In this document: piece by piece, positions 1-46,464 of the stretch | Layout: every line of letters begins with the position of its first letter | Numbering within the stretch: position 1 is the stretch's first letter | Assembly (NCBI GenBank): GCA_028713415.1 | Contig: JAQTOI010000005.1 | Coordinates: 1-46,464 of the forward strand | Direction: 5' to 3' | DNA length: 46,464 bases | Source: Candidatus Omnitrophota bacterium | GTDB taxonomy: Bacteria > Omnitrophota > Gorgyraeia > Duberdicusellales > 4484-171 | Program-made: the position numbers and the translations under genes | The notes under the pieces: generated by a model | What the model saw: only the letters and a program-made list of their open reading frames with translations | Told to the model about the DNA's origin: nothing | The model's database searches: none

Positions 1-118
1 CCTCTATTTTTATGCGGCAGTCAGACTGGATAAAATCAGGCACATTCCAGGTGCAGTTTTCCACGATCGCGGATACACCGGTGCATTCAGTTATGGGTAT
101 CCAGGTGCCGGTGCCTCA
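1..118 (-). other. In-frame continuation of the giant repeat protein beyond a TGA
   Basis: Downstream of the TGA (116-118) the same reading frame stays open to base 1. It encodes GTGTWIPITEC, then NCTWNVPDF, then CRIKIE. These strands match the second half of the other Ig-like repeats (compare 'CSYAWTVPANY' and 'KIRVSI' in an earlier repeat). The stop therefore falls in the middle of a domain. It may be a nonsense mutation, a sequencing error or readthrough. Other genes here use TGA as a normal stop, so a changed genetic code is unlikely. Confidence 0.75.
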
Positions 119-3100
119 GAGATTGGTATAGTAAAGATTGGCGGTTTGTATTTCACCGAATCTGGTCCAGTTTATTTGGTATGAAGTTCCTACATAAGCG
201 ACTACTCCTGTCCCATTGGGCGCATCCACCCGCAAGTCGCCCTTTACGGTGAAGTTGGAGTTTGAGAAGTCCCTGGTATAACTGCCCCAGAAAGTATCAT
301 TTTCCACTACCAGTATCCTTGCTTTGTTAGCAGAAAGATTAGCGCTGGCAAGTATGGGCCAGGGCCAGGTGCCGTTTCCGGCTGAGCCGATGGAAATATT
401 TTCAGCGATCTGCGTTTTATTATTCGCTTCCTCGTTAGGATAATTATAGTAATACCAGATGTTCACGCCTTTCATCGGGCCGGAGTAAGTCCAGTTTATA
501 GGATAAGTAGTGCCGGACTTCCAGGTTTCGCCTCCGTTAGGGTCTTTAACCGTAATATTTCCGTGCACGGTAAACGCAGGGGCCGATTCATTATAATTGT
601 TCGCATTCGCAGTTGAAGCTACTCTGACTTTAAAATTGAGCGATTGAGTATCATCAGGCGCTTTCCAGCTGGAATAATTTCCGTTATTGGCGGCGGTAGC
701 AGAAATAGGCAGCCAGGCACTGCCATTATAATAGGTAAGATTAACCTGCGGCAGGTTTGTCGCGCCCAGGGTTGTCCAGTTAATCGGAACGGTATTGTTG
801 GCGATAACTACTTCATTTTCCGGATGAAGAATACTGAATTGTTCTAAGGTGGTAAAATTGCCGGTAGTGTAATTAACCCGAGAATCCGCCGACGAGTTGA
901 CATGGATCACGGTTGTATTGCTGACCACATCACAGTTATTGGGGTTCCAGTAAGTATAAATACCTGCGCCTTCTCCGGGGGCTGCGCTGGTGTTGATCGC
1001 AGTCCAGGGCGGCACTCCGGTAGTCGAATAATAAATACGCAAAAGGCCGGTAACATTTTTAGCCGTCCATTCTATTGGGATGGAGGTGTCCTTGATCGTG
1101 ACATTAGCGTCAGCCGCCGGAGACGTAACGATTACTTTTCCGATAATCTCAAAAGGGTCAGAGGTGCCGTTAATAAAATCTGTGGGGCTGATACCCGAAG
1201 AGTTATCCACTATCTTTATCCTGGCAGCGGGGCTGCCGGAAGTGATCCTCTGGGGGACGTTGGTCCAGTTATAAACGCCCAGATTCGCGTCCACAAAACG
1301 GGCGATCTCATATGGATAGCCTCCTTCGCCGTTGGCTATATCGTAAAGTATATCCACGTAAGTTATTTTATTTCCGGTAATCGTCCAATTGATCAAATTT
1401 GTATAATTATTGGTCACCCTGAGCACGTGCGTGGAATTAGGGCTAAGCACGGTGATTTTTGGCCTTATCGCGAAGAGTTCAGATTCATTATTGACCGTCG
1501 GGTCATTTTTTGAAGTGATATTGAGCTTACAGGTTTCGGATTTAGTATTATTGACAATCCAGTCATAATAAATATTTGTGGCACGAATAGGCCCGGTAGT
1601 TGTGTTATTGGTGATAGTGTACCAGGTTGTACCGTCATTGAGCCTGATGCTTACATTGCCTACGGTGCCGTTAGTCTCGAAGCTAATATCGGGGGTAGTC
1701 CCGTTAATCAAGGCTACGGTTGAAGCATTAGGCCAGATTACCTTTATTTTTCCCTTGATTGCAAAATTAGACGAATTAGACGCATTCGAAAGGGCCTGCA
1801 TCGCAGAATTATTGGCCTCAATACGGATAAAATTGGTACTGGCGATATTATCCGGAACCTGCCACATATCCCAGCCGTTTCCGTTGGCGGCATCAGTTTT
1901 TATAGAATAAACACCGGTCTGGTTTACGTAGCTTATGTTCACAAAATCAATGGTTCCATTGGTAGTCCAGTTAAGCGAAGGGTAACTATCAACAATCAAC
2001 GTTCCGGGATTTTGCATGATGAATTTTCCTTTAACTGTGAATTCAGGTGAAATATTGTAATTGTCGTTGTCTTCTACGCGCTCTATTTTCACTCTTACTT
2101 TATCGCCGATAGTATTGTTAACTTTCCATAAATAGCTATAATCGTCAAAGTCTATATTCGAAGCGAATTTAATCCAGGGGCCACTGTTATTGCTATAAGA
2201 TAGGTTAAGGTCCCCTATATCACCGGTGCCGGTCCAGTTAATGGCGTACTCTTCGCCCACGATAAAAACCGAAGAAGCGTTAGGCTGGGTGACGTTTAGG
2301 ATACCCCTGATATAAAATGTGTTATTGGATTCATCATAAACCTGCGAGTCAGAAGTGAATATCCCAATGCTTGCATTAGAAGTCAAGGGCACGCCGGCGG
2401 AGGTTGACCAGTTATAATAAGGCAGGTTCCTGTTTACGCCTACTTCAATAGTTTCATTAGAAGCACCCCAGTTATCCGTGGTGTAGCGCAGCTCTAATGT
2501 GCCTATGTCTCCTGAGTAATTCCAGTATATGTGGTTGGTCTGTCCCACGTAGAAAACTTCTGTGCCGTCATTCGGGTAGAAAACCTCTACTTTGCCTTTT
2601 ACGAAAAACTGGTCAGAAGTATCGTTGACATTATTCGGGTCATCCATAAGCTCAACTTTTATCTTGCCCGTCGCAGTTATAGAAGCGTTAACCGGATTCC
2701 AGGGCCAGCTTTCAGTAAGTTCATCGACAGTCAGGTTATTCTTGAGCACCAAATCAAAAGTTGAACCGTCAGAAGCAAATTTAATCGAAACATTTTTATT
2801 GTACATATCTGCGTCGGTGTTGAAAATAATAGGGAGAGAGCTGTTTATTCTTACAATTTGGTTTTCATAAGGGTTGGTTACTGTGATATTGCTACGCACT
2901 TTAAATCCGGGAGAATCATCATAGGGAAGATTGGTGCAGCTTCCGTTTGCTACCCTGATATAAGAATTATTTACCGCCGGATTAACGGTAGTGTTGCCTT
3001 CGGGGATAGTCCATATCCTTGAAAAACTAGTCTCGCCTGCAGTATTATTTACGCCCAAATCAAGCCAGTTGGCGCCGTTGTTGCTGGAATAACACACGCA

Positions 3101-5833
3101 TGATGAAGGAAAGCTGCCGGACATGTTCCAGCTTATATTCATGTCATCGCCCACGCGATAGGTACCTGCTACAGGCTTGGTCACGGTTACAAAGGCGGAG
3201 GTATTAAAGGGCAGCGACTCGTTAAAAACCTGCAGCGCCTCCGGCTGAACGCTTGAAATATTTATCTTCAAATTGCTTCCCACGTCATCACCCGATAACG
3301 TCCAGTTGTAATAGCAGTGAGAATAGGTTGCGTAATTAGCGCAGATTCCGGTGGTATTATTGACTATTGGATGCAGGATGCCGTCGGCTTGAAAATAATA
3401 GCTTATGTTTACGCGGCCGGCCGATGTCGAATAAGGCGCGGTCCAGTTGCCGTAGCGTGTCCAATTAATCGTTCCGTTGGTATTGGCATACCAGACATCA
3501 GTGGTGTTCGGCCAATTCAGCTTTAATCCCCCTTTAATGGTAAAGTTAGAGGTAGAGTTGTCCGTAATATTTGCGGAATCGCCAACCGCATAGACTTTCA
3601 CTTTTAATTGATCGCTGCTATTGTACCAGATCGGATTCCAGAGGTAGCCGCACTTCCAGCTTCTATCAGCTGTCTGATAGGTGCAGTTTCCTGTTTCATT
3701 GATGTTACTTTTGATGACCTTATCGTAAGCTCCTCCGTTGTTAGTAGAAAGGTTGATATTAAAACGCGAAAGAGCGCTGTAATTACCAAAATGCGTCCAG
3801 TTTATCACTTTATTCGTATCTGTGACATTCCAGGCTTCTTCGCCCACCGGAGAGGTTAAATCCAGGCTTCCGGTAATCGAAAAAACTCCTGCAGTTGAAT
3901 CATTAACCGGTGTAGGGTAATTATCGTTAATGGAAACCCTGATTTTTTTATTTCCGCTATAATTCGCAGGCACTGTCCAGGCATAGGAGCAGATATCATC
4001 ATACTGGTCGCAGGTTACGTTTGCCTGGTCCTGGCCTAAAGGCGAAGCTACAGTAGTCCAGGCACTTCCGTTATAAAGCTCTATTTTAAAGTTAGTATAA
4101 TTAAAATTACCGGTCTTATCCCACTGGATATTTTCCTTCTGGCCTATATAGACAGTTTCTCCTCCGTCTGGATAGGTTAAATCAATGCTGCCATTAATGC
4201 TAAAATTGCCATTGCCGATATCCCAGTTGCGCGTACTCTGGTTAGTCGTTAACCAGCTAAACATCGAAGTATCCACAATCGCAACGCGCAAGGTTCCATT
4301 GATAGGGTTAGTCGTATTATTTACAATATTAGCGATGGGCCAGTTGTAGCTGCCGCTATTGGCGTCTCCAACGCTTACATTGGTAATATCTGTGGTATAA
4401 CCGGCAATCACGTTGCAGTTATTCTTACACAGCCTCAGGTTAAAGGTATGGTTTTTACTTGAGTCCGCATTCTGCCAGGAAATAGTCTGGACCTGGCCCA
4501 CAGTTTTATTGTCTGTGCTTCCTGCGCCATTGGGCGTAATCACATCCAAAGGCTGAAATTCCATGACATTGTAGTCAAATAGCAGGACAGATTGAACGGT
4601 GGCAGTGCTTCGCCATCTTTCAAAGGTTACGTTCACATCCGTTCCGGTTTGGCTAAGATAGCCGACGGTCCAGGTGTCTTCGCTCTCATCAGTCGCATTT
4701 CTTGAAGTTTCATTTCTAACTTCTTGAGAATAGGTGAGAAAAGTTCGGTTTAACACCCACTGCGGCGAAATTGTCACATTAGTTATATTGCTGTAAGCTA
4801 AAGCTGTCACGTTAATCCTTGAGCCAGTCCCAATTTCAGCCAGAGGCTGATTCTGGAACTCGGCTAAATACCAATAAATCGTAACGCTATCGGTAGTATT
4901 CCAACGCTGAAAGGTTATATTATTGGGGCTGGCCAGGTAGCCTCTAACATAGTAAGCCGCTTCAATGCCGTTTACATTTGCGCCTGGCATGGTATAAAAA
5001 ACCAAAAGGGTTTTGTTCATATCAGTCACTGAAACTGATGCATTCACTGACTTGCCGGAAAGTAAGGAAACGTTTTTAGCAACATTCACATCGCGGTCAA
5101 ACGTCACAATGTAATAGGCTAATTCATTATTATAGCCGCCGGTAACTTCTGAGCGTCTAAGCTCAAACTTTTCGTCTGTGGTTAAATTAATCGCGAAGAT
5201 ATTCATCTCATCACCGCTAGAAGACTGCGTAGGAGACCTCCAGGAAAGAAAAGGAAGAGAACGGTTTAAAGCAATAGTTTGCGGCAGGGTAATATTCTTA
5301 CTGGTCTTGCTTTCCGGCATAATCGTTGTGCCGCTTTGGACACTTACCCCGGGCGCAGGCAATAACTCCACTACCTGATAGTTAACGTCTATGGCCGTAG
5401 TCGAGACAAAACGGGCGAATAAAAGGTTGTTCTCGTCATCAATGGTTGCCATAATGTCGCCGTAGGTGCGCTCATCATCAGCGTGCCTTCTAGAAATCGT
5501 TATAAATGAAGTGCTTATATTCAGGCCTTCTCCGCCCAATAAACTACTTATATCTGTCGTATTTGTTTCTGTGCCTATAGGCAGGCTATAATTCCCCCTG
5601 ATCACCCTTTTCACCTGATAGCTTGAAGCCTCCTGAGTGAATAAAAACGCGCTAAAAGAAACTCCTGCAATCACAAAAAGCGCTAAAAATATTTTTTTAT
5701 TTTGATGAGCTGAGTCGAAAGTAGATGAAATTGTTCGGCGGGACAAAAGGCTAATCTCTGTAATCTTTCCCCTAATCTCCGTAATCAATCTCTTGTATCT
5801 TTGGAAAGCTTTATTTTTAATTCGTTTCCACAT
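116..5833 (-). CDS. Giant membrane-anchored Ig-like repeat surface protein
   Basis: A 1905-residue protein with a basic N-terminus and one hydrophobic segment at about residues 47-66, so it is probably membrane-anchored and exported. Residues ~70-430 hold three looser repeats with Y/WxVxE-type strands (YQVVE, WYLAEF, YNVMEF). From ~430 to the end there are about 15 repeats of ~95-105 residues, each opening with a hydrophobic-xPNGGE-like strand and an 'INWT' or 'ISW' strand. This resembles the Ser-Thr-rich/Kre9-type (PF10342-like) beta-sandwich repeat. Asn, Ser and Thr are extremely abundant, with many NxS/T sequons. The start is the ATG at 5831-5833; no clear Shine-Dalgarno is visible. It lies 30 bp after a small exported protein, probably in one transcript. 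It ends at a TGA after YYTNL, but the same frame continues to the window edge. It is probably a cell-surface or adhesive protein; the exact role is unknown. Confidence 0.85.
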   Translation of the reverse strand: MWKRIKNKAFQRYKRLITEIRGKITEISLLSRRTISSTFDSAHQNKKIFLALFVIAGVSFSAFLFTQEASSYQVKRVIRGNYSLPIGTETNTTDISSLLGGEGLNISTSFITISRRHADDERTYGDIMATIDDENNLLFARFVSTTAIDVNYQVVELLPAPGVSVQSGTTIMPESKTSKNITLPQTIALNRSLPFLSWRSPTQSSSGDEMNIFAINLTTDEKFELRRSEVTGGYNNELAYYIVTFDRDVNVAKNVSLLSGKSVNASVSVTDMNKTLLVFYTMPGANVNGIEAAYYVRGYLASPNNITFQRWNTTDSVTIYWYLAEFQNQPLAEIGTGSRINVTALAYSNITNVTISPQWVLNRTFLTYSQEVRNETSRNATDESEDTWTVGYLSQTGTDVNVTFERWRSTATVQSVLLFDYNVMEFQPLDVITPNGAGSTDNKTVGQVQTISWQNADSSKNHTFNLRLCKNNCNVIAGYTTDITNVSVGDANSGSYNWPIANIVNNTTNPINGTLRVAIVDTSMFSWLTTNQSTRNWDIGNGNFSINGSIDLTYPDGGETVYIGQKENIQWDKTGNFNYTNFKIELYNGSAWTTVASPLGQDQANVTCDQYDDICSYAWTVPANYSGNKKIRVSINDNYPTPVNDSTAGVFSITGSLDLTSPVGEEAWNVTDTNKVINWTHFGNYSALSRFNINLSTNNGGAYDKVIKSNINETGNCTYQTADRSWKCGYLWNPIWYNSSDQLKVKVYAVGDSANITDNSTSNFTIKGGLKLNWPNTTDVWYANTNGTINWTRYGNWTAPYSTSAGRVNISYYFQADGILHPIVNNTTGICANYATYSHCYYNWTLSGDDVGSNLKINISSVQPEALQVFNESLPFNTSAFVTVTKPVAGTYRVGDDMNISWNMSGSFPSSCVCYSSNNGANWLDLGVNNTAGETSFSRIWTIPEGNTTVNPAVNNSYIRVANGSCTNLPYDDSPGFKVRSNITVTNPYENQIVRINSSLPIIFNTDADMYNKNVSIKFASDGSTFDLVLKNNLTVDELTESWPWNPVNASITATGKIKVELMDDPNNVNDTSDQFFVKGKVEVFYPNDGTEVFYVGQTNHIYWNYSGDIGTLELRYTTDNWGASNETIEVGVNRNLPYYNWSTSAGVPLTSNASIGIFTSDSQVYDESNNTFYIRGILNVTQPNASSVFIVGEEYAINWTGTGDIGDLNLSYSNNSGPWIKFASNIDFDDYSYLWKVNNTIGDKVRVKIERVEDNDNYNISPEFTVKGKFIMQNPGTLIVDSYPSLNWTTNGTIDFVNISYVNQTGVYSIKTDAANGNGWDMWQVPDNIASTNFIRIEANNSAMQALSNASNSSNFAIKGKIKVIWPNASTVALINGTTPDISFETNGTVGNVSIRLNDGTTWYTITNNTTTGPIRATNIYYDWIVNNTKSETCKLNITSKNDPTVNNESELFAIRPKITVLSPNSTHVLRVTNNYTNLINWTITGNKITYVDILYDIANGEGGYPYEIARFVDANLGVYNWTNVPQRITSGSPAARIKIVDNSSGISPTDFINGTSDPFEIIGKVIVTSPAADANVTIKDTSIPIEWTAKNVTGLLRIYYSTTGVPPWTAINTSAAPGEGAGIYTYWNPNNCDVVSNTTVIHVNSSADSRVNYTTGNFTTLEQFSILHPENEVVIANNTVPINWTTLGATNLPQVNLTYYNGSAWLPISATAANNGNYSSWKAPDDTQSLNFKVRVASTANANNYNESAPAFTVHGNITVKDPNGGETWKSGTTYPINWTYSGPMKGVNIWYYYNYPNEEANNKTQIAENISIGSAGNGTWPWPILASANLSANKARILVVENDTFWGSYTRDFSNSNFTVKGDLRVDAPNGTGVVAYVGTSYQINWTRFGEIQTANLYYTNL

Positions 5834-5863
5834 TCTACATGCAATAATTTGTTATCTTAATTA

Positions 5864-6322
5864 TCAATACCCGCTCTTTAAACTTTCGCCTGAATCTTGC
5901 TCCTGGGCCGTTGGGGGCGTGCGCGTTGATGGACGCACAAAAATAATGGCTTTGGCAACGCGCGTGATTTTTGTGCCGTCAGGAGTATCTTCGCTTGCCT
6001 CTTCATACTGAATGCTCACCGTATCTCCCGGCTGTATCTGGCTTAAGCTTTGCAGGTGCTGCAAAACCATATTTTTGCCAAAAGGGAGCAGTATCTCATC
6101 TTCGGAAGTCCCGCTTGAAGCATACACTATGGCAATGCGGTCTTTTCCTATCCAGGTTACCTCACCTTGTATTTCTTTCATTTTGCTGGTGCGCTTTGTT
6201 TTAGTTTCCTGCGTGAGGGGGCTTTGAGCAAAGCATAATCCAGTAAGTACGCATAGCGCAACAAATACGAAACAAACTGCTATACACACTCTATCGACTC
6301 TAATACATATATTAGCTAACAT
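5864..6322 (-). CDS. Small exported protein, unknown function
   Basis: A 152-residue protein. Residues ~10-33 form a hydrophobic signal peptide ending LCFAQ, so it is probably periplasmic. The mature part has a compact predicted beta fold (EIQGEVTWIGKDRIAIVY, then a KNMVLQHLQSLSQIQPGDTV stretch) and a Pro/Thr/Gln-rich C-terminal tail. The 'QPGDTVSIQYEE' stretch resembles small OB-like or barrel modules, but I cannot assign a family. A G-rich Shine-Dalgarno (GGGGGG) lies just upstream of the ATG at 6320-6322. It ends in tandem TGA-TAA stops 30 bp before the giant repeat protein, suggesting a two-gene operon and a possible accessory role. Confidence 0.8.
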   Translation of the reverse strand: MLANICIRVDRVCIAVCFVFVALCVLTGLCFAQSPLTQETKTKRTSKMKEIQGEVTWIGKDRIAIVYASSGTSEDEILLPFGKNMVLQHLQSLSQIQPGDTVSIQYEEASEDTPDGTKITRVAKAIIFVRPSTRTPPTAQEQDSGESLKSGY

Positions 6323-6376
6323 ATCCCCCCTTAATTAATTCAACTCGCCGGCTTACATGCCCGCTACACAAATCTA

Positions 6377-6721
6377 TTAACCCAAATCTTCTTTTATCCT
6401 TAAAATCCCGGCTTTTAGGCCGGTGATGTCCTCTTTGGCGACTTTCAGGATTCGCTTTAGGTTCACCCCGAAATACTCATGAATCAAGATGTCCCGCATA
6501 CCAGCAATCTGTTTCCACGGTACATCCGGATACCGAATGCGAAATTCTTCTGGAATATTTTTAACGGCCTCACCAATAATTTCTAAACGCCGGAAAACGG
6601 CATCTTGAAGCTGGGTATTTTTATAAAAATCATCGTCTGTCCTTAACTCTGCCATGTATTCCTGTATTTTCATCACGGCTTCAAGAATATCTTCGATATA
6701 TACCCTTACGTCTCTTTTCAT
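6377..6721 (-). CDS. hepT: HepT-like HEPN toxin (DUF86)
   Basis: A 114-residue all-alpha protein of the DUF86/HepT HEPN family. The family RNase signature Rx4HxY is visible as R76-DILI-H81-E-Y83. In studied pairs HepT is an RNase toxin, and the partner MNT enzyme neutralises it by AMPylating the signature Tyr. The length is normal for the family and all signature residues are present, so it looks intact. Its ATG overlaps the stop of the upstream nucleotidyltransferase by 4 bp (ATGA), giving translational coupling in the canonical antitoxin-then-toxin order. Confidence 0.9.
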
Positions 6722-7023
6722 AAAAGTACAACCTGTTCCTGTAAAATTCTTTCCCTAAGAATAGGCTTTAAGGTGTCGTATTCCACCAGATCCACTTTTC
6801 TGCCTAATGCCTCTTCTATTTTTTGCTTCAGCCCTACAAAATCGAGCAGGCTGATATCTGCTCCGATATCCACCAAAATGTCGATATCACTATCCTGCTT
6901 CATTTCACCTCGAACATATGAGCCGAAGAGAGCTACCCTTTTAACCTTATAATCTTTCAAAATCGCAAGCACTTTCTCTTTTATTTCCTCAATATTTTTT
7001 TCCATAGTTTTTTTTGTGATCAT
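6718..7023 (-). CDS. mntA: MntA-like minimal nucleotidyltransferase antitoxin
   Basis: About 101 residues, from the ATG at 7021-7023. I prefer this start to the longer frame beginning at 7077 because an AAGGGG Shine-Dalgarno lies ~11 nt upstream and the family fold begins just after it. The signature GSx10DxD is exact: G34-S35, then D46 and D48, with a third carboxylate at D78 in KVDLV. In characterised pairs this enzyme transfers AMP to the HepT toxin Tyr and so detoxifies it. It is coupled to hepT by a 4-bp overlap. The pair sits beside a repeat-rich spacer, as often seen for mobile toxin-antitoxin modules. Confidence 0.9.
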
Positions 7024-7068
7024 GTTTTTGATATCCCCTTGTGCATCAACCTTATCCCGCTCGTCCGC

Positions 7069-7318
7069 TGGCCTCATTAGCCGAGATGCTGTGGCTTATT
7101 ATACTTTTCCCGCTTCATCAAAAGCGGGAAAAGTATCTGCTCATTCGTAAATTTACCCGAAGCTCGTCGGGATAATTCGGCAACGCATTTTTCCGGCGGC
7201 TTCGCCTTGGAAAAATGCTGCCTCATTAAATAAAAATCCCAGGCGAAAATGCCTGGGATGAATAGCCGGTTAGAGCGCTGCCCCATTAAAGAAAAACCAC
7301 GCTCTTTCTTAAAAAAGT
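7069..7318. repeat. Cluster of hairpin modules, each flanked by a TTAATGAGGCAGC-like phrase
   Basis: Three strong inverted repeats lie in ~160 bp: 7101-7136 (15-bp perfect stem, 6-nt loop), 7185-7218 (10-bp stem with an inner GGCG/CGCC) and 7236-7259 (9-bp stem). A weaker pairing joins 7272-7277 with 7310-7315. The phrase gcTGCCTCATTAA (plus strand) recurs in variant form at about 7070, 7138, 7218 and 7278, separating the stems. This looks like a multi-unit palindromic element, possibly REP-like. Confidence 0.75.
7236..7259 (-). terminator. Possible intrinsic terminator
   Basis: Read on the minus strand, a 9-bp stem (ATCCCAGGC/GCCTGGGAT, 6-nt loop) is followed by TTTTTATTT, the shape of a rho-independent terminator. 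No minus-strand gene lies immediately upstream, so it may simply be one unit of the surrounding hairpin cluster. Confidence 0.4.
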
Positions 7319-7418
7319 ACTTTAAAATATATAAAGGACAAAAAACAAGGAAAAGTACAAAGAAATAAAAGACCAAGCATCCCCCCTTTTTTTTGGTGGT
7401 CTGCTGGAACAACAAAGA

Positions 7419-7748
7419 TGCCGCTCTTATATATAATAGTTAAATTTAAATACAGGTATTATTTTATATTATAATGAGTGAATTGCAAGGTTTTTTAACA
7501 AATTTTAATAAATTATCGCGCTAAGCCTTGCCGGTGCCGCAAAATCGCAAAAATAGAAGGCATTGAAAGGATGATAGGTTGCGTAGCTCGAATCGTCTTG
7601 CGGTTATCGTCTTTCGTAATAAAAATTTTATAACCACTATAGCCGTTCAACGCTTAACGTTTCCAGATACGCAACCGTTTACCGTATCACAATAATTTTG
7701 TGAGGTTTTACGGCCCAAAAAAATTCTTATCAAACCAAGCCCTTTTGG
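7419..7748. other. Divergent intergenic spacer
   Basis: There is no credible gene here. The region is AT-rich at 7430-7520. It contains one long-range inverted pair (GGTTGCGTA at 7577-7585 and TACGCAACC at 7668-7676), which may be the arms of another dispersed element. It separates the minus-strand toxin-antitoxin side from the plus-strand glycosyltransferase. Confidence 0.5.
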
Positions 7749-7754
7749 TATAAT
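7749..7754 (+). promoter_or_regulatory. Consensus -10 box (TATAAT) close to the GT9 start codon
   Basis: A perfect TATAAT sits 11 nt before the ATG at 7766. The -35 region is weak (TCTTAT/CTTATC around 7725-7731). Transcription would start at about 7760, leaving only ~5 nt of leader and no Shine-Dalgarno, so the mRNA may be nearly leaderless. Confidence 0.5.
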
Positions 7755-7765
7755 GTACCTACTTT

Positions 7766-9016
7766 ATGCGCATAAATACCATCCGCTGGCTGGATAAACG
7801 ACTGGGTGCGCCTTTATGTTTTACGCTAACGCTTCAAAGAAAAATAAAGGATATTTTTGGGCTGCCTGGTTCCAGAGAATTAAAAACCAACCCTCGAATC
7901 CTCTTTATTAAATTAAGCGAGCAGGGCTCTACTATCCTGGCATTACCCGCTATAGAAAGAGCAACTGAACTAGCGGGAAAAGATAATTTGTATTTTCTGG
8001 TTTTCAAAGAAAACCGCCCTATTCTCGACCTCCTTGAGGTTATACCTCCGAGAAACACAATCGAAATTGATACGCGAAATTTCTGGATATTTCTTCTTTC
8101 CTTCCTTAAAGCAGTTAGCCGCATACGCAAAGAGCGTATCGATGCCTGCCTGGATATGGAATTTTTCTCCCGCGGTTCGGCGATACTTTCTTATCTTTCA
8201 GGCGCAAAAGTAAGAGTCGGCCTGCATTCGTTTACCGGGGGGCCGTACCGGGGAGATTTATTAACCCACAGGCTCCTCTATAATCCTTACCTTCATACGA
8301 AGATTTTTTTCTTAAGCGAAGTAGAAGCTTTAAAGATCACCCCGCCAAAAGAGGGCCCCCTGAGCCTTCAAATCCCCGCTCCGCAGGAAGAACATTTTTC
8401 TTTTAACCCTTCTGCGGCCGAGATGCGCGCACTTCTCGATAAATTAGAAAAACTAAAAAAAGGAAAGCTTTCAAAACCGGTTATTATTTTTAATCCAAAT
8501 ACTTCCGACCTTTTGCCTCTGCGCAGGTGGCCTGAAGAAAATTTTATTAATCTGGGGAAGAAAATCCTTAAAGACAACCCACAGGCCACCATATTGATGA
8601 CCGGGACTTTAAAAGAAAAAGAAAGAACAGATTTTATCGCCGAAAAAATTCCCGGAGCGCTGTCTCTGGCAGGACAAACGTCACTTGGCGAATTGCTCAC
8701 TTTGTATTGTGTTGCCGACATCTTAATAACCAACGACTCAGGGCCGGCGCATTTTTCCTGCCTTACTCCAGTCAAAGCAATAATCCTTTTTGGCCCTGAA
8801 ACCCCTCTGCTTTATGGGCCTCTTTGCCGCAACAAAGAAGTTATAGCTTCTCCTTTGGCCTGCAGCCCGTGCATAAATGTTTACAACCAGAGACACTCTT
8901 CATGCAAAACGGGATTATGCCTTAAAAATATCACCGTGGAAGAAGTTTACGCGAAGATAAAAAGCCTTTTAATGAAGGAAGAATTTTCCAATGAGGCTGT
9001 CGGAGAACGGGGCTAA
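7766..9016 (+). CDS. Glycosyltransferase family 9 (heptosyltransferase-like)
   Basis: A 416-residue GT-B enzyme of the ADP-heptose:LPS heptosyltransferase type (GT9), and the only convincing plus-strand gene here. The N-terminal domain contains RILFIKLSEQGSTILALPAI, a variant of the family's GD..ltlP nucleotide-sugar region. The C-terminal domain has IIFNPNTSDLLPLRRWP and the donor-site signature TNDSGPAH near residue 330. The C-terminus has a Cys cluster (CSPCIN, SSCKTGLCL) typical of a subgroup of these proteins. It probably adds a sugar to lipid A core or a related envelope glycan at the cytoplasmic face. The start is the ATG at 7766 because the RWLDKRLGAPLCF lead-in looks family-like, although no Shine-Dalgarno is present. 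Confidence 0.88.
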   Translation: MRINTIRWLDKRLGAPLCFTLTLQRKIKDIFGLPGSRELKTNPRILFIKLSEQGSTILALPAIERATELAGKDNLYFLVFKENRPILDLLEVIPPRNTIEIDTRNFWIFLLSFLKAVSRIRKERIDACLDMEFFSRGSAILSYLSGAKVRVGLHSFTGGPYRGDLLTHRLLYNPYLHTKIFFLSEVEALKITPPKEGPLSLQIPAPQEEHFSFNPSAAEMRALLDKLEKLKKGKLSKPVIIFNPNTSDLLPLRRWPEENFINLGKKILKDNPQATILMTGTLKEKERTDFIAEKIPGALSLAGQTSLGELLTLYCVADILITNDSGPAHFSCLTPVKAIILFGPETPLLYGPLCRNKEVIASPLACSPCINVYNQRHSSCKTGLCLKNITVEEVYAKIKSLLMKEEFSNEAVGERG

Positions 9017-9137
9017 AAAAGTTGCTTGAATACACTGTAAAATCTTAAGCTTTCCCATTAATCTGTTTAATCCTACCTGTCGTGCACAACTTCACAATAA
9101 TAGTAACGGGTTAAGGTTACGTCATTCGTCAGTTTTT

Positions 9138-9360
9138 AAATTCGAAGCACGAAATCCGAAATTCGTCCTTCGACTTTACTCAGGACGACCCTGAGCTTGT
9201 CGAATGGGTCGAAGCAATGTTCAAATGTTCAAAATTCGAATGATCAAAACGTTTCAGGAATTGAAACATTAGAAAATTCGGATTTGTTTCGGATTTCGAC
9301 TCGCCTCGCTTTGCATCGGCGAAGCGGGTATTCGGATTTCGGATTTATAAACCACTACCC
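9138..9360. repeat. Dispersed TTCGAAGCACGAAAT-type repeat with nested palindromic insertions
   Basis: The spacer is built of TTCGAAGCACGAAATCC, GTTCAAATGTTC and ATTCGGATTTCGGATTT words. Two palindromic blocks interrupt it: 9166-9214 (CCTTCGAC..CTCAGGACG..CCCTGAGCTTGTCGAA) and 9299-9329 (ACTCGCCTCGC..GGCGAAGCGGG). The flanking words resume after each block, so the blocks look like secondary insertions. Confidence 0.65.
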
Positions 9361-9373
9361 CCCCCAAACGTTA

Positions 9374-9423
9374 CCGCCCGCCACCTTTAATATTTTATTA
9401 GGCGGGTCCGCCTTATGAGCGGA
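9374..9423. repeat. Palindromic dispersed element, copy 1
   Basis: CCGCCCGCCAC, an AT-rich centre, then GGCGGGTCCGCC. A second copy lies inverted at 45907-45955. Confidence 0.65.
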
Positions 9424-9434
9424 AGGGACGAAAG

Positions 9435-9458
9435 AACGCGAATCTATCCATTCGCGTT
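9435..9458. repeat. Hairpin of ATTCGCGTT words
   Basis: AACGCGAAT and ATTCGCGTT form a perfect 9-bp stem with a 6-nt loop. Further ATTCGCG words follow to ~9490. It lies just past the stop of the minus-strand TMTC-like gene, but no T-run follows to make it a clear terminator. Confidence 0.5.
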
Positions 9459-9507
9459 TATTCGTCTATGATTCGCGTTTTTTCGCGTTGAAGACTTTTC
9501 AATACTC

Positions 9508-11457
9508 TCATTTTCGAAAATGCTCGAGCGCTTTGGAAAGTGCAGGGTTACGAACGCCAAGCTCTTTTGCCCTATCGCAAGCGGCTTTGGCCAACGCATA
9601 CTGCTTTTTCTTAAAATAGACTAAAGCTAAATTGTTATAGAATTGTCCTACCCGCGGCTCTATGGCTATGGCTTTCTTATACAAGGCAATTGCCTCTTCA
9701 AGTTTTGCGATGTCGCCATAGACATTGGCGAGATTATTATATGCCGCCGCAAAATCCGGTTTTAGCTCTATAGCTTTGCCGAATGAACCTATGGCTTCGT
9801 CGTAATTAGCCAGGGAGCGATAGGCAGTCCCTAAGTTATAATATATCTCAGCAGCATTAAATTTATAGGTAAAACCAAGATTATTATATGCCTTTATTAA
9901 ATGAGAATTGCACTCCAGCGCTTTCTGGTAAAAAAATACTGCTTCATCGAATTTCTTCGTCATATAATAAATACTGCCAAGATTATGGTAGGCATCAACT
10001 TTAAGTGGATCAAGCATTAGCGTCTGTTTATAATAAATAACTGCTTTTTCATAATTACCTGCGTAAACGTAAGCCGTCCCCAGATTATAAAGAACTCTGC
10101 TGCTGTTGGGAGACTGCTTAGCGGTCTTTAACCAGAAAGTAATTGAATCCTTCCAGTCAAAATTCCGCCGAAAGGTTACAGCAGAGTAAAAAGTGAGCAC
10201 AAAGATAAACAACGCTGTTGCGGCACCTGCGGCAGTAGTACGAGAAAGAAATTTTTGCCCCCACCAGGAGAATTTCACGAGCATTAGGGCAACAATAAGA
10301 CAAAACCCTAACGAAGGGATATAGAGGCGCTGTTCAGCTATGGGCCTTGCTCCAAGAAAGATGATGTTGGCGGCAGGTAGCAGCATTATAAAAATCCAGA
10401 GTAGCGCAAAAACAAATAGCTTCGAGAATTTAAATACTCTGGTTATAATAAGCGCAATGACTAAGAGGAGTAAGCCCGAAGAAAGCACTGTTGGATCAAA
10501 GAATGACTGCGGTATGCTAAAGGAACGGTCGGCATTAAGGCCAATGGGTGCGATAAGTAACCCGGTGTAATAGCCTATGGTTTTCAGGACCGCAAAAAGA
10601 TGCAGGTAAAGATTTATTTTAGGCATAACTGCGGCTTCGGGCGCAGTTGCCAATATAAACCTGCAAAAAATAAAATAAACAAAAACTATTCCAAAGAAAG
10701 GCAATGTTTCCAGCGTTGCCTTTAGGCGGTTTTGCCGGGGGACAAAACATATAATATACAGAAGCAAAATGCAAGGTAACATCAAACCCATCTCTTTTGA
10801 AAGCAAACTAAGGATAAGCAAAAATATGGCGCACGAATAGGTAAACCCCGTTAGAAAGTCCACACGGGGCTTTCTTTCTAACGGGGTAAAGATACCTCGC
10901 CGGCTTGTATGACGTATAAAAAGAAAAAGCGATAAAAGGAAAAACATCGAGGCTAAGAGGTCAGAGCGGTTCTTTATCCAGCTAACGGATTCAGTGTGTA
11001 TGGGGTGCGTGGCAAATAAAGCGGCGGTAATAAAGGCCGGTTCAAAAAACTTGCGCCAGCCAACTACGCCGATTTCCGGCCCGGCTCTTGAGGCAAGTGC
11101 TTTTAGCTTCAACACCAAAAAATAAATAATTATAACATTTAAGATATGCAGCAGGAGGTTAGTGAGATGATAACCGAAGGGATTGCTCCTCCAGAAAAAA
11201 TAGTCTACTGCCAGCGTCAACACTCTTATGGGCCGATACCAATCCGGCTCTTGCGGCACATAATATTTCCAGTGCGCAGGGGAAAACAAAAAAGGGATAT
11301 CTCGAAGTGTCTGGGTATGTTTATTTTCCAGAATTAACTCTTCATCATCCCAGATGAAGGAATTTTTTAAAGTATTGGAAAAAACTAATGCAGAAAGAAT
11401 TATGAGTATGATAAGAGAAATGGCCTGGTTTTTCTTATTGAGTTTAAACTCATCCAT
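9508..11457 (-). CDS. TMTC-like O-mannosyltransferase with C-terminal TPRs (short paralogue)
   Basis: A 649-residue protein. The first ~430 residues contain about ten membrane segments with GT-C landmarks of the TMTC family: FIWDDEELI in the first loop (catalytic-type DD), YRPIRVLTLAVDYFFW, GYHLTNLLLHI, HPIHTESVSWIKNRSDLL and LSKEMGLMLP. Eukaryotic TMTCs transfer mannose from a lipid carrier to Ser/Thr in beta-sandwich domains. The C-terminal ~200 residues are TPRs; the third is truncated after AYNNLGFTYKFN and runs straight into the next, suggesting an internal deletion. It ends ALEHFRK. It lies 42 bp downstream of its longer paralogue, probably in one operon. The ATG at 11455-11457 has no strong Shine-Dalgarno. 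Confidence 0.85.
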   Translation of the reverse strand: MDEFKLNKKNQAISLIILIILSALVFSNTLKNSFIWDDEELILENKHTQTLRDIPFLFSPAHWKYYVPQEPDWYRPIRVLTLAVDYFFWRSNPFGYHLTNLLLHILNVIIIYFLVLKLKALASRAGPEIGVVGWRKFFEPAFITAALFATHPIHTESVSWIKNRSDLLASMFFLLSLFLFIRHTSRRGIFTPLERKPRVDFLTGFTYSCAIFLLILSLLSKEMGLMLPCILLLYIICFVPRQNRLKATLETLPFFGIVFVYFIFCRFILATAPEAAVMPKINLYLHLFAVLKTIGYYTGLLIAPIGLNADRSFSIPQSFFDPTVLSSGLLLLVIALIITRVFKFSKLFVFALLWIFIMLLPAANIIFLGARPIAEQRLYIPSLGFCLIVALMLVKFSWWGQKFLSRTTAAGAATALFIFVLTFYSAVTFRRNFDWKDSITFWLKTAKQSPNSSRVLYNLGTAYVYAGNYEKAVIYYKQTLMLDPLKVDAYHNLGSIYYMTKKFDEAVFFYQKALECNSHLIKAYNNLGFTYKFNAAEIYYNLGTAYRSLANYDEAIGSFGKAIELKPDFAAAYNNLANVYGDIAKLEEAIALYKKAIAIEPRVGQFYNNLALVYFKKKQYALAKAACDRAKELGVRNPALSKALEHFRK

Positions 11458-11499
11458 TTTTAATTTTTGCTTTTTTCTATTTCAATTTTTGCTTCTTTC

Positions 11500-13893
11500 C
11501 TATTTTCGAAAAGGCGCAAGCGCCTCGCAAAGCCCAGGATTATCCACGCCGCGCTGTTTGGCTTTCTCGTAATATTCTACAGCCAGCTCATACTGTTTCT
11601 GCTGAAAATAAACCAGTGCTAAATTATTGTATGCGCTTGGCGAATCCGGTTCCATTTCTATCGCTATTCTGTATAAGCCTATCGCCTCTTCCTGCTTTCC
11701 CATGGCGCGGTATACAGCAGCAAGATTATTGTAAACAGCGCTAACTTTAGGATTAAGCATAATTGCTTTTTGATACATATCTATTGCCTGCGGGTAATTG
11801 CCTGCGTCAGCATAAAGCTCGCCAAGATTAAAGTATGCCTCCTCTTGCAGGGGATTAATTGCTAATGCTTTATTAAAAGACGCTATGGCTGCAGGGATAT
11901 CTTTTAGTTTTTTAAAAATGAGCCCCATATGAACATGCATGCGAGTATCTTTAAAATCAAACTCTGCTGCTTTCTTAAGTGCATCGACGCCTTCTTTTGT
12001 CCGGCCATCGCGCAAATAAACAAGGCCTAAATTATAGTATGCTCTTGCATAGGCGGGGTTTAACGCTATTGAGCGCTTATACGCAGCCGCTGCTTCTTTG
12101 GGCCTGCCCAATTCCAGGAGAACAACACCGAGATTATTATAAGCCTCTGCGTAGTAAGGATTACGCCCAATGGCTTCTTTATAAAAACGAAGTGCGTTCT
12201 CTTTGTCCCCACTAATATAATAGATAGTGCCAAGGCGGTCATAAGCTATGGCAAAGTTAGGGTTTATTTCTATAGCTTTCCTGAAACATTCAAAAGCCTT
12301 ATCTAATTCGCCTCTTTGTTTATACACCGCGCCCAAATTCAATTGGACTTCTGCGCTCGGGGAGATAATGCTTGCCTTATTAAGCGCCGACAGAGCGTCT
12401 TCTGTTTTACCGGTAAATTGATTCACTATCCCCAGATTGAAATAAGCTAAAAAATAATCGGGCTTTAATGCGATTGCGTCCTGGTATGAAACTCTCGCTT
12501 TTTCAAACTTCCCATTATGAAAATATTCGTTCCCTAAATTATAACGTACTCTGTAGCTACCCGGAGAATTCTTTATGGCGGTTTGCCAAAAAGTAATCGG
12601 GTCTTTCCAGTCTAAATTTCTACGCACAGTAGTATACGAATATAACGTAAGGAGCGCAATAAAACTAATTATAACTATCTTTCGCAAGATCCGCTGAAGG
12701 GGCGGCCTGTTACCTGAAGTTAGAGAAAGTTTTTGCAAGCTTGCGGCAAGTAAAAAGCAAAATCCAAAAGACGGGATATACAGGCGCTGTTCAGCAATAG
12801 GCCTTCCCTGAAAGAAGATAATGTTTGAAACAGGAAGAATAGTTAAAAAAATCCAAAAAAGCGAAAATACAGCTAGCCGGGAAGCCCTAAAGAGCCTAAG
12901 CATAAGTAGCATCACTATCCCTATCAGGAAAATGGAAGAGGTAACCCCTGGTTCACGGATAGATTGAGGAATATTAAAGAGCCGGTCAACGCTCAAGTGG
13001 GTAGGAAGAATTAAAAGCTTTGTATAGTAACCAATGGTTTTGACAACTGCAAGGATATGGGAGTAACTATTTATGGGCGCACCTTCAGCAGGTAATGTTC
13101 CGCCGGACGCCAGAGCCCTTTCGAAGATAAAAAATAATCCTCCTACTATAAAAAAAGGAATAACACTAAAGACAAATCTTGGCCGCTTGCTCCGTCTAAG
13201 AAACAGAAAGCCATAAAGCATAAAAATAAACGGTATCATAAGAGCCGCTTCTTTGGAAAAAAGAGCTAAGATATAACAGAAAATACTTACGCCATACTCT
13301 ACTGCGTTCCTGCTGAGGGAAAAACGCATAAAAAAAAGAAAAGCAAGCAGAAAAAAGCCCAACGTCAAGAGGTCAGAACGATTTTTAATCCAGGTAACGG
13401 ATTCGGTATGGATAGGGTGTGTGGCAAATAAAGCGGCACTCATAAAAGGTATTGCTAAAAACCACGACCAATTAAAGCGCCCTGCCTCTTCTTTTCTTTG
13501 CACATTTCCAGCCAAAGACAAAAGGGCCAGCGCCACCAGATAGACAAAAATAACATTAGCACTATGTAAAATAAGATTGGTGAGATGATAGCCTCTTGGA
13601 TTAAGCCTCCAGAAAAAATAATCAAGCACCAAGGTAACCTCTCTTACCGGACGATACGCTCCTCTTGAATCAGGCGCGTAATCCTTCCAGTACTGCAGGC
13701 TAAATAAAAAAGGTATGCTCTTAAGAGACTGAATGTATTTATTCTCAACGATAAGGCTCTTGTCGTCCCAGATAAACGCGTTGTCTAGCGTGTTAGAAAA
13801 AACAACAAAGGAAATCAGAACGAGAAGGATACAGGAAAGGATGTGTTTAAATTTTGTCATTTCTACAGGTCGCTTATTCACAAAACTCGTCAT
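11500..13893 (-). CDS. TMTC-like O-mannosyltransferase with ten TPRs (long paralogue)
   Basis: Up to 797 residues. It is a paralogue of the downstream gene, with the same landmarks: AFIWDDKSLI, YRPVREVTLVLDYFFW, GYHLTNLILH, HPIHTESVTWIKNRSDLL and LFSKEAALMIP. The membrane domain covers ~12-440. About ten TPRs follow (~445-785), each of the YNLGxxYxxxGxxExAxxxYxxAI type, ending EALAPFRK. The TPRs probably position acceptor proteins. The start is uncertain: ATG at 13893 or, more likely from where the hydrophobic segment begins, ATG at 13858-13860 (MTKFKHIL); neither has a good Shine-Dalgarno. It leads a two-gene unit; a simple-word repeat spacer lies upstream. Confidence 0.85.
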   Translation of the reverse strand: MTSFVNKRPVEMTKFKHILSCILLVLISFVVFSNTLDNAFIWDDKSLIVENKYIQSLKSIPFLFSLQYWKDYAPDSRGAYRPVREVTLVLDYFFWRLNPRGYHLTNLILHSANVIFVYLVALALLSLAGNVQRKEEAGRFNWSWFLAIPFMSAALFATHPIHTESVTWIKNRSDLLTLGFFLLAFLFFMRFSLSRNAVEYGVSIFCYILALFSKEAALMIPFIFMLYGFLFLRRSKRPRFVFSVIPFFIVGGLFFIFERALASGGTLPAEGAPINSYSHILAVVKTIGYYTKLLILPTHLSVDRLFNIPQSIREPGVTSSIFLIGIVMLLMLRLFRASRLAVFSLFWIFLTILPVSNIIFFQGRPIAEQRLYIPSFGFCFLLAASLQKLSLTSGNRPPLQRILRKIVIISFIALLTLYSYTTVRRNLDWKDPITFWQTAIKNSPGSYRVRYNLGNEYFHNGKFEKARVSYQDAIALKPDYFLAYFNLGIVNQFTGKTEDALSALNKASIISPSAEVQLNLGAVYKQRGELDKAFECFRKAIEINPNFAIAYDRLGTIYYISGDKENALRFYKEAIGRNPYYAEAYNNLGVVLLELGRPKEAAAAYKRSIALNPAYARAYYNLGLVYLRDGRTKEGVDALKKAAEFDFKDTRMHVHMGLIFKKLKDIPAAIASFNKALAINPLQEEAYFNLGELYADAGNYPQAIDMYQKAIMLNPKVSAVYNNLAAVYRAMGKQEEAIGLYRIAIEMEPDSPSAYNNLALVYFQQKQYELAVEYYEKAKQRGVDNPGLCEALAPFRK

Positions 13894-13906
13894 TGAAAGT
13901 ATTGAA

Positions 13907-14080
13907 AAGATATCTTCAGCGCAGATTTCCGCGAATCCAACGCAGATTTACTCAAATGAATCATATAAGACCATCTACATTACATCTGCAAGAATCCGCG
14001 TTTTGTCTATCTGCTACCATCTGCGTTGATACCTTAATTTTTTTATCAAGGTATTTCCATCTGCGATAATCTGCGTTATC
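13907..14080. repeat. Simple-word spacer (ATCTGCG/GCAGATT family)
   Basis: GCGCAGATTT, CGCAGATTTAC, ATCTGCAAGAATCCGCG, CTACCATCTGCG and CCATCTGCGATAATCTGCG recur through the spacer. An ATACCTT/AAGGTAT pair lies within it. No gene is visible. Confidence 0.6.
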
Positions 14081-14085
14081 AGACT

Positions 14086-15567
14086 TTACTTAAATTTAGC
14101 TATCTTCCAGTAAAAATCAAGCCTGCGCGGTTCCTCATGGTAGGCAACAAAGTTCTCATCCGCCTTGGAGTGATTTTCCTGGCTAAAGACCATTTCCCAA
14201 TATCCTAAAAATTTTCTCTTAAACTCCTTAAAAGAACGTACTTTCAGGGTAGCTTTAAAAAGGAACGATGGCCGGGAGTGATAACTCAGGTATGCCCATT
14301 TTGCTAATCTATCAATCTCGGCGCTAGAAAGTTTTGTCCAGGGCCTAGGCAGAACCCTGTCTATTTCATTGCCTAATACCCACTCCCTCCAATAATCCTG
14401 GCCGCTTGAGCCTACCAACTGTTTCCACAAAGGAGTAAGCGGTTTAGCTAAACACTTAGAGAATTGAACGTAATCCAATTTGAGTTCCTTGGCAAGGCTG
14501 AGAGTTTGCCTGACTGATTTTGCGGTCTCGCCGGGTGCGCCAACCAAAAAGAAACCCAGAGCTTTCATTCCCAATTCTTTAGTGTATTTTATAGTCTTAC
14601 GTATCTCTTCAAGAGTTATACCTTTGTTTACTCTCTCCAAAATCTCCGGCGAGCCGGATTCAATGCCATAATAAATCCTGCCGCAACCTGCCTCTTTCAT
14701 TTGCCTAAGAAGTTCCTGGTCTATATCAATTCTTGACCTGCAGGCCCATAAGATATCAAGCCCTCTTTCCTTTATTAACCTGCAGATTTCAATGGTGCGT
14801 GCTCTATCCGCCGTAAAATCATAATCAAAAATATCAATTTCCCGAACACCATATTTTTCGAAACACTCCTGCATCTCATTGACTACGGTTACTGGAGTTC
14901 GGGGATTATAAACCGTTCTTCCTGCTTCGCAAAAAAAACAGTTATAGGGACAGCCGAGGCTGGTAACCAGGACCGTAAAATTCTTTCTTTCCGTAGGAAA
15001 TTCTGCGTAAAGGTCATTAGGCAGTAAATCCCGCGCGGGATTTGGAAATTCCTCGAAGCTAACAGCCTGCGGTGGATTCAATTTGATTGTGCCATTATCT
15101 TTATAGACTAATCCTACCACATCCTCTAATTTTCTTTTTCCCTCCATTGCCTCTAAGAGCTGCGGAATCGTATTCAAAGCATGCTCGATAACTCCATAGT
15201 CTATCTCGGCGTGACTGATTGATTCTTTAGGATATATGCGTAAATTATATCCTCCAATAATTACTGGAACTTTCAGCTCTTCCTTAAGATACCTTATCCA
15301 TTCCAACGTATCGCCAAACATATAGGTGGTCATCATAAAACCTAAACAATCGGGTTTAAATTCCTTCAATCTTTCTAAAACCTCTTTCTTAGTAAGGCGC
15401 AGCGTGCGGGCGTCAATGATGGTTACCTGGTGGCCTGCATTTCGGGCAATAGCCGCAACCCAGGCAAGGCTTAAAGGAGGAAACATACCGAAATATTTTT
15501 GCACAATCCGGATGTTTTCTTCGTGGACTTTATACTTAAAAGGGTTAAAAACCAAAGCTAATCTCAT
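14086..15567 (-). CDS. B12-binding radical SAM protein
   Basis: A 493-residue protein. Residues ~1-150 form a Rossmann-like cobalamin-binding domain (FPPLSLAWVAAIARNAGH, PVIIGGYN); no DxHxxG motif is visible, as in the BchE-like class. The radical SAM domain has its 4Fe-4S motif at C206-x3-C210-x2-C213 (CPYNCFFC). The C-terminal part contains AYLSYHSRPSFLFKATLKVR, a typical end for this family. Such enzymes do C-methylation or rearrangement chemistry, often on lipids or natural products; the substrate cannot be read from the sequence. The gene lies 20 bp after a second radical SAM gene, probably co-transcribed. Confidence 0.88.
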   Translation of the reverse strand: MRLALVFNPFKYKVHEENIRIVQKYFGMFPPLSLAWVAAIARNAGHQVTIIDARTLRLTKKEVLERLKEFKPDCLGFMMTTYMFGDTLEWIRYLKEELKVPVIIGGYNLRIYPKESISHAEIDYGVIEHALNTIPQLLEAMEGKRKLEDVVGLVYKDNGTIKLNPPQAVSFEEFPNPARDLLPNDLYAEFPTERKNFTVLVTSLGCPYNCFFCEAGRTVYNPRTPVTVVNEMQECFEKYGVREIDIFDYDFTADRARTIEICRLIKERGLDILWACRSRIDIDQELLRQMKEAGCGRIYYGIESGSPEILERVNKGITLEEIRKTIKYTKELGMKALGFFLVGAPGETAKSVRQTLSLAKELKLDYVQFSKCLAKPLTPLWKQLVGSSGQDYWREWVLGNEIDRVLPRPWTKLSSAEIDRLAKWAYLSYHSRPSFLFKATLKVRSFKEFKRKFLGYWEMVFSQENHSKADENFVAYHEEPRRLDFYWKIAKFK

Positions 15568-15587
15568 TCTCTAAATATCCCTCCGTA

Positions 15588-17099
15588 TCATACTTTGAGA
15601 GTTCTGTTAGTTCTTTCCCGCAAAAAACGGTTTTTGAAATGATATAAATAATTGCGTAAGTATATATTGAAACGGTAGTCTTTCTTAATAATTCCATTAA
15701 TGAATTGAATGAAGATAACCAATATGTTCGGCAGTAAATGGAACAGCCTATACATTTTGTGTTTAATGATGAAGGCGCAAACCGGCGGCGGCAGCAGCGG
15801 ATATATTTTGAATAATTTTTGAAAATCCTCTTTCCATCGTTTATGCTGCGCATTTTTTATGCAATCCTGATGAAAGAAATCATTGACTTTGCCATTTTCT
15901 ATATCAGCTATGTCTTTATCGTTGAGTGCGCCTAGACGTTTTGCCTCGCCCAATAGAGAGAGGCCGGGATAATAGACAAGGTTATAGCATTTTATGCGGT
16001 TTAAATACCGATGCCTATTCAGCAACTCAATGGCCGAGGTGTAATCTTCTTCCTGAATTTTCGGTATGCCGAAGATTATATCGACGTCGTATCTCAACTT
16101 AAGGCTCTCGCATATGTCCAATGCCTTATGTATCTGTAGATTGTCCTCAGGGCGTTTTAAAATCTCTTTGCGGATTTTCTGATTAAAAGTCTGGATGCCG
16201 AAATCTATACAATAGCATCCCCCTTCTTTTAGGATCTTGCCAACTTCATAATCGAAGAAATTAACATGGCCTTCGCAGCGAAAAGGAACTCCGATTTCTT
16301 TTTTAAAACGCAAAAGTAAATTTTTTAACCATTCTTTATCGGTAAAAAGGATGCTGTCGAAAAACATCACTTCTGTAAATTTGTACTTTTCTTTCATTAT
16401 TTTTAACTCATTCATAACTGAGCCTACGCTGCGGCGGCGGAAATGTTTATTTTTATATAGCTGGTTTAAAAATGATTCGCAACAATAACTGCAGCCGTAG
16501 CGACACCCCCTGGAAGCCATAATCATATAGCTGTCTTTGATGCGGGCGTCATTTTCGAATAACTCTTTATCCGGAAAAGGCAAATCATCTAAATTTTCTA
16601 TTAGCGCGCCCAGCTCATTCACAACGGGCTCTTGGCCCTTTTTATACACTAAACTACTCACCTTCTCAAACTGCTTGTTACCGCAAAGAGCTTTGAGCAA
16701 TTCCAAAAAAGGCATTTCTCCTTCGCCCCTTATTACAAAATCAACAAACTCATTTTTAATTGATTGCAAAGGAAGTATTGTGGGATGAATTCCGCCGAAA
16801 ACAACTTTGACATCTATGCTTTTCTTTATCGCGGAAGCTATCTCGCATGCCCAGTTATAGGTAGAGGTATATACAGAAAAAGCTACCACATCCGGCGATG
16901 AGGCGACAATTTCTTCAATAATAATTTTCTTTCGCTCAAAAAATTTCGCGAATAAAGGGCTATGTAAAACATTATCCTCTGTAGTAAAAAGCCCCGGGTC
17001 ATTAGCCAGGCGTGTTTTAAATCCGGAACTTTTAAGAAAAGAAGATATATATTCGATGCCTAGATTTTCGCGGCCAAAATTAACAAAAGTTATCTTCAT
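15588..17099 (-). CDS. B12-binding radical SAM protein
   Basis: A 503-residue protein. The N-terminal B12-type domain (residues ~1-135) contains VVAFSVYTSTYNWACEIASA, VVFGGIHPTI and RGEGEMPF. The cluster motif is C199-x3-C203-x2-C206 (CRYGCSYC), followed by an extra Cys at 207. The radical SAM barrel contains CIDFGIQTFNQ and FGIPKIQEEDY, typical SAM-binding strands. The C-terminal ~100 residues are basic and partly hydrophobic (LLPNILVIFIQFINGIIKK), possibly associating with membrane. The start is the ATG at 17097-17099. It is probably the first gene of the two-gene unit with the radical SAM gene that follows it. The reaction is unknown. Confidence 0.87.
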   Translation of the reverse strand: MKITFVNFGRENLGIEYISSFLKSSGFKTRLANDPGLFTTEDNVLHSPLFAKFFERKKIIIEEIVASSPDVVAFSVYTSTYNWACEIASAIKKSIDVKVVFGGIHPTILPLQSIKNEFVDFVIRGEGEMPFLELLKALCGNKQFEKVSSLVYKKGQEPVVNELGALIENLDDLPFPDKELFENDARIKDSYMIMASRGCRYGCSYCCESFLNQLYKNKHFRRRSVGSVMNELKIMKEKYKFTEVMFFDSILFTDKEWLKNLLLRFKKEIGVPFRCEGHVNFFDYEVGKILKEGGCYCIDFGIQTFNQKIRKEILKRPEDNLQIHKALDICESLKLRYDVDIIFGIPKIQEEDYTSAIELLNRHRYLNRIKCYNLVYYPGLSLLGEAKRLGALNDKDIADIENGKVNDFFHQDCIKNAQHKRWKEDFQKLFKIYPLLPPPVCAFIIKHKMYRLFHLLPNILVIFIQFINGIIKKDYRFNIYLRNYLYHFKNRFLRERTNRTLKV

Positions 17100-17159
17100 T
17101 ATAATGCCCTAAGGAATTTATATAAGGGAAGGCGAGACACTGTTATCCGCTAAAAAATG

Positions 17160-17345
17160 AAACACCTTATTGCTCCCCGCGGCAAGCCGCGGGGCTCTCC
17201 TTCGCTCTTTTAGCTACGGAGAAGTCTCTCCGTAGCCTGCCCCTGGCAGGCACAGGAGGATATCCAGTTAATTTCTCCGAAGTTCTCCTCCGCATAAAGC
17301 TTCGGAGAAATCTTGCCGAAGCCCTGGCAAAGGCAGACTTTAGCG
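17160..17345. repeat. Cluster of strong hairpins
   Basis: Three perfect stems occur in ~140 bp: 17175-17194 (CCCCGCGGC/GCCGCGGGG, 2-nt loop), 17213-17236 (GCTACGGAGA/TCTCCGTAGC, 4-nt loop) and 17271-17311 (ATTTCTCCGAAG/CTTCGGAGAAAT, 17-nt loop). Short TGCC..GGCA pairs lie between them. The architecture echoes the cluster at 7069-7318 with different stem sequences. The open frame through it is a by-product. Confidence 0.7.
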
Positions 17346-17701
17346 AAGGAGAATAAAAAAGATTGAAACCTCCGCTTCATCTGCCGAGATGAAGCTATCA
17401 AAAACATTAGGAGCAAAAGAGGTTAAAACTAAGGCTTATAATAACACAGTTTTCAGTCAATTGGAACAACTTTGGATTATTACCTATCGAGACAGGTTTC
17501 CCGGTAAGATATGAAGTTCCTTACGAAGTTTAAAACAATGGCTTCTTGTATTGGGCAGGCTTAAAAGAAACTCTTATGGAAAGATTATGCCTGATAGACA
17601 TTTTATCTTTAAATTTACATCGGTTATTCAGGATTAACTATCAAGAGACCCGTGGTTACAGTTTTTTAACCAGGCACAGGTAGAATGAAGTAAATAGGCA
17701 G

Positions 17702-17873
17702 GCTTTAGAAATTGAACCCGATAGCGCGATGATACACTAAAATTTAGCGCTTGCTTATTACGAAATAAAAACTTTCCCTTGTCTATAGAACACTGCGTTA
17801 GGTCACTTGCGCTTGGTTATAAACGTAACCGGAAGCTTTAAGAAATACTTTTTTCCCCCTACAGGAAAAATAA
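17702..17873 (+). pseudogene. Decayed 3' end of a TPR-protein gene
   Basis: From 17708 the plus strand reads EIEPDSAMIH, a stop (TAA 17738-17740), then NLALAYYEIK. After a frame shift near 17770 it reads FPLSIEHCVRSLALGYKRN, RKL, a second stop (17839-17841) and EILFSPYRK. Rejoined, this is a TPR unit of the same kind as in the TMTC-like proteins (NLALVYF.., ..PFRK end). Two stops and a shift show it is broken. The sequence upstream to about 17,440 may be more of the same gene, but I cannot read it with confidence. Confidence 0.65.
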
Positions 17874-17914
17874 AAATTATTATTTTCTTAGAAAATTTTT
17901 AGCCAATAAAAAAA

Positions 17915-18478
17915 TTATTTTTTCTGCGGTTCTGCTGCTTGCGGCTTTGCCACGGATACAGGCTTTACCACGGATACAGGCTTTGCCACGGCTGCAGAAG
18001 GCATATTGCTTGTGAAAATATACAATGAAGCCGGCCCGTTTATTGTACGCATGGCAAGTACGCCTTGTATATTATCGCCGACCAGCTCTACTCTCCACAT
18101 GGCCACTTTATCTTCGCCTAATCTCTGTACCGTTTCAAGCATAACCGAACTATCTTCCCTGACAATAGGCGTAAAATTTGAGCTACTGTAACCTTTTTCG
18201 CTTAAATTGCGCGAAGACATACTGGTTCCGGAGAAAGTCAAAACATCGCTTTCAGCGGGCGCCTTGGGTGAATTTTGAGGAGTGAGGCGAATCATCCAGG
18301 CCTGGCTGTTAAGTTTTTCGACGGCTGCGGCTGCCAACGCTTCCGTTTGCGCCTGGCTCATCACGGTAGTTGTGGTGATAACTCTAGTCACAGTTTGTTT
18401 TTTAGACGCAGCGAAACTTAAAGTAACAAAAGAAAGCACAAAAGCGACGCTTAAGACTAATACAACTCCCTTCTTCAT
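17915..18478 (-). CDS. Small exported protein, unknown function
   Basis: 187 residues from the ATG at 18476-18478, which has a strong Shine-Dalgarno (AAGGAGG, 7 nt away); the longer frame to 18505 is less likely. The signal peptide MKKGVVLVLSVAFVLSFVTL ends SFAAS. A Thr-rich segment (VITTTTV) follows, then a helical and a beta-rich region (MWRVELVGDNIQGVLAMR) and a VSVVKPVSVAKP repeat tail. The tail repeat is also visible in the DNA (cacggatacaggctt-type words at ~17950-17990). It has its own promoter just downstream of the secretin locus and may be an exported partner or substrate of it. The family is not recognised. Confidence 0.8.
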   Translation of the reverse strand: MKKGVVLVLSVAFVLSFVTLSFAASKKQTVTRVITTTTVMSQAQTEALAAAAVEKLNSQAWMIRLTPQNSPKAPAESDVLTFSGTSMSSRNLSEKGYSSSNFTPIVREDSSVMLETVQRLGEDKVAMWRVELVGDNIQGVLAMRTINGPASLYIFTSNMPSAAVAKPVSVVKPVSVAKPQAAEPQKK

Positions 18479-18526
18479 AAGCCCTCCTTTTTCCATGCTT
18501 TGCAATAATACATTTTAGTGGCCACA

Positions 18527-18556
18527 ATTATGCCCGAATGGACAATTAATTGTCTA
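18527..18556 (-). promoter_or_regulatory. Promoter with palindromic operator for the small exported protein
   Basis: On the minus strand there is a TAGACA -35 (18551-18556), an 18-nt spacer and a CATAAT -10 (18527-18532). A perfect 14-bp palindrome, GACAATTAATTGTC (18541-18554), overlaps the -35 and spacer, the position expected for a regulator site. Confidence 0.55.
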
Positions 18557-18621
18557 CGATTTTTTATATCCTTAATATATCATTAAAGAGCGCGATTGCA
18601 ACAGGAAAATTGAAGCCTTTG

Positions 18622-19734
18622 CTATTTCTCTGCTTTTTGCGGTACGACAAAACCTGTAGTATTCGTAACGGTGCCGTTAGCCGATGCCGGCCCCGGAGAA
18701 ATCGCTCCTGATAAAACCGGATATTTCACTATCTTGGCGGTTTTTTTTAAGTTTTCCAGCCAGATATTGTAGCCCTCGAATTTCTTTCGTATTTTTACTT
18801 TTTCCAAAAATGAGTCTTTTGATTTAGCATATTGCGCATCATCAGGCGCGCGCTTATCTAAAATTTTGAATACGGCAAATTTCTTATAGACCGGCCTGGG
18901 CGGGTAAAATTCTCCTGCATTTTTTTTCATCATCTTATTGGCTGCGTCCTGCGGTACCGCCCAGAGATCCACAAGATAAGCCACACTTACCGCCCCCGGA
19001 CTTTTAAAATCAACAGGGCGTTTCTTTTTCTCCTGTTCCCATAATCTTTTATTTCGGCTTATCTTTTTATAGAAATCTTCTGCTTCCTGTTCCGTATCAA
19101 AAAGTACAATTTCAATATTTAAGACGCTGGCTTCGTTAAGGAATGCCTGGTAAATTTCCTCCTCGCTGATTTTAGGTTCAATTTTCTCCGTAATATATTT
19201 GCGAAGTTTATCCAGTTGGATTAAGTGCTTTATCTGATTTTCAAAAATCTCTGCGGGTTCATTAACTTTTTCCTTAAGCCATGCTTCGTAGGCTCCTTTA
19301 TCCTTTCGCAAATCCTGGCTGGCTCCTGCGCCAACCAGTGCTTTTTCTATTTCCGCATCGGCCTCCTGGGGACTGACAGTTATATTTTCCTGAAACGCAA
19401 TGAACGAGAGCAAAAGCTGTTCCCAGGTCAAGTCTTCTATTTCCTTTTCCGTTTCCGGCCTGCCGCGGCCTTTGTTCCCGAATACAATAATGCCGTTATG
19501 TATAAAATAATAATTACTTAAAGGCACCTTTACGCCGAAAAACTCACCTGCGTATACTTCATTATCGGCAGCCGCCGGCTGTGGCGGTTTTTTTGTTTCA
19601 GCGGAGCTAGTTTTCGCCTTAGGTTTTTTAGTGTTTTCTGTTTTTAAGAGTGTTTTTGCGCAGGCTATGCAACATACTGTAAAAACCAGAATAAAAGTGA
19701 ATACAAAAATTTTGCGCGTTTTGTCAAAGAACAT
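18622..19734 (-). CDS. SurA/PpiC-like periplasmic chaperone or lipoprotein
   Basis: About 370 residues from the ATG at 19732-19734, chosen because GGAG lies 8 nt upstream; the longer start at 19761 overlaps the previous gene. The N-terminal hydrophobic segment ends VCCIACAK, an imperfect lipobox, so this is a lipoprotein or a periplasmic protein. Residues ~95-200 resemble the SurA N-terminal helical chaperone domain (LTWEQLLLSFIAFQENITVS, then IKHLIQLDKLRKYI). The second half (NIEIVLFDTEQEAEDFYKKI, GAVSVAYLVDLWAVP) resembles a parvulin-like fold. I would not claim isomerase activity. It is the last gene of the secretin locus (4 bp after the coiled-coil/TPR gene) and could fold or guide secretins or cargo. 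Confidence 0.7.
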   Translation of the reverse strand: MFFDKTRKIFVFTFILVFTVCCIACAKTLLKTENTKKPKAKTSSAETKKPPQPAAADNEVYAGEFFGVKVPLSNYYFIHNGIIVFGNKGRGRPETEKEIEDLTWEQLLLSFIAFQENITVSPQEADAEIEKALVGAGASQDLRKDKGAYEAWLKEKVNEPAEIFENQIKHLIQLDKLRKYITEKIEPKISEEEIYQAFLNEASVLNIEIVLFDTEQEAEDFYKKISRNKRLWEQEKKKRPVDFKSPGAVSVAYLVDLWAVPQDAANKMMKKNAGEFYPPRPVYKKFAVFKILDKRAPDDAQYAKSKDSFLEKVKIRKKFEGYNIWLENLKKTAKIVKYPVLSGAISPGPASANGTVTNTTGFVVPQKAEK

Positions 19735-19738
19735 CTTA

Positions 19739-20884
19739 TTACTCCATAGGTTCTTTACCACCCCAGGTTTCCCAGGTGAGAATATATTTTTTTACCCAAT
19801 CGACGTCTTTATCGTCCGATTTTGCCAGACGAAGGTATTGACGAAAATGCTCAACCGCTTTAGCCCTGTTAACCAGATACTCGGCGTAAATGTAGCCTAA
19901 ATTAAAGTGAGAATAAGCGTCATCCGGGGTCAACTCAACGGCTTTTTCGAATTCCGCCACGGCGCGCGAATATTCTTTCTGCTTTAAATAAAATACGCCC
20001 ATATTGTAATGCATTGTAGCAGTATTACGGATAAGTGACTTATTCTGCCTGGCTATTTCAGTAAATTTAGCAGGGTCCCGGGCAACCTTTTTTTCAAAAG
20101 TTTGAGTCTTCTTTACCGCTTCAGCGTATTTTTTTGTGAGCTCTTTCTCTCGCAGCTCTAAATCCTCTATTTTCTCTTTTAACTTTGCTTCGCTCTCCCT
20201 TAGCTTATTAATTTCGTTTTGAGCCTGGTTTAAATTGCTTTGCTGGCCGGTTTTCAGGCGCGTAATCTCGTCTTGCGCGCTCCTAAGGCTGCCTGCCTGG
20301 TTGCTCTTTAAGCGCTCTACCTCTTTTTGGGCTAAATCTAGACGCTGGGCAAGATCAGCATTCTGGCGTTCCAAGCCTGCGACGGCCGAGCCTGCTTTTT
20401 GCTCCTCAAGCGCCGCCTGGAGCTGTTCTTTCTCTTTAGAAAGCTGCTTCTTTATAAGCCCAAGCGCTTTTATTTGTTGCTTGAAAGCGGAATTTTGCTT
20501 TAAAACTTCTTCTCTCTTTGCTATAAGAGCTTCTTTTTCTTTCTTAAATTCTTCAGCGGACACTTCGAGTTCTGTCAAACGATTGTTATTAGCGATATTT
20601 TTCTTTATCTGGACAAGAAGGTTATCGCGGTCTAAGGCTATTGAATCATAGTCTTTACGTAATTTATCATAATCGTTCTGCGCTTTAACGTAAGCGTCGC
20701 GTAACTCAACATTTTCTTTGCTAAATTTACCGTAATCAACGCTTTGCTTTTTTAAATCCTGCGAAAGCTTGTTGGTTTTTATACCAAAATAAACACTTGC
20801 TTCAAGCAAAACAATTATAGGGATAATAATAAGAAGTGTTTTACGGTTAATTAGCTTCCTTAATAATCCTATATCAATAGCCAT
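19739..20884 (-). CDS. Membrane-anchored coiled-coil/TPR protein B
   Basis: 381 residues. A single membrane segment at ~15-33 (TLLIIIPIIVLLEASVYFGI) precedes a long coiled coil (~35-270) rich in Lys, Glu, Gln and Leu. Two TPRs follow (~288-355: MHYNMGVFYLKQKEYSRAVA and SHFNLGYIYAEY). The C-terminal motif KKYILTWETW is shared with the larger protein A. Its ATG directly abuts the stop of secretin B (no spacer), so the two are translationally linked. It probably spans the periplasm and docks on the secretin, in the way PilF/PilW-type TPR pilotins or TsaP-like factors do; this role is an inference. Confidence 0.8.
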   Translation of the reverse strand: MAIDIGLLRKLINRKTLLIIIPIIVLLEASVYFGIKTNKLSQDLKKQSVDYGKFSKENVELRDAYVKAQNDYDKLRKDYDSIALDRDNLLVQIKKNIANNNRLTELEVSAEEFKKEKEALIAKREEVLKQNSAFKQQIKALGLIKKQLSKEKEQLQAALEEQKAGSAVAGLERQNADLAQRLDLAQKEVERLKSNQAGSLRSAQDEITRLKTGQQSNLNQAQNEINKLRESEAKLKEKIEDLELREKELTKKYAEAVKKTQTFEKKVARDPAKFTEIARQNKSLIRNTATMHYNMGVFYLKQKEYSRAVAEFEKAVELTPDDAYSHFNLGYIYAEYLVNRAKAVEHFRQYLRLAKSDDKDVDWVKKYILTWETWGGKEPME

Positions 20885-22804
20885 TTATTGCTCCTCGCCT
20901 TTGTTTTCGCTAAAAGTAAGGTAATTTTTATAAGTCTTAGGCTGTAAGCCTCCTCCCTCGACTGCTCCCGAACCGCCGCTTGTTGGCGCAAGTAAACTCT
21001 TATCCGGAGTTATCGGCTTATAGTCCTGGAATTCTTTTGGAAACTTATCGCCTATTGTGCGCGGCGCACCGGCTTCAAAGTTATTACCAGATATAATATG
21101 AGGAGTAATTACTACTAAAAGTTCGGTCCTGTCGGTCTCATCGCTTGCCTTTTTAAAAAGTTTCCCGAGAAACGGTATATTGCTTATTCCGGGCACACCA
21201 TCAGAGTTATGAATTTTTTGCTCCTGGCGCATACCGCCGATAAGCAATGTTGTGCCGTCTTTCATCATTACCGTAGTTTCCGTAAGCGATGTATCGATAA
21301 TTGGGATTTTATTGTTAGTGGGCGTTGTTAATATTGAGCTGACAGAGGAAATTTCCGGCTTAATCTTCATAATGATATAGCCGTCATCGTTGATTATGGG
21401 AGTCACCGAAAGCTGAATGCCCACGTCTACGAACTGGACTTCTTCCGAAACCGTGCTTGTGGACTGCCCCGTTGTTGTCGTGGTAGTAACGTAGGCCTGG
21501 CGTTCGCCGATGTGAATTTTCGCCTCTTGATTATTCACGACGACAATTTTTGGATTAGCCAATACTCTGGTCTGGCCCAGGGTATTTAAATAATTAAGGA
21601 GCACATCAAAATCGCGCCCCGTGCCAAACATGCCGAAATGTAGATTTTCTCCGGGAGATGTTTTAACGCTGGTATTTAACGTGGAGGTTGTCCCGCTAAA
21701 AGGGTAATAGGCGATATTGGCGTCAGTATCGTATTGCTCTGTCCGCGTAGTAAATCCAGGAGTAGTTGTGCCGGCGTTCATGACACTGTAAGGGGATGTC
21801 CCTATATATGTCGGGCCGAATGCTTTCGATATTTTGAATATCCCTTCCCATTCCAAGCCGGTGTCAAGCTTATCGGTAAGCTTGATTTTAACAATTTTTG
21901 TGTCAACTAAAACTTCTTTGGTGATTTTATCGAGGCTCGCGATAAGCTCCGAGATTTCCTCCATCCGCTCTGAAAGCGTCTGCACGATAACCTGATTATT
22001 GCGTTCATCGGCTTTAACCGAGCCGACACTTTTTGCGTCAAGCCTAGAGCGCAATATATCCTCCACATCCTTAGCTCTGGCATAGTTTAAAGTAAACACT
22101 CTAACTATATTCTTCTTCTCAAATTCGTTCAAAGAATCCTCCATCTGGGCGATGCGCTCCGGAATATCCATTATAAGCACGTTACCGGATTCTTTGTCCG
22201 TTATTACGCGGCCTAAATCGCTCTTTAAAGCATCGAGCACGGTAAAAGCCTGTTCCGGGATAGCGTACTTTAACCTCAGCATCTTGACTTGGCGCAAGTC
22301 ATAGAAATTTTTCCCATAAAATGTTTTATATTCGGCCTCGGTCATCACGGTATAGATTTTCCCGATTTTGGCATAAGCCAAACCGTTTGAACGCAGCATT
22401 AAATCAAAAACATCTCTAAATGGGACGTTTTCGATGCTCAAGGATACTCGCCCCGAAACATTTTTGGTAGGAACTATATTGAGCCCGCTTTTTGTGGCAA
22501 GAAATTTTAAAGCCTCAATGACGTCTATGTTGCGCAGGTCAAGAGATACTGACTGGTTAAACAGCTCTTCCTCGGTCATGCTCTGGTGTTTTAATTTTAA
22601 AGCTTCTTCTTCGCTCACCTCTGTTTCTGGCTCCGGATTAGAAACTTGCTCTGTAACTGGTTCTTGTGCCTCTGAGGCAGCCGGCTCCGGCACAGCCTGA
22701 GCTTCTCCGGCCTCTTCCTGCGCAAAGGAAGGAACGTTAAAGAGCAGCAGCCCGCTAATTATAAAAAAGGAAATAATTTTTTTAGACAAATCTTTTTGGT
22801 GCAT
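20885..22804 (-). CDS. Secretin B (GspD/PilQ superfamily outer-membrane channel)
   Basis: 639 residues. The signal peptide ends SFAQ (~29). A Glu/Pro-rich linker (30-80) precedes an STN/N0 domain (~86-150: SLDLRNIDVIEALKFLA, GRVSLSIENVPFRDVF). NolW/N1-type repeats follow (~185-300, containing VKADERNNQVIVQT), then the secretin beta-domain (~400-570) with VDVGIQLSVTPIINDDGYI, LIGGMRQEQ, GVPGISNIPFLGKLFK and ELLVVITPHII. The YVTTTTTTG stretch is a Thr-rich gate-like loop. The C-terminal tail is Gly/Pro-rich. It oligomerises as an outer-membrane pore for protein or pilus export. It is a close paralogue of secretin A and has only N0 and N1, fewer domains than a typical GspD. Confidence 0.93.
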   Translation of the reverse strand: MHQKDLSKKIISFFIISGLLLFNVPSFAQEEAGEAQAVPEPAASEAQEPVTEQVSNPEPETEVSEEEALKLKHQSMTEEELFNQSVSLDLRNIDVIEALKFLATKSGLNIVPTKNVSGRVSLSIENVPFRDVFDLMLRSNGLAYAKIGKIYTVMTEAEYKTFYGKNFYDLRQVKMLRLKYAIPEQAFTVLDALKSDLGRVITDKESGNVLIMDIPERIAQMEDSLNEFEKKNIVRVFTLNYARAKDVEDILRSRLDAKSVGSVKADERNNQVIVQTLSERMEEISELIASLDKITKEVLVDTKIVKIKLTDKLDTGLEWEGIFKISKAFGPTYIGTSPYSVMNAGTTTPGFTTRTEQYDTDANIAYYPFSGTTSTLNTSVKTSPGENLHFGMFGTGRDFDVLLNYLNTLGQTRVLANPKIVVVNNQEAKIHIGERQAYVTTTTTTGQSTSTVSEEVQFVDVGIQLSVTPIINDDGYIIMKIKPEISSVSSILTTPTNNKIPIIDTSLTETTVMMKDGTTLLIGGMRQEQKIHNSDGVPGISNIPFLGKLFKKASDETDRTELLVVITPHIISGNNFEAGAPRTIGDKFPKEFQDYKPITPDKSLLAPTSGGSGAVEGGGLQPKTYKNYLTFSENKGEEQ

Positions 22805-22828
22805 ATATTCTTAAATTAGAACACAGTA

Positions 22829-22922
22829 TCACGTAACAGGTATCAGGTATTTTCAGGCTTTCAGCTATCAGCTTACAGCTTTCAGCTTTTTAAAAAAGTT
22901 TCTTTAGCTGATAGCTTTAACA
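22829..22922. repeat. Simple-word spacer (CAGCTTTCAGCT family)
   Basis: TTTCAGCTATCAGCTTACAGCTTTCAGC is followed by AGCTGATAGCT, giving a 10-bp inverted pair around an A/T-rich centre. It separates coiled-coil protein A from secretin B. The same family of words recurs at ~36770-36830 and ~43660-43680. Confidence 0.6.
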
Positions 22923-22926
22923 TTTT

Positions 22927-25374
22927 TTAATGCGGTTCTACTTTCTCATCCTGCCAGGTTTCCCAGGTCAGTATATATTTTTTGGCTTTATCGACATCTT
23001 TATCCTTAGGGTCGATAGAAAGGTAACGCTTGAAATGCGCAATAGCTTTAGGTTTATTATCCATATATTCTGAATAAATAAGCCCCAGATTATAATGCGT
23101 AGCGGCGTCGTCTGGGTTAAGCTCTAAAACTTTCTCAAATTCCACTATCGCTTCGTTATAATCCTGCCGCTGGAGATAAAAAACCCCCAGATTATAATGC
23201 AAAACCGAGTTCTCTTTAAGCAGCCTGTCTTTAAGTATGCTTGTCTTAGAAAGCCTGGTGGCGTACAAATCTAATTTCTGCTTAAGAAGTTTATTGTCCT
23301 TAAAGAGAACGTTATTCTTTTCCTGAATCTCATTCCTCTGTATTTCGGCCTCGCGTAGCTGCGTCTCGTAATTCTGATGCAATGTCAACAAATCTTTGAT
23401 ATTTTTTTCTTTAGAATCTATGGCCATAGCCATCTGCTCGCCTTTAGCGGCCCATGCCTGTTCTTTAAGGCGGTAATCTTTAAGTATGCTTTCAAATGAT
23501 AAATTTTGTGACTGCAGCGAATTGATTTTTATCTCATCGGTCTTAGCTTTTTCAATATAGTCTTCCTGCTTTTTTGAAAGTTCATTCTGTTTATTGTCAA
23601 GACTCGCTATAAGTTTTATTTTCTCCTGCAAAAACGCATTGAGTTGTTCAAACTGGCTCTGAATATTATTCCTCTCGCTCTGCAATTGCGCCACTTTAAT
23701 TTCGTAATCTCTACCCTGCGCACTTAAGCGTTTCCCGTCCTCGACTAAAGAATCGATAGTTTTTCCTTTCTCTTCAAGCGTTAACGAAAGTATTTTCATT
23801 TGTTTCTTTAAATCTTCCCGCTCATTTTGCAATTGTAAAATTTGGGCCTCATCCCCTTTTAATTGAATTCCGGTTATCTGTTTCTCTTGAGTTAAATCCG
23901 CTATCGTTTTATCTTTATCCTGATTAGAGGCGGTTAACTGCTCCGTTTGATTAATCAGCGATTGTTCCCTTAAACTACAATCTTTAAATTTAGTTTCAAT
24001 GGCCTGTTTCTCCATGATAAGGCCTGAGAGCTTGACATCGAGGTCTTTGAGGCTTGCTGTGTTCTGTGTTTTATCCTGCTCAAGAGATGCGATGGCCTTT
24101 AGCTTATCGTCTATAGTGGCGGATAATTGTTGGGAACGCAGCTGCCAGCCTGCTTCTTTAGTCCTATAGGCGTTGATTTGAGCCTCAAAAGAGGCTTTAT
24201 CGCTGGCTGCCTGGGTGAGTTTTCCTTCCAGGTCCTTGATTTGCACAAGTAGCGCCTGTTTTGATCTGTCAAGTTCGCTTAAAGATTTTTCTTTATCGGC
24301 GCTGGAAGCGCTAAGCTGCTGCAACTGGGAAGTAAGAGAGCGTTCTTTATCTTTGAGATCTTTAAGCTGGCTTTGGAGAGCTGACTTATCGCTAGAGCTT
24401 TGAGTGAGTTGCGCTTGCAGGTCTTTAAGCGCAGCGGTGTTTTGCGATTTATCTTTAGTAAGGTCTGAAATTGTTTTTTCCCTCTCGGCCATAGTGGCGG
24501 TAAGTTGCTGCAGGCGGGTTTGCATTCCCGCTTCTTTGGTTTTATAGATGTTAAGTTGGCTATCAAGGGCTGATTTATTGCCGGTAACTTGAGTGAGTTG
24601 TGCTTGGAGTTCCTTGACTTGGCTAAGGAGTGATTCTTTGGTTTTATAAAGCTCGGACAGAGACTTATCTTTATCCAGCGCAGAAGAAGAAAGCTGCTGT
24701 AGTTGAGAAGCAAAAGATTGTTCTTTATCTTTGAGATCTTTAAGCTGGCCCTGGAGAGAGGCTTTATCGGATGTTAAGTTTGAGAGTTTGTTTTCCAGCT
24801 CTTTAATTGCTGCTGTGTTCTGTGTTTTATCCTGCTCAAGAGATGCGATGGCCTTTAGCTTATCGTCTATAGTGGCGGATAATTGTTGGGAACGCAGCTG
24901 CCAGCCTGCTTCTTTAGTCCTATAGGCGTTGATTTGAGCCTCAAAAGAGGCTTTATCGCTGGCTGCCTGGGTGAGTTTTCCTTCCAGGTCCTTGATTTGC
25001 ACAAGTAGCGCCTGTTTTGATCTGTCAAGTTCGCTTAAAGATTTTTCTTTATCGGCGCTGGAAGCGCTAAGCTGCTGCAACTGGGAAGTAAGAGAGCGTT
25101 CTTTATCTTTGAGATCTTTAAGCTGGTTCCCAAGAGAGGCTTTATCGGATGTTAAGTTTGAGAGCCTCATCTCGTAATCTTTGCTCATCCTTTCGTATTC
25201 TGCCTGCAGCGCCAGAGATTTCTCGCGCGATAAGGCAAGCTCTTCTTTTATTGCTGAAAAATCATTTAAGACATTGGCCAACTCATCTTCATAGCTTGCC
25301 TGCCCGTTATTATTCTGCGCAAATACACCACAACAAAAACCTGCTATTGCTAAAAAAATAATTAGCCTATTCAT
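22927..25374 (-). CDS. Exported long coiled-coil/TPR protein A
   Basis: About 815 residues from the ATG at 25372-25374, which has an AAGGAG Shine-Dalgarno and leads straight into a signal peptide (MNRLIIFLAIAGFCCGVFAQ); the longer frame adds 23 unlikely residues. The body is one long coiled coil made of ~126-residue (18-heptad) units, each opening KDLKDKE; units 1 and 3 are almost identical even in DNA. TPRs lie at ~720-790 (LHYNLGVFYLQRQDYNEAIV and THYNLGLIYSEY), then KKYILTWETW as in protein B. It lies 65 bp after secretin A. It is probably a periplasmic rod or ruler acting with secretin A; this role is an inference. Confidence 0.83.
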   Translation of the reverse strand: MNRLIIFLAIAGFCCGVFAQNNNGQASYEDELANVLNDFSAIKEELALSREKSLALQAEYERMSKDYEMRLSNLTSDKASLGNQLKDLKDKERSLTSQLQQLSASSADKEKSLSELDRSKQALLVQIKDLEGKLTQAASDKASFEAQINAYRTKEAGWQLRSQQLSATIDDKLKAIASLEQDKTQNTAAIKELENKLSNLTSDKASLQGQLKDLKDKEQSFASQLQQLSSSALDKDKSLSELYKTKESLLSQVKELQAQLTQVTGNKSALDSQLNIYKTKEAGMQTRLQQLTATMAEREKTISDLTKDKSQNTAALKDLQAQLTQSSSDKSALQSQLKDLKDKERSLTSQLQQLSASSADKEKSLSELDRSKQALLVQIKDLEGKLTQAASDKASFEAQINAYRTKEAGWQLRSQQLSATIDDKLKAIASLEQDKTQNTASLKDLDVKLSGLIMEKQAIETKFKDCSLREQSLINQTEQLTASNQDKDKTIADLTQEKQITGIQLKGDEAQILQLQNEREDLKKQMKILSLTLEEKGKTIDSLVEDGKRLSAQGRDYEIKVAQLQSERNNIQSQFEQLNAFLQEKIKLIASLDNKQNELSKKQEDYIEKAKTDEIKINSLQSQNLSFESILKDYRLKEQAWAAKGEQMAMAIDSKEKNIKDLLTLHQNYETQLREAEIQRNEIQEKNNVLFKDNKLLKQKLDLYATRLSKTSILKDRLLKENSVLHYNLGVFYLQRQDYNEAIVEFEKVLELNPDDAATHYNLGLIYSEYMDNKPKAIAHFKRYLSIDPKDKDVDKAKKYILTWETWQDEKVEPH
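24055..24370. repeat. 316-bp perfect direct repeat, copy 1 (within coiled-coil protein A)
   Basis: Identical to 24811-25126 across all 316 bases, offset exactly 756 bp (252 codons, two 126-residue units). The unit lying between them is clearly diverged. Confidence 0.9.
24811..25126. repeat. 316-bp perfect direct repeat, copy 2 (within coiled-coil protein A)
   Basis: Partner of 24055-24370; it encodes the first coiled-coil unit. Identity begins at TGCTGTGTTC and ends at AAGCTGG. Beyond that the copies differ (CTTTGG against TTCCC). Confidence 0.9.
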
Positions 25375-25439
25375 CACCTGACTCCTTCGTGCACTATGGC
25401 ACAAAGCATCCGTAACCCTCGATAATATAATTCGAAATA

Positions 25440-27425
25440 TCAATTATACGGTTTAAAACCCTTAACTGCCAAATTTGCCGAAGGTTTACCTACGGCAGCA
25501 TCTTTATCTTGAAAGTTTACCTCTTGTCTTGGCAAAGTTCCCTCGTATGACTTAAAACCCTTAACCGCTACGCCTTCCTTAAAAGGCAAAGCTATATCAG
25601 AGGCCTGCACGCCCGTTGCGCCCTCGACGCTGCCTATTTTAAGGCCTTTAGGCAAAGACGCGCCCGCGGAAAAAGGATTCGGCTTTATCTGCTGGGGTGC
25701 TACTTCCGGTTTAAATACATCAAATTTTTTCGCGGGCTTAACCGGGAATTTATCCGCGTCTTTGACGGTAACAAATTTATCGCCTTCAAAAATAATAGGG
25801 GTAATCATTATGACTAATTCTACTCTCTCCATTTTTCGCGTTGAGTTTTTAAATAAAAAACCTATAATCGGGATATTGCTAAGATAAGGCACCCCTTCGG
25901 AGCTTTCAGCGCGTTCTTCCCTGCCTAAACCGCCAAGGATAATCGTGGAGCCGTCTTTAGCAAGAACGGTTGTTTCGGCGGTGTTTGTGTCTATGATCGG
26001 AACGAGGTTGTTACTTGAAGATTTTATGGTACCGATGATACTGCTTATTTCAGGTTTTACTTTCATGGTAATGTAGCCATCGTCATTTATAGTAGGCGTA
26101 ACCGAAAGCCTCACTCCTACGTCAACGTAGGTTACTTCTTCCGAAACTGTACTGGTAGTGGTCCCGGTGGTAGTTGTTGTTGTAATATAGGCCTGGCGTT
26201 CGCCGATGTGAATTTTTGCTTCCTGGTTATTCACAACCGCCAAGGATGGGCTTGCAATAATCTTTGACTTTCCCAAGGTCTGAAGGTAGTTTACCAAGAC
26301 GTCAAAATCTCTTTTTCCATCAACTATGCCGATATGCATATTTTTTCCGGGAGTGACCTTAGCGCTTGAATTTAAACTTGAGGTGGTGCCGCTGAAAGGA
26401 TACATCCCTATTTGGCCACTAGCGTTGTATACATCGGATCTCGTATTAAATGTCGGGCTGGTTATACCCGCGGTCATGGCGCTGAAAGGATAAGAGCCCA
26501 GATAAGCCATTCCATATTGTTTTGCAATCTCAAAAAGCCCTTCCCATTGAATTCCTTTATCCAGCTGGTCGCCTAGCTTTATTTTTATAATCTTACAATC
26601 TATGAGCACCGCTTTTGTTTTTTTATCAAGGCTGGCAATCAGCTCTTCAATATTTTTCATTCTTTCAGGCAAAGTTTGCACTATTACCTGATTAGTGCGC
26701 TCGTCCGCCTTTACCATACCTACTTTTTTTAAATCAAGCTGGGCCTTCAATTGCTCTTCGACATCCCTTGCCTTTGCGTATTTCAAAGTGAATACTTTAA
26801 AACTATTTTTCTGTTCCATCGCCTCAAGGGCCGCTTGAGCCTGGGCTATCCTTGCCGGAGTATCTATAATCACCACAGAGCCTGATTCCGATTCAACCAA
26901 CAGGCGCCCAATATCGCTCTTAAGCGCATCCAGGAGGCTGAAAGCCTGTTCCGGTATGGCATATTTGAGCCGGAACACTTTAACCTGCCTGGTGTCAAAA
27001 AAATTCCTCCCGTAAAGCTGCTTATATTCAGCCTCCGTCATCACGTTATATATATCGCCGCGCTTATCATAAGCGAGAGTATTCGAGCGCAGCATGATAT
27101 CGAATACGTCTTTTACCGCGACATTTTCTACGTTGAGGGTAACGCGCCCGGAAACCTTTTGAGTCGGCACAATGTTATATCCTGATTTTAAAGAAAAAAA
27201 CTTCAATGCCTCTATAATCTCAATATTACGCAGATTCAAGGATATTCTTTCCTCTTGCGCTTCTTTATTTAAATCATTATCTTTTGCGGATGCTGCGGGT
27301 AAAATCTGCTTATCGGCATCTTGGGAAATTTGCGCCAATACCCCCGGGGAACCGAGCGGACACGTAAGTATAAATGCAAGGTAAAGTGCACAAAATTTTT
27401 TAAAACTGCAGCTTTTGCTTTTCAT
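25440..27425 (-). CDS. Secretin A (GspD/PilQ superfamily outer-membrane channel)
   Basis: 661 residues. The signal peptide ends GVLAQ (~32). The STN/N0 domain is at ~60-130 (SLNLRNIEIIEALKFFSLK), and the NolW-type N1 region contains VKADERTNQVIVQTLPERM. The secretin domain contains VDVGVRLSVTPTINDDGYI, ILGGLGREE, GVPYLSNIPIIGFLFK and ELVIMITPIIF. It has the same Thr-rich stretch (YITTTTTTG) as secretin B. The C-terminal tail, longer than in B, carries a repeated KGFKPYN/KGFKSY motif. Its ATG overlaps the stop of the GspC-like gene by 4 bp (ATGA). It is an outer-membrane export pore, paralogous with secretin B throughout. Confidence 0.93.
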   Translation of the reverse strand: MKSKSCSFKKFCALYLAFILTCPLGSPGVLAQISQDADKQILPAASAKDNDLNKEAQEERISLNLRNIEIIEALKFFSLKSGYNIVPTQKVSGRVTLNVENVAVKDVFDIMLRSNTLAYDKRGDIYNVMTEAEYKQLYGRNFFDTRQVKVFRLKYAIPEQAFSLLDALKSDIGRLLVESESGSVVIIDTPARIAQAQAALEAMEQKNSFKVFTLKYAKARDVEEQLKAQLDLKKVGMVKADERTNQVIVQTLPERMKNIEELIASLDKKTKAVLIDCKIIKIKLGDQLDKGIQWEGLFEIAKQYGMAYLGSYPFSAMTAGITSPTFNTRSDVYNASGQIGMYPFSGTTSSLNSSAKVTPGKNMHIGIVDGKRDFDVLVNYLQTLGKSKIIASPSLAVVNNQEAKIHIGERQAYITTTTTTGTTTSTVSEEVTYVDVGVRLSVTPTINDDGYITMKVKPEISSIIGTIKSSSNNLVPIIDTNTAETTVLAKDGSTIILGGLGREERAESSEGVPYLSNIPIIGFLFKNSTRKMERVELVIMITPIIFEGDKFVTVKDADKFPVKPAKKFDVFKPEVAPQQIKPNPFSAGASLPKGLKIGSVEGATGVQASDIALPFKEGVAVKGFKSYEGTLPRQEVNFQDKDAAVGKPSANLAVKGFKPYN

Positions 27426-28096
27426 CGCAACTCTATTTCCTCTCCGGCATAACTCAATATCACTTTATCTTTAAACACAGATTTTAGTTTGATTTTGTTA
27501 TCTATGAGCTGGCCTTTCTTTAAAAACAGCGTGCGTTTATTTTGCGTATCTTCGATCATCACGTCTGGGTCATTAGACCAGGATATGCCGACCAGGCGCA
27601 AATCCTTGGTTTCCTCCATAACCTTACTTATGCTGGGTTTTCCGGTAACCATCTGGCTGATTTTTTTCGTTCCCATGGTAAATATATCACGCTCGCGCGC
27701 TTTCTCTAAATAGTAGGATGCTGTCTTAAGAAAAGAAATTGTCTGTGTAGCTTTATCCTCTTTGCCCGCGGCGGAAATTTTTACCTCAAACCCTTTCTGC
27801 AAAGATATTACCGAGTTAATAAGGCTGGCTACAAAATAAACCAGTAGGATAAATATAATAAATTGCAGTGCGACATTAACAAGTTTAATATCAATCTGCG
27901 AGAAATCAGGGATTTTAAAACCGCCTTTAATCCTGTGCCTAAAAAAGGAAAATCTCCCGCGCAGAGCCCCTAATGAAAATAAGCTAAAGCCCTGGTGTTT
28001 AATTGCAGCTGAGGCGCCTTGACGCGCAGGGCCATGCGTTTCTATCAAATTAAGAAGCTCTTTTTCTGGCGTGGGTGATTTACTGTCTTTTTCCAT
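27422..28096 (-). CDS. GspC/PilP-like inner-membrane connector
   Basis: 224 residues. A basic cytoplasmic N-terminus (~1-73) is followed by one membrane helix (~74-95, VALQFIIFILLVYFVASLIN). The periplasmic C-terminal ~65 residues have the homology-region pattern of GspC/PilP: LRLVGISWSNDPDVMIED, TLFLKKGQLI, and LKSVFKDKVILSY ending GEEIELR. In type II secretion and type IV pili this domain binds secretin N0 and links it to the inner-membrane platform. The 4-bp overlap with secretin A supports that job here. No PDZ domain is present. Confidence 0.8.
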   Translation of the reverse strand: MEKDSKSPTPEKELLNLIETHGPARQGASAAIKHQGFSLFSLGALRGRFSFFRHRIKGGFKIPDFSQIDIKLVNVALQFIIFILLVYFVASLINSVISLQKGFEVKISAAGKEDKATQTISFLKTASYYLEKARERDIFTMGTKKISQMVTGKPSISKVMEETKDLRLVGISWSNDPDVMIEDTQNKRTLFLKKGQLIDNKIKLKSVFKDKVILSYAGEEIELR

Positions 28097-28101
28097 AAAA
28101 A

Positions 28102-28195
28102 ATAGATGTCAGAGGTCAGATGTCAGAATTCAGAGGTTTCTACTTTCTGCCTTCTGTCCTCTGTCTTCTGTCCTCTGTCATCTGCCCTCTGTATT
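28102..28195. repeat. Simple-word spacer (GTCAGAGGTCAGA / CCTCTGTCTTCTG family)
   Basis: The left half is made of GTCAGA/TCAGAGG words and the right half of CTTCTGTCCTCTGTC words. The two halves are roughly complementary and could form a long imperfect hairpin between two genes of the secretin operon. Confidence 0.6.
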
Positions 28196-29794
28196 ATTTT
28201 CCGCGCGCAGCAATTCAAGTTCTACGTAAAGGCTGCTGACTTTCTTCTTTAAAGAATCATTAAGCGCTTTAGCCTGCTGCAGGTTTTCTGCCGCCTCTCT
28301 CTGGTAATCTTTGCCTGAAGCTAAGGCATTCTGCATCTCAGTAAGCTGCGTTTCCATATTATTGACGCTTTGGCGCAAACCAGCGATACTTTTTTCTTTT
28401 TCTTCTAATTCTGCGAGTAAAGAATTTTTTTCATCGTTGGTCTTATCCAGCAACGCCTTCATTAAAGCAACATCATTTTGTTTATTATTGGCCTCAAGCT
28501 CTTTCTTTGCGATTACAGCGGAGAGTTCTGCGTAGGATTTTTTGGTTTCCTCATAATCTTTGCTAAGCTGGGCAATATTTGATTGAAGCTCTTGAATCTG
28601 CATCTCATCTTGGGCGCGCGCTTTCCTTAATCCATCAACCTCGCCTTCATAGCTTACTTTTGAAGCGCGCAAGGCCTCCAATTCGCTAAGCGCGGCCTCT
28701 CTTTCCTTATCCCTATCGCCTGAGGTGCCGGAAAGCTGCGCAAGGTTTCTTTCTAACTCTTCATTAACGGCAATTTGTTTATTTAAATCAGCTTTGACTC
28801 TGTTTAGCTCTTCTTCAAGCGCCGCTTTGGCACTACTCGCGTCATTTAACCTGTTTTCCAAGTTAACATAAGTTTGGGCTAAATCGTTTTTGCTTGATTT
28901 TAAATCTCCGAGCTCTGTTTCAATGTTCGTTTTAAATGACTGCAGCTGTTCTAACTCTCCCGCTATGAGTTTACGCTCTTTTTCTTTTTCGTTAAGGGCG
29001 GCAGCTAAATCAGCAACATTTTTATTCAATGCCTCATTTGAGGCGAGTTGCTTGCCCAATTCTTCTTTTATCCTGGCTAATTCTTCTTCCGATGCTTTTT
29101 TTGCCAGTTGGGCCTCATGCAGCTGAGTTTCCAGGCCGGACTGATTATTGGCAAGCGAATTAATTTTATTGTTAAGGTTATTAATTTCAGTCTGAAGATT
29201 TAACTTAACGGTCTCAAATTTAGAGATACTCAAATCTCTTTGCGCGATTTCCCGGTTAAGATTGCTTAAAACAGCGGAGAATTTTGCCTTTAACTTATCT
29301 TCAAGCTTAGCTGTAGTCGCAATTTCATCTTTCAAGCGCGCGTTTTCCTCGGAAAGCTTAAGGGCTTCTTTTTCTTTCGCCTCAAGCAGGCTATTTAAGA
29401 GAACAATTTTCTCTTTTAAAAAATTATTTGTTTCGTTAATGCCCTTCAGGTAGCCTTTAATGCGCCACAAACTCGTTTCAACTCCGCCTTCCTGGCCGCT
29501 GCCCCCTTCTTCTTGCGCAAGCCTGAGCGAGGTGCGGGTAGTTGCTTTACTTAAAGTAAGAGATTCTCTTGAGCCTGTCTTTGTGCTGGCTAAATTTCTG
29601 CGCGTAGACTGCGATAATTTACCCTGCGCAGCCTGCGCGCAAGACAGCTTCAGCGCCCTGCCAAGCTCAAAGTGCGAAGCTCGGGAACTAACGCGGCTTA
29701 TGGCGATGCCTAAAAGTAAGCAACCCAATAAAGCCAAAGAAAAAAACATTACCTTTACGTTCATTGCGCCTCGATTTTTTTTGAAATATTTCAT
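28178..29794 (-). CDS. Membrane-anchored coiled-coil protein
   Basis: 538 residues. A membrane segment at ~12-33 (VKVMFFSLALLGCLLLGIAI) precedes a Ser/Thr/Arg-rich linker (~35-100). An almost unbroken coiled coil (~110-530) follows, rich in Leu, Glu, Lys, Asn and Ala (GQLEELQ-like heptads, e.g. LKSSKNDLAQTYVNLENRL). No TPR or enzyme motif is seen. The ATG at 29792-29794 has AGGA 6 nt upstream; an internal ATG (MNVKV) is a possible alternative. It lies 8 bp after the ExeA-like ATPase gene and upstream of the GspC-like gene, so it probably belongs to the inner-membrane part of the secretin system. The function is unknown. Confidence 0.78.
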   Translation of the reverse strand: MKYFKKNRGAMNVKVMFFSLALLGCLLLGIAISRVSSRASHFELGRALKLSCAQAAQGKLSQSTRRNLASTKTGSRESLTLSKATTRTSLRLAQEEGGSGQEGGVETSLWRIKGYLKGINETNNFLKEKIVLLNSLLEAKEKEALKLSEENARLKDEIATTAKLEDKLKAKFSAVLSNLNREIAQRDLSISKFETVKLNLQTEINNLNNKINSLANNQSGLETQLHEAQLAKKASEEELARIKEELGKQLASNEALNKNVADLAAALNEKEKERKLIAGELEQLQSFKTNIETELGDLKSSKNDLAQTYVNLENRLNDASSAKAALEEELNRVKADLNKQIAVNEELERNLAQLSGTSGDRDKEREAALSELEALRASKVSYEGEVDGLRKARAQDEMQIQELQSNIAQLSKDYEETKKSYAELSAVIAKKELEANNKQNDVALMKALLDKTNDEKNSLLAELEEKEKSIAGLRQSVNNMETQLTEMQNALASGKDYQREAAENLQQAKALNDSLKKKVSSLYVELELLRAENNTEGR

Positions 29795-29802
29795 AATAAA
29801 TC

Positions 29803-30684
29803 CTAATCGGCTTTCATAACCGCTTTTTGGGGCAGTATATTTTTATTATGCCAGCCAAGCTTCGTCTCCTGGTCTATTACCTCGCGGATGATTTCGGCGT
29901 CAATAACAAATTTATTATGCAGCACCAGGCTCTTTAAAGCCTTATGGCAAAGCATGGTTATCTGACGCGGGTAGCCGCGTGTGTATTGGTATATTTCCTT
30001 AATTGCGTCATCAAGAAAAATATACATGTTTGCTTTATAACCCGCTTGGCGCAGGCGAAATTCAATTAATTCCCTGGTCTCTGAGTAATCAAGAGGGTTA
30101 AGGGTATATTTAAAACTGATACGGTCAAAAAAATTGGCAATATTCATAATGCGGGAATAAAGTTCAAGTTGGCCTAAAAGAATCAGCTGCAGAAGTTTAA
30201 ATTCATTGGTTTCATAATTAAGCAGCACGCGCAGGAGCTCCAGGGACCCTTCGGTTAACTTCTGAGCTTCATCTATAATTAAAGTAATAGTCTTATGTTC
30301 ATTCACGCCTTTTTGGAACAGAAACCTTTCCAAAGCTTCCCGTAAATCCAAAACAGTGGCGCTTGAGCCGCTGGTAATATCGTGTATTTCGAAATTACGC
30401 GCAAGAGACGTCAGGAAAAGATGTTCGCTGTCAAACGTAGGGTCAAGCACCATATGGAAAATAAAATCATCGCGCGATTTTAATTCCTGGATCAGTTTGC
30501 GCGAAAGCGTGGTCTTTCCCGTTCCCACATCGCCCAGAATCACTGAAAGCCCGCGTTTCAGCCTAAGTTCAATAAGAATGTTTGTGAGAGCCGCCTCGTG
30601 TTCTTTTGAGAGATAAAAAAAATCGGGGTCAGGGCTTGTGGAAAATGGCTCTCTTTCAAATCCTAATATTTTATAGTAACTCAT
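29803..30684 (-). CDS. ExeA/GspA-type AAA+ ATPase
   Basis: 293 residues. It opens MSYYKILGFEREPFSTSPDP, the usual ExeA-family start. Walker A is GDVGTGKT (51-58), Walker B is LIIDE (135-139), and the sensor-type strand LLQLILLGQ lies near 163-171. The C-terminal lid follows (YTRGYPRQITMLCHKAL). ExeA/GspA ATPases help secretin assembly across peptidoglycan in some type II systems; relatives serve pili and transposons. A peptidoglycan-binding C-terminal domain of full ExeA is absent, so this is the short form. It is the first gene of the secretin locus, 8 bp before the coiled-coil gene. Confidence 0.88.
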   Translation of the reverse strand: MSYYKILGFEREPFSTSPDPDFFYLSKEHEAALTNILIELRLKRGLSVILGDVGTGKTTLSRKLIQELKSRDDFIFHMVLDPTFDSEHLFLTSLARNFEIHDITSGSSATVLDLREALERFLFQKGVNEHKTITLIIDEAQKLTEGSLELLRVLLNYETNEFKLLQLILLGQLELYSRIMNIANFFDRISFKYTLNPLDYSETRELIEFRLRQAGYKANMYIFLDDAIKEIYQYTRGYPRQITMLCHKALKSLVLHNKFVIDAEIIREVIDQETKLGWHNKNILPQKAVMKAD

Positions 30685-30690
30685 AAAAAC

Positions 30691-30862
30691 AGTTTAAAGT
30701 TATAAGTGCCTAAAGTGAGCTAAAGTTAAATTCCCCCAACTTTAGTCACTTCACACTTTAGTTCACTTTACACTTCCCCTAACTTTAGTCACTTCACACT
30801 TTAGCTCACTTTACACTTCCCCTAACTTTAGTCACTTCACACTTTAGCTCACTTCAAACTTA
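30691..30862. repeat. Tandem 43-bp repeats with an inverted leading copy
   Basis: A 43-bp unit beginning AACTTTAGTCACTTCACACT starts at 30738, 30781 and 30824 (about 2.9 copies). The preceding 30691-30732 (TAAGTGCCTAAAGTGAGC..) is the same word family inverted. It lies between the ExeA-like gene and the MerR gene and could affect transcription between them. There are no unique spacers, so it is not CRISPR. Confidence 0.8.
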
Positions 30863-30864
30863 AT

Positions 30865-31116
30865 CTATATACCTATCAACTTCTTCCTTATAAGCCTCAA
30901 GGAATACCCTTCTTTCTTAAGCTCTTCTATTTGCGTCAGGCGTTTACCGATAATCTCGCTGTCATAGAAACGCACGTTCCCCTTCTTGGTTAAAACCGGA
31001 AGCAACCCAAAATCTGTATAGTGATTAACGGTTTGGTAGGTGATATTGTACTTAGTGACAATATCTTTGGCGGAAATGATTTTGTTCTGGTCGTTACTCT
31101 TATTATTTTCGGCCAT
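30865..31116 (-). CDS. MerR-family DNA-binding regulator (short)
   Basis: 83 residues. The MerR-type winged helix spans ~13-80: ISAKDIVTKYNITYQTVNHY, TDFGLLPV, RFYDSEI, then RLTQIEELKKEGYSLRLIRK, the family's second helix pair. It lacks the C-terminal dimerisation coil and effector domain of classical MerR proteins, so it resembles excisionase-like or minimal MerR regulators. It is encoded upstream of the secretin locus on the same strand, separated by a 43-bp repeat array. A promoter with a palindrome lies ~250 bp upstream, possibly its own operator. Confidence 0.85.
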   Translation of the reverse strand: MAENNKSNDQNKIISAKDIVTKYNITYQTVNHYTDFGLLPVLTKKGNVRFYDSEIIGKRLTQIEELKKEGYSLRLIRKKLIGI

Positions 31117-31350
31117 TGTGTGATCCGCTTAATAACCCATTCGACTCTGGTTCGCCTCGCTCACCATCGCTTCAGGGTTATGCTGAGCGCGCATGTGATG
31201 TTGCATTTTAAAACACACACGCCAACTGCCGTCGAAGCATAAAAATAACGCAGCGTTATATAAGGTATATATAATATAAAGGCTGCGAGGTACCCCTTAT
31301 TCTCTCGCTGCATAAATTTGAGTAGACCTAATGCAACTACCCAACTTATC
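31117..31350 (-). other. Long leader region of the merR-like gene
   Basis: I see no convincing gene. There is a small inverted repeat ATAACG-CTG-CGTTAT followed by T-rich sequence on the minus strand (~31242-31259), which could be a weak attenuator. A palindromic-word segment (GGTTCGCCTCGC / CTGAGCGCGC, 31150-31195) and a doubtful 25-codon frame at 31129-31206 are also present. Confidence 0.4.
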
Positions 31351-31396
31351 GTACTTACCGTAAGTACAAGTTAGCACAAAAAGTCCGGCCTGTCAA
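31351..31396 (-). promoter_or_regulatory. Strong promoter with a 17-bp palindromic operator upstream of merR-like gene
   Basis: On the minus strand there is a consensus -35 TTGACA (31391-31396), a 17-nt spacer and a TAACTT -10 (31368-31373). Immediately downstream, over the expected start site, lies the palindrome GTACTTAC-C-GTAAGTAC (31351-31367), flanked by AACTT/AAGTT arms. This is a typical repressor layout. The leader to the MerR-like ATG would be ~245 nt. Confidence 0.6.
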
Positions 31397-31482
31397 CAAA
31401 AAACTGAAAAAGTATTTATTTAGTTAGTTTTTTGGGGCTAATAAAAGGTAAACTTGAAAATGATTGGCGGCTAAATCCGGTA

Positions 31483-32922
31483 TTAAGGCAATCCTAAGTG
31501 GAGTTTCCTGCGTATGGCGTCAAGCCAATAAATAAAACTGATAAATTTATCTCCGGCTAAGGGCTTAAAAAGATAAAAAGCGTGCTGCATAAGCTTACAG
31601 AAACTACGCGGAAATTTTCGGCTAGGACGCGTCCAGAAAAGCATCCAGTAGGCTTTGGCGTGTAAATATGCTAATTCCTTGTGAGTTACTCCGTCGGTCA
31701 GGTTCAAATAAGCATTGGCGCGGGTAGTCCTCCACCAGGGGTCTTGAGGGCTTATTTTACCGGATTCAAGAGCCAAATCATAAAGCTTGGTTTTTTTGAT
31801 GGGCGTAACCAAGGACACCCCTGCGGTATCAATTTTAGAAGCAAGGGCAAACTGTATAGTTTCGCAGATTTGTTCCCTGGTTTCATGGAGCATGCCCAGC
31901 ATGTAATAACCTACCACTTTAAGCCCGGCGCTGTGCGCAATTTCTACCGCCTTATACGCCTGTTCTACGGTAGCGCGTTTATTAACCGCGTCAAGCATTT
32001 GCTTTGAGCCGAATTCAATGCCTAAACCAATATAGTTACAGCCGGCTTCGTGCATTTTTTTATAAAGCTCAAGATCAGCGTGGTTTACCCGCGAGTTACA
32101 CCACCAGTACATATTTGCCTTGCGTTTATTTATCTCTTCAATAACGCTTAGGACCCAGTTTTTATTCACGTCAAAAATATCATCAATGAACATCACGCCG
32201 TTTATCCCGTAGGTATCCCTTAATAAAAGCATCTCGTCCACGATATTCTTCGGATCTCTACCACGCCATTTCTGGCCGAATATATTTTTATCGCAATATA
32301 TGCAAGAATACGGGCATCCGCGTGAAGTTGACATACTCAAAACCCTTAAGCCCGACACGCCGAAACTGTTATCCTTAGATTCAATGTATCTTTCTAAATC
32401 AAGCAACTCCCATGCCGGAACGGGTATGGCGTTTATATCCTCGAGCGTCCGGTTTTGGGTATAAACAACTTTTCCCTCTTTGCGGTAAGCAATTCCTGCG
32501 ATATCCTCAAGTTTCTTTTCTGAATTAATATGGCACAGGAGATCCTGTATGGCCGTCTCCCCTTCTTTTAAAACTACTACGCTGGCGCCGGTTTCAGTTA
32601 AAAATTCGTCTGTTAAGGACGCGGCAAACGGTCCGCCGACAATAACCTTAGCCTCAGGGCGCATTTCGTTAACAATAGCTATGATATCCCTTGCCCCTTC
32701 AAATTCTTCAAACATGCCGCCTAATCCCACTAAAGAAGGCTCATAATTAATAAGGGTTGTCTTTAAAGCGCTCTGCCAATCGCGCTCCAGAGATAAATCC
32801 GCCAATTTTACTTTTGCGCCCATATTAAGCGCTGCGCGAGCAACGTATAATAAGCCCAGGGGTACCCAGACCTGTTTTACTTGATGAGTTTTTATCAGCA
32901 ATAAATCGATTTTGTCAGGCAT
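31483..32922 (-). CDS. B12-binding radical SAM protein
   Basis: 479 residues. The cobalamin-type N-terminal domain (~5-135) contains WVPLGLLYVARAALNMGAKV, PSLVGLGGMFEE and VIVGGPFAASL. The radical SAM cluster is C203-x3-C207-x2-C210 (CPYSCIYC), followed by IEEINKRKANMYWWCNSRVN and NYIGLGIEFGS barrel strands. The C-terminal region has AYWMLFWTRPSRKF, like the radical SAM protein at 14086-15567. It opens the glycosyltransferase locus in map order and is probably the last gene of that transcript. It probably modifies a lipid or glycan carbon (methylation or rearrangement). Confidence 0.88.
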   Translation of the reverse strand: MPDKIDLLLIKTHQVKQVWVPLGLLYVARAALNMGAKVKLADLSLERDWQSALKTTLINYEPSLVGLGGMFEEFEGARDIIAIVNEMRPEAKVIVGGPFAASLTDEFLTETGASVVVLKEGETAIQDLLCHINSEKKLEDIAGIAYRKEGKVVYTQNRTLEDINAIPVPAWELLDLERYIESKDNSFGVSGLRVLSMSTSRGCPYSCIYCDKNIFGQKWRGRDPKNIVDEMLLLRDTYGINGVMFIDDIFDVNKNWVLSVIEEINKRKANMYWWCNSRVNHADLELYKKMHEAGCNYIGLGIEFGSKQMLDAVNKRATVEQAYKAVEIAHSAGLKVVGYYMLGMLHETREQICETIQFALASKIDTAGVSLVTPIKKTKLYDLALESGKISPQDPWWRTTRANAYLNLTDGVTHKELAYLHAKAYWMLFWTRPSRKFPRSFCKLMQHAFYLFKPLAGDKFISFIYWLDAIRRKLHLGLP

Positions 32923-32956
32923 ATTTTTAAAAGTCCCGCGTAAGCTGGAAAAGATA

Positions 32957-34117
32957 CTAAGAGAGCATCTCCGCTATCTCCCTGATAATAATCTCTTGCG
33001 CAGAGGTAAGCGCAGAAACGCAACTCTGGCTGGAGCAGCCTATATCAAAACATGGCCGGCACCATTTGTCTGAATAAATTATTTTCTTATGCAGGTGCCT
33101 TGAGGTAACCGTCTCCTCTATGGTTATACCTTCTGCTTCTTTTCTTACGTAAGGTTCTTTTGAATAAGGCCGCCACACCCAGGGTATACCGTTAGCATAG
33201 AATAATACCGCATTAGTGGGTATTTGCAATAAATTCGATATCCCGGAATCTGACCCGATGTAAAGCACGCTGCTTAAGGCAAGAAAGGCGAGTTCCCAGA
33301 CTGACAAATCCCGCTCGATAAAAATACAATTATTTTTTTTAATGTGCTTTTTAAATTCACCCATGTGCGGCTGCGCGAGTTCATCGATAACGACAATTTT
33401 CCCTTCGAACGGTAATTCATTAAGTATCCTGGCATAAAGTTCAAGGGCAGGGCCCCTCCTGATAGTAATTCCTGCGATATTCACCAGAATAAATTTATCG
33501 GCGCTGAAACCTTCCGGTTTAACAGCTTTATCAGCCAGCTCTACATAATCAGTCACCTCAAGAGCTACTCCAAGAGCGCCTTTAACCAGGCGCCTGCAGC
33601 TGTCCAAAAGATGTTCTCGTGAAAACAACACCGGATACTTTAAGTCCGCGAAATCAAGAAGCGTATTCCATAGGCCTAAGTTGAAGCTGGCGTAATAGCG
33701 GCAGAGGCCCGCTCTTTTAACTTGCAATAACACGCCAAGTTCCCTTAAACCGTTTAAATCCAGGAAAAGATCGTATTTAAAATCAGTGTTATCCGGCTTA
33801 CCAAGAAAAGAAAAACAATTTCTCGCAATATCCGTTATTCCGGATAAAAAATCCAGCGGTTTATCCGTAAATATTTTTGTGGGGAGAAATTTACTTAAAA
33901 GCTCGTCATTATATTGCGAGGTGAGCACGGTTACTTTGAAATGTTTACTAAGCTCTAGAAGCAGCGGCAGTGTAACAATCGCATCCCCTATTCTATCGGT
34001 CCTTTTAACTAAAATAGTCCTGATATTTTTGTCAGCAAGCGATTTTCGTTTCCGCAGTAATAGCCCAATGAGAAGGTTTATCCCGGCAAATGTTTTTAAA
34101 ATAAATTGTAATACCAT
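32957..34117 (-). CDS. Glycosyltransferase family 9
   Basis: 386 residues, GT-B fold. The N-terminus contains ILVKRTDRIGDAIVTLPLLL, the classic GT9 nucleotide-sugar lead, and YDLFLDLNG. The C-terminal half contains ILVNIAGITIRRGPA and YIGSDSGISNLLQIPTNAV, matching the heptosyltransferase donor site. The C-terminus has Cys pairs (CRPCFDIGCSSQSC). It probably adds heptose or a related sugar to a lipid-linked envelope glycan. It lies 34 bp before the radical SAM gene that follows it and belongs to the same glycan locus as the GT2 and GT-C genes. Confidence 0.86.
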   Translation of the reverse strand: MVLQFILKTFAGINLLIGLLLRKRKSLADKNIRTILVKRTDRIGDAIVTLPLLLELSKHFKVTVLTSQYNDELLSKFLPTKIFTDKPLDFLSGITDIARNCFSFLGKPDNTDFKYDLFLDLNGLRELGVLLQVKRAGLCRYYASFNLGLWNTLLDFADLKYPVLFSREHLLDSCRRLVKGALGVALEVTDYVELADKAVKPEGFSADKFILVNIAGITIRRGPALELYARILNELPFEGKIVVIDELAQPHMGEFKKHIKKNNCIFIERDLSVWELAFLALSSVLYIGSDSGISNLLQIPTNAVLFYANGIPWVWRPYSKEPYVRKEAEGITIEETVTSRHLHKKIIYSDKWCRPCFDIGCSSQSCVSALTSAQEIIIREIAEMLS

Positions 34118-34129
34118 TTATTATTTTTT

Positions 34130-34262
34130 GTTAAATGCTTCAGGCTGCAGGCTACCCGCCGCAAAGTGGCGAGGTCTCGCCTAAGGCGGACAGGCCTCAA
34201 ACTGCAGAATGGAGCCTAAAAAGCCAAGAAGCTTGAAGCTTACGGCTTGCGGCATGCGGCAT
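34130..34262. repeat. Simple-word spacer running into the GT2 3' end
   Basis: It contains CAGGCTGCAGGCT, CAAGAAGCTTGAAGCTT and GCTTGCGGCATGCGGCAT, plus a GGCGAGGTCTCGCC palindrome (~34170-34183). The last GCGGCATGCGGCAT words encode the final codons (AACRKP) of the GT2. Confidence 0.6.
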
Positions 34263-35190
34263 ATTTTAAAAACCCTTTAACAAACCCCGCATGCCAATTT
34301 ATCAGCGCCGAAAAGGCAATATTCACTGTTGCGTAGTCAAAGTTAAAAGTTATCAATAATGCAATATAACCTGCCACTAATAAAGCCGGCAGAAATAAGA
34401 AAAGCTTAAGAGGTATGGCCAGTATTGCTAAAAGTAAAACACAAAGCGTAACCAGCGGCAATACATGCATCAGCCTGAATAAGCCGTATTGCCTTACCAG
34501 AAAACCCTGCACAACACCGTAGCGGTACATCATCAAAGCAAAGGCTTTCAAATTTTTAGGCCGGTAATGATAAACTATTGCCGCCGGATTCAGGATTATG
34601 CTGTAACCTTTGCGGCTCAAGCGATAATCTAACTCCACATCTTCACCCGGCCAGAGATTCACCTTAAAGCCGCCTTCATTTAAAAAAACGTCTCTTTTAT
34701 ACATGGCATTACAGGATGCGTTATGGTTCGTAAAAATTATACTGTTCCTTTTTACCGAACGCATGTATTCGGAAATAAAGCCTGTTTTTTGCATAAAAAA
34801 GAAAACTTTTTTTTCAAATTCGCAAGCATCCTCCGGAATCTTCTGAATACCTCCGCAGGAAACGACTCCGGGAAATTCATTAAACCCTCTCACTAATTCC
34901 TCTATCCAATGCTTATCTACGATGCAATCGCTGTCAGTGAAAGCCAGAAGCTGTGCGTCGGTTGAATTTGCGGCGAAATTACGCGCGAATGATGGGCCTC
35001 GAGATTTATTATCCAAAATCTTAACTACAAATGAATCTTTAACGGACTTAAGCACCTCTGGCTCTATTCCGTCATCAACGATTATAATTTCTTTATCCGG
35101 ATAGGCATTCTCCACAACCGAGGCAACACATCTGCGCAAAACGTTAGCCACACCTTTTGCCGGTATTATAACGGCGACTTTATACTGCAT
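34240..35190 (-). CDS. Glycosyltransferase family 2 with C-terminal membrane helices
   Basis: 316 residues. The GT-A domain spans ~1-225: VAVIIPAKGVANVLRRCVAS, EIIIVDDG, the metal-binding FTDSDC (a DxD variant) and a GEDVELDYRLSRKG acceptor motif. The C-terminal ~75 residues form two or three membrane helices, so it works at the inner membrane. The last residues AACRKP derive from a simple-word repeat that overlaps the stop. It begins 4 bp after the end of the GT-C gene, so the two are co-translated in order. It probably adds a sugar to a lipid-linked glycan. Confidence 0.88.
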   Translation of the reverse strand: MQYKVAVIIPAKGVANVLRRCVASVVENAYPDKEIIIVDDGIEPEVLKSVKDSFVVKILDNKSRGPSFARNFAANSTDAQLLAFTDSDCIVDKHWIEELVRGFNEFPGVVSCGGIQKIPEDACEFEKKVFFFMQKTGFISEYMRSVKRNSIIFTNHNASCNAMYKRDVFLNEGGFKVNLWPGEDVELDYRLSRKGYSIILNPAAIVYHYRPKNLKAFALMMYRYGVVQGFLVRQYGLFRLMHVLPLVTLCVLLLAILAIPLKLFLFLPALLVAGYIALLITFNFDYATVNIAFSALINWHAGFVKGFLKYAACRKP

Positions 35191-35194
35191 GGTT

Positions 35195-36745
35195 TTATTC
35201 TTTTAACTTTAAAAATACGCTGGGAAACCTCCCGGAGGGACAAGCCATAATTTGATTGTATTTCTGCTCGAGTTCCTTGTACAAATCAATCGTAGGCGCG
35301 TTGCTATATGGGATAAGAATGAAATATTGCGGCAAAGCCGGCAGTTTCTCAAGGGAATTTTTATCAAATACATTCTGTATGCTGCGCTGCGTGTAATAAT
35401 GCATAAAAGGTGAACGGTAATAATTTACTCCTATCGTGTCACCCTCTTTGGCCATTTTTTTTAAAGTAAGGAGGCAATTCCTGAAAATAATAAAATCTTC
35501 TGCTTTCTCTATATTGGCGCGCGTTACGGGAAGGTCACTCTTTGTCACTCCGGAAAAAAGGACAAAAACTACAGCTATGCACCAAACTGAAATTTTTAAA
35601 ACCGTATTCTTTTTATTTTGCCTTATATATAGATAGATTAAATAGAAAAACAGGGAAAAACCGGCGGCGGCGCAAAGCAAAAGATGAATCGGCAAAAATA
35701 AAACGAAAGCGTGCGCTATGGAGTGCGCTGGAAAAGCGATATACCAGGTTATCCCGCACAGGGTTAAGATGAGAAATAGTTTGGAGAAGGGCTTTATTTC
35801 TTTTCTGGAGGCGGCTGATAAATTCTGATACACGACATACGTAAAAAAAAGGCCTAAAAAAAGCACAAAGTAAGGAAACAAAAAAACGAGGTTGAAATTG
35901 CGGATTAAAACTAAGTCTATCCAATTTTTGAGGTTTATAGCCTGGGAAGTATCATAAGTCTGCACTGTGCGTTTGAGGACGATATCTTTAAAATCCGCCA
36001 ATGTAGCCCCGATACTGCCGAAATGCCACACATTTTGCGCAAAATGCAGGAAAAACCCGAAAACAGGAGCGCTGAATAAACAGAAGATTGTCCGCCATTT
36101 GATAGAAGCATCTTTCCGTTTAAAGAAAATTTTGAATAAAACAAAAAATGACGCCAGGAAGAGTATGTATTCAAAAGTTATAAATGAATCTATCACCAGC
36201 AAAAACCAGAGTAACATGAGATATTTTTTTCTTTTTTCTTCCGCTTGATGGGCAGCGTAAATAAAAGTAAATATACACAGGTTGCGCGAGGCGGCGGCAT
36301 AAGAAAGAGAGGCTATATTATCCATGCTGTAAATAAAAAACGGATTGAAAAGGTAAAATAGGCTGGCGAGGATGCCCGCGAAACAGGAACGGGTTATTAA
36401 TTTAATGGTAAGATACCAGAATAGAACGCCGATAAAAGAAACTATCACCGCTATTGTCCGGTATGGATAAAGGCTATTGAAATGAAAAAGACGGCGATAT
36501 ACTCCGGTAAGAATTTGCGATAAGCCCGGATAGTGGGTATAGAATTTAGGTTTTTCCTCATGCAGCCGCAATAGAGGCAAAAAATGAGTTTTAATAAATC
36601 CTAATTTTTCAAAATTTATTCCGGCTATCATCGCTTCCGAATCGCCCCACTCTTCTCCGTGATCAAGGTCGGGAAACATGACCCGTGGCAAAGCTATAAA
36701 AATATAAACAATAGCTAAGATGAGGATAGGAAGTTTATTATTCAT
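35195..36745 (-). CDS. GT-C membrane glycosyltransferase (GT39/ArnT-like)
   Basis: 516 residues with about ten membrane segments. The first periplasmic loop carries EEWGDSEAMIAG, the acidic GT-C catalytic position, and PKFYTHYPGLSQIL, as in PMT/ArnT/RfbX-like enzymes. The C-terminal ~80 residues are soluble (GVNYYRSPFMHYYTQRSI). Such enzymes take sugar from polyprenyl phosphate and transfer it on the outer side of the inner membrane. The neighbouring DPM1-like GT2 could make that lipid-linked donor. The ATG is at 36743-36745. The substrate is unknown. Confidence 0.82.
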   Translation of the reverse strand: MNNKLPILILAIVYIFIALPRVMFPDLDHGEEWGDSEAMIAGINFEKLGFIKTHFLPLLRLHEEKPKFYTHYPGLSQILTGVYRRLFHFNSLYPYRTIAVIVSFIGVLFWYLTIKLITRSCFAGILASLFYLFNPFFIYSMDNIASLSYAAASRNLCIFTFIYAAHQAEEKRKKYLMLLWFLLVIDSFITFEYILFLASFFVLFKIFFKRKDASIKWRTIFCLFSAPVFGFFLHFAQNVWHFGSIGATLADFKDIVLKRTVQTYDTSQAINLKNWIDLVLIRNFNLVFLFPYFVLFLGLFFTYVVYQNLSAASRKEIKPFSKLFLILTLCGITWYIAFPAHSIAHAFVLFLPIHLLLCAAAGFSLFFYLIYLYIRQNKKNTVLKISVWCIAVVFVLFSGVTKSDLPVTRANIEKAEDFIIFRNCLLTLKKMAKEGDTIGVNYYRSPFMHYYTQRSIQNVFDKNSLEKLPALPQYFILIPYSNAPTIDLYKELEQKYNQIMACPSGRFPSVFLKLKE

Positions 36746-36765
36746 CTTTTATTACCCTATATCAA

Positions 36766-36830
36766 GTATTCCACAGCTTTCAGCTTTCAGCTTAAGAAGC
36801 TGATGACTGATGACTGATGGCTGACAGCTA
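36766..36830. repeat. Simple-word spacer (CTTTCAGC / CTGATGACTGATG family)
   Basis: AGCTTTCAGCTTTCAGCTTAAG is followed by AGCTGATGACTGATGACTGATGGCTGA. Left and right halves are partly complementary (TTCAGCTT/AAGCTGA). It lies between the DPM1-like GT2 and the GT-C gene. Confidence 0.6.
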
Positions 36831-37595
36831 TCATTCACCCCTTCTTCGAAACGTCACCGAATCCGGATTGAATTCCGTTTTTTGCTTTCCAGCAAAATAT
36901 ATATCCCGGACAAGCCTAAGGTAATCGCTGCTGACCGAACAAAGCGACTTAAACGATATTGATTTTGATTTACTGCCCTCTCTCTTTCCTGCCATAATAG
37001 GGACTTCAGCAAAGAGATACCCTTGCTTTACAAGACGCAGCAAAATATCGGTGTGAAAGAAAAAGCCCCTGCAGCGATGAGGCAAAGCTTTCAAGAGAGA
37101 CCTACGTATCATAAAAGCCCCGTTGGTGTAATTAAATGTGGTGAAAAAGGTGGTATTAATAATAAAACGGTAAAACCAGGAAATGGCTCTACGAGTTTTT
37201 GGACGTACTTCCTTGTTCATAATAAATGGCTCAATTATATCCACATCGCTCATGAGATGATGATAACGCAGGTTTTCGTAAGGGTCACCCTCATTGTCGG
37301 CTGAAGTCCAGGTTATCATATCAGCCATCGAAGCATCCACGCCATCCCAGAAGGCAGCGCCTATACCCTGGCGCACTTGATGATTGACCAGCTTAACTCT
37401 TGAATCTTTTGCGGACAATTCCTTAATTAAATTTGGAGTGTTGTCGGTAGATCCGTCGTTTACCACAATTACTTCTCCGGAAATCCCCAGGCGGTCATAG
37501 TTGGTTAATGTTTTCCTGACGACTGCCTGAATATCTCTTTCTTCATTCAAGGCCGGTATTATAAACGCTATTAAGGGGTTATTTTGCTCTTGCAT
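36831..37595 (-). CDS. Glycosyltransferase family 2, polyprenyl-phosphate sugar synthase-like
   Basis: 254 residues from the second ATG (37593-37595), which has AGGAGG at a 5-nt spacing; the first ATG (37596-37598) is too close to it. The GT-A motifs are FIIPALNEERDIQAVV, EVIVVNDGSTDNTPNLI and TSADNEGDP, in place of the usual DADxQDPP; the change in the DxD region is notable. YTNGAFMIRR and FHTDILLRLVKQGY are DPM1-type. It has no clear membrane helix. It probably makes a polyprenyl-phosphate sugar for the adjacent GT-C enzyme. It begins 11 bp after the radical SAM gene upstream. Confidence 0.85.
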   Translation of the reverse strand: MQEQNNPLIAFIIPALNEERDIQAVVRKTLTNYDRLGISGEVIVVNDGSTDNTPNLIKELSAKDSRVKLVNHQVRQGIGAAFWDGVDASMADMITWTSADNEGDPYENLRYHHLMSDVDIIEPFIMNKEVRPKTRRAISWFYRFIINTTFFTTFNYTNGAFMIRRSLLKALPHRCRGFFFHTDILLRLVKQGYLFAEVPIMAGKREGSKSKSISFKSLCSVSSDYLRLVRDIYFAGKQKTEFNPDSVTFRRRGE

Positions 37596-37608
37596 CATCT
37601 CCTCCTAG

Positions 37609-39453
37609 TTATAAATCATCGGGAAATTTACCGGTTTCCAGATGAGCTACATCAAGCTTGTATTGGGCAAAACGTTCCTGCCGGTACGGTGAATTTTCAA
37701 GACAGATACGCAGCCGCAAGATGAGTGCTGAATCGATCTGGCCTGTTAATTTGTGTTCGAGGTATCCGTAAAAATACATAGGAAAAGGGTCATTGGGAGC
37801 GATCAACTCTGTAATATTTTTTACGTACTTATATTGCTGCTTAAGTTTAATTAAACTTTGAACTTTAAGCAACCTTTTGAAGTTTAAGTAAAAGTTCATA
37901 TAAAACCATATCTGATCTAAGTCTTGGCGCGCCGGAACAGTATCAAGGTCTCTTCCTGAAAAAGGATTCAGAGATTTTGAGGCAGTAATTTTCTTTGTCG
38001 CGGCCCTTCCGAATGGCCCGCTGTTATAGCGGGTATCCTCAAAATTAATTCCTGCACTATCAAGAGAAACCTGCCTCTTGATTATAGGAGTATTGGGCAA
38101 AGGCTCAAAGATAGTAATATTATACCAATCCAGGTCCAATTCTAAAGCCAAATCAAAAGTATCTAAAATCATTTTGTATGTCTCATTCGGAAAGCCGATC
38201 ATTAAAAACACTCTCGAATTTATGTTTTCAAATTTTTTTAATACTCTTGCCGCGGACAAAAAGTGTGCTTTAGTGCTCGGTTTTTTTACCGCGCGCAGGA
38301 TTTCCGGGTTTCCCGATTCTACGCCGATATTAAGGCCAAGGCACCCGCTTCTTGAGGCTGCTGTAATAACCTCTTGCGTACAAGAGGCGGCTATGACTCC
38401 GTTACTGCAATCCCAGGTTATGCCCGGAACACGCTTCTCTATCGCGTTAAAAAGCGCGACTGCCCGTTTATGGTCGAAAAATAAATCATCATCCAGCCAC
38501 ATCAGATGTTTAATCTTGAATTTATCGCGCAATAGTAACAGCTCCTCAATGATTGACTCAATAGAGCGCATCCTAACGCCCGGGCCGTTAAAATCCCGCA
38601 CGCTGCAAAAAGTGCAGCTGCCGCGGCAGCCGCGGTTAGAAATTATAGAAGCGAAACGGTCTCCCTTTTCCTTAAAACAAAAAAAAGAGCCTATAACTCC
38701 TGAAGCTGAAAGATTCTCTATGTCCATTAACTCATAGGTAGGAATAACATCCAGGTCCTTATCACGAGGCACCTTCTTCTGAGCGAAATAAAATTTTCCG
38801 TCATTTGAATTGATAAATAACTGGCATAATTCTTCAACTCCAGACTCTGCGTTAACTACCTTTATAAAAGTATCAAAAGCATTTTCTGCCTCAAAAATAA
38901 AAAAGAAATTAACCCCTGGAAAATCAGCCAGCATTTTCGCAAAGCTTCCCTCAAACATCAGACAATTTGTCGCATGCACACCGCCCAGACAAACGGGTAT
39001 TTTGGAATATTGCTTTTTTAGCTCAGCGCAGACTAAAGCCGCTGAGCGGTGCGTCATGGTAAACATGCAGCTAACGCCTATTAAATCCGGCCCAAAAGCT
39101 TCAACCGCATTCTTTAAGCTTTCCTTCCAGATATTATTAAAATTGAATTTATCTTCTGTATGAGTTTTCCTGCAGGCTTTAAGAACTTCATTATTCAGGT
39201 TAACAATATGCGTTTTTAAACCGCAATCAAGCAGGCGCCTTGCAAGTAAACCCAGCCCATAAGGGGGATAATTGTAGCACCTGCCCCGGTGTGCCGCCTC
39301 GTAATTGAATTTGCTTTCATCTACATCGGGCGGCAGGATGAATAAAACGCGCTGTATCCGGCGGGAAGGGAATAATTCGGCAAGCTTTGTCCCGACCAGA
39401 GGAAAATCCTTAAATCCGGCTGAAAAATCAGAAATAATTTTTTCGGTTTTCAT
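37609..39453 (-). CDS. B12-binding radical SAM protein with extra C-terminal domain
   Basis: 614 residues. The cobalamin-type domain (~35-200) contains YPPYGLGLLARRLLDCGL and DLIGVSCMFTM. The cluster motif is C276-x3-C280-x2-C283 (CRGSCTFC), and the barrel strand LGLNIGVESGNPEIL follows. Beyond ~500 there is an extra ~110-residue helical domain, from DLDQIWFYMNFYLN to RQERFAQYKLDVAH. It matches the end of the radical SAM protein at 41529-43373. The ATG overlaps the stop of the preceding radical SAM gene by 1 bp (TAATG), so the two are coupled. The reaction is unknown; the setting suggests envelope lipid or glycan modification. Confidence 0.87.
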   Translation of the reverse strand: MKTEKIISDFSAGFKDFPLVGTKLAELFPSRRIQRVLFILPPDVDESKFNYEAAHRGRCYNYPPYGLGLLARRLLDCGLKTHIVNLNNEVLKACRKTHTEDKFNFNNIWKESLKNAVEAFGPDLIGVSCMFTMTHRSAALVCAELKKQYSKIPVCLGGVHATNCLMFEGSFAKMLADFPGVNFFFIFEAENAFDTFIKVVNAESGVEELCQLFINSNDGKFYFAQKKVPRDKDLDVIPTYELMDIENLSASGVIGSFFCFKEKGDRFASIISNRGCRGSCTFCSVRDFNGPGVRMRSIESIIEELLLLRDKFKIKHLMWLDDDLFFDHKRAVALFNAIEKRVPGITWDCSNGVIAASCTQEVITAASRSGCLGLNIGVESGNPEILRAVKKPSTKAHFLSAARVLKKFENINSRVFLMIGFPNETYKMILDTFDLALELDLDWYNITIFEPLPNTPIIKRQVSLDSAGINFEDTRYNSGPFGRAATKKITASKSLNPFSGRDLDTVPARQDLDQIWFYMNFYLNFKRLLKVQSLIKLKQQYKYVKNITELIAPNDPFPMYFYGYLEHKLTGQIDSALILRLRICLENSPYRQERFAQYKLDVAHLETGKFPDDL

Positions 39454-40874
39454 TAAAATTGCAGGCTGTCCCGCGTAGCTTTGCGTATCTGGTTTAGCTC
39501 ATTAACACTGATACCCATGATAGCGGCGATTTTGGCGAGTCTTACGGGATCGGTAAAATTAATCCTGTCCCATTCATAGGCTCTTAAGATGCTGATGTCT
39601 TTGGGAGTAAACTCATCAGATTTAATCCTTCCATATCTCCAGTTAACCGCATTTTCATCGCCCACTATCGCGTTCATTTTTTTGGCTATCTCATAAAGCT
39701 CTGTGCCGATAAGAGGCTGAGCATTATAAATCTTACAGTAGTCCGCGCCGCAAGCTTCCGCGTACTTCAAGGTCTGTCTTATCTCCTCCCAGGTCTCACC
39801 GGGAAAACCTATGATGAAGTTAGCAGCTACAAAAATACCCTGTTTTTTTGCCAGTTGTATAAGACCGGGGACTTTTTTTAAGTCAACCGGCTTTTTTATG
39901 ATCTTTTTTAAAATACGCTCGCTTCCTGATTCTATGGCTACGCCGATCATCTCGCACCCCGTATCAGCCATGAGCTTAAAAATTTCTTCATCCATCATAA
40001 AAACAGGCACTCCTGCCGCTTTCCATTTCAAACGCAGATTGGCGCCTTTAAGAAGTAAGAGCATCTCCTTAGTCCGCGCTTTCTGGACAAAAGCATTGTC
40101 ATCTTCGATGATAAAACTCTTTATGCCGTACTTTTCTTTCAAATATCCAATTTCTTCAATAACCTTTTTGGCGCTGCGCGGCCTCCAGCGTGCTCCTGAT
40201 ATGTTCTTTACCTGGCAGAAACAGCACCCAAAAGGGCAGCCGCGCGAGGTAAGTATGCGCGCGTAAGGAAAAACATTAACCATATCCACCCCATAGCGTG
40301 GTTTTTTATCTACATAAGCGCGGTAGTCTACCAATTCGTAATCAGGAAGAGGGAGCGAATCTAAATCCTCTATCAAATCAGGCGGCAGAGCGACAATTTT
40401 CTTTTTCTCGTCTCTGTAGACTACCCCTTTAGTTGGAAAATCAGCCTCGCCGTTTAGATAAGCCAGCAATTGAGGCAAGACTCTTTCTCCTTCTCCGCGC
40501 ACGCAATAATCTATGTCTTTATTTTCTATTACTTTAAAATACTGTGTGGTTACGTGCACTCCTCCGGCAATCGTAATAATATTTTTGTTTACCTTTTTTA
40601 CTATATGCGCGCAGGTATCCAGAATTGCCGCGTATTCCGAGGTCAACAACGATATTCCAACGCAGTCAGGCTTAAACTCTTCTAATCTTAGTTTAAATTG
40701 TTCCTGCGTCAAACCGTAACGCTGGCAATCTACTATAGCCAGTTCATACTTGCCTTCCAGCATAGTCGCCAGCATACAGAGGGTATAAGGAGAAAGATCC
40801 CATGTAGTAGTGAGATCGAATTTGAACCAGCGCTGGTTTGGATAAACCAGCATTACGCGTTTAATTTTTTTCAC
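39453..40874 (-). CDS. B12-binding radical SAM protein
   Basis: 473 residues from a GTG at 40872-40874, with AAGGA ~10 nt upstream. The B12 domain (~5-140) contains LSPYTLCMLATMLE, DCVGISLLTSEY, IAGGVHVTT and YCVRGEGERV. The cluster motif is C213-x3-C217-x2-C220 (CPFGCCFC), with EMIGVAIESGSERIL and NFIIGFPGETWEEI following. The C-terminal ~50 residues (SILRAYEWDRINFTDPVRLA) match the DxWDRxNF-type tail seen in some radical SAM proteins of lipid pathways. It is coupled to the next radical SAM gene by a 1-bp overlap. Confidence 0.88.
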   Translation of the reverse strand: MKKIKRVMLVYPNQRWFKFDLTTTWDLSPYTLCMLATMLEGKYELAIVDCQRYGLTQEQFKLRLEEFKPDCVGISLLTSEYAAILDTCAHIVKKVNKNIITIAGGVHVTTQYFKVIENKDIDYCVRGEGERVLPQLLAYLNGEADFPTKGVVYRDEKKKIVALPPDLIEDLDSLPLPDYELVDYRAYVDKKPRYGVDMVNVFPYARILTSRGCPFGCCFCQVKNISGARWRPRSAKKVIEEIGYLKEKYGIKSFIIEDDNAFVQKARTKEMLLLLKGANLRLKWKAAGVPVFMMDEEIFKLMADTGCEMIGVAIESGSERILKKIIKKPVDLKKVPGLIQLAKKQGIFVAANFIIGFPGETWEEIRQTLKYAEACGADYCKIYNAQPLIGTELYEIAKKMNAIVGDENAVNWRYGRIKSDEFTPKDISILRAYEWDRINFTDPVRLAKIAAIMGISVNELNQIRKATRDSLQF

Positions 40875-40879
40875 TTTAA

Positions 40880-40993
40880 TTTAATCCTTATTCAAACTTC
40901 TTTTAGCTAACTTAAAACTTCCTTTTAAATTTTAGTTCACTTCAAACTTCCTTACAAATTTAGCTCACTTTAGGCACTTTTAACTTCAAACTT
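40880..40993. repeat. Simple-word spacer related to the 43-bp array
   Basis: TTTAGTTCACTTCAAACTTCC and TTTAGCTCACTTTAGGCAC recur here. 40959-40993 closely matches the reverse complement of 30691-30730, so this is a dispersed family. The repeat overlaps the stop codon (40986-40988) of the Nudix gene. Confidence 0.65.
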
Positions 40994-41444
40994 CTCTATA
41001 CCGATTTAATGCCTTCTCTATCGTATCAATTATATACGGCGGGTCTGCTACTGGAAACGTTTTTTTTAGTTTTTTTGAAAATAAAACATTTTTCTTTACC
41101 TCTTCCAGTGAAAAAAGCCCCAGGTCCGTACCTTCATTAAGTACTAATGCGTCAAACAGGCCTTCAAAACGAAAACAAAAAGCATGAATGAGGACATATC
41201 CGTATCGCGGCTCTGTGCTAATTTTATCTAAGCTTACTGCCTTGTAGCCGATTTCCTCATCCAACTCCCGGAAGGCTGCTTCAAGAGGAGTTTCGCCCTT
41301 ATTGATTGAGCCGCCGAAAAATGCCCAGTGCCCGGGGAAAATAATGCCTTCTTTAGAATCCCTAAGCTGCATCAACACCTTATTCCCCGCGCAAGGCAGC
41401 ATAACTACGACTTCTTTGTTCTTTTTAGTATTTAGATTAGTCAT
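40986..41444 (-). CDS. Nudix hydrolase
   Basis: 152 residues with an exact Nudix box (Gx5Ex7REUxEExGU): G45, E51, then R59-E60-L61-D62-E63-E64-I65-G66-Y67. These residues bind the metal and hydrolyse a nucleoside diphosphate linked to another moiety. The N-terminal EVVVMLPCAGNKVLMQLRDS and HWAFFGGS are typical of the fold. It lies within the radical SAM/glycosyltransferase locus, so it could hydrolyse a nucleotide sugar or act in housekeeping; no specificity motif is seen. It begins at the ATG at 41442-41444. Confidence 0.9.
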   Translation of the reverse strand: MTNLNTKKNKEVVVMLPCAGNKVLMQLRDSKEGIIFPGHWAFFGGSINKGETPLEAAFRELDEEIGYKAVSLDKISTEPRYGYVLIHAFCFRFEGLFDALVLNEGTDLGLFSLEEVKKNVLFSKKLKKTFPVADPPYIIDTIEKALNRYREV

Positions 41445-41448
41445 ATAT

Positions 41449-41528
41449 AATAAAGGATGTCGCGAATGGTTACGGATGTCGCGGATATATCCGTTTGCAT
41501 CCGTAGTAATCCGTATGCATCCGTCCTT
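41449..41528. repeat. Simple-word spacer (GGATGTCGCG / GCATCCGTA family)
   Basis: AGGATGTCGCGAATGGTTAC and ACGGATGTCGCGGATATATC are followed by GCATCCGTAGTAATCCGTA and GCATCCGT. The right half is the inverted word (ACGGAT) of the left half. It lies between the Nudix and radical SAM genes. Confidence 0.6.
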
Positions 41529-43373
41529 CTAAATCCACCTCGAATATCTCTTCCTCAACTCCGCCAACGCCTGCTTCGCCCCTTTTGCTTCGCTGGGAAA
41601 GTTATCTACAACAGAAGTCAATTCAAACTGCGAAAAACGATAGCGCCAATATTCCGATACCTCTAAAATCACTTTCGCGCTTTTTAATTTTTTCAAAGCA
41701 GAATCTAGCTCTTTAAGCAAACTTGAGCCAAGAGCGCTAAATATTAGCATATAGGGATTATTTGGATAAGCAACCCTTACCGCATCCACCCAGGAAACGA
41801 ATTTGCGCGGGTCGCCTCCCTCTTTTAGATTTTTATTATTTATATAATTTGCCACCAGATTAAAAGAAAACCAGATCTCTTTTAATTGTTCATAGGAAGG
41901 TACACTCTCCGCTGGTAGATTAAACACATCCGGCCCGGATGCTACTTTTTCTTTTGCGCTTACTATATGCCTGTTTGTTTCACTCTTGGAAGGTACAAAA
42001 TCTGAAGCCCCCCAGCCGCTGGTTTTAAATTTTTCTCTGTTTATATTTGTATTACTCGTAAATTGAAAAATGGCAAAAGACGCCCAGTCCAAATTTAATT
42101 CACAGCCAAATTTAAGGGTCTCCAGCATTTCAGCAAACTTCTCTTCCCCAAGAAGCCCGATAATATAATTTGCACCGCTAAAAATCTCCGGAAACTCGTT
42201 TAATACGCTAGCTGCCTTTCTTAATGAATCAAGTGTGGCGGGCTTGCGCATTTTCTTAAGCATTTCAGCACTTCCTGATTCAATCCCTATTCTAAAACCC
42301 ACGCAGCCGCTTGAGCGCATCAACTCCATCATTTCTCTATTTATGGATAAGGCAATCAAACCGTTATTAGATGACCAGGTTATCTTATAATCTTTGCGCA
42401 AGTCTATAAGTCCTTGAAGTAATTGCTTAACTGCCTCTTTATTTACCAGAAAATCGTCATCAAGCACGTCAAAATGCCTGATGCCTTTTTTCTTTACCAG
42501 ATAGGTTATCTCATCTAAAACATCAGAAACCGGAAAGGTGCGCACGCCCTTTCCCATAAAAGCGTTTACCCCGCAGAACTTGCAGTTGGCGCGGCAGCCG
42601 CGGTTTAGCTGAAATACAGAAAAAGGCTTCTCCAGGCCGCTCATTCTGGAATAAGGGTTAAGACTGCCTACTTTATGATAATCAGCTATTGGTATCAAAT
42701 CATAGGTCTCAACTATGTTACCGGTTAATTTAACTTTATCCTGTACACCTTTGGTTTCTTCCACCTCATTCTTATATTTAAAATAAATACCGCCAACTGC
42801 CGGGCTTTTGGATTTTTCTCCAAATAAATTATCCATCAGAAAATTTATTTTATTCTCACCTTCGCCCTCGATGATGAAATGAGAAAGGCCTTTATTTAAA
42901 TAGTTCTGATATTCATTACTTGCGATAGGCCCTCCGGCGATAACCAGATATTTACCCAGATTAATTAAATGCTCCATAATGCTGGTTAAAGGGTAGCCTG
43001 GCTTAAAAACATCAGCGTATATATTTATAGAAGTAACTCCTACAATAGAAGGGCTATTTTTTTCTAGATATTCATCCAGTATTTGCAGCCAATTGTGATA
43101 GTCAAAATTACCGTCTTCGATCACCCGCTTCAACAACAAGTAATTTAAATCCAAAATATCAATATCCAGATTTCTATCTTTGAGGGCTTTTGCAATGCAT
43201 TGTAAACCGGTGGGTGGATAGGCATAGTAACCGCGATTTTTTGCGATTTGGGGATTAAAAGAACCGAAAAGAAACTGCGGCGCCTGGATAAGCAGGAGCT
43301 TGCGGTTTAGAGTATATTTCTTTTTTAAGAAATCGGCGTACTGCGCTAAATTGGTATTATCAAACTCTTGCAT
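41529..43373 (-). CDS. B12-binding radical SAM protein with extra C-terminal domain
   Basis: 614 residues. The N-terminal domain (~25-200) contains YYAYPPTGLQCIAKALKDR, IVGVTSINIYAD and VIAGGPIAS. The cluster motif is C260-x3-C264-x2-C267 (CRANCKFC). Barrel strands VGFRIGIESGSAEML and NYIIGLLGEEKF follow. The C-terminal ~110 residues run from QLKEIWFSFNLVANYINN to EYWRYRFSQFELTSVVDNFP and resemble the corresponding domain of the other 614-residue protein, so the two are probably paralogues. It stands at the upstream end of the radical SAM/glycosyltransferase run. The function is unknown. Confidence 0.87.
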   Translation of the reverse strand: MQEFDNTNLAQYADFLKKKYTLNRKLLLIQAPQFLFGSFNPQIAKNRGYYAYPPTGLQCIAKALKDRNLDIDILDLNYLLLKRVIEDGNFDYHNWLQILDEYLEKNSPSIVGVTSINIYADVFKPGYPLTSIMEHLINLGKYLVIAGGPIASNEYQNYLNKGLSHFIIEGEGENKINFLMDNLFGEKSKSPAVGGIYFKYKNEVEETKGVQDKVKLTGNIVETYDLIPIADYHKVGSLNPYSRMSGLEKPFSVFQLNRGCRANCKFCGVNAFMGKGVRTFPVSDVLDEITYLVKKKGIRHFDVLDDDFLVNKEAVKQLLQGLIDLRKDYKITWSSNNGLIALSINREMMELMRSSGCVGFRIGIESGSAEMLKKMRKPATLDSLRKAASVLNEFPEIFSGANYIIGLLGEEKFAEMLETLKFGCELNLDWASFAIFQFTSNTNINREKFKTSGWGASDFVPSKSETNRHIVSAKEKVASGPDVFNLPAESVPSYEQLKEIWFSFNLVANYINNKNLKEGGDPRKFVSWVDAVRVAYPNNPYMLIFSALGSSLLKELDSALKKLKSAKVILEVSEYWRYRFSQFELTSVVDNFPSEAKGAKQALAELRKRYSRWI

Positions 43374-43499
43374 ATTCGTTATATTGCCTTATTTATTGCC
43401 CCTATTGGATTGCTAACCATATCTATATAGGTTAGCATAAAGAAGGCTAAAAATAAAGTAGTTCGGCTTACACTAAATATTAGCATTGAAACTAAGTGA

Positions 43500-43690
43500 A
43501 GGCAGGATGTTCTTGTGCTTTTGCTTTCTGTTATTGAAGATGCCTGGTTCTCTGGTGGCCGGTACTCTGGTGACGTGGTGCTCTTTACTACCTGCAGCCT
43601 GTGGCTTGCAGCTTGCTTGCACTGAGCGTAGTCGAAGTGTGGCTTGTAGCCTTTACAATTTTCAGCTTTCAGCGTCTAACGTCCGTTATT
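43500..43690. repeat. Simple-word spacer with a CTGAGCGTAGTCGAAG palindromic word
   Basis: It contains TGCAGCCTGTGGCTTGCAGCTTGC, then CACTGAGCGTAGTCGAAGTG (43620-43639), then GCTTTCAGCG. The middle word resembles the CCCTGAGCTTGTCGAA block at 9166-9214. The rest of 43374-43712 holds no credible gene. Confidence 0.6.
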
Positions 43691-43712
43691 CCAATTGCCC
43701 ACAAAACCTCTA

Positions 43713-43949
43713 TTACTTCTTAAGGTTACGCTGTCTCAAAGCGTTTCGGTAAAAATCTTCTACCTTTTTCCTGGCCCAGGGGGTTTTCCTTAAAAACTTA
43801 AGGCTTGAGCTGATACTTGGGTCATTCATGAAACATCTAATAGTGATATTTTCTCCCAACAGGCGCCAGCCATACCACTGCTCTAAATCAGTAAGTATCA
43901 TTTTTAAGGTGACGCCTTCAAGTGGGTCTTTAGATTTTATATCAGCCAT
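43713..43949 (-). CDS. DUF2132 (VF530-type) small protein
   Basis: 78 residues, nearly all of the DUF2132 family fold: [20 protein letters not shown], then [20 protein letters not shown] and [12 protein letters not shown]. The family is a small DNA-binding-like helical protein of unknown role in many Gram-negative bacteria. The spacing is 4 bp after the S1-domain protein, so the two are probably co-transcribed. The ATG at 43947-43949 fits the family start. Confidence 0.88.
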
Positions 43950-43953
43950 ACAT

Positions 43954-44415
43954 TTACCCCTGGCTGACTATTTCAATCCCGGTCTCTGTAATCTTTATTT
44001 TACGTTGTTTATAAAGCACGCCAATCGCTTTTTTAAACACTTTTTTGCTTGTTTGAAAGCGTTCTTTGATATCGCTAGGTGTGCTCCTGTCGTTAAACGG
44101 CGATTGTCCGCCTGATTCCTTAAGCAGCATAAGTATCTTTTCCGTAACTTCTGAAACCTCTTTTCCTTCCCGCGGGCGCAGAGAGACATCAATTTTGCCG
44201 TCTTCTCTTATGCATTTTATAAAGGCTTTCAACTTTTGTCCGATATAAAGAGCATCAAAAATTTCATTCTTGTAAGCAAGCCCGCTATACGTATCGTTAA
44301 TCGCAACCTTAACGCCTAAGTCAGTAAAGGCATACACTACCGCATCAACAACCTGGCCCTCTTTAAAGGTGCCGGGCTGCGCTTCTTGTTTTAGATGACG
44401 GTAATCTTTATCCAT
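43954..44415 (-). CDS. Short CvfB-like S1/winged-helix RNA-binding protein
   Basis: 153 residues. An S1-type barrel at ~18-78 ([39 protein letters not shown]) is followed by a winged-helix domain (~85-148: [20 protein letters not shown], then [11 protein letters not shown]). This is the C-terminal half of CvfB/YitL, which normally has ~280 residues with extra S1 domains at the N-terminus. The frame has a normal ATG (44413-44415), so it may be a genuine short form rather than a fragment. It probably binds RNA. It precedes the DUF2132 gene by 4 bp. Confidence 0.8.
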
Positions 44416-44444
44416 TTCCAGGCAATAAACGCTTGCTTTCCAGG

Positions 44445-45824
44445 TTAAGCTAATAATTTATTTCTAAACTGGTAAATTCGCTCATCAAAAATAATGTCGC
44501 TCTCATAAACCTGTCGTTTTAAGATAATACCCTCAAGCGCCCGACATCTGCTTAGCGCCACATAGACCTGGCCGTGCGTGAAAGCGCCGTAACCCAAATC
44601 AATAACAACATTATCAAACGTCTGGCCCTGGCTTTTATGAATAGTGATAGCCCAGGCTAATTTTAACGGGTACTGTTCAAACGTTCCGATAACCTGTTCT
44701 TCTATCTTTCCTTGCTCGTCGTTGTATTCATATTGAATCTTTTCCCAGGTTACCCTTGGGACTTCGTAGGTATTCTCACCGATAAGCACCTCTATATGTT
44801 CCGGCAAAACTGCGGATATTTCGGCGATAGTCCCATTAACCCAGCGTTTATCAGGGTCGTTTTTAATCAAGATGACCTGCGCTCCCACCTTTAATTTTAA
44901 ACAAGATTCCGTAGGATATGCCGATACATCAAAAACTCCGGTTATGACAGCTTCGTAATTATGCGCTTGCGTGCTTAAACCCTTTAATCTTTCTTCGTTA
45001 ATGACATTGGCGCGATGGTTGGTAGTAGTTAAGATTACGCAATGAGCCAGATTCTGCGGTATCTTTTTCCTAACTCTTTCGTTCAAGAGCGCAAGTTCCT
45101 CCTCTGTGTGTTCTTTACAGCGTATCTGATTTAATATATTGATAAATTTCGCATCTGACTGACGATATATTTTAGTTAATTCTATATAACGCAGTTTTAT
45201 CTGCTCGAAAACCTTTGCGTTAAAAAAATAAGGGCTCTCATAGCTCTGGGATAATATCTCCTGCGCTTCCTTTTCCAACACAGGCGGCAGCTGAAATAAA
45301 TCCCCGAAAAATACTACTTGAGCGCCGCCAAATGGCTTATTCATTTCATCCCTGTTTATCCGTAAGGCGTAATCAATGCCATCCATAAGGTCAGCGCGGA
45401 CCATAGAAACTTCGTCGATAATCACCATATCCAGTTTTTTGATGATCTTATTGTTGCGCCGCCTGTGAATAGTATCTTTTTGAATAAGCCTGGGCGCAAA
45501 TCTAAAAAATGAATGTATAGTTTGCCCGCTGACATTAATTGCCGCCACACCTGTAGGCGCTAAAACAACCACATTTTTTGAGGTATTTTTTCGGAAGTAT
45601 TTAAGCAAAGTGGACTTGCCGGTGCCGGCTTTACCGCTTACAAAAATGGGATCGCGTGTATTTTCCAGCAAATCAAAGGCGCCCAAGAACTCGACATTCA
45701 GCTCTAAATTTTCCGGTAAGCTATTTGCTTCGTTGAAAAGCTTATCTTTGTAAATATCGATAGAGCGGCCTTCTTGCGGGTTATCTTCTTCAGAATAAAT
45801 TACTCTTTTCAATCTCGGAGACAC
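44445..45824 (-). CDS. PIF1-like helicase
   Basis: 459 residues from a GTG at 45822-45824, with only a weak GGGAAG upstream; a different start is possible. Walker A is GKAGTGKST (64-72), Walker B is IIDE (135-138), and VVFFGDLFQLPPV is motif III. VYVALSRC and ITIHKSQGQTFDNVVIDLG are the C-terminal helicase motifs. PIF1 enzymes are 5'-3' DNA helicases that unwind G-quadruplexes and displace proteins. It has all core motifs and ordinary length for the compact bacterial form. It lies alone in the house-keeping-like tail of the window. Confidence 0.9.
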   Translation of the reverse strand: MSPRLKRVIYSEEDNPQEGRSIDIYKDKLFNEANSLPENLELNVEFLGAFDLLENTRDPIFVSGKAGTGKSTLLKYFRKNTSKNVVVLAPTGVAAINVSGQTIHSFFRFAPRLIQKDTIHRRRNNKIIKKLDMVIIDEVSMVRADLMDGIDYALRINRDEMNKPFGGAQVVFFGDLFQLPPVLEKEAQEILSQSYESPYFFNAKVFEQIKLRYIELTKIYRQSDAKFINILNQIRCKEHTEEELALLNERVRKKIPQNLAHCVILTTTNHRANVINEERLKGLSTQAHNYEAVITGVFDVSAYPTESCLKLKVGAQVILIKNDPDKRWVNGTIAEISAVLPEHIEVLIGENTYEVPRVTWEKIQYEYNDEQGKIEEQVIGTFEQYPLKLAWAITIHKSQGQTFDNVVIDLGYGAFTHGQVYVALSRCRALEGIILKRQVYESDIIFDERIYQFRNKLLA

Positions 45825-45906
45825 TTTATATTTCTTCCCAATTTTTAAGCCAGCGGGCCGTGGTTTGGCCCTTCCATTGAGCCAAAGCCATAAGCTAAAT
45901 TATTTT

Positions 45907-45955
45907 CCGCCAGAGGCGGACCCGCCCACATTAAATTTGTATCAGTGGCGGGCGA
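45907..45955. repeat. Palindromic dispersed element, copy 2 (inverted)
   Basis: CCGCCAGAGGCGGACCCGCC, an AT-rich centre and GTGGCGGGCG. On the minus strand it matches the copy at 9374-9423 (CGCCCGCCAC.. GGCGGGTCCGCC). It lies between the PIF1-like gene and the edge gene. Confidence 0.65.
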
Positions 45956-45967
45956 GGGCTGACCCTG

Positions 45968-46464
45968 TTATCTTTCTATTAACTTCCAAATCGCCCACAT
46001 AGAACAATTAGCATGGTGTTCTTCGGGATAGTTTTTCAAAAGCAATTTTTGTATTTCTTTTGCCTTTTCGTATTCAACAATTAAGCCGCTTTCCGAAAGA
46101 TCTTCATTTGAAAATGCCTTGGGGAATCCTCCGCAATTCGTAAGGGCACTTATCCGTGTGCCATCTTCAACAAGATCAAATCCTTTAAATTCAAATTGAC
46201 GATCAGAAAAAGATATCACTTCTTCTTTCTTAGGATTCTTGCAAACAGCCAACACTTGAATATTTTCATTATATGAAATTATTTTTTTGAGATGCTCAAG
46301 ATCAGCAAAAAGACCAAAAAAAGTTTTCTCTTCAGAGAGATAACTCCAATCGTCATCGTTTAATTTCTTTAACACTGATGGACACAAGGCACAATCAAGA
46401 GAAACAACTTCTTTTAAATGCCTGATCTTTGCCCATTCCAAATACTTGGACCAACCAACACTAG
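45968..46464 (-). CDS. Hypothetical protein, 5' end beyond the window
   Basis: At least 160 residues are visible. The frame is open to base 46464 (SVGWSKYLEWAKIRHLKEVV..), and the only start-like codon inside is a TTG at 46439-46441 with no Shine-Dalgarno. It is therefore better read as 5'-partial than as a complete 157-residue protein. Visible parts are SLDCALCPSVLKKL (a CxxC pair), DLEHLKKIISYNENIQVLAV, LTNCGGFPKAFSNEDLSESG and HANCSMWAIWKLIE. The family is not recognised. It is separated from the PIF1-like helicase by a palindromic element. Confidence 0.6.
   Translation of the reverse strand, partial: SVGWSKYLEWAKIRHLKEVVSLDCALCPSVLKKLNDDDWSYLSEEKTFFGLFADLEHLKKIISYNENIQVLAVCKNPKKEEVISFSDRQFEFKGFDLVEDGTRISALTNCGGFPKAFSNEDLSESGLIVEYEKAKEIQKLLLKNYPEEHHANCSMWAIWKLIER

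Follow-up and report, generated by a model that had tools for sequence, protein, structure and literature searches.

Described systems closest to the locus

Type IX secretion combines the export of the SprB adhesin with a gliding motor. By functional analogy alone, the locus described here would likewise export a giant repeat adhesin with the help of a dedicated machine and a motor; no T9SS homologue was identified in it. The Omnitrophota are a phylum of tiny bacteria that are abundant and, almost without exception, uncultured. The most similar loci described so far come from this same phylum: in the portion of their paper accessible to us, Seymour et al. (2023; PMC10066038) described F-type ATPase clusters, termed "symbiotic", that lie no more than 10 kb from type-4a pili, as well as giant ORFs of more than 20 kb, which were presented separately from these pili/F-ATPase loci. 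An F-type ATPase beside a pilus/T2SS-type platform and giant ORFs of more than 20 kb are thus common to both studies. In that portion of the paper, however, the giant ORFs were not tied to the F-ATPase locus, and neither a T2SS nor secretins nor an ExeA-C-D module were given for it, whereas here a single locus comprises all these elements, with a T2SS-like platform.

Counterparts of ExeA/GspA, GspD, GspE, GspF, GspG, I, J, K, L and M of type II secretion systems (T2SS) are all present, along with a connector that resembles GspC by matches below cut-off. In contrast to T2SS, the locus has two secretins for one connector, coiled-coil/TPR proteins, a GspE with a PilZ domain and an MA-type peptidase, it includes F-type ATPase genes and giant proteins, and no GspH was called. 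Type IVa pili (PilB/C/M/N/O/P/Q) share with it a homologous ATPase, the platform and the secretin superfamily, but the locus differs from them by a GspG-type major subunit, a fused GspL, a T2SSC-like connector and secretins of a type without AMIN domain. What is new here is the platform with T2SS features (GspG equivalog, GspK, fused GspL, T2SSM_b), the presence of the giants in the locus and the secretin module as its outer half. In our literature search, we met with neither the secretin module nor the joined locus, and found no paper on two secretins within one T2SS-like operon and no assigned export route for the giant proteins of Omnitrophota.

The operon and its two secretins

The window, i.e., the whole stretch of 46,464 nucleotides that was analysed, corresponds to the entire contig C5 of a genome of 2.17 Mb in 160 contigs. 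The sequence-only reading had listed a series of overlapping or abutting genes running from an ExeA-like ATPase to a SurA-like factor. Every gene of this list was found in that order between 17915 and 30684, in a compact minus-strand operon (Table 1) in which most junctions abut, overlap or leave short gaps. The list had missed the MerR-like gene that heads the operon and is its probable regulator. Three 43-bp tandem repeats (30731-30861) lie between this gene and the ExeA gene.

Table 1. Features of the window, with coordinates and supporting evidence.
Feature	Position	Strand	Evidence
N-terminal 1905 aa of giant Ig-like-repeat surface protein 1	116..5833	-	34% identity to the giant of L063, E 8e-69
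Small secreted protein, cluster c12, directly before the giant gene	5864..6322	-	Same place in L032, L045, L047, L054, L063, G133
Second membrane protein with TPR tail	9508..11457	-	TPR matches
TPR-tailed membrane protein lying between giant gene and module	11500..13893	-	TPR matches; relative in the same place in G127
Small secreted beta-barrel protein, 196 aa, conserved with the module	17915..18505	-	42-sequence alignment
SurA/PPIC-like periplasmic protein, weak assignment	18622..19761	-	Conserved in module loci
Coiled-coil/TPR protein B	19739..20884	-	TPRs, E 2e-9; N-terminal TM
Secretin D2 (secretin B of the sequence-only reading)	20885..22804	-	STN + 2 Secretin_N + Secretin; D2 clade
Coiled-coil/TPR protein A	22927..25443	-	C-terminal TPRs (Pfam); internal 378-bp repeats
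Secretin D1 (secretin A of the sequence-only reading)	25440..27425	-	STN + 2 Secretin_N + Secretin; D1 clade
GspC-like inner-membrane connector, single copy	27422..28096	-	T2SSC, E 3e-5; one TM at 75-93
Membrane-anchored coiled-coil protein	28178..29794	-	One N-terminal TM
ExeA/GspA-type AAA ATPase	29803..30684	-	AAA_22, E 2e-20; P-loop GDVGTGKT
MerR-like small DNA-binding protein	30865..31116	-	Pfam MerR_1, E 1e-8; family precedes the module in many relatives

The ExeA-like protein also matched TIGR03015, the XrtA/PEP-CTERM-type ATPase, with an E-value of 1e-54, below the cut-off. For the connector, the Pfam T2SSC match covers the right region, although both this match and that to TIGR01713 (E 2e-4) are below cut-off. 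The anchored coiled-coil protein is confined to loci resembling the window and sits between ExeA and GspC in five of them (L025, L026, L027, L028, and L030). The gene of the proposed SurA-like factor is indeed there but its label has weak support: a Pfam search with the window protein gave no match, and relatives alone matched Rotamase_2 (3e-4) and SurA_N_3 (0.005), both below cut-off. In the small beta-barrel protein, W, E, and G are invariant; its AlphaFold model (pLDDT 84, about 95 in the barrel) gave weak Foldseek matches of lipocalin/nitrobindin type.

Both secretins exhibit an N0-like STN, two Secretin_N and a Secretin domain (Pfam core E-values of 1e-48 and 5e-47). They had been described as paralogues in every domain; identities of 60-69% bear this out for N0, N1, N2 and the secretin core, but the C-terminal tail (18%) is an exception. 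A scan for relatives of D1 recovered 77 loci, nearly all of them titled Omnitrophota, and the core ExeA-GspC-secretin-coiled-coil/TPR recurs in the relatives, mostly behind a MerR-like gene, in forms with one or two secretins. No second GspC gene preceded D2 in any locus read. In the secretin tree (92 module rows), the module secretins were separate from those of the phylum's ordinary T2SS, and the D1 and D2 copies formed clades common to many loci, in two groups. Secretin B is thus not a local oddity. Its absence from all relatives, which the sequence-only reading had named as grounds for abandoning its proposal, was not observed, since many relatives have the second secretin. The form in which two secretins share a single connector gene is old and widespread, and the tree is consistent with two old duplications or with one duplication plus losses. 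The sequences suggest that the single connector can accept both secretins as docking partners, the difference between them being one of assembly or of placement in the outer membrane.

In some relatives (L048, L059, L062, L094, G079, G091, and G138), the module is followed by genes for an HD-domain protein, a coiled-coil protein and a Wza-like protein, several of these loci having a second ExeA. A role in polysaccharide export was rejected because these genes do not follow the module in the window. The same Wza-like followers were observed in a two-secretin branch comprising L048:13227-19473, L059, L062, L094, L238, and L242; L048 also encodes an FhaC-like protein.

The platform on a second contig and in relatives

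The sequence-only reading had noted that no GspE, GspF or pseudopilin gene lies nearby. This is correct for contig C5, on which no T2SSE or T2SSF gene was found (the genome holds several elsewhere), but not for the locus, since the platform is present on contig C9 of the same genome and within the same locus in relatives. These genes are missing near the operon because the contig ends inside this locus. C9 starts with 387 codons corresponding to the C-terminus of a second giant protein, giant 2 (65% identical to that of G133), followed by AtpC, AtpE, b/delta, alpha, gamma, and beta, and then by the whole platform, GspE-F-MA-type peptidase-G-I-J-K-L-M, with neither connector nor secretin beside it. 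In the window, the gene of giant 1 is located downstream of the operon and runs off the left end. Both contigs, carrying fragments of giant proteins at their ends, therefore end inside the giant-gene region, and we infer that C5 (minus strand) and C9 are neighbours whose joint is not in the assembly.

The platform GspG (135 bits) passed the NCBIfam GspG equivalog cut-off of 88.85, whereas GspE, GspF and GspK had their best scores with T2SS models, below the equivalog cut-offs. The minor pseudopilins are GspJ- and GspK-like, with an N_methyl match in I. GspL corresponds to a fused protein with PilM_2 and PilN, GspM matched T2SSM_b (32.1 bits for a cut-off of 21.7), and GspH was not called. GspE bears a PilZ domain and follows an MshEN-like protein, which suggests control by c-di-GMP. 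The adjacent F-type ATPase cluster (L105:1176-6706) encodes epsilon, c, a b/delta fusion, alpha, gamma and beta, of which alpha and beta passed curated cut-offs; no a-subunit (PF00119) was detected in the cluster, in the whole genome, or in nine relatives with the same cluster.

Searching related genomes for the same order, we recovered a co-oriented array from module to platform in G133, G071, G127, and the diverged G136. In G133, the array occupies about 41 kb, with all genes co-oriented, in the order MerR-ExeA-C-D-ccTPR-barrel-SurA-c12-giant1-giant2-AtpC-E-b/delta-alpha-gamma-beta-MshEN-GspE-F-peptidase-G-I-J-K-L-M; the three others exhibit this order plus extra genes or longer giants. In two further loci (L071 and L073), J-K-L-M of a C9-type platform lie about 3 kb upstream of the module. 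The GspL of C9 grouped with these two module-side copies, apart from ordinary T2SS, and the C9-type was likewise separate from the T2SS type in the GspF tree. Linkage of the two halves is not obligatory, since they are about 730 kb apart on the complete chromosome that carries L067. We left out G128, in which the module lies 4 kb from GspL, since the junction, with a secretin fragment and a GspK fragment, may be a misassembly.

Among 147 genomes of the class, the module secretin was present in 17 of the 20 genomes with the platform, 11 had the secretin alone and 116 had neither, using limits (above 350 bits for C9-type GspL, above 420 bits for the module secretin) that were set after the scores were seen. 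The corresponding odds ratio is 60, with a Fisher p of 3e-12 that the kinship of the genomes makes too small. In eight families (f4, f9, f12, f19, f26, f37, f42, and f43), the module-positive genomes were the platform-positive ones, and both halves were absent from the others; in f19, G127, whose contig ends inside the platform, was scored by the peptidase marker. The platform GspL was found in 11 of 12 named module genomes, and no platform was detected in three genomes with the module (G124, G138, and G015). The synteny and the co-occurrence point to GspE and GspF of C9 belonging with the module of the window.

Giant protein 1 has an N-terminal TM/signal segment and contains 12% Asn, with 122 N-x-S/T sequons, nearly three times the 44.5 +/- 5.6 obtained in shuffles. 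Two STT3-type proteins are encoded in the genome, on C32 and C105. The giant Ig-repeat proteins are probably N-glycosylated. An in-frame TGA at 116-118, near the contig end, could be a real stop or an assembly error; homology continues past it as far as that end. In G071 and G127, the open frames before AtpC reach 8,471 and 10,674 aa, respectively. Giant 2 ends with an Ig-like and helical domain and a conserved transmembrane helix, which form a separate small gene in some relatives; Foldseek gave nothing significant for the C-terminal domain (model pLDDT 69.5). Homologues of this C-terminal TM domain and of the MA-type peptidase (on C9, L105:1-1164 and L105:10807-11682) adjoin in about ten other Omnitrophota loci, including G058:C23, G005:C6, G064:C93, and G119:C47, suggesting a functional pair. 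The window further contains, in the stretch separating the operon from the giant gene, a HepT/MNT-type toxin-antitoxin pair (6377-7077) and the two membrane proteins with TPR tails, which we take to be TMTC-like.

A probable second T2SS-like machine and the alternatives

We consider it likely, from gene content and order, that the operon supplies one half of a complete second T2SS-like machine, the part that lies in the outer membrane and spans the periplasm, and that the inner half is encoded on C9, most likely in the same locus. This machine is specific to Omnitrophota and separate from the ordinary T2SS of the genome, which is split between C125 (F-G-H-I-J) and C41 (K-L-M-ExeA-C-D) and is complete in a relative (L090). 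The secretin of this ordinary T2SS (L101:11450-13525, on C41) has a C-terminal TonB-like domain.

The proposal of a new export system thus stands as regards a distinct locus with two secretins and one connector, but not as regards the lack of GspE, GspF and pseudopilins, for which C9 has a matching platform. A self-standing system powered by ExeA alone would agree with the window contig, free of T2SSE/T2SSF genes, and with the few genomes in which a module but no platform was detected. We dropped this reading once C9 and the relatives had been found, and consider it very improbable given the platform co-oriented in the same locus of four relatives, the continuation of the giant gene on C9 and the strong co-occurrence. 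The sequence-only reading had itself foreseen that the locus might turn out to be a fragment of a standard type II or pilus operon: the window is indeed a piece of a T2SS-like locus, but this locus is not a standard T2SS, of which the genome has a separate one. That the module serves this ordinary T2SS as an accessory outer-membrane port, sharing its platform, could be suggested by the T2SSC-like connectors and the use of ExeA in both, but the ordinary T2SS has its own ExeA-GspC-GspD, the module secretins form a separate clade, and the module tracks the F-ATPase-linked platform instead; such sharing is thus disfavoured and we give it hardly any credence.

That the platform is a type IVa pilus serving attachment or movement on surfaces, with the module as its outer-membrane part, is improbable, if less so than these two readings. 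The clusters beside the "symbiotic" F-ATPase are called type-4a pili in the accessible portion of Seymour et al. (2023; PMC10066038), GspE and GspL also scored with PilB and PilM models, and the secretins scored slightly better with PilQ than with GspD. However, the major subunit is a GspG equivalog, with PilA-type models far below cut-off, the minor subunits match GspJ and GspK, and, as in GspL, PilM and PilN form a fused protein. Pfam gave no AMIN match in the module secretins, for which the PilQ and GspD models were both below cut-off, and the connector is T2SSC-like. As to a retraction ATPase (PilT), no second T2SSE-type ATPase was found in the locus of G133, G071 or on C9, but the genome has shorter T2SSE matches elsewhere.

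In the second T2SS-like machine that we favour, the inner-membrane half would be formed by GspE with its PilZ domain, GspF, GspG, I, J, K, the PilM-PilN-fused GspL, GspM and the MA-type peptidase. GspC would dock on the N0 domain of both secretins, so that one platform could serve either of two pores differing mainly in their C-terminal tails, while ExeA and the coiled-coil/TPR proteins may help to build these pores or to place them through the cell wall. With GspE/F as its drive, a pseudopilus would carry to the cell surface the giant Ig-repeat proteins whose genes lie between the two halves; c-di-GMP would regulate the machine via MshEN and PilZ, and the adjacent F-type ATPase cluster may work with it. 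Their position, signal peptide and conservation incline us, by a modest degree, to regard the giant proteins as the cargo; we know of no T2SS that exports proteins as large. More speculatively, and with a probability that we consider low, the machine could use two alternative pores on a single connector, be mechanically coupled to the F-type ATPase (c and b/delta, no a) and export or move giant N-glycosylated proteins for attachment to, or predation on, other cells.

The locus provides a natural example of two secretins with a single connector. It unites a T2SS-like machine, a two-pore module, an unusual F-type ATPase and giant proteins in one gene order, so that three separately reported "symbiosis traits" become one testable machine and the export route of the giant proteins becomes testable.
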